Positions 1 to 64,000 of a stretch of 64,000 nucleotides of DNA are shown here, piece after piece; within the stretch, counting starts at the first letter, position 1; each line of letters begins with the position of its first letter. The stretch comes from Tubulanus polymorphus (lineage: Eukaryota; Nemertea; Palaeonemertea; Tubulaniformes; Tubulanidae), in the NCBI RefSeq assembly GCF_964204645.1, contig NC_134034.1, forward strand, positions 3,628,072-3,692,071, given 5' to 3'. The notes beneath the pieces were generated by a model. That model did no database searches and was not told the origin of the DNA. It saw only the letters and a program-made list of their open reading frames with translations. Made by a program: the position numbers and the translations under genes.

Positions 1-1722
1 TTTTCATGTCCAGGAATGTTTAAATGTGGCCTCGAAAATCGATGTATTCCGCAATCCGAAGTTTGTGACGGTGTGGTCAATTGTAAACATACATCTGATG
101 ACGAGGCTTTCTGCAACGTCACGTGTCCCAGGGGCTGTAAATGTCAAGGGCATTTGGTTGATTGTGATGATACTAGTTTAACAACTATAACTAATCTTTT
201 TACGGCATCAACTCGAGTTTTAATTTTGTCAAATACTGGAATTCTTCTAAGCGTGTCAAAGTTTTATTCGTTCGTTTATCTTCGTATGCTCAACATCTCA
301 TCAAATGGATTGTCGTACGTAATGCCAAACTCGTTCTCAAACCTGCATAATCTGCATACGTTAGACCTGACATATAACAACATAACATCACTATCCACAA
401 ATACATTCGCTGGTTTGTATAGTTTGAAATATCTGTTCATAACCGAAAATCCGCTACGTAATTTAGCGGACGATACCTTCCAAGATCTGAAGTCCCTTAA
501 CGATCTCAATCTTCGCGGAATGTCCTTATTAGTGCTCGGTAGAAATATATTTAGAGGTTTATCTGCATTACAGTCGTTGAATATCAGCGATAACAAAATC
601 CACCATATTTCACGATATGCTTTTGCGGGATTACCCGAACTTAGAATACTCGATATGACCAACAACTCTAAATTCCTTTCTGCAGAAAGAAGCGTCTTCG
701 ACAATCTGACATCATTGGTCTCCTTGACGTCTGATGCTTACAAATTCTGCTGCTTAGCGCCAAATGTTGACCAGTGCCTTCCCGAAGCCGATCAATTTTC
801 TTCCTGCTCTGACCTGATGGGTAACACGGTTCTCAAAGCGATCATCTGGGTCATCGCTTCATTCAGTTTCTTTGCCAACAATATCGTTATTTTATTTCGT
901 TTTCGATCAATTCTACTTACCTCAGTAAAGCGTAACATATCTTCCGACATCCTTATCATTAATATCGCGGCTTGTGATTTTCTGATGTCGATTTATCTAT
1001 GTTTGATCGCGGGAGCAGATTACGTTTATAAAGGAATTTATTTCCTACATTCTGAGACATGGACGGACAGCTTATTGTGTAGTTTTGCTGGTGTTATGGT
1101 GACTATTTCCTGTGAAGGCTCATTGACGTTTCTATTTATTCTAACGCGTCATAGATTCTCAAATATCGTTAATCCATTTTCTCGAAGCCCGATTACATCC
1201 CCGAGATACGTGTGCATTATTTGTGTTGTATGTTGGTTATCTATAGGTACAGCTTCTACAATACCGCTGTCCCAATCGACTTACTTCGGGAATAATTTCT
1301 ATGGCACTACTGGAGTTTGTTTACCTATGAATTTGATTTCAATCGATGTCAATGCCTGGCAATATTCATTCGCTATTTTTGCTGTATTCAACTCGGTCAT
1401 ACTTGCTACGATAATGGGGACTTACGCGCAAATGTACAGACTCGTATCCGGAAGCAGGTCTGGTTCGGGTAGAGCTGATCCCACCGAACTGATTTTGGCA
1501 CGCAGGAGTCTGGTTATAAATCTGTGTAATCTTTTTTGCTGGCTGCCGTTAATTACCGTTCAGTTTTGTGCTTTATTTCAGGTAGAAATACCGAATCAGG
1601 TGGCGGCTTGGCTGGCGGTTCTTTTCTTGCCGATCAACTCGTCCCTCAATCCCCTTCTTTACACTATTCTCACTATTGATATGAAATCCATACAGGCAAA
1701 AACTAAACACCTACGACATTGA
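1..1722 (+). CDS. GRL101-like LDLa/LRR seven-helix receptor, copy 1, 3' part only
   Basis: The reading frame is open from base 1, so the gene continues off the left edge. The 573 residues seen contain, in order, one LDLa module (Cys pattern ending in DDEAFC), an LRR N-cap (CPRGCKC), about seven leucine-rich repeats, a Cys-rich C-cap, and a 7TM domain. TM2 has NIAACDF, TM6 has FCWLP and TM7 has NPLLY, followed by a tail of about 20 residues. The architecture matches Lymnaea GRL101 and the relaxin-receptor class of LGRs, so a plasma-membrane GPCR with a large ectodomain is inferred; the ligand is unknown. It aligns without a gap to the end of copy 2 (constant offset 8856), with about eight residue differences, which indicates a recent tandem duplication. 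The last segment lies in one uninterrupted exon. Confidence 0.88.
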   Translation, partial: FSCPGMFKCGLENRCIPQSEVCDGVVNCKHTSDDEAFCNVTCPRGCKCQGHLVDCDDTSLTTITNLFTASTRVLILSNTGILLSVSKFYSFVYLRMLNISSNGLSYVMPNSFSNLHNLHTLDLTYNNITSLSTNTFAGLYSLKYLFITENPLRNLADDTFQDLKSLNDLNLRGMSLLVLGRNIFRGLSALQSLNISDNKIHHISRYAFAGLPELRILDMTNNSKFLSAERSVFDNLTSLVSLTSDAYKFCCLAPNVDQCLPEADQFSSCSDLMGNTVLKAIIWVIASFSFFANNIVILFRFRSILLTSVKRNISSDILIINIAACDFLMSIYLCLIAGADYVYKGIYFLHSETWTDSLLCSFAGVMVTISCEGSLTFLFILTRHRFSNIVNPFSRSPITSPRYVCIICVVCWLSIGTASTIPLSQSTYFGNNFYGTTGVCLPMNLISIDVNAWQYSFAIFAVFNSVILATIMGTYAQMYRLVSGSRSGSGRADPTELILARRSLVINLCNLFCWLPLITVQFCALFQVEIPNQVAAWLAVLFLPINSSLNPLLYTILTIDMKSIQAKTKHLRH

Positions 1723-1771
1723 ATAGACTTACTTGAACTAAAACACGACCATAATGAGTGCCAATCCTTAA

Positions 1772-1777
1772 AATAAA
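1772..1777 (+). terminator. Poly(A) signal of receptor copy 1
   Basis: AATAAA lies 50 bases after the stop codon. It is conserved in copy 2 at 10629, with one inserted base between stop and signal. Confidence 0.6.
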
Positions 1778-2008
1778 CTACGGAATTCTGATACCGACGA
1801 CTCGTGAGGAACGCAAAACCCATTAACCCAAAAGTAATTAACAGGCTACGCGACTCAAATGAAACATGATGACAGTTTGATCTGCAAACGCGATAGTTAT
1901 CAGAAAAAGGGAACGTGCAACGAACCGACTGAAATCTCCGACATTTTATCAGTAAAAGTATAGTCAGAATAGAACGATAATCACACTCAAACGTGGTGAA
2001 CGGATAAT

Positions 2009-2339
2009 AAGATAAAAACCCACTATTTACAGATTAAAAGAATTTAAAAACAAGAATTTATTTAATCAAGCTAAAATATATATAAGACACGACGTTTCGA
2101 TCTCACCCTAAAGATCATCGTCATGCCTTGCCAAACACTAATCATTTACTCACTCACTCACCAATTTACTCAATTAACCTGTTCTCCTCTGTATATACCC
2201 CCATTTTTAGTCTATCTCACACCTGACGATGATCTCTAGGGTGAGATCGAAACGTCGTGTCTTATATATATTTTAGATTGAATAAATAAATTCTTGTTTT
2301 TAAATTCTTTTAATCTGTAAATAGTGGGTTTTTATCTTA
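2009..2339. mobile_element. Foldback element F1, copy 1
   Basis: The inverted arms of about 130 bp begin AAGATAAAAACCCACTATTT on the left and end with its complement on the right. Inside both arms is GAAACGTCGTGTCTTATATA or its complement. The central spacer is about 60-100 bp and contains CACTCACTCACC. No coding capacity. The motif TATAGTCAGAAT occurs on both sides (near 1957 and 2341), which may mark duplicated flanking sequence. A second copy lies at 55026-55229. Confidence 0.75.
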
Positions 2340-2837
2340 CTATAGTCAGAATATTGAAGAAATTTCCGATTGGAAGCAACAGCAGCGCTCGGATGTGATT
2401 GGTCCCAGCGAGAGTATAGTCAAGGAATCCGAAGAAGGCGTGTGTAAGCCGATGACGAGTTCTGGTGGTATAAGTGACGGTTGTAGTGAAATTGTTCACA
2501 GGTTCCAGTGAGGTAACCGCAGTCAACTGATTCATGTTATTATCAGGATGCAATCGTCAGGTCGCGGAATGGTTCAGAAGCGCGCGCGTATATGCATTTT
2601 TTAGAACACCTAAAATCGATATTTTCATAGAAAGATTGGTATTCAGGATATATAGCTCGGAACACAGCGCAATATTTCACATTTCGATGAAGGGTTTTCA
2701 GCTTTTCAGGCTTCTGATAGAAAATCCTTTCAGAAACTCTTACTGGTAAAATCCCATTATCTATCACGTACATCATCATTCGACCGAAATGAGAATGATA
2801 TGAGGGAGGTTACCGTTATAGCGTTTCAGCCCAACAG

Positions 2838-3160
2838 GCCCCTGCCGAGGGGGATTCGGGTTTCAGCGAACGAACCCCCTAAAACTTTCAAAAGTGCCCT
2901 TCGCAAAGCCAGTGTCAAAAAAATGTGGGTCGAGATATTTCGAAATGTGGATACAATATTATGTTTTTTGGACAGTGAAACGTAATTGACCAGTGACGTA
3001 TTATCATCGCTCAGTCGATCAATGACATGTTTTAATGAGACGCTGTTTAAATCAAGTTTAGGTTATCGAAAAAAATTTTAAGATATGTCCTTTTTCAATA
3101 AAAAAGTGCTCCTTTTCGCGTACGTAACAAGGTGCCCTTTGCGTTGAAATCGAACTGCTC
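2838..3160 (-). repeat. Dispersed element D, reverse copy
   Basis: This is similar, in reverse, to sequence at 46195-46475 and 60405-60880. All share a GAACCCCCT / GGGCCTG end, a GTGCCCTTC block and a GGGTC(A/G)AGAT(T/A)TTTC segment. It has no open frame of note. Confidence 0.55.
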
Positions 3161-3425
3161 CTCAAAAAAGCTCGGCACAAAGGCATGAAGAATCGAACTT
3201 GAATTTTTCGAGTAGGCCTACCTACGTAAATTTATACGTTTATTGAAAATGTGGTTTTACAATGACCGATTCTTTAAGTATATATGTAATATGGCTGCCC
3301 AGGAAGTGTCTTCTTGTTCTTCGGACCTCATATAAGTAAGTTTTTTTTTTCATATTAATAAAGAAAGAAACTCGACTAAAACTGAACATAGGTAGCGCTT
3401 GTGCGGAGATCTGTATTTTTTTCAC

Positions 3426-3620
3426 ACCCTTAACCCGCTAAGCGCCACACAGGGCATCGTAAGCCGGTTCGATGTTTCTTTTTTCCCAATGTGGGAGAGA
3501 CCAGAGAAGAACCTTCGACCAAGAAACTCTGTCGCCACCCGGGTTTGAACCCATAAATCCTGGATTGACGAGTTGACGAGACCAGTGACCGGCGGCTTAA
3601 AACACTCGGCCACTGCGCCT
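3426..3620 (-). mobile_element. tRNA-derived SINE
   Basis: On the minus strand the element begins GGCGCAGTGGCCGAGTG (A-box like) and has GGGTTCAAACCCGGGTGG about 70 bases later (perfect B box). The spacing is that of a class II (Ser/Leu-like) tRNA head. The remaining 100 bp, to about 3426, has no tRNA fold, so this reads as a SINE and not a functional tRNA. Confidence 0.65.
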
Positions 3621-4085
3621 CAAGCGCTCGTGTGGGGACCTGTATGGTGGCTAATTCGGGGCATACCAAAAAAAAAAATTCGAGTACAGCTAGAGGTATA
3701 ATTTTTTATTGGTACTTTTTGTGCGATGATTGGTTTTGATTTAGTTCGGTCCACTAGCAATATTTCAGTGACACCCTACTGTTTTGACTGGTAAAATCAT
3801 TAACCTGGGATGCATAAGAGCTTACCGTATTTTACCTTACCGGAATTTTCATATATACATTTTGCCTCAAGGGGGTCAGAAAACGCCCCTATCAAGCTTC
3901 GAATATCAAAAATTAAGACTATTCAAGAATATTCGAGTCATTTCAAGAATTCGGAAATATGCTCGTTTGCCTTCGGCGCTCGACGGATGCGGTGCAAAGT
4001 ATGGCATATAGCGACGCTTGTTTTAATCACGACCCCTCCCCCCTTAAAACGGAATATGGTTTCGTCGCGGGTGATAATATCCAAG

Positions 4086-4192
4086 TGCCAGTTTAATAGA
4101 CTGGTATCAACTTTAAACAAGGGGCTAACTTAATTCATTTTCAGTCAAGTTAACCCCGGGTTAAAGTTAATACCAGTCTATAAAACGGCCCC
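4086..4192. mobile_element. Hairpin element H1, copy 1
   Basis: Arms TAGACTGGTATCAACTTTAA and its near complement flank a loop of about 15 bp (AATTCATTTTCAG region). The right end is TAAAACGGCCCC. It is one of four H1 copies in the window (also 38941, 41703, 49202). Confidence 0.75.
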
Positions 4193-4592
4193 AATATTTT
4201 AATGAAATCTACTGAATTTGAAGGGAATATAGAATATGATTTTGTACGTGTACATCCCAACCATGACCATGGTATATATGGAGGAAAAGAGAGTATTTGC
4301 AATCATTGCAGACAGAAACTTTTTATATTTGGATTATTATTGGACATCGATATAACGACGCATGGAAACATGAAACCGAAAGTAGCTGCTCAAATCGATG
4401 GTTATTCCTGGGAAGTTTGTCGTTTGAGTCAGAGTAAACGCTAATGAGAGAACCGTAAAAAATCTTTCCACGACGAATTCTAAAATTCGTTTCATGAGCA
4501 AGAAATGTAAAATTCTGCATCAGTTATGCATTAGACCTGAAGATCTGCGAACAACCGAGCAAAATATCGTGAATTAATTTAATTGCATTATC

Positions 4593-5801
4593 GTGTTGAT
4601 GTTCGGTATGGAGCAGCGACTGAGAGCGCTGTTTATAGCGTCGCTGATCGTCTGTCAAGTTCGCATCGCACGCGCTGATCGCGCAGACTCTATCGAGGAA
4701 TCGTCTGTGACGGTGAGTTCGTCTTGTAACAACACGTGGTACGCCCTAGACTCTACGTCCGGTTACATCGTTTCACCGAATTATCCGTCGTTAACGCGCG
4801 GCGTTGAATGTCGTTGGTTCATCAACAGTTATTTACCGGGTACTTTTCACGTCCAAGTTTACTACGACATCGAGACGTCAGTATTCTGCAACGGTAACTA
4901 CTTCTACGAAACCGATAACAGATTCTGCGGCGATGGAAAACACGAAATCCGCCGCAACGATTCGATCTCGTTGATGTTGCGGATTGAAGTCGACGCTGCG
5001 CGAGGTAGTCGGGTTTATATCATGTATCGTCATGAAAGAAGCCGATTGAAAATTAGTCACAACTGCAGAAAATATAGACTCAGATTGAATCATATGCAAA
5101 CATCGAAGGGACAGAAATTCAATTTGATATTTGGATCTTGTCAATTGTTCCTGGAATGGATCGGGATGCCTGATGGTTTAGCGATGAATTTAACGTTTGT
5201 CGATTTTGCCTTCTCGTCTAGTTCTCATCAGGTCCCTTTTCGGATTCATGACGGATGGAACAGCAGCAGTGAACCATTAGCTCTCATACGACAACAAACC
5301 GGCCATCCACCTTCATCATTTTATACTAAAACAAACAAAGCTACTTTAGTATCGCAGAAAATTTCTATCAAGTCACAGCTTTTAGTTCAGATATACAAGA
5401 TATCAGATTGGAACGTCTCTCATCCTTTGATTCAGATTTTTCATAATGTGTCGGGAGTGCTCATTCCCGATGACAACAGCTTACACGTAATAACTCGATC
5501 AAAACACTTACACTGCTGGTCTATCACGGTGCAGGTGTTACAGTACGTCGTCTTCAACTGGACACATGATTTCGTCACATCCGGTGACGTCATTGGTGTA
5601 TATAATCTAGAAGGGTTACGTGTTGTAGGAACTGATATTTTACTCGGTTACAACTACCTGGAATCACTGAGTGTCAAATCTGACGGCTTTCTTATTGTAT
5701 TGTGCGTATTAAAGAGAATGTTTCATGAATTCTTGAGTGTAAAAATATATTACCAAATGAAAACAATTTCAATGGCTGATATGAAGGTTAACAATCGTCA
5801 G
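4593..5801 (+). CDS. Receptor copy 2, exon 1: signal peptide and CUB
   Basis: The start is the first of two close Met codons (4593, 4608), followed by a hydrophobic stretch LFIASLIVCQV. The CUB domain has SGYIVSPNYPSL, typical of the first strands. The exon ends CAG|GTGAGT in phase 0; the next in-frame stop lies only in the intron. Confidence 0.85.
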
Positions 5802-8800
5802 GTGAGTAACAGCGAAGCTAGTTTCAACTATTCAAAAATTATGTCAATTACATAACACGAAGTTAATGGCTTATTTACGTTTAGGTATCCGAGAGTCGAT
5901 TAAGATATATGACGCCGAACACATTGTTCCCAAGACGAAGGGACCCGAAGACCACGATGAATTATAGCATCACTAAACACGAGTTTCGATGGAAAGTTAA
6001 CATTTATGAAGAGACCTTAGAACTAAAAGTTTCATCAGAGAACTGCGATCGAGCCGGATTTTACATATTTGACGGCGGTAATTTCACGGCTAGACGCTAC
6101 GGTCCGTATTGTCCTCGTTTACGGACATACGACCGTAACGTCGTCAGCCTTGTTTCATCAGGTGGACCGGTTACTGTAGTAGCATACGCTTACAACTGGG
6201 ATGATCAGTTAGCAGTCGATACGAAGTCATTTCTCAGATTTCGTCCAACTGACTGCGACGGTTATGTCTTAAAGGAGGGGGAACTTCAGATATCCATGAC
6301 GTCACAGTGTCTCGTGATTACCCCTGAAAACCGACGCCTTCCTTTGAAAAACATTTATATATTGTCGGAACACGAGTATCAAATTGACCGGTGTTTTCCG
6401 AATCATTTATCATTCGGGTCATGTAGCAGGTATTTGAGAGCGAGTAGTCAGTTTCTCGATAACGGTCTCATCGTATTAAACACGGTGAAAATACGATTCG
6501 CGGATCCATTCTGGAGAATTCCATTAATTGTTAAACTACGACGTAAATGTCAGCTATCAAAGAAACCCGAGACAGAATTACTTGAATTGTCCATATTGAA
6601 AGATGAATGCGGGATTGTGCAATCGCTAAATTACCCAGGATCTTCTGAATATCAATTTCAACCGTTATATTTCAAGTTTTTCCAAGCGTCAAAACGTGAG
6701 AAATTTCCATATTTCAGATTTGTTATCAAACACATTGAAAGGACACCGTGCTTTAAATCATCTTCCAAAGACAAAGATCCAATTTTTTACAAACAAAGGA
6801 TTGAGTCGAACGCCAAAATTCAACACGAAAATCAAATATGCGACGAAAATGCGATACCGGGAATCGTATTTTATAGTCTTATCGATTACAACCTCTGGTT
6901 CGAGGTGAAAAGCTTTGTCCCCAGTTTTCGAGTACAATACATGTTAGAAAAGTCGTTACCGGTGAAACTGATTGAAAATATCTGTAAATCGGGATTTCTA
7001 GATTCGGGGATTTCCTGCGTAAAATACATCCGAGATGAACGCCTGAATTGGGAGAATGCTGAACTGTACTGCAGACAAAAGTATGCGGGCCATCTACTCA
7101 GTATCAACTCGGAGCAGGAAATGATTGCTATTAAAACCTTATTCGCTACAAAACTTCTTAAAACTGCATATTCACAGAAAGCGCTTATAATGATGATCGG
7201 ATTAAAACTGCAGGTAAATGTTATGATATCTTTGTTCAAAATCATACCTTGGATATCCTTGATTGTGGAAAAATTGACTTTTTATCTTAAAATTCCAATT
7301 TTACGTTTTAGTTTAGTAGATACACGTGGACTGATGGCAAACCACTGAGCTACACAGAGTGGTATAAGCCTACAAATAACGACACGATACCAGACGTTAT
7401 TCGAGGATTGATATCTCCTCTAAGAAAACAACCGGTAAATGATGTAGATATGCCGTGTACGGCGATGATACTGAATAATCCACGAGGATCGGCGAACTGG
7501 GTTCGATTTCCCTGCAAAATTGAAGAGGTTCACACGAGTTTCATTTGTGAATCGGAAAAAGTCGACATCGAAAATACAGAAAAATGGACAAATAGAAACA
7601 AAACAGTTTTAACATCAAATTCAACAAAAAATGACACATTTGTTTTACGAGAAAATGCGTTTAGATACGCTGGTTTCGACGGATCGAACTGTACGATTGG
7701 TTGGGTAAGCATAAATAGAAGATGTTATCAAATACTGACAGACTGGAGTAAACATCGAGGTTTAGATATAAAAACTGCGACAGAGATGTGTCATGAAATC
7801 CGGGGGGAAATAGGCACTGTGATAACCAGTTACTCAGAAACTATGAATTTAATAAGAACATTTCACTATCAGAATCAATATAGTTCTATACTAACGATTT
7901 CTTCTAATGACACACTTCTAGTTATAAAGCCAATAATCACTAGAGATGAAATTACTTATATTCGATCAGTTAAATGGATAGTAAAACAGTTCGATAATGC
8001 GACAGATATGGCGCATTCTGTTGTGTGTTCATACAATGTTACTGGCGAACAGTTAGCTTCTATTAGCGGTTGTAAATCGTGGCAGTTTAAATGTAGCGAC
8101 CAAAGATGTATCAGCGATCATCGCGTATGTGATACCAGACACGACTGTCAGCACGGCGAAGATGAACTCAATTGTACGAATATAAGTTTATACAGCCAGT
8201 TTAAATGCTATGATGGTCAGCAGGTCATATCAATTAGTGGTTTCTGTGATTTCATACAGGACTGTGTGGATGGTTCTGATGAAAACTCATGTTTTCATCC
8301 CCCGTGTTCGTCCGAACAATTTCGCTGCAAAAGTGGTCAATGTGTCGGTAGGTCTAACCGATGTGACGGAGTTGGCGATTGTTATGACGCTTCGGATGAA
8401 ACGGAATGCACTGCCCAACTGTGTCAAGGGTTTCTATGTATCAGTGGAGACTGTATCAGTTCTCAATTGTATCAGGATGGAGTCGTGGATTGCAGTGGAA
8501 GCCTTGAGGAAGACGAATTAGTAACATCAACTAATGTTACAGTGAATCCCACAGTTCAGTGCAATAATGTGAACCAATGTACAACTAACTTCACAAATCT
8601 TTGTACAGAATCCGATGAACAAAGATGTTCTTTCGATTCTCCTCATTGTTACTCTAGACGCCACAGATGTATTTTAGAAAGAATGACAAACGGTTACCCA
8701 GTTTGTAGATATCTTGAGCACGTATTGAGATGTGAAGAATTTGAATGTCCAGCTGGTACTGTAAAATGCCCAGCATCGTACTGTATACCAATCAGACAGG

Positions 8801-10578
8801 TGTGCGATGGTCAATCAGATTGTCCTAATTCAGAAGACGAACAAAACTGCGGGACATTTTCATGTCCAGGAATGTTTAAATGTGGCCTCGAAAATCGATG
8901 TATTCCGCAATCCGAAGTTTGTGACGGTGTGGTCAATTGTAAACATACATCTGATGACGAGGCTTTCTGCAACGTCACGTGTCCCAGGGGCTGTAAATGT
9001 CAAGGGCATTTGGTTGATTGTGATGATACTAGTTTAACAACTATTACTAATCTTTTTACGGCATCAACTCGAGTTTTAATTTTGTCAAATAATGGAATTC
9101 TTCTAAGCGTGTCAAAGTTTTCTTCGTTCGTTTATCTTCGTATGCTCAACATCTCATCCAATGGATTGTCGTACGTAATGCCAAACTCGTTCTCAAATCT
9201 GCATAATCTGCGTACGTTAGACCTGACATATAACAACATAACATCACTATCCACAAATACATTCGCTGGTTTGTATAGTTTGAAATATCTGTTCATAACC
9301 GAAAATCCGCTACGTAATTTAGCGGACGATACCTTCCAAGATCTGAAGTCCCTTAACGATCTCAATCTTCGCGGAATGTCCTTATTAGTGCTCGGTAGAA
9401 ATATATTTAGAGGTTTATCTGCATTACAGTCGTTGAATATCAGCGATAACAAAATGCACCATATTTCACGATATGCTTTTGCGGGATTACCCGAACTTAG
9501 AATACTCGATATGACCAACAACTCTAAATTCCTTTCTGCAGAAAGAAGCGTCTTCGACAATCTGACATCATTGGTCTCCTTGACGTCTGATGCTTACAAA
9601 TTCTGCTGCTTAGCGCCAAATGTTGACCAGTGCCTTCCCGAAGCCGATCAATTTTCTTCCTGCTCTGACCTGATGGGTAACACGGTTCTCAAAGCGATCA
9701 TCTGGGTCATCGCTTCATTCAGTTTCTTTGCCAACAATATCGTTATTTTATTTCGTTTTCGATCAATTCTACTTACCTCAGTAAAGCGTAACATATCTTC
9801 CGACATCCTTATCATTAATATCGCGGCTTGTGATTTTCTGATGTCGATTTATCTATTTTTGATCGCGGGAGCAGATTACGTTTATAAAGGAATTTATTTC
9901 CTACATTCTGAGACATGGACGGACAGCTTATTGTGTAGTTTTGCTGGCGTTATGGTGACTATTTCCTGTGAAGGCTCATTGACGTTTCTATTTATTCTAA
10001 CGCGTCATAGATTCTCAAATATCGTTAATCCATTTTCTGGAAGCCCGATTACATCCCCGAGATACGTGTGCATTATTTGTGTTGTATGTTGGTTATCTAT
10101 AGGTACAGCTTCTACAATACCGCTGTCCCAATCGACTTACTTCGGGAATAATTTCTATGGCACTACTGGAGTTTGTTTACCTATGAATTTGATTTCAATC
10201 GATGTCAATGCCTGGCAATATTCATTCGCTATTTTTGCTGTATTCAACTCGGTCATACTTGCTACGATAATGGGGACTTACGCGCAAATGTACAGACTCG
10301 TATCCGGAAGCAGGTCTGGTTCGGGTAGAGCTGATCCCACCGAACTGATTTTGGCACGCAGGAGTCTGGTTATAAATCTGTGTAATCTTTTTTGCTGGCT
10401 GCCTTTAATTACCGTTCAGTTTTGTGCGTTATTTCAGGTAGAAATACCGAATCAGGTGGCGGCTTGGCTGGCGGTTCTTTTCTTGCCGATCAACTCGTCC
10501 CTCAATCCCCTTCTTTACACCATTCTAACTATTGATGTGAAATCCATACAGGCAAAAACAAAACGCCTACGACATTGA
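4593..10578 (+). CDS. CUB / C-type lectin / LDLa / LRR seven-helix receptor, copy 2 (gene span, 3 exons)
   Basis: Joining 4593-5801, 5885-7213 and 7312-10578 keeps phase 0 at both junctions and gives about 1934 aa. Visible domains: signal peptide (1-29), CUB (about 45-155), a weakly CUB-like region to about 770, C-type lectin domain 1 (about 781-926, with YTWTDGKPL and FICE), C-type lectin-like domain 2 (about 973-1086), five clear and one or two degenerate LDLa modules (about 1100-1400), LRR N-cap (1403), LRRs, Cys-rich cap, and a 7TM core (about 1637-1934) with NPLLY in TM7. The TM3 end reads LTRHRF where rhodopsin-family receptors usually have DRY or ERW. The LDLa-LRR-7TM part is GRL101-like. 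The N-terminal CUB and lectin domains suggest binding of carbohydrate or protein ligands; that is inference. The C-tail is very short. The gene sits head-to-tail after copy 1. Confidence 0.88.
5885..7213 (+). CDS. Receptor copy 2, exon 2: middle region and first half of lectin domain 1
   Basis: The acceptor is TTTACGTTTAG before 5885 and the donor is CTGCAG|GTAAAT after 7213, phase 0 at both ends. The C-terminal third starts a C-type lectin fold (CVKYIRDERLNWENAELYC). The first 350 residues have paired cysteines but only weak similarity to known domains. Confidence 0.82.
7312..10578 (+). CDS. Receptor copy 2, exon 3: rest of lectin 1, lectin 2, LDLa, LRR, 7TM
   Basis: The acceptor TTACGTTTTAG before 7312 restores phase 0 and completes lectin domain 1 (WTDG motif, then FICE). 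One long exon then encodes everything to the stop at 10576-10578. LDLa modules show the calcium-binding acidic ends DGSDENSC, DASDETEC and NSEDEQNC. Confidence 0.88.
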   Translation, partial: FSRYTWTDGKPLSYTEWYKPTNNDTIPDVIRGLISPLRKQPVNDVDMPCTAMILNNPRGSANWVRFPCKIEEVHTSFICESEKVDIENTEKWTNRNKTVLTSNSTKNDTFVLRENAFRYAGFDGSNCTIGWVSINRRCYQILTDWSKHRGLDIKTATEMCHEIRGEIGTVITSYSETMNLIRTFHYQNQYSSILTISSNDTLLVIKPIITRDEITYIRSVKWIVKQFDNATDMAHSVVCSYNVTGEQLASISGCKSWQFKCSDQRCISDHRVCDTRHDCQHGEDELNCTNISLYSQFKCYDGQQVISISGFCDFIQDCVDGSDENSCFHPPCSSEQFRCKSGQCVGRSNRCDGVGDCYDASDETECTAQLCQGFLCISGDCISSQLYQDGVVDCSGSLEEDELVTSTNVTVNPTVQCNNVNQCTTNFTNLCTESDEQRCSFDSPHCYSRRHRCILERMTNGYPVCRYLEHVLRCEEFECPAGTVKCPASYCIPIRQVCDGQSDCPNSEDEQNCGTFSCPGMFKCGLENRCIPQSEVCDGVVNCKHTSDDEAFCNVTCPRGCKCQGHLVDCDDTSLTTITNLFTASTRVLILSNNGILLSVSKFSSFVYLRMLNISSNGLSYVMPNSFSNLHNLRTLDLTYNNITSLSTNTFAGLYSLKYLFITENPLRNLADDTFQDLKSLNDLNLRGMSLLVLGRNIFRGLSALQSLNISDNKMHHISRYAFAGLPELRILDMTNNSKFLSAERSVFDNLTSLVSLTSDAYKFCCLAPNVDQCLPEADQFSSCSDLMGNTVLKAIIWVIASFSFFANNIVILFRFRSILLTSVKRNISSDILIINIAACDFLMSIYLFLIAGADYVYKGIYFLHSETWTDSLLCSFAGVMVTISCEGSLTFLFILTRHRFSNIVNPFSGSPITSPRYVCIICVVCWLSIGTASTIPLSQSTYFGNNFYGTTGVCLPMNLISIDVNAWQYSFAIFAVFNSVILATIMGTYAQMYRLVSGSRSGSGRADPTELILARRSLVINLCNLFCWLPLITVQFCALFQVEIPNQVAAWLAVLFLPINSSLNPLLYTILTIDVKSIQAKTKRLRH

Positions 10579-10628
10579 ATAGACTTACGTGAACTAAAAC
10601 ACGACCATCATGAGTGCCAATCCTTAAG

Positions 10629-10634
10629 AATAAA
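10629..10634 (+). terminator. Poly(A) signal of receptor copy 2
   Basis: AATAAA lies about 50 bases after the stop, at the position conserved in copy 1. Confidence 0.6.
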
Positions 10635-10756
10635 CTACGGAATTCTGATACCGACGACTCGTGAGCAACGCGACAATAACGAGGCATTGTTTAAACTATC
10701 AACAAAAGAATATTCGATAGATCCATCAACCCAGAAGTAATCGACAGTAATAGAAT

Positions 10757-10792
10757 GCGAATACGAATACGAATACGAATAGGATACGAATA
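10757..10792. repeat. GAATAC microsatellite
   Basis: At least four units of the hexamer GAATAC run in tandem; a shorter run occurs at 10940-10958 next to the second CCAACCATTTCC repeat. Confidence 0.8.
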
Positions 10793-11006
10793 TTTATTAC
10801 ACTCCAACCATTTCCATGTTATATGGAGGAAAAAACAATGTTTACAATTACATAAACCATAATAAAACGCATTTGAAACTTAATAAACTGGGCTCACACT
10901 TATATACATACAAGTACTAATTACGATACATATAAAATACATACGAATACGAATACGAATTTTTATTACACTCCAACCATTTCCATGGTTTATGGAGGAA
11001 AAAGCA
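10787..11006. repeat. Paired CCAACCATTTCCATG repeats
   Basis: The segment TTTATTACACTCCAACC, then TTTCCATG and TATGGAGGAAAAA, occurs twice about 170 bp apart. Each is a partial palindrome around CCATGG. Single relatives lie near 4258 and 22620. Confidence 0.65.
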
Positions 11007-11736
11007 GGATTAAGCTCAAAGAGGGCGCCATCTACTGGTCACTCCGCAGTGCTCTTTTGATTTTCTACGTACCCAGTTTATTTCAGATTACTTTTCAATC
11101 GAACTATTAAAACTAACCTTAGTGCTTAGTGATACTTCTTCGTCATCCGTCAATACATCAATAACCTCTCTAGTACTACTATTGCTGGTACATTACGTTC
11201 GGCGAATCAGTACAAATAAGTTGTACCTACAATCCGTTTGTCCAGTTTTGGAGCCAGGAAGATCACAAATTCTCGTGGTGTGCGCCTACACTTCGGAACC
11301 AATTCGATGAGTCGGAGCGGATCAAACTAAATATGTAATTTGTCCAATTCTACAAGTCTCGCCTGTACTTTTCGGGATCTAGGGAGGGGGTGAATTGGGT
11401 GCTGGTCCAAATAAGATTGTTACTCTTATGTCTGCGAAAAATCTTTAAAAGGGGCTTTATCGTATAGGCTAAATAGCCTACCTTTTCATCATCACAGCAG
11501 TTCGACATGCTTGACTCGGATGGGGTATGCCTTTCAAATTCGCCGGCGAAAAATGCGCCAGTTTTTCACGAGATAGCATCGTCAAGCGCAGAATCAGAAA
11601 TACTCTCTCATCCACTTATGAACTCGTTCTGATAACTTCCCACATGTTTGTTGAATCAAGGAGATGAAATAAGATTGTTGCTTCGCTGCCTCGGAACCAG
11701 GACTCTGTATCATATAGGTCTATGACGCCGTATATG

Positions 11737-11771
11737 CTAGGAGCAATCATCGATATGATTGCTCCTAGATA
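11737..11771. repeat. Perfect short hairpin
   Basis: CTAGGAGCAATCAT and its exact complement ATGATTGCTCCTAG are separated by four bases. It is not part of the other hairpin families. Confidence 0.75.
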
Positions 11772-12011
11772 TATGTTAGTGCATCCGTATATGTATAGGC
11801 GCTATGCGCTAATGTCTATTTCAAAATCAAAACGTGTCTGGGTGGGTGGGTACACAGGATCGTAGAGCGATGGAGATCACTGTGGAGACCTCACTACAGG
11901 ACTGGGTGGAAGAGTTACCATGGATTCAAACCGCTGGAGATATTCGGAGACTTAATCATAGGGTTATTTGATCTAATAAACCTTCCTTATCTTACTGATC
12001 TTACTTAATCA

Positions 12012-12134
12012 GGGCCCGGTTCCACAGTCGTGAGTTAAGATTTGACCCCGAGTTATTTTCAATGTTTGAAACATTGAAAATGAACTAATCTTAACTCAGA
12101 GTTAACTCTATCCCACAACTATGGAACCGGATCC
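12012..12134. mobile_element. Hairpin element H4, copy 1
   Basis: The left end GGGCCCGGTTCCACAG pairs with the right end CTATGGAACCGGATCC. Internal arms carry GAGTTAAGA and TCTTAACTC. It is about 123 bp and non-coding. Relatives lie at 40988 and 51197. Confidence 0.75.
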
Positions 12135-12629
12135 AGGAGGTTTAATCATACTTTCCAAAGACTAGTCAGGTACAGGATCCTGGGCCAAATCTTTGATTTT
12201 ATACCCCCGGCACAGGCTCCCGGACACGCGGCCCCGGGCGCTGGCCGGGTGCCCGATTACACTTTTGCACTTGAATGTGGATTCGAAGAGATCTAATATG
12301 CGAATGTGCCGATGAAAAACAACGCACCTGATTTGGCTTGCGCCAAAGAAACCTTGGGCGATGTAATGAAGAGTTTTGCACTGGGTTTTGCCGTGCCGGC
12401 GGGAGGCAACCAAACCCTGGTAGCGGCAACCAGTCTAGATCATACCCGCCGCGGTTACGAAAACATGATCGCAAGTATCACGAAAGGTCGTGGCGTACAT
12501 TCTGTAGTGGTCATGTGACCTTACAAAATGGCGGATGACAATCTATAAAAATTGAATAGAGCGCATCTGTTCTCTGTTGGCGCGCGTGTTCTTCTAGCTG
12601 GATTGCTACCGGAGGATTGGACCGACGAA

Positions 12630-12985
12630 ATGAGTTTACGTAGGATATTTTCAGTGAGACGGCGAGGGCTGCTAAAATTTGCGTTGATCGTTTTAGCGTT
12701 CTTATTCATTTATTTTTTCCTGAAGAAAGACAGTCTACGAACTGGTGGTGCTGATGTCGATGGCGAGCTGGTTAATCAGCGGCGCGATAGACCGTACTAC
12801 GAGCGCTACAAGAAGAAGATAGGGTCGAGTGTACAGCGCGGGCCGGGCGAGGACGGTCGGCCCGTGCTGCTCACCGGGAAGGAACGCGCGTTGGCCGATA
12901 GTTTGTTTAAAGACGAGGCGTTTAATCGAATCGCGTCGGATAAAATCTCTCTAGATCGCACCATACCCGATACAAGAGATCCTCT
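12630..12985 (+). CDS. GALNT first exon 1a (alternative)
   Basis: The start ATG at 12630 is followed by a short basic tail and a hydrophobic anchor ([14 protein letters not shown]). The stem ends in the same [17 protein letters not shown] block as exon 1b. The donor CT|GTAAGT is in phase 2, matching exon 2. The frame is open upstream but has no earlier ATG. Confidence 0.85.
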
Positions 12986-15900
12986 GTAAGTATTAATTTC
13001 AATAATTCAGCCTTATAGAAAACGCGCCAAATTCTCTACAGACAAGGTCAAGGATGGATGGATAGTTACCTAGTCTAATATCTAGCCGTTGTTTCTCAAA
13101 GAACGACGGGGGTCGTAAAAGTTAAGGGGACCGTAACAACGTCTGGTATTCAGACTAGATAGTTACCTAAATTTAATTGTTGGTTAATCGCAATTCGATG
13201 GGCTTCAGGTAGCAACTGTCTTTAGTGGTATGAAAATCAGTGGCGTTGGAACTGTAGGGACTGAAGCGCAGCAATAATTTACTGAATGAAGTTTTTTTTC
13301 TTTCTAAATTCTGTTTTCGACGAAACTGAAGTAAATTTGCCGCGGCAAGATTAGAACCTGTCGAAAATATAATCGGCTATTCTAGGCCGCGGCAATCAAA
13401 AATTGCTTCCAACGCGTCTGCAAATATCCAATCGAAAAACTTAAATTACTGTCTGGTTACCGACTCGGCCCTCTGGTTTATTTTTCAACAGTTCGAAAAA
13501 CTTAGAAAAATAAAATTCAACTTGAACTTAAACTCGCATTCTATTGCTCCGTATAACAACAAAACATCGAAATGCAATTTGTGAAAAATCAGGATTTGAA
13601 CCCGAAGTGCTAAACGGACGGGTCTACCTGCGACGACCCGACTGTATTTTAGGTGTCACTAATGGTCTCATCGAAACGATCAATACGTCGAGGACTTAAA
13701 TGAAGTAGATTGAATTGATCAACAGTTTAAGAGCTCAAGAAGAGCGATGACTTATAAAAATTATGTGACATTTCCTGATGACGACTTTAAGCGAGGTAGG
13801 CTGTTCGAAATTAATGGCCCATTTAAAGAATTTGCCTAAATTTTCTAAACTAGTTTCGGTGAAATCGACGTTAGAATCATTTGTGTAGCGTATAATAGGC
13901 CTACGCTATTATACGAATGTTTGATTTCACAGCCTGCGCCACAGGTTTACAAATCGATAAATTCAATCTATACGACATAAACAGATGTTGTCGAAAGTTT
14001 TCCGTATCAATTGACTTGAAAGGTTTACAGTTGAACAAACATCGCTCGTTGTAACATTGATACGCGGCCTTCTAGGCCTTTAAAAAGACTGATTACACAT
14101 TTGATTATCAGGCAGCAAGCTTTCAAAAACTGATCGCGCACGCCCTTCGCACACGCATTTGCAACTACACACGAGACATTTTAAATCGAAAATGAACTAA
14201 AATCACCGGGTAGTAGACATTTCATCAGCTCAAAAGCTGATCCAGTGTACATGCCTCATAGGCCTATGTGTTAAGGACTTCGCCTCAGACATTTTCAATT
14301 GAAAATGAACTACAAACACCAGACATAAGACATTTTATCAGCAAATTTTCAAAAACTGATCATCCAGTGTTTTCAATAAGAAATTAACAAGCCAGGTCCT
14401 CTTGAAAAACAGGAGGGTCCCATAATATGTCACAGCCCCTGAAACGAAAGCTTGTTTGAAGTAACAGGCGGGTCCTTTACAAACGACAGACGGGTCTGGG
14501 ACCTGGCTCTTATTGAAAACACTGGTCATCCACACTTAACATGGACTTCACCTGAGGTATTTTTAATTGAAAATGAACTACAAACACCAGACATAAGACA
14601 TTTTAGGCTATCAGCAAATTTTCAAAAACTGATCATCCACACTAACATGGACTTCACCTGAGGTATTTTTAATTGAAAATGAACTACAAACACCAGACAT
14701 AAGACATTTTAGGCTATCAGCAAATTTTCAAAAACTGATCATCCACACTAACATGGACTTCACCTGAGGTATTTTTAATTGAAAATGAACTACAAACACC
14801 AGACATAAGACATTTTAGGCTATCAGCAAATTTTCAAAAACTGATCATCCACACTTAACATGGACTTCACCTGAGGTATTTTTAATTGAAAATGAACTAC
14901 AAACACCAGACATTAGACATTTTATCGGCCCACTTCTAAAAACTGATCCAGTACACGTTTCACATGTGTTCAGGACTTCTCGTGAGATATTAACAGCTGA
15001 AAATGAACTACAAACACCGGGCATTGATTAGCCATTCGGCCCTACATCAGCAAATGTTCAAAAACTGATCGTCCACATTTCACACGCGTTCAGAACTTCA
15101 CCCGAGACCATTTTTAATTGAAAAATGAATTACAAAGCACGAGATGCTAGATATTTTAAAAGCACACTTTCAAAAACGGATCTTTCATACTTCACACTAA
15201 TATGGTCAGTGTCTGAAGGGCACTGCGCAGTTCCTGACAGCAGGTTGATGCGTAGTCGCAACGCAGTGATTTAAGATCACGGCCAATCCGCTAATTTTTG
15301 ACAGGTTCTAATATTGCCGCTGCGAATTCACTTCGAACACCATTCAGTAAATTATTACTGAACGGCTCTCACCGCCGCAGTCGCTACGGTTCCAACACCG
15401 CTGCGATGTAAATGGCTTATATTTGAGGTCGAGTTATCCTTTTAATATGTAACATATATACGTAGCCCCCTCCCGCGCGGTGTATACGCGATAAATAGAT
15501 TCGTTTCCCGAAGTTAATACTCCCGCGAGTCGTCAGTCGAGAAAAATCTATACACGTGAATACGATTCCCCGATTGCTCGGTAGCTCGACAGCTGGCACA
15601 TTGACACCGACGACGACGTGGGGTTGTTTTCACTACTCTCTCACTGTTTGTAACACGCGGCGGACTGGATTCGGCGCGCCACGACTACTAAACGTCTGTT
15701 TCGACTTTTCGAGAGAGAGGACTTCGGGTGCCGTAACTCAGTCAGGTTTGGTGTAATACACATCTGATTTCGGTGTTATGGTCAGCATAAATTGGCCGCT
15801 GACGGATCTCCATTTTTACTTCAGGTGAATCAAGAGAAAATTGACTCCGTTTCTTGAAATGAATTGAGTTTACGATTATTTTTCTGACCCCCTAAATACC

Positions 15901-18900
15901 GAAGTCACACAATGGAACCTCATTACTACGAGCTTCGGGGACCAGAAAATATGTTCGTTATAACCGATAGTTTGTTATATCTAGTATGGAAGTAATTGAT
16001 ATCGTCCTGTTTGGGACGAAATTCTAGGTTTATAGATAAATCGTTAAACCGAGGTCGTTAAAACGACGTTCCACTGTAGGCCTAGTTTTAAAATCATCGA
16101 AAATCACGGTTTGTAGGCATGGAAACACTATATTGTTAGACAATCAAATTATGGAGTCACTTTTCTGAGGATTCAGCCCGATTTCGAAGAAGGCTTTTTG
16201 GCAATCCTTTGGCAATCCGTTTTGCCCTGTATTGAAGTTCAATTAAAGGGCAGAGCGGATTAAAATTCGATCATTTAGTTCAACTGCCCAATTGTGCTCA
16301 TCTTTTATCACCGATATCAGGTAGGCCTATGTACAGTAGAACTCGCTTAACCCTTTCAGTGCTGACTAATCAATACCCTATAGTGCTGGAGATAATTGGA
16401 AATTTTGAAAAATTCCACCCTAGTGTGTTGAATAACAGGAATACCACTAAAGTGCGTCTACCATGTGGCGCAGTGTATCGTTAGTTACTAATATTTCACT
16501 GTGTTTGACAGGTGCTGCCATCTTTCAATAGAGATAACAACTAATTACATCAATACACCGCAGTGCGTTGTACTAGCAAAATCCATCACAGATTCATACA
16601 CCGCACTGCGGTGTATATGCGCTGAAAGGGTTAATTCGGATGAAATATCTAATCGATTTAACATGGAACTGGGGGCAGTCCCTAGAAATCCGAATCAAGT
16701 GAGATCTACTGTAAATACCTGATATCGGTGATAAAGCATTAGCAAAATTGGGCGAAGGGAAAAATGGATTGCCAAAACAAGGAGTTATGGAACCCGGTGT
16801 CCTTTCAGCCGAGTTGAAATAGACGTAGAATTAACGATTGAATCGCGCCACCGAAACAACAAACAGAAATAAAACCTGACTGAAACTCGACGCACGAAAT
16901 GACTTCACGCGGATTATTTTCCGCTCGTCGGCGACTGGAGCTGTATAAATGGATCGTCATCGTATCGGTTTTTGCTTTTATTTATCTGTTTATGAAGAGC
17001 AGACGCGCGGCAACGGGCGTCGGGCACCTCCGCGACACGCCGTACTACGAGCGTTATCTGCGACGCGTGAAGTCCGGCGACCGCGGCACCGAGCCCGGCG
17101 AGAACGGTCGGCCCGTTATACTGAACGGGCAGGAACGCGCGTTGGCCAATAGTTTGTTTAAAGACGAGGCGTTCAATCGCATCGCGTCGGATAAAATCTC
17201 TCTGGAACGCACTCTACCCGATAATAGACATCCTCAGTAAGTCAGAATAGATATCTCGGACGCGGCTTTGTTTAAGAACTTATCATTAACCCTCTCAATG
17301 CGACAACCCCGCAGTGCGGCGCGTTAAATGGTGATGGAGCTTGCTAGTGCACCGCATTACGGTGTATGGATGTAATTAGTTTTAGCGCCACCTGGTGTGT
17401 GATTGTGGCTTTACTATGAAAAATTCACCGATTTGTTGCAATGTTAAAATACAACACCGCAGTGCGGCGTATAAAATGACGATGGAATTCGCTAGTACAC
17501 CGCATTGCGGTGTATGGATGTAATTAGTAATTAGTTTTAGCGCCACCTGGTGTATGATGGTGGCTTGTCTATAAAAATTTCACCAATTTGTTACAATGTT
17601 CAAATGCGATATAGAGTTACTGCTAGGATTCTTTAGGAACTCCTCCCTCTCTTCTGCTTACCCATGTCTCCTTCCTGAGTGATGAAAGTTACTGCATTCT
17701 GGTTACTGACCGGTCCAGTAACTGACTAAATGACAGTCGGGTTACTGGCTCAGCCATCAGGCTAGTTACTGACTAAACTGCATTCCGGTTACTGACCGGT
17801 CCAGTAACTGATGAAACGACAGTCCGTTTACTGGCTCAGCCATCAGACTAGTTACTACTGACGAAACTGCATTCCTGTTACTGACCGGTCCAGTAACTGA
17901 CTAAACCACAGTCCGTTTACTGGCTCAGCCATCAGGCTAGTTACTGACTAAACTGCATTCCGGTTACTGATTAAACTGGGAAGGGCCCCTTGGCTATAAG
18001 GAAATATTTTTAGTAGAATTCACCGCCTAGGCCACTGTTATTCTTTTACCGAAATGGGGAGAGACAATCGGCCTATAGTATACAATATCTGGTAGATATT
18101 ATTAGATATGTGGTCCCCTATATTTGTTTACGATCCAACATTGTGCCCCTTTTGTTGAAAAACTGCCGGTTGAGCTTCTGCCCCGGTTATAAGTTGGCCC
18201 TATTTCCCCAAGAAGCACATCTTGCATGTCGGCATCTTCCCTTTTGAAAAAGAGTGTCACCCCCTTGAACTTGAACTCCACGCCCCCTTATGGCTGGTAC
18301 TGTAAAAGGTAAAAAGTACTTGGGTACCATTTTGAAACGCAGATAACCAACTGTGTCTGTTATTGTGTTACGGATCTAGCAAAAACAATCGAATCAGTGT
18401 CAACGTCTGTCCCTTCTGAACATCAGTTTCGGTCGGCATCTGTCACTTGATGTTATCACTCATCAGTTCACTCTACTGAATCTATTAGTATAAAACAGAG
18501 TTTTATTGACGACGATTTTTCATTTGCTGTGCTGAAAATTGCATGTCGATGCGTGGCGTCGTTTGCAGTATTTAGTGCTGACATGTGAAGATAGCGCCCT
18601 CGTTTTAGTAACATGTGAAGCTCCCCAAAATCAACCGTTAATCTTTAGATAAAGGATATTCTGTTATTCGGATTATCTTGACGAAAAAAACGTTTGTATC
18701 AATATGCAGATGAATTTTAAACAATTCTAATTCGCATTTAAAACGCCATACATGTCGACCAATATTGTGTAGTATATAGTTGAATTCGAACGCTCGCTAT
18801 GATCCTGTCTATGCGTCAGTTGAGTTTTATCTGTTTACAATCTAAAACGAAGAATTACCGGTAGATTATCAGCGGATCATCGGTGCTGGTAGTGACGGCT

Positions 18901-21900
18901 GGTGCGAGGAGATAAGGCAACTGCGAGATATCTCAGGGGAGTGTGAGACATTGTCACACCAACCAGTTAATTCTAACCAACATTTGAGTAACTGGCCCCT
19001 GCTGTGTAAATTATGTTTTTATCTTTTTACATTTTCATATCTTCCATATTCTTTATCGTACTAAATCGAGATACATGTGATGATGCAAAACCGTCACGGG
19101 GGTGCAATAAACGTTGATATTTCGTAAAGAATTGTTAACCCTTTTAAACAGTGCTGACTAATTATACCCTATAGTGCTGGAGACCCTAATGTGTTGAATA
19201 ACGGGAATACCACTATAATGCGTCTACACCGCAGCGCGGTGTATCGTTAGTTACTAGTATTTCACTATGTTTGACAGGTGCTGCCATTTTTCAAGAGAGA
19301 TAATTATTAATTACTAATTACATCAATACACCACAGTGCGGTGTACTAGCAAAATCTATCAAAAATTCCACCCTAGTTCCACCTTCAAGAGAGATAATTA
19401 CTAATTACATCAATACACCGCATTGGAGTGTACTAGCAAAATCTATCACTGATTTATACACCGCACTGCGGTGTAGACGCACTGAAAGGGTTAATGATAT
19501 CGTCTGTTTATATTTTTAGATGCGGTGGAGTGACGTATCCCGAAGATCTGCCTTCGTTGAGCGTTATTATCATATTCATCAATGAGGCGTGGTCTCCGTT
19601 GTTGCGTACGGTGCACAGCGTCGTCAACCGCACTCCAGCTCGGTATCTACACGAAGTTTTACTAGTCGACGACACCAGTGATAAAGGTAAATAGTCCGAG
19701 CTCTTTAACGCTTTCAGTACTGACTTAATAAGGTTTAGTTTGCTGAATAAGGGGAATACCACTATAGTGCGTCAACACCGCTAGTTACTAATATTTCACT
19801 ATGTTTGACAGGTGCTGCCATCTTTCAATAGAGATAATTACTAATTACATAAATACACCACAGTGCATTGTACTAGCAAAATCCATCACCGATTTGTACT
19901 CCGCACTGTGGTGTAGATGCACTGAAAGGGTTAAGGGCTACCATAGGTCAACCTTTGGCGACATTGTTCCCTGTGACCACTGACCTAAGCGGCTCTTGTG
20001 ACTCTGCCAGCGACGCCAGTCACAATGAGTCGCATGTGTTCTACTTTCTAGGACGCCATCGTCATGATTTCCTCCCCAGGGGTGGATCCAGGGAAACTTG
20101 TCAGACTTGTCCAAGTACATCGAATTTGTGAGTGCCCTCTCATGGTTTGTAGCCAACTAATCTTGAAGTCTACCAAGGGCTATTTAGCGCTACTTTTTGG
20201 AAAATATTTGTGAAATTCCCTGGTTTGTGCTCACTTTCCACAAAAATGTTGTCGAGTGTTGAAAAGTGCTAACTTATTGCTTAAGCCTTTATGCTACGAT
20301 CCATGTCAGTTGTTTTGTCAAAAACCGAAATTTGGTGCATTTTAATGTGGGTGTGTGTCTCGAAGTGCTCTTTGAGATGTGACGAATTCTTCAAAAGCGC
20401 ATGGATCTGCCCCTACTCCATAATTCCCCGTCAAATTAGTCATCAGTTGCTCCATGAATTTCCCTAGAAAATCATCAAGTTCGCTGTGTCATTCGATCTA
20501 GGCCCTATGCGTGGTACTACGGCGCAGGCAGCCCCATCTTTTCTGAAAGTTTAATCTCTAATTCGTCTGTGACTCGGGAATTTTCAATTCAATTTTTGCA
20601 GAGCATTTGAAACAGAAGTTAGACGATTACGTGAAGGAGACATGGCCGGAAGGATTCGTGAAAATAGTCCGTCTGCAAAAGCGACATGGTTTAATCCGAG
20701 CTCGACTCGCCGGAGCTAGAGCAGCGTCCGGAGATGTGATGGTTTTCTTGGATTCACATTGTGAAGCAAACGTACAATGGTAGGTATTCATTTTTTTACT
20801 TCTTTACGATGCCAGTAATGCTACTATGGCAAGTGAGGATCAACCAGGTGCCGCTAGTTTACAGTAGCACATCAACTACAGCTGCGATAGAGTATTCCAC
20901 TTTCGGCAAGTGAGAATTCACCGGGTGGAACTAGTGTGCAGTAGGACACAAACAATTCTTGCAATAGAGGATTCCACTTGTGACAAGTGAGAATCCACCA
21001 GGTGTGTAGTGTGAGTGTGCAGTAGGATATCAACTACTGCAGCAAGTAGATTGCACTTATGGAACTCAGATCCACCAGGTGGCACTAGTGTGCAGTAGGA
21101 CACCAACAACTCTTACTAGAAGATTCTAGTAAGTTTCTAGTTCAGCGAGAAGATTAGCTAGAAGGTTAGCTAGAAGATTCTAGTTCACTTTTCACTTGTG
21201 GACAGTGAAGATCCACCTGGTGTCGCTTGTAGTTACATCATTTCTTCATCAATTTCAAAGTGTGCTAAAAAATCCCTGATGGACTTTTTTGCGGAAAATG
21301 TATTTTTGCACCTTAATTTAAAAAATTTTGTGGGAAGGCTTCGAAACTCATGGGGGCTGTTTAGTGATTGTCTATGAAATGCACATTTTGCTGTTTTTCA
21401 TATGGGTCCTTCTTTGAACCTCTTGGCCCGGTTTTCATCGATAATTCATTTTTCTCGTTATAGGGCTGAACCGTTGTTGGCGAGAATTAAGGAGAAACGC
21501 TCGGCGGTTTTGTGCCCGGACATTGATCCTATCGACGCGAATACTCTATCGTACGCCGGCTCCGGCTCCAATTCGGTCGGCAATTTCTGGTGGGCTTTAC
21601 ATTTCGGCTGGGAGGCCATTCCACAACACGAACGAGACCGTCGAAAATCACCGATAGAACCAATCAGGTAAGAACAATTAGCATGTCAATGTGCACTCAG
21701 GAATTTCACCATGTAGTGTCAATTACTCCTCAGAAAATTCAAGGTCAAATCCAAGTTTATCACGACACCAAATAGCTCATTTGCTGTTTTTTTCCACGCG
21801 TTACAAGTTCGTGTTATTTTATCGTAAATGATCAAGGCTTTTATACGATGTAAGATTTGATGAGGTGGGCCGCCAAAATCGTGTCCATTTGACCCCCGAA

Positions 21901-24900
21901 ATTCATCCATACTTGCTTGGATTTGAAGTGAGCGCTCAGAACTGCAATTTTCATACTCGAAATACGCGAGAAATTGAAATAGGAGGATGTTGATTTCTGT
22001 TCGGTATTTCGAGGACTTGGGTGTCTAGTTTATTGTAAGCTGTTGGGTTCTAATCCCACTATAACCATTTTTGTGCAGCATACGAAAAAAGTGCTGGGCG
22101 GATTCGGGCGGCTTGAGGAGTAATAGGCAGGACGGATACGGGCGGCTTGAGTGCTAATGGGTTAATGATGAATTTCACAAATTTTTACATAATAGGCTTT
22201 TGTCATATAAACTATTCCCCACGTGTGAATGTGGTTACTGATATCTGGTGTTTAGTTCATTTTCAATTAAAAATGTCTCGAAATGTTATGAAATGTAGAC
22301 AATTATTTTTTATTGTACAATCAGATCGCCTACGATGGCTGGAGGTCTGTTCGCCGTCGATAGGAAATATTTCTTCGAAATTGGGGCATACGACGAAGGC
22401 ATGGACATTTGGGGTGGAGAAAACCTTGAGATGTCATTCAGGGTAAGTCATCGTTAAAAATGGTATTGTAAGAGAGATTGTAAGATATTGTAATGGTATT
22501 GCAATGCGGTGTACTAGCAAAATCCATCACCGATTTATACACTGCACTGAAAGGGTAAAGTCTAAGCCATAACTATGCAACCGACAACTGGAAATAACTA
22601 CTGCAGCGATTGAAACTGTCCAACCATTTCCATGGTTTGCGGAGCAAATAAATACTTTCGTTTACAAATTATTCACATCTCGAGACTGACCGTTATGTCA
22701 TGCCACAGGACAGGTGGCATAACCATCATTACGCATTCCTGACTACGAGAGTGATGGGGAAAAGAAATAATTGTTTCTCTCTATTCATGTTTTAGATTTG
22801 GATGTGTGGAGGATCGTTAGAATTCATCCCGTGCTCTCGAGTCGGTCATATTTTCCGATCCAGTCATCCGTACACATTTCCAGGTAGCGTTTCACCTCAA
22901 TTTTAACCCTCTCCCATTTAAGGACGACGTATTATAGTTTTCTCTGGATGGTAACGTATGTTTATGGTTTTGTTTCCGCGCAGGTCGTAAGGATTACCAC
23001 GGCATCAATTCGAAACGTTTAGCCGAAGTTTGGTTGGACGAATACAAACGGTTGTTTTATACGTTTAGACCAGATTTAGTCGTAAGTACTGCTATAGTAT
23101 AGAGGGGGAAATGGGGGATGAGAGCGGCGGAATTTGACCACGAGTGGCTGAGATAACAAGAGTTGGCAGTAGAGGGGAGTAGATGAACCTAGGCGTCCTC
23201 AAAGGGGGTCGGAAGGTGCAAATGTCACTTAAAGCCATAGCGCCCTTTTTTCATATGAGGGAAAAATTTTTTTGGGATGAATTACGTAACCTTGTTGGTT
23301 CCAAATGATCCGAATTAAGCGTATTCTACTATACCTAGAGTGCGGCTGCGGCTCTAAGTTCTATGGAACAAGACTATAATGTACGTATCGCAGGGACTGT
23401 ATGATGGCCTAGTGGATTTGTTCGTTTTCAAGAGAAATTTGACTCTCCCCTTGAAACCTGGGGATACCCGTGATGAAGGGTGATAGATTTCCGGAGTTGT
23501 AAATTAGATCCAATTAGAGTCAAAAAATGAGTCGATTTCAAAATAATCCTAAATGATAATAAATTTATCCTACTGCACGAAGAGTCAAAACGTTCGAACC
23601 TTACCTGAAAAGATAAACCGCCTGCTGAATGATGCGTCGAAGAAACTAAACGAAATATTTTCGTTTTTCTTTTTTTTTTCAGAATAAAGACGTCGGCGAT
23701 CTAACGGAGAGAATCGAATTGCGAAAACGTCTGAATTGTAAAAGTTTCAAGTGGTATTTAGATAACATCATACCGCAGAAGTATATCATCGATGAGCATT
23801 CATCAGCCTGGGGTATGGTAAGTACGATCTTGGGGGGGCTTTACTTTTTACAGATGAATAATCTTAGTCAATTCGATGCAAAAATCTAACTTAATAACTA
23901 ATGTCGATGATACCGCCCAGAATTATTTGCTGCGCGTCTGCCCCTGCCTCCGCCTGGATCCGCCCTGCCCACTTTGGACTTCAGTGATCTATGTTGTGGA
24001 TCACCAGGACACGGGCTGCAGTCGTATATATGCTTGGAAAAGCAGGGGGTGGATCTAGCTTTTCGGGGAAAAGGGGGGCACATTACTCACTTGGGTCACT
24101 ACTTACATATGGGGCAGGATCTAGGTATGCTACTTTTGAAAAAAATTTTGAAAAACAAGATGCACGCCGAGCACTTTCCTGGTTGAAATCAGTAATGAAA
24201 TATGTTCACAATTTCGCCATTCCCTAAACGAAAAGTTTTGGGTAGAATATTCCAAGGTCTGCCGATAAAAGGGTGTGTGCCGCCCCGCGCACCCCGTTAA
24301 TCCGCCACTGAAAAGTGTCGTTTAAGTCTCTTACAAAAGTGCATACCGTACTTTTACCTCGACCTTACTACTCTCACAACCACCGCTGTAAATCAGCTTC
24401 TAGGCCTCATTTACTTATAAATACCCCAACTAAAATTCGCCCCTCCGTTGCGCAAAAAAATGAATATTTTCGGAAGAGGTTCTCGTTTAAATGGTAACCG
24501 TATTGATTTCAGGTTCGAAATCCGTCCAGTAATCTGTGTTTAGATTTGTTGCAACGAGACGAGAAACTGATGATTAAAGTCGGAGTTTACGCCTGTCAGA
24601 ACGGAGCCAGTTCGTCGCAGGTAAAAATACAGCGGAAACCGCGGCAGCCTCTATCGAATACCCCGATGACATCGCGCCAGGGATGAAAATCTTCCGGATT
24701 TCCGACCTTTTCTAACATTTTCTTTATTCCTGAGAACAGTGTAAATCACCTCAATCGCTTTAATCACCTAAATCGCGGGCGTCACATTGGAGCACTCTGT
24801 AGTTAGGAGTGCTCCTTAAGACGGTTTTCGGCAGTTGTTAGCACAACTGTGGAGTCGGAGAAACCAATATGGCGTCTCATTCAAAAAGTGGCTCTAATTC

Positions 24901-27233
24901 AGGCCCAAACTATTAACATTTTGACCAAAAGGAAGTAAGTTCTTCAAAAAAATTCTGTTTTTTGAAAATATTTTCCGACTTTTTCAATATGGGACGTTTT
25001 CATCCCTTCATCCCGCGCGCGTAGCCAGTTTAGTCTTCGGGAGTGGAAAGGGGGATTTTCACGAAAGTGGGCTTTTCGTAAGGACACCGAAGGGGTGTAG
25101 TTTAAGTCAGTGGTCCTGGGAGTGCTCCCCCAGAAATTGTTTGAAAATTGGATACAATTCACAACTTCTAGCATATGAAAGTGAAAGTGGAAGAAAACTT
25201 TGCTTCTTTCCCGCAATTTGGCCTCAAATGTGATGAGTTTCCAAGATGTTTTGAATAAGAGCTAAAGAAAAAGAGAGTCAACAATGAGCAAATTGAAAAA
25301 AATTTATGATCAAAATCTCTTCAGGCGGATATGAGGGCGAACCCCCTCGATACGGGCCTGGACATCATGAATTGAATATCAATTTTGACTTGTATAAAAG
25401 ACCGAAGAGATTGAATATTTTACAACTACAATTCTTCTTGATCAGTTTGGATATTTATGAAATTAGCTATTTCACTCAGTCTAGCATTGTCTTGATCAAT
25501 TTTATGATGTCGAAAGCTGGATTGCACTAAGTCAGCCATATTTCTGAATTGTTCAAAGATCAAATCACTACTACCTAATATTCATTTTGATGATGTCATA
25601 GGGGGGGATTTATTGAGGCAGTCATCATTTTCTGCAGGTTTCCAGCAAAGATTTAAGTCCTTAAACTTTTCAGTTGTAATTCAATACATGTATATGAATG
25701 ACAGAAAATTTGGCAAATTGTGGAAATTGTCCCGAGTTGGAGTCCCTGTTAATTGAAAAAAGTGCGCTTACATTTTTGTAGATATTCATGTATAACAGTC
25801 AATTTTCGGAACTACGTCGGGAACGGGCGTGTCTGGATACAAGCGGTAGCCGCGAAAATCAAGATGTCGATTTGGTCGAATGTCATCGTCAAGGAGGACA
25901 TCAGAAATGGGTGTTCAATAAGGTACAATCTATTCTCTAACGTAGATTCAATCCCAATTTAACCCTTTCAGTGCTGGCTAATTAATACCCTATAGTGCTG
26001 AAGATAATCTGAAAATTCTGAAAAATTTCCCCCCTACTGTGTTGAATAACGGGAATAGCACTATAGTGCGTCTACACCATGGTGCGGTATTTCGTTGGTT
26101 ACTAATATTTCACTATGTTTGACAGGTGCTGCCATCATTCTACAATAATTAGTAATTACTAATTAAATCAATACACCCCAGTGCGGTGTACTGGCAAAAT
26201 CTATCACTGATTCGTACACCACACTGCGGTGTAGAGTGTAGACGCACTGAAAGGGTTAAACTTCGAACTCGGTTCTCAGGTTGTGTGGGTTTAATTTGAC
26301 ACTGAACCCAGTTCCACGGTTCTATAAGTTTTATTTAAATCTGAACCCAGTTCCCAGTTGTGTGGGTTAGATTTTATTCTGAACTCAGTTCCACTGTTAT
26401 GTAGGTTTAATTTCATTCTGAACCCAGTTCCACAGTTGTATGAATCTTAGAACAGTTTCACAGTTGAGCAGGTTAACTCTGATTCCGGGTTTAATTCAAA
26501 GATTTTGAAAACTTCGCCCCAAATGCATATATATTGTATAACGGGCATAGCAAAGTACGTCTACATTGCGGTGCAGGGTATCTTCAGTTACCAACATTTC
26601 ACTATGTTTGACAGGAGCTGCCTTCTTTTAATCCTTTCAGTGCTGGCTAATTAATACCCTACCTATAGTGCTGAAGATAATTTGAAAATTCTGAAAAATT
26701 TCACCCTAGCGTGTTGAATAACGGGAATAGCACTATAGTGTGTCTACACCCTGGCGTGGTGTATCATTACTTACTTATATTTCACTATGTTTGACAGGTG
26801 CTGCCATCTTTCAAGAGAGATAATTAGTAATTACTAATTGAATCAATACACCGCAGTGCGGTGTACTAGCAAAATCCATCACTGATTTGTACACCGCACT
26901 GCAGTGTAGACGCACTGAAAGGGTTAATAGACATAAAAACTAATTGCAAATTACATCCATACACCTTGCATAGTCGATCAATTTATACACCGCACTGCAG
27001 TGTACGTAGATGCGCTCAAACGGTTGATTCCATCAAACGTGCATTGAATTGTATTGTTTTATTATTTACAGGAATCTGGCGGAACTCTGGTTCATTCTTC
27101 CGGTAAATGTTTGGATGCGTTCGGTTTGAACAGCAACGAAAACGTGATCGTGAGGACGTGCGATGGCTCGCCGACTCAGCAGTGGGAATTTCAATCTTAC
27201 AACGAGAATCCTTTGATTCGCAACGTACTATAA
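12630..27233 (+). CDS. Polypeptide N-acetylgalactosaminyltransferase, GALNT11-like (gene span)
   Basis: This Golgi type II membrane enzyme starts mucin-type O-glycosylation by moving GalNAc from UDP-GalNAc to Ser/Thr. Ten shared exons (19520-19686, 20602-20779, 21464-21667, 22325-22442, 22796-22883, 22984-23081, 23683-23817, 24513-24620, 25782-25922, 27072-27233) follow either of two first exons (12630-12985 or 16899-17236). All junctions keep phase and give about 584 or 578 aa. Residues for the shorter form: TM anchor near 18-33, DSH metal-binding motif at 219-221, the WGGEN acceptor motif at 325, and a ricin-type lectin from about 443 with CLDL, CLDT and CLDA plus QKW and QQW. The stretch [20 protein letters not shown] favours GALNT11 / Drosophila pgant35A over other subfamilies; the subfamily call is from memory of family patterns. 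Confidence 0.92.
13222..13420 (+). repeat. Dispersed repeat E, copy 1
   Basis: It starts GGCGTTGGAACTGTAGGGAC and contains AATAATTTACTGAAT and GCCGCGGCAA. The same order of blocks occurs at 44622-44765 and reversed at 15290-15402. Confidence 0.55.
14281..15230. repeat. S satellite array, 106-bp period
   Basis: Units contain AAAAACTGATCATCCACACT, ATTGAAAATGAACTACAAAC and CACCAGACATAAGACATTTT. Three adjacent units at 14581, 14687 and 14793 are spaced exactly 106 bp and nearly identical; outer units are more diverged. A CAGTG-ended element interrupts the array at 14366-14525. Confidence 0.85.
14366..14525. mobile_element. CAGTG-ended element inserted in the S array
   Basis: Ends CAGTGTTTTCAATAAG and CTTATTGAAAACACTG are exact inverted repeats. 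The insertion splits the S-unit sequence CTGATCATCCACACTT and duplicates about 8 bp of it (TGATCATC / TGGTCATC). The CAGTG end and duplication size are like hAT elements. Non-autonomous; a second copy lies at 62711-62875 in the other orientation. Confidence 0.7.
16347..16634. mobile_element. TTAA MITE, copy 1
   Basis: TTAA precedes CCCTTTCAGTGCTGAC on the left and follows GCGCTGAAAGGG on the right. The body has three ACACCGC-type palindromic blocks and the line TATGTTTGACAGGTGCTGCC in related copies. TTAA duplications with a CCCTTT end suggest piggyBac-type mobilisation. Confidence 0.8.
16899..17236 (+). CDS. GALNT first exon 1b (alternative)
   Basis: The ATG at 16899 leads a cytoplasmic tail and anchor ([14 protein letters not shown]), then a stem matching exon 1a ([34 protein letters not shown]). 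The donor CA|GTAAGT is in phase 2. The codon split by the junction becomes Gln here and Leu when exon 1a is used. Confidence 0.87.
17286..17610. repeat. Degenerate TTAA MITE relatives, two tandem units
   Basis: Two units of about 165 bp each carry ACACCGCAGTGCGGCGTA-like palindromes and TTTTAGCGCCACCTGGTGT. The first begins TTAACCCTCTCAATGC, a diverged form of the MITE end. Confidence 0.55.
17691..17980. repeat. 86-bp tandem repeat
   Basis: ACTGCATTC recurs at 17691, 17777, 17866 and 17952 (spacings 86, 89, 86). Units contain GGTTACTGACCGGTCCAGTA, itself nearly palindromic around ACCGGT, and GGCTCAGCCATCAGGCTAG. Confidence 0.85.
19135..19494. mobile_element. TTAA MITE, copy 2 (abuts GALNT exon 2 acceptor)
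   Basis: It has the same ends as copy 1, with a duplicated internal TACACCGCA segment that makes it longer. The right TTAA ends 25 bases upstream of exon 2, so the element may supply part of the branch-site region. Confidence 0.75.
19520..19686 (+). CDS. GALNT exon 2
   Basis: It encodes the start of the GT-A catalytic domain ([20 protein letters not shown] then [10 protein letters not shown]). Acceptor TATTTTTAG, donor AAAG|GTAAAT; enters in phase 2 and leaves in phase 1. Confidence 0.92.
19705..19934. mobile_element. TTAA MITE, copy 3
   Basis: It starts TTAACGCTTTCAGTACTGAC 18 bases after the exon 2 donor and ends GCACTGAAAGGGTTAA. It is in the same orientation as copy 2. Confidence 0.75.
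20602..20779 (+). CDS. GALNT exon 3 (DSH motif)
   Basis: It encodes [19 protein letters not shown] and the catalytic metal-binding DSH followed by CEANVQW. Acceptor TTTTTGCAG, donor ATG|GTAGGT, phase 2 out. Confidence 0.92.
20815..21230. repeat. K repeat array, about 80-bp period
   Basis: About five units contain CTAGTGTGCAGTAGGACA, a CAACTACTGCAGCAA-like block and ATCCACCAGGTG. The same unit occurs reversed at 39530-39870 and twice at 57275-57425. Confidence 0.7.
21464..21667 (+). CDS. GALNT exon 4
   Basis: It encodes [20 protein letters not shown] and [13 protein letters not shown], a conserved catalytic-domain segment. Acceptor TCGTTATAG, donor CAG|GTAAGA, phase 2 both ends. Confidence 0.92.
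21668..22324. other. GALNT intron 4
   Basis: No gene or clear repeat family was recognised in most of this intron. A diverged S-like fragment (ATCTGGTGTTTAGTTCATTT) lies at 22240-22275. Confidence 0.45.
22325..22442 (+). CDS. GALNT exon 5 (WGGEN motif)
   Basis: It encodes [20 protein letters not shown] and [13 protein letters not shown], the Gal/GalNAc-T signature. Acceptor ACAATCAG, donor AGG|GTAAGT, phase 0 out. Confidence 0.94.
22475..22560. mobile_element. TTAA MITE fragment
   Basis: Only the right third remains (GCGGTGTACTAGCAAAATCC to CACTGAAAGGG), and the terminal TTAA is altered. Confidence 0.6.
22796..22883 (+). CDS. GALNT exon 6
   Basis: It encodes [20 protein letters not shown], highly conserved in the family. 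Acceptor CATGTTTTAG, donor CAG|GTAGCG, phase 1 out. Confidence 0.92.
22984..23081 (+). CDS. GALNT exon 7
   Basis: It encodes [20 protein letters not shown]. Acceptor TCCGCGCAG, donor GTC|GTAAGT, phase 0 out. Confidence 0.92.
23683..23817 (+). CDS. GALNT exon 8
   Basis: It encodes the end of the catalytic domain ([20 protein letters not shown]) and the linker to the lectin. A long pyrimidine tract precedes the acceptor; donor ATG|GTAAGT. Confidence 0.92.
23818..24512. other. GALNT intron 8
   Basis: No gene. The segment 23930-24130 (GGATCCGCCCTGCCC, GGGGGTGGATCTAGC) resembles the 'GGATCCGCCCC' phrases seen at 33060, 43800 and 20090, so it is probably an old dispersed repeat. Confidence 0.4.
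24513..24620 (+). CDS. GALNT exon 9, start of ricin-type lectin
   Basis: It encodes [17 protein letters not shown] and [12 protein letters not shown] (alpha repeat). Acceptor GATTTCAG, donor CAG|GTAAAA, phase 0. Confidence 0.9.
24783..25370. repeat. Two dispersed repeats in GALNT intron 9
   Basis: 24783-24890 (GGAGCACTCTGTAGTTAGGA) is repeated reversed at 36947-37050. 25095-25370 (GGGAGTGCTCC, CAATTTGGCCTCA, ending GAACCCCCTCGATACGGGCC) resembles 55605-55785. No coding features. Confidence 0.5.
25782..25922 (+). CDS. GALNT exon 10, lectin middle repeat
   Basis: It encodes [20 protein letters not shown] and HQKWVFNK (CLD and QxW motifs). Acceptor TTTTTGTAG, donor AAG|GTACAA, phase 0. Confidence 0.9.
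25959..26259. mobile_element. TTAA MITE, copy 4
   Basis: TTAACCCTTTCAGTGCTGGC at the left and CGCACTGAAAGGGTTAA at the right bound a full-length copy 37 bases after exon 10. Confidence 0.85.
26260..26480. repeat. Tandem half-units of hairpin H4
   Basis: CTGAACCCAGTTCCAC-type segments recur about every 60-65 bp, four times, each followed by a GTGTGGGTTTAATTT-like stretch. They look like a tandem expansion of one H4 arm. Confidence 0.6.
26628..26927. mobile_element. TTAA MITE, copy 5
   Basis: Full-length copy from TTAATCCTTTCAGTGCTGGC to CGCACTGAAAGGGTTAA. Partial copies flank it at about 26500-26627 and 26930-27025. Confidence 0.85.
27072..27233 (+). CDS. GALNT exon 11, C-terminus
   Basis: It encodes the last lectin repeat ([15 protein letters not shown], then QQWEFQ) and stops at TAA 27231-27233. 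Acceptor ATTTACAG, phase 0. Confidence 0.92.
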   Translation, partial: ESGGTLVHSSGKCLDAFGLNSNENVIVRTCDGSPTQQWEFQSYNENPLIRNVL

Positions 27234-27339
27234 TGATAGTTTTTCAAAAAAAAACCTTTTATTCGACTGGCACCTAGTAGGCATACGTACTTATTAATCT
27301 AGAGATTACGTTAAAGCCTCGTATGATGAAGTAGTCTTA

Positions 27340-27781
27340 GGAACCATCCATTTAGTACGTACGCACGATATGGGGAAAGGGGTCTGTGTGGTCCGCATAC
27401 AAATGTCTACATTGGTGGGAGGGGTGCGTGGCTCTGCTTACGGTAAGCAACTTATACCGGTGATTATTTGCGCACTCTATCGCCCGGAGGATTTTACGTT
27501 CTCTGTCGTGTTCTTTACAATTTTGAAATGATTACTGCGACATCGACGATTTTCTTTGCTCTATTTTTGGAATGGATACTCGGTACCATAGACGCCACCT
27601 ATCTGCTGAATACAAAGCTAAAACGCGTTATAAAAACACAAACGTCCAATTTTTATACAAACATGTCGTTGTAGCATGCCTACTGGAGGAGGTAAAAGTG
27701 AAAAGTACAGCTGCGTACAAGGGGTGAGGGGGAGTGAAAAATCGGCGGCAGCTTTTGCCTACGTACTAAATAGATAGTCCC
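27340..27781. mobile_element. GTACGTAC-ended element, 442 bp
   Basis: The left end GGAACCATCCATTTAGTACG and the right end CTACGTACTAAATAGATAGT followed by CCC form inverted repeats of about 25 bp. Same family as 47396-48515, 51329-51489 and 54641-54791. Confidence 0.65.
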
Positions 27782-28399
27782 TTAACCCTTTCAGGGCTAA
27801 AACATTGTCTCAAATGATTTAAGTGTAACGATTCTTAGAGTCAAACTGAACCAAGAACCGAGGAATTGGTTTCTAGTTCCGCAGTTCTTCGTTTTAACTC
27901 GGAGTTGGTTTTTAAGTCACAATTTCACTGAGATCACAACTCTCGAACCGGGTCCAAGGGCAAATCGAGGGGGGATGCTTGGGGACAATTTCCTGATCGT
28001 ATCGTTCATTTTCAAATGCTCGGAATGCTTGAAAAAGAGACTTAATTTTCAAAATTTTCCGGGGGGCGGGGGTGACCAACAGAGCGCCCACCTCCTTGAA
28101 AATCCTGAACCTACCACTGACTGATATTTGGTATTATTCATCACACCGCTATGCAAACTTTACACAAACTTCTCGCCACAATTTACAATTTTGTTGTTAT
28201 TATTGTTGGTATCCACTATTTCTTGATGTTTACTATCGACATTTTTCGATGTTTACTGCTGGGTATACGTTTTGAAATGTTTATTTTATAGGATTTATTC
28301 AACTCGACTGTGTTCGTCCTGTCTATGGTTCACTGTAATGAATCTGGAACCGATTTTCCGGGGGTTTTTTCGCTTTCATGCAATTATCAATCGGCAGCC

Positions 28400-29065
28400 C
28401 GTTTCAGACATTCTCCGTCGTAGCATAAAATGTCTAATATCTGGTGTTTGTAGTTTATTTTCAATTACAAATGCCTCAGATGAAGCACTGAACACATGTG
28501 AAGTGTGGACGATCAGTTTTTGAAAGTGTGCTGATAAAATGTCCAATGTCTGCTGTTAGTAGTTTATTTTCAATAAGAAATGTCTCAAGTGAAGCACTGA
28601 ACACATGTGAAGTGTGGACGATCAGTTTTTGAAAGTCAGCTGATAAAATGTCTAATATCCGGTGTTTGTAGTTCATTTTCAATCAAAATGTCTCAGGTGA
28701 AGCACTGAACACATACAATGTGGGGAAGATTAGTTTTTGAAATTCAGCCGATAAAGTGTCTTATTTCTAGTGTTTGTAATTCATTTTCGAACAAAAATAT
28801 TTCACTTGAAGCACTGAACACATGGGATTTGGGAACAACCAGTTTTGAAAGTGCGCTGATAAAATGCCTAATGTCTGTGTTCAGAAATGTTAAACTCGAA
28901 TTTTTGGTGAAATTGACATTGGCTACTTCATGGTTTCAATGAGGACAACAATTCTTTTTCGTGAAACTGGGTCCTGGTGTTCGTTACAAACACCAGACAT
29001 TAGACATTTTATCAGCGCAATATCGATCAATTTCAATTGAAAGTCATGAACAAATGCGAAGTCTG
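28400..29065. repeat. S satellite array, about 109-bp period, reverse orientation
   Basis: About five units contain GGACGATCAGTTTTTGAAAG, AATGTCTAATATCTGGTGTT and GAAGCACTGAACACATGTGA. GATCAG occurs at 28511 and 28620. The orientation is opposite to the array at 14.3 kb. An H2-like fragment (TTTTTGGTGAAATTGACATT to CGTGAAACTGGGTCC) lies inside at 28895-28976. Confidence 0.8.
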
Positions 29066-29333
29066 GATGATCAAAAATTGAGACCACTGCTACGAAATAT
29101 TGGATGTCTTCGCAGGCTGCAGATTGATACCTGTGTGTAACATAGACTCTACTCTATCGATATTGATAATTATGATAACGATATATTAATTTATTCATGA
29201 ATTTCCGCTCTGTAAACTTTTATAGTTTGTCTGTTAATGTTTTTATCATACGTAGTTTGTATGTAAGTGTGTATACGTATTTTCCACTGAGGCTGTTCTA
29301 AGTCTTCACTTGTCTCTATTTGTACAGATTTCA

Positions 29334-29339
29334 AATAAA
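29334..29339 (+). terminator. Candidate GALNT poly(A) signal
   Basis: AATAAA is followed within 25 bases by a T-rich segment. Confidence 0.35.
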
Positions 29340-29389
29340 ACACGATCTTTAATTTACTAACAACGATTCATTTCGTGTTCTCTTAATAA

Positions 29390-30230
29390 TTCAGCTTCGG
29401 AGAAGGATGGAAGATAAATTGGCTGCTTCAGATTCGTAGAATCATAGGAAGTTTAGATGGGCTATTTGAGGAACCCTCTGGCTGGGTCAATCTTCTGAAC
29501 AATCATGGGACTGAGGAATCGTTTTTTGGCAATGCTCAAAAGATGGGCATCCACAGTGAAGTTGAGGAATAGCAATGCAGCTAGGGAATGCGCAACGGTT
29601 GTCCAAAATCCTCCAAAGGGTGGAGCTGGCGATAGTGTGAATACCAGTCGTAGTAACCGGTTCTACAAACCGTTGTTTGTGGAACGACGGCTAGGTTCTA
29701 GACTAAGCAGGCGAGTGCTCTAAATCCTCCAAGAACCTTAGTGGTCGATGTATCACGAGTTAATCGCAATCGTAGATCAATGTGGATACAGCCACTTCCA
29801 GGACTGTGTGAGGGTAATCCACCGTACATAGGGTTGAGGAATTTCTTTGGAAATCAGTCGTGGTGGGAAATGCCCAAAGGCTGGACTTTCCCTGCTTGGC
29901 AAACCAGGCGGAGTGTACTCTATCAATCCATCACATCTGAGTGATTACACTCAGATGTACTTATGGCCAGGTTCTCTTTTGGACACTCTGATTCTGTCAA
30001 GATGGTCGTGTTACGATCTCTAGAATCTGGTTTGACGTTTCGGAGCCCTCTGCATAGAGTGCTTCCTCGCAAGGGAAATCGCAGTGGAGTTGGGGAATGC
30101 TCAAACATCGTGGGGGCGAACCATATCTGGACAAACCTTTATGCCATAGCCTCATCCCCAAACATGTATGAAGCATTGGAACGCGTACATGTGTATAATG
30201 AATCTTGTGGATTACCGTGACTTACTAACG
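29390..30230. other. Low-grade repeat region upstream of GPCR relic
   Basis: Phrases of the type TTGAGGAAT and GGGAATGCTCAAA recur irregularly. The last part (30090-30185, TTGGGGAATGCTCAAACATC to CAAACATG) matches 32480-32580 on the other side of the GPCR relic. Short open frames here look fortuitous. Confidence 0.4.
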
Positions 30231-30796
30231 AGTTTCGGACAGGAGATAATTTCGGCTGATGGGAATCTTGATGTCTAGGATATCCCCATACTCGATGAGG
30301 CCATTGATTCCAAGCATTATGAAGTTCTCCTGGTTAATCGAATCTGGGAATTAGGGTTGGGTACCTACTTGATTTTATACCAGGACCCATGGTGACTATG
30401 AAATGGATAGTTAGGCTGTTGGACCAAAAAGTTATTAGACTGGTGATAAAGAATAAGTTATCACTGTTCTTGTTCGAAGCTACTGAATAAACGCTGGTGT
30501 GGTCTGATCGCAACTGACCTCAGAGTTTAAATTTACAAGCATAAGCTGAGCACAAAAAAATGACGCGCCTTCGCAGTTACCGCGAGAAGTGTGAGCTATA
30601 ATTTAGAATAGAATTCAACACTATCAAACCTGCACCTCGGGGTAAGACAAAATATACCAGCGCGCATTGAACAAATTGCTACTTGCAACATGGGTACGTG
30701 TATAATACTGTGCTGGTAAGTTCAGTCACATACGACTTCACTGCGATCAAGGCAGTTACGTTGAAATAGGCCGGCTGAGGAGCCGCTAGAAAAATA

Positions 30797-31927
30797 ATGT
30801 CCGAACGCGATTCAAACACTACTGCCCTGCCAACCGAGAGACAACGAGTCTATCGCGGAGTTTGTGACTGGGCCCAGGCTACCAGTCCAATCCGCTGGGA
30901 ACTTGAATTTAGCGTTTACGCGTACATTTTCTTTTACGGACCCGTCACTATATTGGGCATCGCTTTGAACATCATGACGATTTTAGTCTTGAAAAAGATG
31001 AACGAAGATGTTTACTATTTACTCAAAATTCTCGCTATTTTTGACATATGTTATTCGATAAGTGTGTTCGTCATGTACCCTCAACGCGCAGTTCACATAG
31101 GCATACATTTGGGGGATGTCATTTTACGTCTCGACGATTGGCATTTTGGCTGGGAATTCATACAAATTTCGTTTGGACCGTATTTTACGTTTCAACAGAC
31201 GAGAAACTGGTGCGTTATTCTTATCAGTTTTGAAAGACTCGTAATTACACTTTTCCCGTTAAAATCGAGATTATTTTGGACGAGGAAAGTAGTGAATTGT
31301 CTCATACTTAATTGATACACGCTTTCAGTTTTGGTTTTTTCTTACCCTTGTTTATTCCGGACCGAGCTCTTGATCCGCAGCCTTGTATTCACCATTCGCC
31401 TACCCTAAGGCGAGGCAGGTATTTCGCTTTCTACTACCCGACATTACGTTATTGGAAGATTCGCGTAGAAAGCTGGTTGGGCACGGTGTTAAGTATCGTC
31501 GCTCCTATGATCGCACGTCGTTAACGCCATTCCTATTGTGGCTTTGATTGTGATCAAATTTTCACGAATTGGTAAAAGTCGTTCAGCAAAGAAGAACCAA
31601 ACTTCCAACACGTTAGAGTTACGTGCATCGAGAATGTCGTTTGCTCTTGTAGCTGTTTTTGTCGGGTGCGAATCGTCGATATTTATCGAAAAATTTCAGT
31701 TTTCGGGTTTTGCGGGTATCCCATATACTACAATAGGTAATTTGAGTCATTACGAAACGCTGATGGTTCGTCGAAAGATCGGCATCGGTTTAACCGTCGT
31801 AGATTCGTGTATGAACTTTTTAGTCTATTGTTTGTCTAATAGTAAATTCAGACATGCTGTTGTTGAGTTGATGACCTCTGAGAAATGTAAACCCCGCCGT
31901 GTTCGAAACATTCGTCAAATAAAATAA
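30797..31927 (+). pseudogene. Rhodopsin-family GPCR relic, FMRFamide-receptor-like
   Basis: The first open segment (30797-31315) gives an N-terminal tail, TM1 (GPVTILGIALNIMTILVL), TM2, TM3 with ERL in the DRY position, and the start of TM4. Similarity continues in a second frame from about 31312 (HAFSFGFFLPLFIP, TM4/loop 2) and in a third from about 31517 (VVNAIPIVALIVIKFSR, TM5), then TM6 and TM7 (NFLVYCLSNSKFR) to 31927. Two net frameshifts, near 31305-31315 and 31500-31520, interrupt the frame. The pattern (short loops, NFLVYCLS in TM7) is that of invertebrate peptide GPCRs. It is intronless. It may be a pseudogene, or an intact gene with two sequencing errors. Confidence 0.65.
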
Positions 31928-32798
31928 AAGCATGTGACTCAACGCATATATTGAGAAAATAAAACGTAGATGGGAGGCTGTTCTCCTGACATTGTTGCTT
32001 AAATCGCAATATCATTCTCAGCGCCCGTCGAGCGTTGCACCAGGAGGCTGGGGAAGGGGTAGTCTAGTATCTAGCCGTTGTTTTCTCAACGTAGATGCCT
32101 ACAACGGTTGTAGGGGACCGTAACAACGTCTATTGTATTCAGGCTGGGGGCGGGGGCAAGTGTAAAATCGCCCATATGATGTCGTTTGGCTGTGTAAATG
32201 TAAATTCTATTGTTGATCGAGATCGAATTTTCACGAATTGGTAATTAATTAAGCCGTTCAGCAATAAAAGAACCAAACCTCCAACACGATAGACGCGCAT
32301 CGAGATTGTTTAGTGTTGTTGCTGCGTAAAATTTTGGTTCGGGGTATTCTAAATTGTTCACCTTGTGGTCAGATGACCTTTTGGAGATTCAGAAACGTCG
32401 ACTATGTCGAGGTTGTAAGCGCGTGTCTCCAGAATCTAGTTGGATATATTGAAGATTTGGGAATCATACGTAGATTTGGGGAATGCTGAATGCTGAAACA
32501 CTGGCGAACCATCCCGCGAACCATCTCTGGGAAGACCTATACACGTCCTAGCTTCATCCACAAACATGATTCATGCTTGGTAATATTGAAAATATTCGTA
32601 GTAGAGTAGCCGTGTTAACCAGGTTTAAAATAAGTAACGAGACGAGTAGTATGGTTAACTATTAGTAGTATGGTTAACTACTGTATAGGTTAACTATTTA
32701 TTTGACGCACGAGCTTTCGCTTCTAATGAGTAGAAGCTTCATCAGATAATATTGAATGGAGTGGATATTTTGCCAATGCGGCATTGTTTTAGTGAACG

Positions 32799-33179
32799 CT
32801 ATTGAACGAATCTACCGTCGAACCATTCTTTAACGGATCTTGTGGGTAACAGCGACGTAATACCGAGTTTCGACTGCAGAATATTTTGGTACGTAGCTGT
32901 AGCCGCATGTTGGAATCCTCCGATGGCTGGAGTCCGTCTGGTTGAATCCCCGGCAGAAAACGCTGTCAGAAATATGTTTCGATGAAGATTCACGTAGGAG
33001 GACTCGATAAGAATAACCCAGCTAGAGCGGGTTTGGGCAAATTTACATCGACATAATTCCTCTCCAAGGGCGGATCTAGGAAAATTGCTGGCAAGGGTCC
33101 AACAGAAAATAGCATTCCTCAGGTAAAGCAGAAGTGGGAGGATACCCCTCGCTGATAAAATGTTTTTAGATAAATACAT
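32799..33179 (-). other. Unrecognised 126-codon open frame
   Basis: The predicted peptide has no motif I recognise. Its middle (SSWVILIESSYVNLHRNIFL) is of ordinary composition and its N-terminal third overlaps a 'GGCGGATCTAGG' dispersed-repeat phrase. It could be an old transposon fragment or chance. No splice context was found. Confidence 0.15.
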
Positions 33180-33597
33180 CCGAAAAGATGCAGATTTCTG
33201 AAGGGATCGATATCAAATTTGTAGTAGGTTTAACGATATCTGTGCTTGACGAAAAGGGCAACTTCACATCTAAATATTAAACAAACATCTAAATCATTGT
33301 TTATATTAGATTTTTAAACATTTTTCTCGCTTTATTTTCGTGTATTTTTTTTAAACATGTTTTTTAAACACCACCCTGCGCATCGTGCAGTTTATCCCGC
33401 ATTGCTTATTACACAGTACTACTCTATAACCGCAGTACCGCTATCATCTATTTACAAAATATTATATTTACAGTACGACTATCGTCGTATCATTTACAAA
33501 ACGATTTTCAAGCCTATAGAATGTCCCCACTAATTATTCACAAAAACACTTAAAAACTCACTTTCGTCGTGGTCATTGGTTGATCAGTACCAACCAT

Positions 33598-33836
33598 GAT
33601 CCAGTTGCTCAAAAGTTGGTTAAAGCTAAAAGGGGCCCAATTTCACGAAAAGGTTTAACCCTCAAATCAATTTGATTTCTTCATCAATTCGGTTCGTTTA
33701 AAATCGATTTAGGCCTTAATCGTTTTTGTGAAACTGGGCCCAGTACGGGTAGCAGACACGGTGACGATAAGTTCATCGTTACTATGGTATTTATCCACCG
33801 GTTATCTTGAACCACCCTCCGAGCAACTGGTCCCAG
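33598..33836. mobile_element. Hairpin H3 interrupted by hairpin H2
   Basis: The left H3 arm is CCAGTTGCTCAAAAGTTGG (33601) and the right arm ends GAGCAACTGGTCCCAG (33836). Between them sits an H2 element (33633-33741) running from GGGGCCCAATTTCACG to TGTGAAACTGGGCCC. Confidence 0.7.
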
Positions 33837-33923
33837 TACGTCGATGAATATTGTCCGAATGACGACTTACGCATTTGAAATCCGTTTTCGTAAAACCGGG
33901 CGTCTTTGCTTAGACGTAAACCA

Positions 33924-34052
33924 GGGGCCAGTTGCTCAAGATTTGGTTCGAGTTAACCAGTGGATAGTTGATACAGCGACAAGTGAAATTTCATTGTCAC
34001 TTACAGTATTTATCCGCCGGTTATCTTCAACCAACTGTTGGCAACTGGACCC
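33924..34052. mobile_element. Hairpin element H3, copy 2
   Basis: GGGGCCAGTTGCTCAAG at the left and GGCAACTGGACCC at the right. Arms also hold TTAACCAGTGGATAG and TATCCGCCGGTTATC. Confidence 0.75.
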
Positions 34053-34493
34053 TGGAACGGTTCGCGTAACGGTTCGTGTTTTATGGCGCCATCTGGTGAG
34101 TGCCGGTACCCCGTATAAGTAAGTTAAGACCCATAAGCAAAGATGATATGATAAATACAGTTCCTGGACAGTGGTTTATTCAGTACTTTGTACCGTGTTC
34201 ACAGTTACCTGAAACATTAAGTAGTAATGACAAGATTTTTTTTTTTCTTCAAATTTTGATATGTACGGTACCCGCTTTCGACGGTAGGTACCGAATAATG
34301 ACGCATTCAACCAACAACTAGAACATCATTCTATTTAAAAACTTTTAAAAAGTTTTAATCAATTCTGCCGACTCATGAAAGCCTTTAAGCCTGTGCTCAT
34401 TCACCGAGCAGTAAGGATTTTCAACAGAACTTTTTTCGCGATGGTCGTCATTAGTTCCAAAACGAATGTTGCGCATAACGCGCGAATACGCCT

Positions 34494-34606
34494 GGGACCA
34501 GTTGCTCAAAGGTTGGTTAGAGTTAACCAGTGGATAGTTGACAGAGTAACAATTAAAAGCCCATTCTTGCTATGGTATCTTTAACCAACCTTTAAGCAAC
34601 TGGCCT
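34494..34606. mobile_element. Hairpin element H3, copy 3
   Basis: GGGACCAGTTGCTCAAAGG at the left, AAGCAACTGGCCTC at the right. Confidence 0.75.
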
Positions 34607-34795
34607 CAACACACTGCATATGCCCCCGACCCATGGTGCTAGCGTGGGCTCGTACTTCACCCTCGTCCCAACGGCAACTTATTCTAACTAATCAACCACA
34701 ATTACAACTAAACCTAACCTATTCTACGTGTACACTTAATTTCAGCGGTCGTATCAAACCCGTAAGCCCTTTTTTGAATGTGCTCTGCCCGAACA

Positions 34796-34966
34796 GGAAT
34801 CATTACCATTCTTTTTTCGATTACCGCAATTCGACGGTTTCTGCAAATTCTTCGGCCGAAGTCTTCGAACGAGAACAATAAATACCAAGTCTTCGGTGAG
34901 AACGCGATCGAAAAGGGCTTCAATCCTGCTACTTACGCGATAACGAACCGTAAATTAAAACGTTAA
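34796..34966 (+). CDS. Candidate terminal exon of an unknown gene
   Basis: Open frame ending NAIEKGFNPATYAITNRKLK-R, with an N-terminal hydrophobic stretch (IITILFSITAI) after an acceptor-like GCCCGAACAG. AATAAA follows at 35020. In another frame the same region is open from an acceptor at 34744 to a donor-like TTCG|GTGAGA at 34893. No family recognised, so the gene is uncertain. Confidence 0.2.
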   Translation, partial: GIITILFSITAIRRFLQILRPKSSNENNKYQVFGENAIEKGFNPATYAITNRKLKR

Positions 34967-35221
34967 GATACAATCTTTTTATCACTGCATATAAAATCAT
35001 GTGTTAAACTGGCACCGACAAATAAAGACTGACAGAATCACAAAATTCATTTTCAATGAATCGAAATTAATTTCACACATTTCGTGTCTTTTTCATTTCC
35101 TAAGCAAAAATAAGAAATTCTATCACACACTTTCTGTAAATTACAATTTATAGTTTTTTTTTCAAACATTCGTATTTATGGAATACTGATTTCTGATTTT
35201 TAATGCCCATTTTAAAGACTT

Positions 35222-35365
35222 ACGAGTCTCGAAACGATTAACGACGCGTACAAAAATCTCAAGTTAATTCTCAGTAAAGCGAAAGACGAACTGGACAATT
35301 GCTCGACGAATTTCAGAAATTTCGAGAGAGACTTAGTCACGCGAAAAAAAAAGAACTAAATCTCA
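35222..35365 (+). other. Possible small exon, charged helix-like peptide
   Basis: One frame reads LTSLETINDAYKNLKLILSK and then DELDNCSTNFRNFERDLVTR before a stop. The composition is protein-like, but there is no start codon and only a weak acceptor (TTTTAAAG). A second acceptor-like site at 35760 opens a short frame (ETETDYCRLAVMRGYQTAT). Confidence 0.15.
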
Positions 35366-35376
35366 GAAAAATGAAG

Positions 35377-35591
35377 AAATCCCACACTTCGTGTTAAATT
35401 ATAGGATAGAATTTATCATTTTGAAACCACAACGTTTCGGCTGTCGACTAACAGCCATCACCAGGTGGAATGTGATCATTCACATTGACGGCCATCATTC
35501 CATAACAGCCATCATTCCACCTGATGATGGCTGTTAGTCGACAGCCGAAACGTTGTGGTTTCAAAATGATAATTCGAAGTGTGGGATTTGT
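35377..35591. mobile_element. Foldback element F2
   Basis: Arms of about 85 bp: AAATCCCACACTTCG and GAAACCACAACGTTTCGGCT on the left, with complements on the right. The loop holds CATCATTCC repeats. A 16-bp direct repeat AACTAAATCTCAGAAA lies on both sides (35355 and 35634). Confidence 0.7.
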
Positions 35592-35869
35592 TCATTTATC
35601 TACAGTATACACGGATCATAGTGTTTATTCGACAACTAAATCTCAGAAATTTCCAATTCTACCCTATTCGTAAAGAAAATAGGATAGCGATACTTTGTGC
35701 TCGAATTGGACGCTTACGACATGACTAGGAATTCAGTAATACAAGTTTTTTTAAACAGGAAACGGAAACAGACTACTGCAGACTGGCCGTAATGCGCGGG
35801 TATCAGACGGCAACCTAGATTTCGCGACCCCTCGGACATTCCGTACGATTTCGTAGCCATTTTCTATAT

Positions 35870-36110
35870 TCGTAAGTGGTAAGGATCTTACAATTTCTGA
35901 TCATCCACACTTCATCGGATGAAAATGAAGGACGAGCACAGAATATTAAGAGACGTTTTATCAGCGCGCCTTCAAAAACCGACCGCGCACACTTCACACA
36001 TGTGTTCAATGCTTCACCAGAGACATTTTTAATCGTAAATGAACTACAAACACCAGACATTAGACGTTTTATGAGAATGCTTTCAAAATCTTATCATCCC
36101 GATTCCATAT
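35870..36110. repeat. S satellite, about two units
   Basis: TTCAAAAACCGACCGCGCAC, GTAAATGAACTACAAACACC and AGACATTAGACGTTTTAT are S-unit blocks in the same orientation as at 14.3 kb. Confidence 0.7.
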
Positions 36111-36438
36111 GAGTTTAGAACTCCACATTTCGTACTATAATCTGGTGAATATCTGAAGGGAGTCGTTCCAGGCCGCAGATACAATACCTACATCAAATAC
36201 GTAACACGCCAAAAAATCAGACGGACATTTCTTAAACGAATATATTTACAATAATTTCGTACCGTATAAAAATATCAGCTTTCTCTCCCGACTACGCAAC
36301 GCGCGATTTAACGCGGAACCGACCGACCGACCGCGGTAAAACGGTCGAACACACGATCCGTCGATTTTCATAAATACGCGTGTGTAATATGTACAGAACA
36401 AGAGATCAAAATAACGCCGCCGCACTCTGAGAAGCCAT

Positions 36439-36513
36439 TTATATTACGTCGTCTTTAGGCGAGTCCGCGTCTTTCGTTTTCCAGCGCCGCCTTCGACCGA
36501 CGCAAAATACGTC
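36439..36513 (-). CDS. INSIG: INSIG last exon (tentative)
   Basis: On the minus strand an acceptor ACGATATAG opens in phase 0 to [20 protein letters not shown] and a stop. The C-terminal tail of INSIG is not conserved, so the call rests on phase and position. If the donor at 37475 is not used, the protein instead ends three codons later at 37464. Confidence 0.4.
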   Translation of the reverse strand, partial: DVFCVGRRRRWKTKDADSPKDDVI

Positions 36514-39500
36514 CTATATCGTAAACACAGGTTACCGGCGGCGACGGGCACTTACTAGTTCACGAACTTCAAATACGCGTCACGACGTGTCCCTTTTTCG
36601 CTGAAATATCCGGATATACGCTTTTTAAAAACAGTTTTCTATATCGCAGACAACGCTTCAGCGCCATTTTTATTATTCTATGTGTTCCTTCGAGCTGTCC
36701 TCGATGTAATCGTGCTGTAAATAATAAGATAAATATCACAATTATTATCATAATACTGGATTTGTTATGGCATTGTTCATCCGAAGCCATGAACCCATTT
36801 GCGAGGCCATTTTTCCAGCCGGAGGTATCTCCGAAGGAATAAATGATCGAATCAATACTAACAGAAACAATAGATACACGCTCAAAAAGAACTTAGGCAT
36901 AAGCGGCCTGAATTGTAAGGTGTAAGCCAGGGATGAAAACGCCCCATATTGAAAAAGACGCCATATTGGTATCTCCGACTCCACATTTGTGCTAACTACC
37001 CCCAAAAACTGTCTTAAGGAGCACTCCTAACTACGGAGCGCTCCGATGTGATCATTACTGTTGACTCTTTCTAAATCGGTACGGTTAATCTCAGTAAACC
37101 GTTAATTCGGGGCAATCTTGTGTACAAGGCCGATGACTACACCTAAAACCGAAAACTATTCTTGACAATTTCTCAAAATTCATCGAGTTTTCAAGGATAA
37201 AGTGATAAAACTACGCAATAAATCGCAAGAGACGAATGAGATATCCACAATCACAAAAGTTCGAAAGAGATTTTAAAACATCAAAACTATACAGAATTTA
37301 TTAAAACCTCGAATTTTCGTTTTTATCCTAAAAACCATTCTCACAATTCAGGCATATTCAAGGACCTTGAAAAACATTTTCGGCTTAGGAATTTTCAAGG
37401 AATCGAGGAGTCGTGGGAACCCTGTTCACTTAAAAATCGTGACCGAATCAAAACAGACACCGTCTATCGACTTACCACAGCTAACTGGCGACCGATGTTT
37501 CCCATTGTGACGCCACCGGAGAAAAATATACAAGGAAGCCACGATCGAACGTACAAAAAGTCTGGCTCCGTGTAACTGAAATAAGACACCAGAAATACGC
37601 ACATTATTAAACATTTTTTTCACGAAGTATTTCGTTTTTTCGCAGGAATAAAATTACCATCGATAAACCGGGGCCGGGGTTTGATGAACAATTTTTTTTT
37701 GGAACCATACCGAGGCAAGCGAGGATTCGACGTTAATCCGCGAGGATCGCTAGCGGCAATGGGTTACCGCGCTCCGATTTCTGCATCTCCGCAACATTTC
37801 AATCAAATTCGTATCTCTTTTTCTCATTAAATAGTAAATCAATTTTTCATCGAAATCCATATGATACACCGAGCGAGGAAGTGGATCTTTATCTATACAA
37901 TGACTCGTTAAATAATTTTCATATTTGGAAGCCTCAAAATCAAATTCAATCTGATCGAAAATGAACTTATTTTCACCAGGAATAACCCAGTGAATAGTTA
38001 AGGCATTTGCTGGTACTGGTACCTCACTATCTAGGGGTGAAAGAGGTTAACTGTTGAGTTCAAACTGGTTAAACTCTTCAGGTTTAAACTACGCGTAACC
38101 TACATTCTGACTAAATTGACAGAATGAATTAGCCGCAGGGATAAACGCTTCATAAAAGGGTGTTAAATCCCGGGTAGAGATTAATTCGAAACGAACGAAC
38201 CAGTAATCCGTTGTAGCGTTGATCCCCTCCCCGGGGGATGAACGTAATCCCAGCCCCGACCAGAGGGGCGGGATAATTGCAAACACTCACCGATAGACTC
38301 CGTGATAGACGAGTAACTGAGTAACGAACGTTGCTATGACGGCGATGGCGACGCCGAGACCGAACCCGCTTCTCGAGCGGTCGAACAACCACCACAATCC
38401 GATAGACATCGCAGCTAGAGATAGCGACAACTGGAAATTATTGGCATAGGCAATTTTCTATATAAAACCGGTTAAGGATCGTAAAATAGAAGCGTTTTGT
38501 TCGAGATATTTTTTCAAGAAATTTTAACGGCACGCGTTCTAAAAGTGATCATCCACACTTCTTGCATTCAGCGCTTCGCTCTAGACAATTCTAATCAAAA
38601 CTGAACTGCATATACAAACACCAGAAATTAGACATTGTATCAGCACTTTCAAAAACTGGTCGCGCTAACATGTGTTCAGTACTTCACCAGAGACATTTCT
38701 GATTGAAATTAAACGACAAACACCGGATAGTAAACATTTCATCAGCACTTTCAGAACAGATCGTCCACACTTCAAATGTGTTCAGTACTTCAGCCGAAAC
38801 ATTTTTAATTGAAAATGAACGACGAACACCAGACATTAGAGGTTTAATCAGCACACTTACAAAGTCTGATCATCTAGACTTCAAATGCGTTCAGTGCATC
38901 ACCTGTGACAATTCTACTCGAAAAAGAACTACAAACACCAGGGCCTAGTTTTATAGACAGATATTTCCTTTAACCTGGGAGTTAACTCAATTCGTTATCA
39001 ATTGAGTTAGCCCTGCGGGTTAAAGGAAATACCAGTCTATAAAACTGGGCACAGTTCCACAAAAAAGTTTAACTCAAATTTTTGGTGCAATCGCTATTGG
39101 TTACCGGTATTTCATATAATTCAATGAGGACAACAATTTAAAAATTTTAGGCTTTTTCGTGAAACTGGGCACAGACCAATAGTTCAAAAACATTCAAACA
39201 TTCTTGATATAGCAGTTCACTTAGAAAACCGAGACACATTTCATTTTGGCACTTAACTGACTCAAGATCTATATTCCCCCTGCCTCGCGATTTTTTCGCA
39301 ACTGAAAGGATACGGTGCTGGCATGATTGATACCGACGAACACAGCGACACATCTCATTACACTCGACCACTCGCGTTTATAACTGTGAACCTCGCCGAG
39401 TTTGTGATCTAAACACGGGTACAATAGACCGATTATAGCTGAAAATACATAACAACAACAAATTCATTAACAATCAGGCGAAAAAACTTCCCGAAATTAT

Positions 39501-40237
39501 TACTGTCACGATAATTGCTGTGAAAAGGGGACTAGCGTGCAGAGGACGGAGTAGCTACGGGTGTCATCTGGTGGACACTCACTTGCCGCAAATGGAATCA
39601 GCTATTGCTGCATTAAAGTTGATGTCCTACTGCACGCTAGTGGCATCTGGTAGATCCTGACTTTCTACAAGTAGAATCCTCCATCGCCGCAGTAGTTGAT
39701 GTCCTACTGCACACTAGCGACACCTAGTGGATCATCACTTCAAACAAGTGGAACCCTCTTTTGCTGCAATAGTTGATATGCTACTGCATACTAGTGACAC
39801 CTGGTGAATCCTCACTTGCCACAAATGGAATTTTCTCAGCCGAGTGGAATCCTCTATTACTGCAGTAGCACTGTCAGTTGCTCATCATTTTCATTTTACA
39901 AAACCCCCACCGCCGAAAACACTTACCAGCTGCGATACCGCAGGCGGGCGGCACCCACCAGGCCGACGAGAATATCGTCAGCAACATCTCCGGCGGAAAT
40001 ATCGTGATTTTACGCTGCACCTGCAGCAGGTTAAGTACGAGCGCGAAGAAAACGCCGGTCGCGAACAGAACGCTGAATCTCAGCAATAAGTGTTGACGAG
40101 AGATCTTCATTTTGTAGTTGTAAACAGTCGGAGGTCGTCTGCTCGTCGTCGTGGCAACGATGCGTCTGCTGTTCGTGTCGGCGAACAGTTCGTATTGTTT
40201 ATAGTTGGAATGATGTTTACAAACTGAACAGCGACTT
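36439..40237 (-). CDS. INSIG: INSIG (insulin-induced gene protein), gene span of core exons
   Basis: This ER multi-spanning protein holds the SCAP/SREBP complex and HMG-CoA reductase degradation machinery under sterol control in animals (family knowledge). Exons, 5' to 3': 39927-40237, 39314-39438, 38291-38457, 37476-37575, and a tentative last exon 36439-36513; all phases agree. From the Met at 40110 the protein is 216 aa, close to vertebrate INSIG2. Conserved blocks: [111 protein letters not shown] and GNIGRQLAV. The frame stays open upstream of 40110 to an acceptor at 40238, so the real start may be in an upstream exon (41886-42019). Confidence 0.93.
36514..37475 (-). other. INSIG last intron or 3' flank
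   Basis: No coding exon recognised apart from short chance frames. 36947-37050 is an inverted copy of the repeat at 24783-24890 (GGAGCACTCCTAACTACGGA). Confidence 0.45.
37476..37575 (-). CDS. INSIG: INSIG exon: TM5-TM6 and C-terminus
   Basis: It encodes [20 protein letters not shown] and GNIGRQLAV. Acceptor TTATTTCAG, donor GTG|GTAAGT. Confidence 0.92.
38291..38457 (-). CDS. INSIG: INSIG exon: TM3-TM4
   Basis: It encodes [39 protein letters not shown] and [11 protein letters not shown]. Acceptor TTATATAG, donor TCG|GTGAGT, phase 2 out. Confidence 0.93.
38515..38940. repeat. S satellite, about four units in INSIG intron
   Basis: Units with TCATCCACACTTC, TGTGTTCAGTACTTCA and CAAACACCAGACATTAGA-type blocks, same orientation as 14.3 kb and more diverged. 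Confidence 0.7.
38941..39173. mobile_element. Hairpins H1 and H2 joined end to end
   Basis: H1 runs 38941-39050 (GGGCCTAGTTTTATAG to CTATAAAACTGGGC). H2 starts at the same GGGC (about 39047) with ACAGTTCCACAAAAAAG and ends GTGAAACTGGGC at 39171. The two share their junction. Confidence 0.75.
39314..39438 (-). CDS. INSIG: INSIG exon: TM2 region
   Basis: It encodes [40 protein letters not shown]. Acceptor TATTTTCAG, donor ACC|GTATCC (weak but forced by homology and phase). Confidence 0.9.
39530..39870. repeat. K repeat array in INSIG intron, reverse orientation
   Basis: About four units with GTCCTACTGCACACTAG, ACCTGGTGAATCCTCACTTG and AATCCTCTATTGCTGCA. Reverse of 20.8-21.2 kb. Confidence 0.75.
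39927..40237 (-). CDS. INSIG: INSIG exon: N-terminus and TM1
   Basis: From ATG 40110 it encodes [20 protein letters not shown] and the WWVPPACG turn. The frame is open further upstream ([19 protein letters not shown]) to an acceptor GTTTTTTTAG at 40238. Donor CTG|GTAAGT, phase 1 out. Confidence 0.88.
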
Positions 40238-40852
40238 CTAAAAAAACGGACAACGAAGAAAACGTTTTAATATTACGTTCAAATAAACGAAATATGATTT
40301 TTTTTTGTGCCAAAGCGAATTCAAAGATTTGTTTGAAGCACGCAGCACTTGACCCACTAAACCAAAACAATACCATTTCCCGTTTTTTATATGGTTTGAA
40401 ATGAGCAGGACTTTGAACGGGCCGGTGTTTTTCCACGTATTTTTTTCTATTAGTATCAGGTCGAAGTCAAATATTCCATATCTTAATTTCGGGCAAAACA
40501 AAGTTCTTTAAACGTTTAGGTCTTTGACCTCTTTATAGTAGCTAAATGTTTGAGAAAAAAAAAAAACGTTATTTTCGGGGAAAAAAATTTAAGTCAGTCA
40601 TAATACTTTAGTATCACCCCGTTAGATGACTGAATCATATCGAATGCCCTGGTCGACGCCTAACTTCCAAATTAAATCCGGCTAGTTCAATCGAACATGT
40701 ATAAATGTGTGGATTATGAATTGACCCGATGACACCTATACAGGCTGTTGTAGAAGATTGAAATGGCGACATATGACAGACTGCTCCTGATAACTGACAG
40801 CTGGCTGTCTGAAAACCAACACCAAACAAGTCACAAGAAATTACATAACCAC

Positions 40853-41088
40853 GGCCCAGTTTAACGAAAAAGTTTAAGCCTAAAACGGTTAAGTTTGAAT
40901 TGTTGTTGTCCTCATTGAAAACATGAAGTAACCAATAGCAATTACACCAAAAATTTGAGTTAAACTTTTTTTGGGAAACTGGACCCAGGGCTCGGTTGCA
41001 CAGTTGTAAGTTAGAGCTAGAGTTAGTTTATTTTCAATTAGTTAACTCAGAGCTAAATCTTAAATCAGAACTGTGGAACTGGACCCGG
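40853..41088. mobile_element. Hairpins H2 and H4 joined end to end
   Basis: H2 runs 40853-40988 (GGCCCAGTTTAACGAAA to GGGAAACTGGACCC). H4 follows at once (GGGCTCGGTTGCACAGTTG to AACTGTGGAACTGGACCC, 41088). Confidence 0.75.
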
Positions 41089-41702
41089 GAGCCCGATTCT
41101 TAAAGTGATCGCGTAGAGACGCAGGTCGGGTCGAAATTCTGGGCGTTTTTTTTTTCGAAAATAATATCCCACTTTCAGAGAGGGGCTTTTCCTGAATTTT
41201 TGGCACTACTTTATATAGAATGCAAGCATTTGAACTCTGCGTCTCATTTTCGATACATTTTCAGCGCAAGTACTCTAAAGGACCCGAACATTAGCGCGTG
41301 GCTGCCTTGCCTAAAGTCGAAAAATGATGAAAATCAAATCGCCCAAAGACATGGCCGGCTACGAGCCTGTACTACAGCAATAACGGTTCCATGGCTATTA
41401 AATCTAACAACTTTTCAGTAACAAAAAATTCTAAAAAAAAAACGGCCAGCTTTATGAAAACTTATGGACTCGCAACTGTGCGACTCAGGCCGGACTTTAA
41501 AAAAAAGTTCCGATTGTTTCGAACACAAACCTCCCCCCCCCCCCGATAGTGATCGCAAGCGCGGGATATCACAAGCCCCTGCTCAAAGATCATTTCAAAA
41601 CCTACATAGATAATAACGTTCAGAAGGTCAGATTAAAAAAAAACCATGCACCTTTTAGATAACAAATACTTGAGCAGTGCATGGTTTGAAATATATAACC
41701 TC

Positions 41703-41812
41703 GGCCCGGTTTTATAGACTGGTATAACCTTCAACCCGTGGGCTAACTTAACACATTTTCAATTGGCTTAGCCCCCGGGTTAAAGGTATTACCGGTCTAT
41801 AAAACCGGGCCC
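41703..41812. mobile_element. Hairpin element H1, copy 3
   Basis: GGCCCGGTTTTATAGACTGG at the left, CCGGTCTATAAAACCGGGCC at the right, loop about TAACACATTTTCAATTGG. Nearly perfect 45-bp arms. Confidence 0.8.
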
Positions 41813-41885
41813 GGGTTTTTGTTGCGACGAAAAATGGAACTTCGGCTGAACGATTTTGAACTTTTTTTCTGTCGTGGATACGTAC

Positions 41886-42044
41886 AGCTGTATATAATAA
41901 CTATGATCTATCTGTCGGTAGAACGATTCCTTCTTCTCCTCGTTCTCCTCATCTCTACCGGCGCCGCCGCTGCTGCTGCTCCAACCAATGTCGTTATTAT
42001 TCTCTGTAATCAACCCCATCGTTTTTACCGGGGCCGCCGCAAAA
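41886..42044 (-). CDS. Candidate upstream coding exon of INSIG
   Basis: ATG at 42019 opens MGLITENNNDIGWSSSSGGA and then an acidic stretch, ending at a donor CT|GTACGT in phase 2. The INSIG exon at 40237 needs exactly phase 2. Joined, the protein would be about 303 aa, near the length of INSIG1. The N-terminus of INSIG is not conserved, so sequence alone cannot prove it. Confidence 0.4.
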
Positions 42045-45000
42045 CTAACAACTCTTAATTCCCTCTTCAAACGAGCGTGTCTTTTTTGCGCAATTTCTTC
42101 AATGAGGCCTACAGTTAATTTTCAGTAGCCAGTAAATCCTTTGTTCCAGAGAGCGCCTTTTCAACCAAGGCGAATGCACGTCCTTTTTTCGCGATTTTGA
42201 CAATCAAAATATCGAATTCGGTATTTTCGGTTTCCAAACTGCTATGAAATAAATTCCAGAAGCGAATCCGTTAAGTTCTTCCGAAAATAAAATCGCCGAT
42301 ATAATCTAAAATCCGAACCCTCCTCAAATCAACAAGGTAGGTATGCGTGTTAAGCTTCTCCGAACAGAAATGCTGCCATGTGTTAGTTACGCTATTCCTA
42401 GAGACGACTTAGCAAAGGTTTTGAAGTTAATTTCAGAATGTTCTGTCCCCGACTGTTAAAAGCTAGATTTATAAATCCGCGGTGTTTAAAATTCTTCAGT
42501 CGGGAAATCGCTCCAAACAAAGCTCAGCGTCTCCGCGTACTAGAGATGACTGAGGACGAGTGATGAACCGAACAAACCCAGTCATAATAGCACCATCGAT
42601 ATCAGCTGTTGTTTATGCTAATTAGCCATGTGCTCGCGGTGTTTACACGCGTGAACATGGTGTGATATGCATTAGCATAGATTATCCCATTCACAACCAG
42701 TCGGACGCGTCTATTATCGCGCAGGGGAGACAGGTAGAGGGCTTGACTTATTGGAGAAAACTTAACTACTAAATTCACTAGAAATTAACGGATATACTAA
42801 CGCTAAATGTAGCATAAACCGCTTACAAATACTTAAGGAAATGTAATATTCGCGGGAGAACTAAATGCATTGCAGGGAAATGACGACCTACTCGCCCTCG
42901 GATCTGAATGGACCGAGCCGCGAACATGGTGTGATCTCCAATCATATGATTATCAATCGACAACAATAACACACTTGAAATCTACGACGAAATCTAGGGC
43001 AAGCCTCTCGAAAAACGTAGGCATCTCCTGGCGTAATTTTTATTACCTACGCGCAGGGTTATCGAGATAATACATCGATGGGCATAAAGATAATAGTAGT
43101 ACTCGATAACATCAACATTATTATGAAAATGCTTTACTTACGATCGTCTCAAATTGGACTAAATCAAAAAACTACACGGATACAGATATTTCTGTCAGAA
43201 GTAATTTTTACTACTGGACCTTCCAGCTACCAGTGCTAATGTTGTTAGGCCTATAGACCTAGCCCTTGATCTTTAGATCCTTAATCCTAAGCGGCCCTAA
43301 AACATTATTCGGACCCTATAAATTCTCTAAGCCTTAACTGTAAGAATTAATTTTCTAACTGTTACAATAATATTATTTGGACCCTAAAAATACTCTAAGC
43401 CTAATTAAGAATGAATTTTCTAAATGTTACAATGTTTATATATACATTGATACCTATGTTAGCCTATTGAAAAGGTGTCTGTGTTTGAGTGGTGAACCCA
43501 GGGCTGCCAACCGCTGAAAAGTGCCATCGAAAAAAAATTGAAAGTTTTTCAGAAAACTTTTCATTGAAATATGAAAGAAAATGTTCCAAGGGTTCTGGAA
43601 AACCGTCGAGCATTGTCTGTGCCCCTTTATCCATGGATTTGACGTAAAAATGCCCTTGTTTGGCATGATTTCGCGTAGTGATTACCCCTGAAAACCACAA
43701 GTTTGATGTTTAGTACCCTTTTTGTCGTGATTTCATATAGAAAGCGCCCCCTTAAAATTGAGTGCCATTTTAATACAATTCAGAACCCCCTCGAGATAGG
43801 GCCCCGGATCCGCCCCTCATTTCTATAGGCCTAGAGGCCTATGCTTTAAACAAATCTAATCAGTATTTCCCATTATAGAATAGTAACAAAATACTGAAAA
43901 TCAGGATCAGTTGGCAGCGCTGTAAACCGCCAAGTGAGTTTCCTCGTTTCAAAACCATATGGGTTGGAAAATAATAGCGATAATGACTTCTGCAAACAAG
44001 AAATTCTTGTTCGAAGCATTTTAACAATCATCTGAGTCTCAGATAACAAGTTTGGTAGGTTGCACCAGCGACAAACCAGAAGTTACATCGCATTCAGAGG
44101 CTTTTGGCAACAGTACAGAACATCGACATAATGTGCCTTGTGAACTGCTGATGTAACAGCAAAATTATCAGTAAATGTCTGAATCTCGTTTGTTGGATAC
44201 CCAGTCCCAAGCCCAGAGTTATCCATATGATGGAATTTAACAGGGGCTGCAATCATTGTTAGGTGTATGGCAGTGTGGCTGCTGAAATAGCAAGGCTTTC
44301 AATCCCCCGAAAGATACAGAAATTTAATTTCGGTGAAATCTTCTTTTTTTCACATTAGCTTGATATATTTCAACACAATTTAATTATCAGCATTGATAGA
44401 ATATTGACATCCACTCTGGTAGGGGCAGAAAATATCTTTAAAAGGGTGGCTGTCTTCCAGACAGGTGGATGTAAAAATGGATGTGGTGGCCGCCCCTCTA
44501 AAACCTGAAGTGGAGAACACTGCAAGCCCCCTGCAATGCTCTCAGCCAGAGTGCCTCATTTACGGAAAATTTTTGCAGTGGACACAAACTGGTTTGCAGG
44601 AATCCTCAGCCCATGCTCTGTCGGTGGCGTTGGAACTGTGGAACAATAATTTACTGAATTTTCTTTGAAGAAATTGAAGTAAATTCGCCGCGGCAATATA
44701 ATAGAACCTGCCAAAAATCGGCAATTGGCCTCGGCAATAAACAAATTGCTCCCAATGCGCCTGCCTGTTGCCGTTGGTTGGTCTAAGTTGGTACCCATAC
44801 AGCAATTCATCTTAGTAAGGGAACATAATTCTCTATTTTTGACAATTCAACTTGGCCATTCAATTTGTGTGGTCAAAAAGACTCCCGAGTCCTTTTTGAT
44901 ATAATTCTACGTACAAAGAGACTCTCCAGTCCTTTTTGATGTAATTCTACGCATTTTATACCAGTACCAGCAGAATCAGAAAGAAATAAAGCAAAATTAT

Positions 45001-45277
45001 CCAACACTAATAAGAGACTGCGCCGCACTGCCGGCACTGCGGACAGGTTAACAATTCAAAAAGTTACCGACATGGTCTGTCGTGCAAGTAAGAAAAGATA
45101 AAATACTTTTATGGGGTAGGAAATAACTCTGCAGGGGCTCTGCGCTTTCTTCATTCCCCTCGCCAATAAAAACAACAAGGCAACACTGACAATAAAGTTC
45201 ATTGAATTTGACATTGTTTTTTTTAAACCTCGTTCGATCTTGTCGATTAATAAATTAAGAAATGACGTCGCACTTAC
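42045..45277. other. Region between candidate INSIG 5' exons
   Basis: No gene recognised. It holds a second copy of repeat E (44622-44765), a GGATCCGCCCC dispersed-repeat fragment (43490-43820), and AGGCCT palindromes (43247, 43827, 43835). Confidence 0.45.
44622..44765 (+). repeat. Dispersed repeat E, copy 3
   Basis: GGTGGCGTTGGAACTGTGG, AATAATTTACTGAAT, TTCGCCGCGGCAATA in the same order as 13222-13420. Confidence 0.6.
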
Positions 45278-45475
45278 CCACTAATTACTAATCTTCGTCA
45301 CCGGCTTCTTCTTATCTTCATCATCATCAATATCACGGTCATATCTTGCCTTTAAAACAATCCTCTCATCGCACTGACTGTCAATATCCCGAAAACTTCA
45401 TTCTCAGCTCACAATCACCAACATCGGACCATATAAACAACACTCGCGTGAGCTGACCTGACAGCCAATCACAGC
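45278..45475 (-). promoter_or_regulatory. Candidate promoter and non-coding first exon of INSIG
   Basis: On the minus strand GTGATTGGCTGTCAGG (inverted CCAAT box) and CTCACGCGAG precede a segment that ends in a strong donor AGTGG|GTAAGT at 45277. The segment carries three very short upstream frames (ATG near 45390, 45365 and 45325). Same strand as INSIG. No transcript evidence. Confidence 0.3.
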
Positions 45476-46194
45476 GCTGAACGTCATCGAAAAATATGGG
45501 AATACCCGGACACCTGCTGACGGAAATCGATTGTTACACCGGCGCTACAATCATAATCTTATAGCAATTTGGGTTCGAATCCATGATTTCAGAAATTATT
45601 TGCGGGTGAAGCGCCGGAACCGGGTAAAAGTGACCTTATTTCGAGCATCATTCATTCACGGGTTTTCTTTTTTCATAGCACTCTTTTCAGTGAATGGTTT
45701 TCTAATTTTTACATGTCATTTTGATCTTTTGTATCTTTTATGTGCGTGTTAATAAATGATGGTATTATAAGTGTTAAACGGTGTTCGGATTTTTATTTGA
45801 CACTCACCATGACTGTAGGCTAGTCATGAATCGCGTGAATAGCTGGGACAATGTTTATGACTCCATGAACGTAGGGGCCTACTTTGAATTGCAATACAAA
45901 TTGGGATTGGAAATATCCTAAGAAATTGTGTGACAATTCGCACAAAGGAAAACATTTTTCGACCAAAAAAATAAGGTCAGAACTCCCCCGAGGCCCTCGT
46001 TCAGACTACCAATAACGGTAAAGGTACCATGTAGATATAATAATTCCTTACATATTTTCTGGTGATCTCGTTCTATTCTTAGATCTATTTCGAATAGGTC
46101 TTAATACGGGGAAACAATTCCTCGTGCAATTATAGATTAGCAATCAATAAGCATGAATTGAAAAAAATAATAAGAGACAACCAGGTCTGTGCCA

Positions 46195-46475
46195 AATTTT
46201 TTTGAGGGGTATTATTACTATTTCAAGAAAAAGGGCACTTCTTACCACGTAAAGGGGCACTTTCCTGTTGAAAAAGGCCAGATCTTAAATACGAAGGTAC
46301 CTGAATAAATAATTTGAGAATGGATAATTTTCAATTTCCTTTTAAAAATCTGATTGTATCCAAATTTCGAAAAATCTTGACCCAAATTTGTCGACACTGA
46401 CTTTTTGAAGGGCCATTGAAAATTTCGGGGGACCGTTCGCTACCCCTGAACCCTCTTTGGCACAAGCCTGACAAC
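46195..46475 (+). repeat. Dispersed element D, copy without MITE
   Basis: It matches 60405-60880 block for block (ATTTCAAGAAAAAGGGCAC, CAGATCTTAAATA, AAAATCTTGACCCAAATT, CCCTGAACCCTC) but lacks the TTAA MITE present there. Confidence 0.7.
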
Positions 46476-46914
46476 GGTCTATTGAAGTAAAATCCCAAAA
46501 CTTCATGTAAAAGCGAACATCAAGAAACAGTATATATTTCAATAATGCAAACCAACATGGTTCAAAAAGATAAACTTTATTCCAAACATAATTCCGTTAA
46601 CCAATTGAAGCCTTCCACACATATAACAATTCAGTTTTTTTCCTCATGAACACAATAATTCGAATATCAACCATTTACAATTTAAGGCGACATCAAAATG
46701 ATCAAAATCTATCTCACAGCCAGTTTTATCAACCAGGGGTCCACTTCTATAGCTATGGCTCTAGATTTTAAAACAACGCAATCGAAATGAACAAATTTCA
46801 ATTACTGAGACAAATCCGGCTTAATGCAACTAACTTTCCTCGGGATAATCAAGAGCTGATTTGGTCCTGTGGAACTCTGTCCAGTCTATGTATGGTAATG
46901 AAAAAGGCAGGTTT

Positions 46915-47125
46915 TAGACCAGTTTTAATTTAAAACCTACAAAAACTGGTTTTATATAGACCAGTTTTAACTTGAACCCAAAGATGCTGGTCTTTTAGAC
47001 AAGTTTCGACTATATCTAAGACCAGTTATACAGACCAGTTTTAACTGGGCAGTTTTCTTTAAACCAGTTTCTACTTAACTTATTTATATGGCTTGGTTTA
47101 TAGACCAGTTTTAACTTGAACCGAG
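46915..47125. repeat. Irregular AGACCAGTTTTAACTTGAAC repeats
   Basis: At least five partial copies of the phrase with variable spacing of 30-70 bp. Confidence 0.6.
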
Positions 47126-47395
47126 GGTGCTTCAAATGGAATTTGAACAAGCTGCTTCGTTAAAACTTATCTCTAAAACTGACAACAGGTTCACAGCTAA
47201 AACTAAGGGTATAGTCCAGCCAAGGTTGCAGAATAATAAACAAGAAAGTGTACTCCTCTCAAAACTAGAGTTTGAATTCAGCTCATTTAATCAAAGCTGC
47301 ATTTAACCGTAAAGTCAATCTTGGAATTTCAATTCAATTTCTGTTTTTTTTTTTCATTCCTGGAACATTTACACCACTATTATAGGATATATATA

Positions 47396-48515
47396 GGGAC
47401 CATTCATTTAGTACGTACGCAAAAATCTGTCGATTTCACTCAACAAACCGCAAGAAAGCTATCTTTGTAAATAATATTTGACGTTTATACCGTTGAGCGT
47501 AACACATTTTAGTTTTGTATCTAGTGGATAGGTGGCATCTCTCAGTACTGGGTACATAGATGCATAGTTGAGATTGGTAAAACATGGAGAATACACTGAG
47601 AAAAGGCACGAAAAATCGAACTAGAGGTCCAGGGACACCATGCCCACTTGGAAAGTGGTTTCAAATGCCCAACAATCTAACAATTTCAATATTCAATGCC
47701 CACTGGTGATAATATACAAAAACCAATGACCTTAAAACTCACCACAATCATAGAAAATGTCAGCAGCTACAATTTTGCAATGATTGTGATAACAATATAT
47801 GCCACAGTACCAATATAATATGGAAGTACTAAGTTATTCTACTATTCAACGCCCCCTGGTGACCATATAGAATAACTAACGACATTGAAACTCACCACAA
47901 TCATAGAACATGTTATGAGCTACAACTTTCCAATTGATTGTTGTAACAAAATATGCATATGTATCAATATAATGCAGAAAAACGGAGTACTGATGACACC
48001 AAGATGGCCGCCAATTGCGTGATAATTGGCTGATCAAAAATACCTGTCTCGGGTATTAAAGATCCCTTTCCATAGAATAGCCATCACAAATTTCAATGAG
48101 AAATGGCAAACCAATAGGAGGCAACAGGACTCAGAATTTTGGGCACAAAAAAGGTCACAGGACGGCCATCTCTAGTCCGATCGACCCAATTTTTTTTATG
48201 CTGATGAGCCCTTGAGCCTTTACAATGAATGTAAATCTAAAAAGAACATATTTGATGCTCATAGAACCGAATACCACGTTAATGTAACTGAGTAAAACCT
48301 GGCAGATATGAGTAATGCCGGAAAAATATATAAACAAACTGTGAATGAATAAAAGAAAGTGGCAGATTAAGAATTCATTAAAGAACTAAGATCACGCGAA
48401 ATGAAAGACCCAAAAAAATTCTGGAAATAACTCAATTCTAATAACAATAGAACAACGATAGACAATTTCACAGAACCCTCCCCCCCTCCTGCGTACGTAC
48501 TAAATGGATGGTCCC
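47396..48515. mobile_element. GTACGTAC-ended element, 1.1 kb
   Basis: The left end GGGACCATTCATTTAGTACG and the right end GTACTAAATGGATGGTCCC are inverted repeats. The interior has a two-fold imperfect repeat near 47690 and 47845 (CAATGCCCACTGGTGATAAT / CAACGCCCCCTGGTGACCAT). No transposase frame was seen. The ends might belong to two separate short elements. Confidence 0.5.
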
Positions 48516-48945
48516 GTAAACAAATACTGGCACAGTCTTTATCTAATCCAGATTTCGATCTCATTTAGATTACACGAATAGTCCACCTATACATAAATGA
48601 ATATAAAATATCGCGTTGAATTTGGATTTCTCGTACGAACGCGATGAATTTCATAGGTCCCGAATGATCTGGATTAAGCCAGTTTCACTATACCTCGGAT
48701 TTCTCGTGAATTCCGTCAGTTCCGAATAATCGGGATCGAGTCCGTTGTACCGTAGATGGGATTCCTTATAAAGCGGATAAATTTCACCGGCCAGGAGCGC
48801 GGGGATCAACGCAGTTCTACTCAAAACCTTCGATTTCTTGGATTAATCGGATGAGAAATTCATCGGTTCCGAATGATCTTTATCAAGCTGGTCTTTACGA
48901 GTCAAATACATATAACCGCAGTAGCCGTAGCGTTAACTGAGGTCT

Positions 48946-49081
48946 TCAGTCCGTCATTTCGAAATAATCGAAATAATCCACTTTCTTTTCGACCCTTTTC
49001 GTTTTCATCAAATCGTGATTGGAATCGAAGGGCGTCAATCCCGAGATATTCGTGCTTTGTTTACTCGCTTGCGCAGCTGTT
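48946..49081 (-). CDS. NFX1: NFX1 last exon
   Basis: Acceptor GTTTTACAG; enters in phase 2; reads [20 protein letters not shown] and [12 protein letters not shown] before TGA. This matches the VDYFD motif that ends NFX1 proteins. Confidence 0.9.
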
Positions 49082-52000
49082 CTGTAAAACAATAAAAGAA
49101 CAAATTACTCCACAGGGCTCGACGGAAACAATGCTCACTTGGGAGCTGGAAATGGTTGACGATCTGAATAGTTCAGTAATCGGAATGATTAGAAAATCCC
49201 CGGGCCCGGTTTTATAGGCAGGTATAATCTTTAAACCCGGGGGTTAACTCATTTGAACAAGAATTGGGTTAACCCCCGGCTTAAAGATAATACCAGTCTA
49301 TAAAACTGAGCCCTAGGCCTAGTTTCAGGAAAAATTTAACTCAAATTTTTGGTCCAATTGCTATTGGTTACTTCATGTTTTCAATAAGGACAAAAATCCG
49401 CACTTTCTGACTTTTTTCACAAAACCGACCCCTGGTGAATGCAAACACAATGTCCTTGAAATTGGCCGCAATGATATAGAATCATCCTCACTTGCCAGGG
49501 TCCAGTATCACTCCCGAACTCGCTTCCACCACCCCTCTGGCCTCATGAAGCGTGATTTCATTACTGGCGCTTTTGCGCATGACGTCATATATCGATTTGC
49601 GAAATACTTCCTTGTTCGGTAAAACGTTCGCTGATTGGTCAATTAAAACGGGAAAACCAACAGGTTGGTACAACTGGAAGATTGGTACAACCGGATTCTG
49701 GTCGGCTAGTAACAACTCTAACGACTCCTGAGGTCAAGGGGTTTGGGGAACAGCTTTAGTGTAGTGGGTTCGAATCCCTTGAAAGGTGAAGATGATATAG
49801 AATGCGATGCAGGCTAAAAATGATTTTTCAGTATCAATTTGCTGTACCCCTTCAAACGTTCTTTCTTCCACTTTCAATCATCCGCACATAACACATGTTC
49901 AGTACTTCACCTGAGACAATTTCGCTAATTGAAAATGAACTACGAACCCCGAACATTAGACATATATCATCAGTTAACAGTCAGGGGCCAGTTGCTTAAA
50001 AGTTGGTTAAAGATAACCGGTCGTTAAATACCATAGTAACAATGAAATTTCAATTGTCACCATATCAACTATCCACTGGTTAACTCTGACCAACTTTTGA
50101 GCAACCGGCCCCAGAATGTCTCGAAACTTCATATATTTTTAGAAGATTTTCAATTGAAATCCTTTCTTTACTTACGCGATTTCCTTCTCAGATTTATTAT
50201 GAGGTATCGGTACCGGACGTTTGCCGTGGATTTCTCTTTGAACACACGTCGTTAACGTTACGTTCGGTAACCAACATTTATCCCTGAAAAATACGTGCGC
50301 ACAAATCATAAAGGATTCGATTCGACAATTCCATAGGTTTGAATCGAACGTGAAAACAAGCTCAGTTTCAAAACCAACCATGATGCATTATAGAGCAGTA
50401 TAAAACTAGTGGGACAGTCACGGCTTAGATTTAAGACCATTCTAAGAATACCTTAGTTCTTAAGTCAATCTAACAACTCAAGATCACACTTAAAATTTTG
50501 GAATGATTTGAGACTTAACTCACGAATGTGTTACTGAGCCCTACACGGACCATAAACACAACTTAACATATATGAAGACTGTAATATAAATATCTGAATA
50601 AACGTTGAATAAACTACTAGCTCCACAAAACTTTTCAGATTTCAGATTTTCATTCTTATTGCTGGATTTTAATACTATGATTACAGCATGGACAGAGCGT
50701 TTCATCAATAGGGGGACTGAGTGTTTTATCGGGTAGGCCACTTTTATTTTACCAGACTATATTCCCTGAAATTAATGTTGTTTTTCTCGTCTCAGTCAAC
50801 TAGGATTTCAAACGGAAACTGTTTGATGATACGCGTGATCTAATTATCTCAACAAATTCCCCGACTTTTCCCATGATTTCCGAGTAAGACGCCACTCCGA
50901 TCAATGGTTATGTAATCGTCGATCTCTTACTTGTACGCGGTGGCGACGACGTTCTTCTTCGGTTCTTGGTCGTAGCTCTGGGTCTTACAGCCGTACCACT
51001 CGGCGAGTTCGTGCAGCAGACGCCGCTGTTCACGATTCATCGGCGCGAACGAATGACTGCGATTCGGGTGTTTCGATTGTTTCGCGTTCTGCACGAGCGC
51101 ACAAAACGATTTCTCCACGTTCGCCACGAACGCCGAGTTTAATCTGAAAAACAACGGAAAACGTTTTTTGCTCAGCGGCCACCGGTCTAAACATCTGGAC
51201 CCAGTTCCACGTTCATGAGTTAGAGTTAACTCTGAGTTAAAATTAGTTCATTTCCAATGAGTTAACTCAGGGTCAAATTTTAACTCCGGAACAGTGTAAC
51301 TGGACCCTGACGTTGTTTTTCACCGGTAGATCATTTATTTATTATGAACGCATAAAATTTGAATATTTCAATCCCCCCTCCCCCTGTACGCAAAATGGGC
51401 CATTTTTTCATAAACATTAAGCATTACAGTACGCAATTGCATGTAACCCTACCCCTCCCCTAATGCATACATAATAAATGAATGACCCCTAATGAAGGGA
51501 GTGGGGCCAGGGTTTGTGTTGGTGTAAGGCAATCAAACCCTGGCAAGCGACGATGAAAGCGGGGCAGCCAGAGGCAACATCGTTCCATAACATATCGGCG
51601 CATAACATGTTCAATTCTCTTAGGAGTTTTCAGGAGTATAAGTGTATATGTCCTGACCCGGCAGTGCGGTTTAGAACTCAACACGGATCTTTGCGAATGC
51701 GATACGAACCTGGCGAAATCTTTGAGAAACGTTGAATAAGACGGATTTCCGAGTTTGGACTCGAGGTTTGGATTCGTGATCTCCAGCGCTAGCGCTATTC
51801 GTCGATTCCTTTCGATTCGACCGCATTCTTCATTGCAATCAATACTAGAAGAAATTCGCAAAAAAATACGATGTCTTATTTTAACGCTTAAAATCAACTG
51901 AGAAGCATTTTACGGCGAAATCTTTACTTGGAGTGTGGATCGAGCCTTGCATACCATTAGCACAGATATCGATATGCAGCCCTTCTCAGAATTTCGGCAT

Positions 52001-55000
52001 ACGTATAGTAGCGTGAATGATCAGTTTTTGAAAATTTTCTTATAAAATGTCTTATACCTGGTGTTTGTAGTTCATTTCGAAATAAAAATATCTAGGGTGA
52101 ACTACCCCTGCTGATCAAAAGTGAAGTGTGAAGTGTGGACGATCAGTTTTTGAAAATTTACTTATAAAATGTCTTATACCTGGTGTTTGTAGTTTATTTC
52201 AAAATAAAAATATCTAGGGTGAACTACCCCTGCTAATCGCAAGTGAAGTGTGAAGTGTGGATGATCAGTTTTTGAAAATTTACTTATAAAATGTCTTATA
52301 CCTGGTGTTTGTAGTTTATTTAAAAATAAAAATATCTAGGGTGAACTACCTCTGCTGATCAAAAGTGAAGTGTGAAGTGTGGACGATCAGTTTTTGAAAA
52401 TTTACTTATAAAATGTCTTATACCTGGTGTTTGTAGTTCATTTCGAAATAAAAATATCTAGGGTGAACTACCTCTGGTGATCAAAAGTGAAGTGTGAAGT
52501 GTGGACGATCAGTTTTTGAAAATTTACTTACAAAACGTCTTATACCTGGTGTTTGTAGTTCATTTCAAAATAAAAATATCTAGGGTGAACTACCCCTGCT
52601 AATCGCAAGTGAAGTGTGAAGTGTGGATGATCAGTTTTTGAAAATTTACTTATAAAATGTCTTATACCTGGTGTTTATAGTTCATTTCAAAATAAAAATA
52701 TCTAGGGTGAACTACCTCTGCTGATCGCAAGTGAAGTGTGAAGTGTGGACGATCAGTTTTTGAAAATTTACTTATAAAATGTCTTATACCTGGTGTTTGT
52801 AGTTCATTTCAAAATAAAAATATCTAGGGTGAACTACCTCTGCTGATCAAAAGTGAAGTGTGAAGTGTGGACGATCAGTTTTTGAAAATTTACTTATAAA
52901 ACGTCTTATACCTGGTGTTTGTAGTTCATTTCGAAATAAAAATATCTAGGGTGAACTACCTCTGGTGATCAAAAGTGAAGTGTGAAGTGTGGACGATCAG
53001 TTTTTGAAAATTTACTTATAAAATGTCTTATACCTGGTCTTTGTAGTTCATTTCAAAATAAAAATATCTAGGGTGAACTACCTCTGCTGATCAAAAGTGA
53101 AGTGTGGACGATCAGTTTTTGAAAATTTACTTATAAAACGTCTTATACCTGGTGTTTGTAGTTCATTTCGAAATAAAAATATCTAGGGTGAACTACCTCT
53201 GGTGATCAAAAGTGAAGTGTGAAGTGTGGACGATCAGTTTTTGAAAATTTACTTATAAAATGTCTTATACCTGGTGTTTGTAGTTCATTTCGAAATAAAA
53301 ATATCTAGGGTGAACTACCTCTGGTGATCAAAAGTGAAGTGTGAAGTGTGGACGATCAGTTTTTGAAAATTTACTTATAAAACGTCTTATACCTGGTGTT
53401 TGTAGTTCATTTCAAAATAAAAATATCTAGGGTGAACTACCCCTGCTAATCGCAAGTGAAGTGTGAAGTGTGGATGATCAGTTTTTGAAAATTTACTTAT
53501 AAAACGTCTTATACCTGGTGTTTGTAGTTTATTTCAAAATAAAAATATCTAGGGTGAACTACCCCTGCTAATCGCAAGTGAAGTGTGAAGTGTGGATGAT
53601 CAGTTTTTGAAAATTTACTTATAAAACGTCTTATACCTGGTGTTTGTAGTTTATTTCAAAATAAAAATATCTAGGGTGAACTACCCCTGCTGATCGCAAG
53701 TGAAGTGTGAAGTGTGGACGATCAGTTTTGGAAAGTGTGCCGATAAAATATCTAATATCTGGTGATTTGCAGATCATATTCAATTGAATATGTTTATAGT
53801 TTTTGAAAGTTGCTCAAAAGTTGGTTAAAGATAACTGGCAGATAAATACCATGGTCACAATAAACTTTTAATTGTCACTATGTCAGCGGTCCACTGGTGA
53901 ACTCTAACCGACTTATGAGCAACTGGCGCTAGAAAAGTAAATATCTTACCGATGGATCTTGGCCGCAGTTGATTTATTGATCAATGATTTGAGATCGATA
54001 TTGTTTCCGGATTGAATGTCGATGATCCGATTGGTTAAAGAGGAAGTCGTTATTCTGTAAGTTGAATAAACATGATAATTAGTTAGATCGATTCGGGATA
54101 ATGTAAACTAAAGAGGTTTAAGATAAGCCTGCGTTATTCTACGGAATCCCTCCACGACACTAACTATATGTACCTAATAATCATGCCGAGATTTTTGGCA
54201 CCAGTGTGAACGATTGACACGGTCTAATCAAACTCAGGCATAATCTTAAAAGCACCGCTTACGAATTCAGACCAGTCTTAACACCTTAAACATTTCGATT
54301 GTTTCTAAATTTCATGTTCTTAAGTCGCAATTGAATGCACAAAATACGTGATTTTCATCTGTAAATATTCTGTCTATCCGGACCTACCAAAGTTGTTTTG
54401 AATGAAAGCAACATCTAACGGATGTCAGCATGTCAGGCTAACACTCAGGTGATCGGTGTTGACATGTACGTAGATCTATGTCCAAAACCCTACGCGAACG
54501 AACTCATTGGACGCAAAAATATATCCAAAACGTTCAAGGGGTTTTAAGACTTTAGGGGTTCGACCATTATCGAACTAAACCCGCAACAACTATCTTATTA
54601 GGCCAGGATGAAATATCAGCATTAGGGGCTTACCACATTGGGGTGATTCATTTATTACGTACGCATTATGGGAGGGGGATGGGTCAATTGCGTACTGTAA
54701 TGCTTAGTGTATATGAAAAAATGGCCGATTTTGCGTACAGAGGGGGATGAAAATTTCAAATTTCATGCGTACGTAACAAATGAATGATCCCATTTGATGA
54801 AATAGTACGGTTCTAGTTTCAATGACCAGAAACACTATTTCGTTCTTTATCATATATGCAGTGGTCATTGATACTGGATGCTGACTATATAACGTATCAA
54901 AATTGACAAGAACTTGTAGAAATATCAACGTTGCATCAGACTTAATGAAAAATACCCACAGCTGATGATTTAATGAATTCATTCTGACGGTTTCAAGGTT

Positions 55001-58000
55001 TTGACTAAACTTCGTCAACAGATGATAAGATAAAAACCCACAAATTTACAAATTAAAAGAAATCTAAAATCGAGAATTTATTAATTGAAACAATCTAAAA
55101 TATAGAGATTATCATCAGGTGTCTAGTGTGAAATCGAAACGTCGTGTTCTTTTATTTTAGATTGTTTCAATTGATAAATTCTCGATTTTAGATTTCTTTT
55201 AATTTTTAAATAGTGGGTTTTTATCTTATCATCTGTTCACCACGTTTGAGTGCGGTTATCGAACCATTCGTCAACAGATTTTTGTTTCATCGATGACGAA
55301 GTTCAGCGAAAACTTTGAGACTGTCAGAATAAATTCAGTTGGCCCGTAGGAAATTGGAAATTTTTGAAAAAATATTCACTTTTTATACTCCATTACGAGG
55401 GCGGTGTCTTCTTGTTTACCGCCGAGGTTGCATATTACGTTCTCCGACCTATGACCACAGGCACAAGTTATCTTCATCTGAAAATAAAATTGAAGGTGTA
55501 CACTATAACCGGTCGGATGATCAATGTTTAGATACGTAGCTTAGACATGGCCATTTCTGGACTAACTCGGACAAAAAGGTTGTAAAGCGCTCGCGCAGGT
55601 GGTGTCGGATGATGGGAGTGCTCCCGCGCAAAATTGAACGCTAAGAGAAGCAATTTCACAATTTCTGGCATTTCAAGGGCGAAAATTTTGCTTCGTTTTC
55701 ATACAATTTGGCCTCATGTAAGTAAGTGCATCTATTGAATGAAAACGAATTAAAAAGTGTTATTAATGAGTGAATATTTGGATTAATCGATGCTCAAATT
55801 GGCATCCGGGCGGACCTTCAACAATAATGAGAGTTCAGACTCCCTGAAACCTCTCTAAATACAGACCTCAGATAACCGGTAAATGAGACAGGAGGATGCC
55901 AGATCTCCAGGTCACCTATCATTTATCTCCATTTCATTTACCATTTATCTGAGGCCTGTATTTAGAGAGGTTTCAGGGAGTCTGAACTCTCATTATTGGT
56001 GAAGGTCTGCCCGGATGCCAATTTGAGCATCGATTTCAAAATATTCACCTATATACCTGGAGATCATGTTACCGTAAACAGGAGATGAATAAGTGAGCTG
56101 GAGATAAATGATAATTGAACTGGAGATAAATAATAGGTGACCTGGAGATCATGGTACCGTAAGCAGGGGATGAATAAGTGAGCTGGAGATAAATGATAAT
56201 TGAACTGGAGATAAATAAAAGGTGACCTGGAGATCATGTTACCGTAAACAGGGGATGAATAAGTGAGCTGGAGATAAATGATAATTGAACTGGAGATAAA
56301 TAAAAGGTGACCTGGAGATCATGTTACCGTAAACAGGGGATGAATAAGTGAGCTGGAGATAAATGATAATTGAACTGGAGATAAATAAAAGGTGACCAGG
56401 AGATCATGTTACCGTAAACAGGAGATGAATAAGTGAGCTGGAGATAAATGATAATTGAACTGGAGATAAATAATAAGTGACCTGGAGATCATGTTACCGT
56501 AAACAGGAGATGAATAAGTGAGCTGGAGATAAATGATAATTGAACTGGAGATAAATAATAGGTGACCTGGAGATCATGGTACCATAAACAGGAGATGAAT
56601 AAGTGAGCTGGAGATAAATGATAATTGAACTGGAGATAAATAAAAGGTGACCTGGAGATCATGGTACAGTAAACAGGGGATGAATAAGTGAGCTGGAGAT
56701 AAATGATAATTGAACTGGAGATAAATAATAGGTGACCTGGAGATCATGGTACCATAAACAGGAGATGAATAAGTGAGCTGGAGATAAATAATAGGTGACC
56801 TGGAGATCATGGTACCGTAAGCAGGGGATGAATAAGTGAGCTGGAGATAAATGATAATTGAACTGGAGATAAATGAGACAAACTGAAACAACAGCCTTAC
56901 CTCGGCTTTACAGGCGGTTTGAGGACACGGCCAGTTACCGTGGCAGGGAGCAGCGCACGCGTGACCGCATAGCTCACGAGCTAGAACGCATAGCTGTTTA
57001 CAAACTTCCCCCTCTTCGAGACAAACTCCCTACAAAGAATAAGGTTAATTCCATAAATGTCTGGTTTCGATTAGATGAATTAGTGATACCTATTGGAAAA
57101 AAGATTTTTCTTACCTTGTGGCAGGTTTTTTGGCATTTATGATTTGAGCAAGATAGAAGTTTATTGCACGGCAAACCGCAAGAAATGTCCACGCGGTAGC
57201 ACGGGATGAATTTACGCAACTGAAAAAGAAAATTTCGTCCTCACGTGAAAAATAAATACAACATTTGACAAGGAGCCAATAACGCTACTGCAGCAATCAA
57301 AGACTCCACTTGTTACGAGCAAGGACACACCAGGTGTCGCTAGTGTGTAGTAGGACATTAACTACTGCAGCAATAGAGAATTCCACTTGTGTCAAGTGAG
57401 GATCCAACGGGTCTCATTAGTAGCTGTTTTGTCTTCTGCGCTTCAATTACGTCTAGATTTCAATTAAAATCCAATCACTTTTGCTCTCAAAGTAAAACCT
57501 ACTGTTAGTTATGCCATCTGGTGGCAGAGCTGATATTTTCCTCTTCTAAAAATCCTCTTGATCAACTTAGTGAAAATGTTTAAAAAATGTCACCGTGAGC
57601 GATGATTTTGTACATACCTCATGTCCGCCCATGCACATTTTTTCTGTTAGTTCCGTACACGGTGGACAGGTGGCGTCGGAGTGACAGTTATGGCGTACGG
57701 GGTGATCGCACGAGTGTTTCCTGGTACACAGCTGATGACATTCGGGCGGTTTAGCCCCGCACGGGATCGGCGGGTACTGAATTTCATGACCGCAGTAACA
57801 TGTTAACTCGTCGAAACCTGAAAACAGAAGAATTTTTTTACCTTTTTAAATTTTGACATTTTAGAAAATATCTCCGCCCGTTTTCACAGCTAAGGCCCCC
57901 GGTTTCACCAGAAAAATAAGATTAACTCTAAATCGACACGTGAAAAACCGAATAAATTCAAAGTTAGAATCGAACTGCAACATGTTAGCTGCCACCATGC

Positions 58001-61000
58001 CAATACAGTGACCGCCCTGATCACCGCCCCCATCCCCCCAATTGCCACCGAAAGTATACTCATCAGTTGGCACTCAAACTATTACGTAGTCAGGCTTTCA
58101 AATCGAGCATTGAGAATGAAGCAGAGTTCGTTGACATGCAAGCCAATCAGGAACTGTGTCATTCCAATGAGACGAGTAGTACTATAAAGGTCAGAGATGC
58201 TAGGGCCAAAGTACCAAAATTCCGGAATTTAGAAAGGGGGTCTGGAGGCCCTCCCCCAGACAAAATTTTGCGTTTTTGCACCGCCGGAGATGCGTTCTAG
58301 AGCGATCTGGGTGGTCTCAGTAACTGTTACTACATTTTCAATATGCGGAGCAGCACCATACGGAACGGATACTTTTCCTTGTGTCGATGTACTAGCGGCA
58401 GTGTCACGATCGGCATCTTCCATCTGAAAATACGACGGCAGGCATTCGTTGTGCTTCACACCCCTCGCTGCCTTCTTATGCCGTGCGCTATCCGGGTGAC
58501 GAAGAATATCTTTTTTCTCGCCACTACCGTATTTGACCTGGTCTTTACAAACGACGCAGTACGCCACGCCAGCTAAGTCTAACTTAAGAATGTAGTTCGA
58601 TAAGTAGTCCCCGTTACTGTCCTTACACTCTAGCCAGTGCCAGTTAAATTTATTTTTTATACCGCTGTCAATTGCCTTTATATCGGCCGACTCCCGACTG
58701 ACAATCATTCCGTGCGTGCTCATTTTGCAGACCGTCCCGCTTGACAGCTGCAGGTAAAAAGAAAGTTACAAAGCTGCGTGCCTCAGGACATAGCACGCAC
58801 GTGCTAATAATTGAGATGATATTTATTAAATATAATCTTAATTATTACCACGTGCTTCTTCACATTGTTGGCCATCAGCGGGACGATGTACAACGGCGCG
58901 TAAAGATTTGACTATTAATTGGAAATGGCGTCACAACAGTGGCGCTCCGCCTACGCACGCACAGATACCACAACAAGCACACGTATATACATTGTAGCAG
59001 AACGTCCTCGGAAACAGAGACCAAGATAAAATAACACAGAAGCGACGACGAGTACAAGCAAACGAACGCTTTTACGGTCCGTGACATTACTGGTTGCCGC
59101 GAGGAATTCTCACCCAATTTCCGGAATTGACATCGGCAATCCTAAATTTCCGGAATTCCGGATATTTCCGGAAAACTAGCATCTCTGTAAAGGTGAACTA
59201 CTTGATTTGACGCACAAGCTTTGACTACTTATGTATAGAAGCTTCTTCAGGTAAATGAGGGAATCTAAAATCTACGGATCTTCTGTGTCATTACAGTGTG
59301 GTAGTGCAGATATCAAGCAGTGAGTAGGAAGAATAAGCTAAGTGTGCGCTCGTAGTGGCAATGAAGACAGAACTGGAACTGCGAATATAGGCCTACTTGT
59401 AACCAGCAATGTGCGATGTGTTAACCAACAGCTGATTCCACAGTTACCAACCGGTACATGAATTAAGTCAAAATTCCAAAGCAATTCATTATTTTCAATT
59501 TTCCCAAATGGAAATGAACTGATACTAACATACCACAAGGATGTCAAAATTTCAATGGTGACTTAGTTGATAAACACGATTTTCAAGAAAGATTGCCGAA
59601 AAGAGTTACAATTGGCAAAAGCTACACGAAGCGTTCGTAAGATGAATTTTCCAAATGTTTCCAAGGATTAGAGGAAAATCAATCGAACTCCCAAAACGGA
59701 TTATTTCAAAATTCCTAAGTTATTCCCAATTTCCTAGTTTCGTAGGAAACAGGCCAACAACAACGGAACTGGGTCCATTTCAATTCCGTTGTTTATTGAG
59801 AGTTGCAATTACGGATTTAGGGGGTAGTCACCGGGGTCCTGACCCCTGCCTTCACACACCGAGGTTGCCCTTTTCGCCGTGACAGTGATAGTTAGAACCA
59901 GCAAATTCGACACTCATCCCGTCGAGGTTGGCATCTTTCCGGATGTATTTCTTCAAAAACAGCATAACACTCGCGAGAGTGGGACCTTACTAGTGGCCTT
60001 TGACGCGGCTGCTTTGTCCGAGAAATACCTTTTCTTTATACCTTTACCTTTAGAAATACCTTTACTTGTGGACCCCTTACGATTTTTCTGTCCCCCGAGT
60101 TGATACAACGAAACACTTACTGACGTGCCAGCAGCTGTGACAATTCGTACGATGACAAACATCTTCGCATTTGTGCAAACCGCACGTCAGTTTCCGGCTG
60201 CAGATGGCGTTGCACGGGTGTTCCGTGTCGACGCAGCACAGTCGCGGGCACTTGTGTCGGCCGCACGATTTTTTCTTGTTGCAACGTTTTTCGCAGGTGA
60301 ACGGCTCGTCGACTGCGAAAGAAAAAATTCGTTTAGAAAGATGAATTCATGTTAGAGAAAGTTAAACAATTTATTTAAAACCTGGAAAAAGGTAACCTGA
60401 GGGACGGTTCTATTTCAAGAAAAGGGCACCTTTTCACCGTAAAAAGGGCACCTTTTCACCGTAAAAAGGGGCCCTTTCTCATTAACCCTTTCAGTGCTGG
60501 CTAATTAATACCCTACAGTTGACAGGTGCTGCCATCTTTCAAGAGAGATAATTAGTAATTACTAATTAAATCAATACACCGCAGTGCGGTATACTAGCAA
60601 AACCCATCACTGATTCGTACACCGCACTGCGGTGTAGACGCACTGACAGGGTTAACAAAAGACAGATCTTAAATATATGAAGTGCACGGGTACCTGAATA
60701 ATTCATTTGAGAATAAATTACTTTTCATTTTCAAAAAAAATCCATGAAAGTTGTATCCTAATTTTGAAAAATCTTGACCCAAATTATTTTACACTGATTA
60801 TTATTTGAAGGGCACTTTGAGAAAATTTCAGGGGGTTCGTTTGCTAAGCCCGAACCCCCTCGGCACGGGCCTGAACCTATTACAGCAGGGAATCGAACCT
60901 GATGGTATCATGAGACTCAGCCTGATCATCACCGGTCTATTCGCACACTCCATGAAGTCATATTCATGTAAGCCAATCCGGAAAAATGTTTTATCATAGC

Positions 61001-63830
61001 GCAGATATAAATAGCCATCCGCGAATTAGCCTCAGTAATCATACAATATGGAATCTGATTGGTACTTATGCAATTAAGCTGTGCATGTCCTTGCACACAG
61101 GGCCAATCAGGCAGGATTTTGGCTGATCTCGTGATGTCACCAGGTTCGAATTCATGCCGAGGGAGGCAGGGATAAATCGAGAAAAGATAAATTTTAGATC
61201 TTCATTTCTTTATATCGGCGATGATAGATGTTGCAGCGGGGGAAAAACTAACCGGTAAATTTGACGGCTTCCTCACACGGGAAATCTTTAGTGACGTAGT
61301 GGCATCGACACTGCACCGGCGTTTCAAGGTCGCACTGAGCGCACGGTCCCGTGTGACATGGCATCTTACAACGGTGACGCTTTGCTAGAAAAAGATAAAT
61401 CATGAATCAAAAGTTTTGCAACGAGTATTCTCACTTCCAGACTCTGAGGGAAGGAAAGGGATACTTACTATGAAGGGGAAGTCTTATCCCTAGACTTTGA
61501 GGGATGGGATTCTTACCCCCAGACTTAATGAGTGCCTCGGTAGCTCAGTGAGATAAGGCGTGATGCTGTTGCATCCACTATCAGTACCGAGTGACAAGTG
61601 GGTTCAAGTCCAGCTGGCTGCTTACAGTGTGCGAGCAAAACACTTCAACGGCCACCCCATCGTGAAGTTAAATGGACAATCCAATAGGGTTAGTCTTGGG
61701 AAATCAAGAACCAAAACGTTAACGTAAACCCAAAAGAAACAAACAAAGCTTATTTCTTTCCTCCCGACTGACTGTGAAAGAAGTTATATTCTTACCCCCC
61801 GGCCGAGTCGAGATTAGATTCTTACCCTCGGGTCCGCAGTCGAGTTGTTTATCACAGATTTCGCTACAAGTAGGTACGACGTCGATGCAGGACGAGCGTC
61901 TGCTCGCGTTCGCAATCGAGGTCAATTCGGTTTTACCGCACGGACAATGACTCAATATGTCGGGAGCCAGCGAACATTGTAAACAGTCGCCTTCGTGACA
62001 CTCCAACTCGCATCTATGTTCTCCGCATTTCAAAAGCCTATACGAAAATTCCAACAAAATAAAGTTCAGTCAGAACACCTGCGTATACGAACACATCTCT
62101 ATAGCGAACACTTCGCCGGAGACAAAATAATCCTATACTCTTCGCATACTACAGTACACACTCCGCACAAGTCAGATCTTTTACGACTGCGAAAATTTGT
62201 CCGAAAGTAGTGACATCTGAGTGAGATGTTATATAGTAGAAAAGTTACAGTCTGGAGAATAGGAGACATGGAGAATCTGATTATTGTGGAGCGGTGTGGC
62301 AGAGTGGATAGAGTGTTCGGCTCGAACCCCATACGTTGCCGTAGTGTCCTCGGGCAAGATACTTATCCTCATTGCCTCTCCCCACCTAAAAGTCAATGGG
62401 TACCTGGCCTGATACATGACTCCTAAGCGCTTAGTAGCCGCTCGGTGTTACTTCTCCCCAGGAAGAGGTGACTGATACATGTTTAGAGTATTAAAATGGC
62501 CAGGGTAATCATACCGAAAAATGTAAAGCGCTCCGAGCAGCTTCACTGGATTAAGCGCTATATAGGACACATATCATTATTATAGTATAGAATAAGTTCC
62601 CATGATAAAGCCATTACCTACATACATGTAATTCATAAAGATTAAAAGCAAACTTTGCGGAAATGTCCCCATCACTTTCTCATCCCAATTACTGTAGACT
62701 CCTACTAAATCCAGTGTTTTTAATAAGAGCCAGATCCCAGGTCTCAGACCCGTCTGTTGTTTGTAAAGGACCCGCCTGTTTTTTCAAACCAGCCTTCGTT
62801 TCAGGGACTGTGACATATTATGGGACCCTCCTGTTTTTCAAAGGAACCTGGCTGGTTAATTTCTTATTGAAAACACTGAAATCAGTACTCTCGGTAAACC
62901 GTTTATTTGTTAATCTAGCTTAAGTCACTTACTTTTGACAAACTTTTTGACAAGAGAAAGATGTGAGCAACGATTCCTCGGTTCCGCACAAAACCGTGCA
63001 TTCTTCCTGACCACAAAAACACACTACAAATTTGAAGAACATCATTCAAAGATTATCAATTTATAGTGAACTATATTTCAATGCAGAAGTTAATAATCTG
63101 CAGCTTTGAACGCGCAGTTCTTCAGACACTATGCACGTATTTTTTGTCATTTTACTAATAATGATCATCAAGACTCCACATGTGTATAATATAGGATACA
63201 TTTTTAATTGAAAATGAACTACAAACACAAGACATTAGAAATTTTATCGGCACACTTTCAAAAACTGATCATCCACACTTTATGGTACAATGGTGTATGT
63301 CCGAAGAGGGCGGTTCCGGCTGCAGATTGATATCTACACGAAACGTATTGACTATTTTTTCATAGTTAAATAATTCCTAATTAAACATGATATTCCACAT
63401 ACAGTTGAGACTCGTTAATACGATTCTGTTTAAGACGAAACCCATTCATTACAATGATTTCCAGCTTGTCCCAGCTAACATATCTATACCATTCCAGATT
63501 TGGATATTACGAAACCAAAACACGACAATTTCACTTTTGCCCAAAAGATTTGTATTAAACGACGTTCCACGGAATATTGATAAGCGGGCCATAGACAATA
63601 TCCGGATAAGATCAAAGTCCGGGTTGGTTAAACCGATCCCCATTAAGCGGGATTGACTGTTTTTCTTCTTTTTTTTTTTAAAATAGATACCTTGTTTAAT
63701 TTCTTGCGAGCAGGGGTCACACGGACCGGAGTGACACAAATTCGCGCAGTCGTGTAAACCGCAGTTTAACTGTTTTTCGCATTGGTTTTCACACTTCACG
63801 TTCACGGAGAGACCGCATTTCACCGTTTTA
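48946..63830 (-). CDS. NFX1: NFX1, NF-X1-type zinc finger protein (gene span, 5' end missing)
   Basis: Fourteen exons join in phase and give the C-terminal 664 residues: 63691-63830, 62933-63023, 61826-62037, 61253-61384, 60121-60312, 57618-57817, 57115-57219, 56901-57029, 55380-55477, 53950-54054, 51710-51844, 50931-51143, 50176-50283, 48946-49081. The first eight encode a run of Cys/His-rich NF-X1 fingers (for example [41 protein letters not shown]). Exons 9-11 encode the CxCG segment and helical linker, exon 12 the R3H domain, and exons 13-14 the tail ([12 protein letters not shown], then [13 protein letters not shown]). The R3H domain separates NFX1 from NFXL1. In vertebrates NFX1 is a nuclear DNA/RNA-binding regulator with a RING-like finger; the N-terminal part lies outside the window. 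Introns hold most of the repeats found at this end. Confidence 0.94.
49202..49435. mobile_element. Hairpins H1 and H2 joined end to end, second case
   Basis: H1: GGGCCCGGTTTTATAGGCAG to TATAAAACTGAGCCC (49313). H2 follows from CCTAGTTTCAGGAAAA to TTCACAAAACCGACCCC. Same order as at 38941-39173. Confidence 0.75.
49492..49727 (-). CDS. Orphan exon-like segment inside the last NFX1 intron
   Basis: It has an acceptor CTTGACCTCAG and a donor CAA|GTGAGG, with 78 open codons ([20 protein letters not shown], then [20 protein letters not shown]). The phase does not fit either neighbouring NFX1 exon: inclusion would hit a stop after three codons. The peptide end is faintly like a plakin repeat. It may be an exon of a nested gene, a captured exon, or a poison exon of NFX1. 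Confidence 0.35.
49870..49965. repeat. S satellite, single unit
   Basis: GTTCAGTACTTCACCTGAGA and ATTGAAAATGAACTACGAAC mark one diverged unit. Confidence 0.65.
49984..50113. mobile_element. Hairpin element H3, copy 4
   Basis: GGGGCCAGTTGCTTAAAAG to TTTTGAGCAACCGGCCCC, with TAACCGGTCGTTAAATACC and its pair in the arms. Confidence 0.8.
50176..50283 (-). CDS. NFX1: NFX1 exon 13 (after R3H)
   Basis: It encodes [20 protein letters not shown] and [12 protein letters not shown]. Acceptor TATTTTTCAG, donor CGC|GTAAGT, phase 2. Confidence 0.92.
50931..51143 (-). CDS. NFX1: NFX1 exon 12, R3H domain
   Basis: It encodes [20 protein letters not shown] and a nearby WYGC with the R-x3-H pattern, then [12 protein letters not shown]. 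Acceptor TTTTTTCAG, donor CAA|GTAAGA. Confidence 0.95.
51197..51307. mobile_element. Hairpin element H4, copy 3
   Basis: GGACCCAGTTCCACGTTC to CAGTGTAACTGGACCC, with GAGTTAACTCTGAGTTAAAA and its pair. Confidence 0.75.
51329..51489. mobile_element. GTACGTAC-ended element, 160 bp
   Basis: It is the reverse complement of 54641-54791: shared blocks include GGCCATTTTTTCATA and AAGCATTACAGTACGCAATT. Confidence 0.7.
51710..51844 (-). CDS. NFX1: NFX1 exon 11
   Basis: It encodes [20 protein letters not shown] and a linker to R3H (STFLKDFAR). Acceptor TTTCTTCTAG, donor CAG|GTTCGT, phase 2. Confidence 0.9.
51990..53770. repeat. S satellite array, 15 units of 122 bp
   Basis: GATCAG occurs at 52019, 52141 and then every 122 bp to 53720, except one 115-bp step (52995 to 53110) that lacks one GTGAAGT. 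Units contain TTATACCTGGTGTTTGTAGT and AAATATCTAGGGTGAACTAC. Subtypes differ at one place (GCTAATCGCAAG, GCTGATCAAAAG, GGTGATCAAAAG) and are not randomly ordered. The last unit is diverged towards the dispersed form. Confidence 0.95.
53807..53930. mobile_element. Hairpin element H3, copy 5
   Basis: AGTTGCTCAAAAGTTGGTTA to TATGAGCAACTGGCGC; it lies right at the edge of the S array. Confidence 0.65.
53950..54054 (-). CDS. NFX1: NFX1 exon 10
   Basis: It encodes [20 protein letters not shown] and [15 protein letters not shown]. Acceptor CAACTTACAG, donor TCG|GTAAGA, phase 2. Confidence 0.9.
54641..54791. mobile_element. GTACGTAC-ended element, 151 bp
   Basis: Left GGGGTGATTCATTTATTACG, right GTACGTAACAAATGAATGAT then CCC; inverted repeats of about 28 bp. 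Confidence 0.75.
55026..55229. mobile_element. Foldback element F1, copy 2
   Basis: AAGATAAAAACCCACAAATT to TAAATAGTGGGTTTTTATCTT, with GAAACGTCGTGTTC in the right arm. The right flank GTTCACCACGTTTGAG is the complement of the left flank of copy 1, so the family is longer than the obvious arms. Confidence 0.75.
55380..55477 (-). CDS. NFX1: NFX1 exon 9
   Basis: It encodes [20 protein letters not shown] and ends EYK; matches the CECGRR block after the last finger. Acceptor TTATTTTCAG, donor AAA|GTGAAT, phase 2. Confidence 0.88.
55605..56040. mobile_element. Inverted repeat with 100-bp arms, inside an older dispersed repeat
   Basis: Left arm about 55785-55886 and right arm about 55934-56035 are close complements (TCTGAACTCTCATTATTG and GAGAGGTTTCAGGGAGTCTG read on the right). 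The short spacer contains ATCATTTATCTCC, the complement of the GGAGATAAATGA unit in the adjoining 85-bp array. The sequence before it (55605-55785) resembles 25095-25370. Confidence 0.75.
56056..56880. repeat. 85-bp tandem array beside an NFX1 donor
   Basis: CCTGGAGATCATG recurs at 56056, 56141, 56226, 56311, 56396, 56481, 56566, 56651 and 56736 (exactly 85 bp each), then at 56799 after a 22-bp loss. Units hold three CTGGAGATAAAT-type blocks. The array ends about 20 bases from the donor of NFX1 exon 8. On the minus strand it gives an open repeat peptide that is not a gene. Confidence 0.95.
56901..57029 (-). CDS. NFX1: NFX1 exon 8, zinc fingers
   Basis: It encodes [20 protein letters not shown] and [10 protein letters not shown]. 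Acceptor TCTTTGTAG, donor GAG|GTAAGG, phase 0. Confidence 0.93.
57115..57219 (-). CDS. NFX1: NFX1 exon 7, zinc fingers
   Basis: It encodes [20 protein letters not shown] and [12 protein letters not shown]. Acceptor TCTTTTTCAG, donor AAG|GTAAGA, phase 0. Confidence 0.94.
57275..57425. repeat. K repeat, two units in NFX1 intron
   Basis: TACTGCAGCAATCAAAGACT and GCTAGTGTGTAGTAGGACAT, same unit as 20.8 and 39.5 kb. Confidence 0.7.
57618..57817 (-). CDS. NFX1: NFX1 exon 6, zinc fingers
   Basis: It encodes [38 protein letters not shown] and MCMGGHE. Acceptor GTTTTCAG, donor GAG|GTATGT. Confidence 0.94.
58229..58723 (-). other. BED/C2H2-like zinc-finger open frame, transposon-derived
   Basis: A 164-codon frame from ATG 58723 contains [20 protein letters not shown] followed by [12 protein letters not shown], a C-x2-C...H-x4-H finger as found at the N-terminus of hAT-type transposase relatives and ZBED-like proteins. 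It lies wholly inside an NFX1 intron on the same strand. The last 15 codons run into a GGGGAGGGCC repeat, so the true end is unclear. A decayed or domesticated transposase fragment is most likely. Confidence 0.4.
58724..60120. other. NFX1 intron, remainder
   Basis: No exon recognised. A relative of the 32.7-kb segment (TTTGACGCACAAGCTTTGAC) is at 59205. Short frames at 59655-60103 have no recognisable motif. Confidence 0.45.
60121..60312 (-). CDS. NFX1: NFX1 exon 5, zinc fingers
   Basis: It encodes [20 protein letters not shown] and [17 protein letters not shown]. Acceptor CTTTCGCAG, donor TCA|GTAAGT, phase 1. Confidence 0.95.
60405..60880 (+). repeat. Dispersed element D carrying a TTAA MITE
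   Basis: The D blocks of 46195-46475 are present but split by a MITE at 60482-60655. It ends GAACCCCCTCGGCACGGGCC. Confidence 0.7.
60482..60655. mobile_element. TTAA MITE, copy 6 (internally deleted)
   Basis: TTAACCCTTTCAGTGCTGGC to CGCACTGACAGGGTTAA, with about 120 bp missing after TACCCTACAG. The matching D element at 46271 shows the site before insertion (TTGA where this copy has TTAA on both sides). Confidence 0.85.
61253..61384 (-). CDS. NFX1: NFX1 exon 4, zinc fingers
   Basis: It encodes [20 protein letters not shown] and [15 protein letters not shown]. Acceptor CTTTTTCTAG, donor CCG|GTTAGT, phase 1. Confidence 0.92.
61530..61745 (+). mobile_element. tRNA-derived SINE with intact A and B boxes
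   Basis: GCCTCGGTAGCTCAGTGAGA (A box) and GGGTTCAAGTCCAGC (B box) about 50 bases later, then a non-tRNA body with CAAAACACTTCAACGGCC. The tRNA part has the 5' strand of an acceptor stem but no matching 3' strand, so it is not a functional tRNA. Confidence 0.7.
61826..62037 (-). CDS. NFX1: NFX1 exon 3, zinc fingers
   Basis: It encodes [38 protein letters not shown] and [14 protein letters not shown]. Acceptor TTTCGTATAG, donor AGG|GTAAGA, phase 1. Confidence 0.94.
62288..62585 (+). mobile_element. tRNA-derived SINE with 'GCGCTATATA' tail
   Basis: Head GTGTGGCAGAGTGGATAG (A box), CTCGAACCCC (B-box remnant; the segment between is shortened). Core TCAATGGGTACCTGGCCTGA and GTAAAGCGCTCCGAGCAG; tail TTAAGCGCTATATAGG then ATTATTAT. 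This tail type is common in SINEs of many aquatic animals. Confidence 0.8.
62711..62875. mobile_element. CAGTG-ended element, copy 2
   Basis: CAGTGTTTTTAATAAGAGCC to TTCTTATTGAAAACACTG; interior ACAAAC, GGACCCGCCTG and GGGACCCTCCTG match 14366-14525 reversed. AAATC flanks both ends. Confidence 0.7.
62933..63023 (-). CDS. NFX1: NFX1 exon 2 (of those seen)
   Basis: It encodes [17 protein letters not shown] and SFSCQKVCQ, equivalent to the CYCG segment of vertebrate NFX1. Acceptor AATTTGTAG, donor AAA|GTAAGT, phase 2. Confidence 0.9.
63165..63330. repeat. S satellite, single unit
   Basis: ATTGAAAATGAACTACAAAC and CTTTCAAAAACTGATCATCC, same orientation as 14.3 kb. Confidence 0.75.
63691..63830 (-). 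CDS. NFX1: NFX1 exon 1 (of those seen), zinc fingers
   Basis: It encodes [20 protein letters not shown] and [16 protein letters not shown]. Acceptor TCGCGTAG, donor AAG|GTATCT, phase 1. The codon at its start is split, so earlier exons exist beyond the right edge. 63831-64000 shows nothing else. Confidence 0.92.
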
Positions 63831-64000
63831 CTACGCGAAAAATACCGGTTAAGGGAAACAATTAAAAATTTCATTTCGCTGAAAAAAGGTCATCGAAAAC
63901 AAAAAACGGGTAAAAAATTATTTTTCAAAATTTCGCGAGGGAAATGTTGTCCAAAAAGAGCATATTCTTCCGGATTTCCTCTAGAAAAACATAGGCCTAT

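What the first reader, a model, noticed from the sequence alone, without database searches (positions are those of the whole stretch)
4593..10578. One receptor gene combines CUB, two C-type lectin domains, LDLa, LRR and a 7TM core
Known GRL101-type receptors have LDLa, LRR and 7TM. Here an in-phase three-exon model adds a signal peptide, a CUB domain and two lectin-like domains in front. Such a protein could couple carbohydrate or pattern binding directly to G-protein signalling, as an innate sensor or gamete/hormone receptor.
Basis: partly seen in the sequence, partly recalled or inferred. Interest (0 to 1): 0.75.

Follow-up and report, generated by a model that had tools for sequence, protein, structure and literature searches.

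The report
Hundreds-strong lectin-fronted GRL101-type receptor family
The gene is real and encodes one cell-surface receptor that joins CUB and lectin-like recognition modules to a hormone-receptor-like signalling core, and it is one of about 300 near-relatives in this invertebrate genome, probably a recognition repertoire for microbes, other individuals or environmental molecules.

Summary
Exons 4608-5801, 5885-7213 and 7312-10578 join in phase 0 into one 1,929-residue receptor: signal peptide, CUB region, two C-type-lectin-like domains (CTLDs), LDLa, LRR, 7TM. A two-gene reading is very unlikely: CTLD1 is split by intron 2 and scores far better joined, and 76 of 86 exact CUB tags have an exact CTLD1 tag 2-6 kb downstream (control 1 of 86).

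It is not one gene. Three 30-nt tags (CUB, CTLD1, TM7) occur 313, 308 and 316 times in the source genome (reversed tags: none): a family of about 300, largely in tandem arrays. Divergent relatives (35-39% identical in LRR-7TM) share the architecture, so it predates the expansion.

The core is closest to RXFP1 among solved structures and fits GRL101-type LGRs. A CTLD-LDL-LRR-7TM GRL101 cluster is already in print from Biomphalaria; I did not find the CUB region, second CTLD, this copy number or the loss of acidic residue 3.49 in my searches. The source is a lophotrochozoan, species unknown. Ligand and function are inferred; canonical sugar-binding motifs are absent from CTLD1, positive selection was not detected, and no transcripts were available.

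The parts
4608..5801 (+). exon 1 (398 aa): start codon, signal peptide, CUB domain and further cysteine-rich, CUB-like sequence
   Evidence: open frame, GT donor after 5801; shared ATG; 17-member alignment A1; CUB
4608..4676 (+). signal peptide, by eye only (no program run)
   Evidence: hydrophobic stretch LFIASLIVC after the shared Met
4725..5042 (+). CUB domain (approximate limits)
   Evidence: 17 of 17 members scanned match PF00431 at E<=1; family profile v cubilin 3kq4 4.4e-10, MASP-1 5.8e-6
5802..5884 (+). intron 1, 83 nt, phase 0
5885..7213 (+). exon 2 (443 aa): cysteine-rich, CUB-like region of uncertain domain count, then first half of CTLD1 (from about 6983)
   Evidence: alignment A2; first-half Lectin_C matches
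7214..7311 (+). intron 2, 98 nt, phase 0, inside CTLD1; a matching position (between IGL and YTW/FQW) fits the divergent C1 and C7 paralogs
   Evidence: C1/C7 sites judged by eye
7312..10578 (+). exon 3 (1088 aa plus stop): second half of CTLD1, CTLD2, LDLa, LRR, 7TM
7312..7551 (+). second half of CTLD1 (to FICE)
   Evidence: joined CTLD1 Lectin_C E 1.9e-7; coordinate
7690..8034 (+). CTLD2, divergent (approximate limits)
   Evidence: profile v 'yolk sac IgY receptor' 1.3e-4 and NKG2-D 1.9e-4; weak UL45/Xlink matches
8071..8970 (+). LDLa array, 6 Pfam stretches (approximate limits)
   Evidence: PF00057 2.6e-30; coordinates
8980..9609 (+). LRR N-cap, LRRs and RXFP1-like hinge (YKFCC)
   Evidence: LRR_8 3.9e-28; family profile v RXFP1
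9766..10518 (+). rhodopsin-type 7TM core; TM3 ends R-H-R-F, TM7 reads NPLLY
   Evidence: 7tm_1 2.3e-19, profile 9-260/260
1..1719 (+). 3' end (LDLa tail, LRR, 7TM) of a tandem copy whose 5' part lies upstream of the window
   Evidence: 98.8% DNA identity over 1815 nt; whole unit 98.1% over 6683 nt

Best explanation
One gene encodes a GRL101-type (type-C2-like) LGR with a long recognition front. It belongs to a family of about 300 that spread largely by tandem duplication. Most likely mechanism: the receptor sits in the plasma membrane of an exposed cell (blood cell, epithelium or sensory cell). The distal CUB/CTLD modules, which include the least constrained parts, bind macromolecular ligands such as surface proteins of microbes, parasites or other individuals. 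Binding is relayed through LDLa/LRR/hinge to a well conserved 7TM core that couples to one common G-protein route. Shown here: gene structure, domain content, copy number, the gradient of constraint, relation to RXFP1 and to divergent same-architecture paralogs. Inferred: cell type, ligands, G-protein coupling, and that the role is recognition (immune rather than chemosensory by a small margin, on the Biomphalaria precedent).
For: Structure. One unit genome-wide: tag counts 313/308/316 with 0 reversed-tag matches; 76 of 86 exact CUB tags checked are followed by an exact CTLD1 tag 2-6 kb on, 1 of 86 in the other direction. Mostly intact: 78 of 81 scored LRR-7TM matches have no stop (640 candidates). 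Core: RXFP1 4e-90 across LRR, hinge and 7TM. Constraint gradient: median pairwise dN/dS 0.17 (7TM), 0.18 (LDLa), 0.25 (CTLD1), 0.26 (LRR) against 0.44-0.47 in exon 1, exon 2 before CTLD1, and CTLD2 (18 sequences, pairs with dS 0.05-1.5); parsimony counts on 18 of 26 models agree (0.22-0.38 against 0.45-0.63). Same architecture in divergent relatives with CUB at 47.4 and 36.2 bits. Precedent: CTL-LDL-LRR-7TM GRL101-like cluster in the SudRes2 resistance region (PMC12297450, passages).
Against: No transcript, protein or ligand data. No sign of positive selection: sites at p<0.05 number 0, 0, 0, 0, 1, 0, 1, 1 in the eight regions, and no 50-codon window exceeds 1 in a close array (highest 0.84), so relaxed constraint would also explain the gradient. 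The nearly identical window/L001 pair gives ratios of 0.93 (exon 1) and 1.08 (LDLa) on dS of only 0.01-0.02. D/E3.49 of the DRY motif is replaced by H, Q or Y in 25 of 25 models where TM3 was found (of 26), so G-protein coupling is not assured. CTLD1 lacks canonical calcium/sugar motifs. CUB in the window copy alone is below cut-off.
Confidence: 0.5

Rival explanations
1. The family is a chemosensory repertoire: receptors on sensory cells read waterborne or surface-bound proteins and other macromolecules (food, mates, settlement cues), with few receptors per cell.
For: Large tandem families of intact GPCRs are typical of chemoreception (established knowledge); less constrained front with conserved core; a GRL101-like gene is more expressed in starfish sensory tentacles than tube feet (PMC6267866, passages).
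Against: The front is CUB/CTLD/LDLa, more usual for protein or pattern binding; no expression data; the lectin-bearing GRL101 cluster that I found in print is tied to parasite resistance.
Confidence: 0.35
2. They are peptide-hormone receptors: GRL101 binds an insulin/IGF-like peptide through the LRRs, as Veenstra proposes.
For: LRR, hinge and 7TM resemble RXFP1; the proposal is in PMC8286064 (12 of 22 passages seen).
Against: About 300 copies with changing front modules; the ambulacrarians in that paper have one ortholog each.
Confidence: 0.08
3. Two separate genes lie side by side: a secreted CUB/lectin protein ending before 7312, and an LDLa-LRR-7TM receptor.
For: The exon 2 frame stays open through intron 2 to 7348, so an unspliced ending is possible on paper; no transcripts.
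Against: CTLD1 is complete only across the splice (18.0 to 32.2 bits); an intron 2 was modelled in 17 of 17 fetched paralogs, phase 0 in 15, and at the matching place in divergent ones (by eye); 76 of 86 CUB tags have their CTLD1 tag downstream. Exon 3 begins in the middle of CTLD1.
Confidence: 0.03
4. The copy number is mostly passive: recent segmental duplication and perhaps assembly duplication of a functionally single receptor type, with little selection for diversity. Not exclusive of the other readings.
For: Four-tag blocks with spacings equal to within 1 nt at C6:19.817-19.852 and 20.049-20.085 Mb and equal-scoring loci on C8; no positive selection; some broken copies: L035 and 3 of 81, and an interrupted copy in L041.
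Against: Apart from L001, the modelled copies differ from the window by 20-39% in exon 1 and 25-50% in exon 2 yet remain mostly open and constrained.
Confidence: 0.15

Closest known systems
GRL101-like CTL-LDL-LRR-7TM receptors of the Biomphalaria sudanica SudRes2 region (PMC12297450)
   Same: CTLD, LDLa, LRR and rhodopsin-type 7TM in one protein; tandem cluster of paralogs; the authors also stress the N-terminal CTL as unique among GRL101
   Different: 12 genes in SudRes2 (ten with all domains) against tag counts of 308-316 here; the main text has 0 occurrences of CUB; a second CTLD is not described in the passages I saw. Sequences could not be compared directly
Lymnaea GRL101 / type C2 LGRs (arthropod LGR5)
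   Same: Multiple LDLa plus LRR plus type-C LGR 7TM
   Different: CTLD and CUB in front; expanded family; acidic 3.49 lost. Classic GRL101 layout taken from passages of PMC4079206 and PMC8286064 and recall
RXFP1/RXFP2 (type C1 LGRs)
   Same: Best solved-structure match across LRR, hinge and 7TM (4e-90)
   Different: RXFP1 has one LDLa and a longer LRR domain and no CUB or CTLD (recalled)
ADGRG6/GPR126 (recalled)
   Same: CUB joined to a 7TM receptor
   Different: Adhesion class with GAIN domain, different 7TM family; no LDLa-LRR
Sea urchin surreal-GPCR and vertebrate V2R expansions (recalled)
   Same: Large GPCR families
   Different: Different ectodomains or none

Membership tests
GRL101-type / type C2 LGR | rhodopsin-type 7TM closest to LGRs | tested here: met
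   7tm_1 2.3e-19; best PDB match of the family profile is RXFP1, with FSHR and LHCGR also in the list; only solved structures were compared
GRL101-type / type C2 LGR | LRR block before the 7TM | tested here: met
   LRR_8 3.9e-28
GRL101-type / type C2 LGR | multiple LDLa domains (definition in PMC4079206) | tested here: met
   6 LDLa stretches, 2.6e-30
GRL101-type / type C2 LGR | falls with GRL101 rather than C1 receptors in a tree | not tested
   no GRL101 or other animal LGR sequences in the collections used
RXFP type C1 LGR | single LDLa, relaxin-type ectodomain (recalled) | tested here: not met
   6 LDLa stretches plus CUB and CTLDs
CTL-bearing GRL101-like (Biomphalaria SudRes2 kind) | CTLD + LDLa + LRR + 7TM in one protein | tested here: met
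   homology to the snail proteins not testable here
Canonical sugar-binding C-type lectin | EPN/QPD and WND calcium-site motifs (recalled) | tested here: not met
   CTLD1: no EPN or QPD in 22 of 22 models where the first pattern was found, W-V-R at WND in 23 of 23 where the second was found, of 26
CUB domain | match to CUB family profiles | tested here: met
   window copy below cut-off, but 17 of 17 members at E<=1, best 3.6e-7; cubilin 4.4e-10; divergent paralogs 2.7e-12 and 8.4e-9
Canonical class A GPCR | D/E-R-Y at the end of TM3 | tested here: not met
   [HQY]-R-[FY] in 25 of 25 models where TM3 was found, of 26; D-R-F or D-R-V in divergent paralogs L038, L039, L040
Canonical class A GPCR | NPxxY in TM7 | tested here: met
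   NPLLY invariant in the 15 rows of A4; exact NSSLNP..Y pattern in 22 of 26 models, two of the four misses being cut off by the fetched piece

The most novel reading that the evidence does not exclude
A lophotrochozoan genome carries a repertoire of about 300 receptors in which variable CUB/lectin-like recognition heads are fused to a well conserved G-protein-coupled core with an altered TM3 switch: a GPCR-based recognition system (immune or self/non-self) comparable in size to large TLR, NLR or olfactory repertoires, built on an architecture older than its expansion.
Probability: 0.4. Interest if true: 0.85.

Novelty: new variant of a known kind. Interest (0 to 1): 0.62.

Why it matters
Most large animal pattern-recognition repertoires are known to signal through TIR, NACHT or tyrosine-kinase routes (established knowledge). 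A family of about 300 genes that ties CUB/lectin modules straight to a type-C LGR core would be a different way to build a large recognition repertoire. Together with the Biomphalaria resistance region, it would make the open question 'what do GRL101-type receptors bind?' testable in a natural library of variants on one conserved core.

Tried and rejected
Two-gene model: rejected on the split CTLD1, the recurrent intron and the co-travelling tags. Canonical sugar binding by CTLD1: not supported. Positive selection: looked for and not found. Synonymous change is lower in conserved domains; gene conversion and misalignment of variable parts could both cause this, so I draw nothing from it. Structure prediction on the window's CTLD2 and exon 1 as single sequences gave mean pLDDT 32.9 and 28.9 and was discarded; no fold search was run. 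I did not hand paralog alignments to that tool, because its stated list of allowed sources does not name genome-fetch loci. Homology to the Biomphalaria genes could not be tested. Literature: nine searches; in the listings I saw (one search shows 17 of 18 papers, one search shows 25 of 73) no title or abstract describes a CUB-CTLD-LDLa-LRR-7TM family or a GRL101-type expansion of this size; only open-licence PMC papers are held. The one paper with all five terms (Xenoturbella genome, PMC11521371, passages) mentions C-type lectin and GPCR genus-specific groups and a GRL-101 clade, not this architecture; its CUB hits are DOI strings.

Limits and rows dropped: one search scored 42 of 776 candidates and did not list the window's own locus, although the query came from it. 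A1 leaves out L013; A2 leaves out L003, L013, L017; A4 leaves out L001, L007, L014. One search used 18 of 26 models (dropped L001, L003, L007, L013, L014, L017, L031, L035). One search used 8 array copies and left L031 out of the ratios. One search tested 86 of the 100 CUB tags listed, of 313 counted. Junctions of L003, L013, L017 and L031 came out at other phases and are unsure; the splice search rejects junctions with stops, so openness near junctions is partly by construction.
Full report
OBSERVATION. The three exons are open and join in phase 0 through GT...AG introns of 83 and 98 nt. 4593 is a GTG; the ATG shared with the paralogs is at window 4608. The protein has a hydrophobic leader, a CUB region, CTLD1, CTLD2, LDLa, LRR and 7TM. 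Pfam on separate exons gives CUB 0.0069 (17.1 bits, cut-off 21.4) in exon 1, half a Lectin_C at 18.0 bits in exon 2, and LDLa 2.6e-30, LRR_8 3.9e-28, 7tm_1 2.3e-19 in exon 3. The joined CTLD1 rises to 32.2 bits, E 1.9e-7, so the splice at 7213/7312 completes a domain.

A FAMILY, NOT A SINGLE GENE. A neighbouring copy, 98.1% identical over 6683 nt, starts upstream and ends at window 1-1719. A 1,096-residue N-terminal query found 107 exon matches on seven contigs other than the window's (42 of 776 candidates scored; the window's own locus was not listed). A 532-residue LRR-7TM query found 81 matches at 74-100% identity (81 of 640 candidates scored), 3 of them with a stop. To count without that limit I used three 30-nt tags from the alignment with up to 3 mismatches: CUB 313, CTLD1 308, TM7 316, reversed controls 0 each. 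Among 86 exact CUB tags that could be checked on the printed lists, 76 have an exact CTLD1 tag 2-6 kb downstream on the same strand; in the other direction 1 of 86. The ten without one may have a CTLD1 tag with mismatches, which those lists do not show. The counts may include broken copies and assembly or segmental duplicates: a four-tag block on C6 repeats with spacings equal to within 1 nt, and C8 holds equal-scoring loci. On C9, L041 holds an interrupted exon 3 followed by an extra fragment of its 7TM end.

GENE STRUCTURE IN PARALOGS. Seventeen fetched copies all show the three exons: intron 1 is phase 0 in 16 of 17 models and intron 2 in 15 of 17; 14 reach a stop at the expected end and 3 run off the fetched piece. 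Of eight more from one C12 array, 7 are open and L035 has a stop in exon 2. Four junctions are unsure.

DOMAINS BY PROFILE. Exon 1: 17 of 17 members match CUB at E <= 1, best 3.6e-7; profile v cubilin 4.4e-10 and MASP-1 5.8e-6. CTLD1: 14 of 15 exon-2 members match the first half of Lectin_C at E <= 1, best 0.0043; the exon-2 profile hits snake-venom lectin-like chains at 1.6e-4. CTLD2: PDB lectin-like chains 1.3e-4 and 1.9e-4, little in Pfam. LRR-hinge-7TM: RXFP1 4e-90. Exon 2 contains CUB-like stretches by eye (C..AGFYIFDG; CG..QSPNYP); no profile confirmed them.

ANCESTRY. Divergent genes on C1 and C7 match each other at 45-50% in LRR-7TM, and the C1 gene matches expanded-family members at 35-39%. 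On both, an upstream exon carries CUB at 47.4 and 36.2 bits; the last exon carries the CTLD1 rest, a CTLD2-like stretch by eye, LDLa, LRR and 7TM. Their CTLD1 intron lies at the matching place (sites judged by eye). The family's exon-1 and exon-2 profiles do not recognise the divergent upstream exons (nothing above the inclusion threshold), so that part is shared in kind and order but not alignable here. These relatives end TM3 with V-D-R-F or V-D-R-V; the expanded family reads R-[HQY]-R-[FY].

EVOLUTION. Constraint is strong in 7TM, LDLa, CTLD1 and LRR and weaker in exon 1, exon 2 and CTLD2. No region and no window exceeds 1, and three sites in all reach p<0.05; single pairs exceed 1 only where dS is about 0.1 or less. 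This fits 'variable front, conserved core' but does not show diversifying selection.

SOURCE. The 267.8-Mb genome has a compact Hox cluster with Lox5-, Lox4-, Lox2- and Post2-type homeodomains, so it is a lophotrochozoan; the species is unknown.

COMPARISON. Type C2 LGRs are GRL101 homologs, LGRs with multiple LDLa (PMC4079206 and PMC11863921, passages). Biomphalaria sudanica SudRes2 holds 12 GRL101-like genes, ten with LRR, LDL and CTL, in a region associated with schistosome resistance; the authors call the CTL unique to these genes and report RNA support for 11 of 12 (PMC12297450, passages). The strongest resistance variants there lie in a neighbouring Zn-RING-IAP gene, so the receptors are not proven causal. 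The present family adds CUB, a second CTLD, far higher copy number and loss of acidic 3.49. Veenstra proposes IGF as the GRL101 ligand and finds one ortholog per ambulacrarian species studied (PMC8286064, passages).

MECHANISM. Inferred: heads of CUB/CTLD bind macromolecules, probably proteins rather than calcium-dependent sugars; LDLa-LRR-hinge relays to a shared 7TM core with R3.50 and NPxxY kept. Immune or self/non-self recognition is slightly favoured over chemoreception on the Biomphalaria precedent alone. Nothing here measures expression, ligand or coupling.

VERDICT. Observation confirmed and enlarged; interpretation partly supported; a new variant of a known kind with unusual scale.

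Noticed in passing
window 52010-53783 and 56055-56874: Two satellite-like tandem arrays with repeat offsets of about 122 and 85 bp in the self-comparison.
   Followed up: no
window 2004-2343: An inverted repeat with 120-nt arms, 97% complementary, 100 nt apart, between the two tandem receptor copies.
   Followed up: no
window 14513-15182, 25958-26927, 28425-28881 and others: Dispersed and local repeats shared across the window.
   Followed up: no
G000 C6:5.32-5.63 Mb (L018-L026, L029): Compact, same-strand run of ten Hox-type homeodomains including Lox5-, Lox4-, Lox2- and Post2-like ones.
   Followed up: partly
L041 (G000 C9:2796200-2802200): An interrupted receptor exon 3 followed about 2.7 kb later by an extra fragment holding only the last part of the 7TM exon; a few other C9 TM7-tag pairs have a similar spacing.
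   Followed up: partly
G000 C6:19.817-19.852 and 20.049-20.085 Mb: Four CUB tags with spacings equal to within 1 nt in both blocks: recent segmental duplication or assembly redundancy.
   Followed up: no
L042 about 143-1470: A reverse-transcriptase-like frame next to the divergent C1 receptor gene (named by eye).
   Followed up: no
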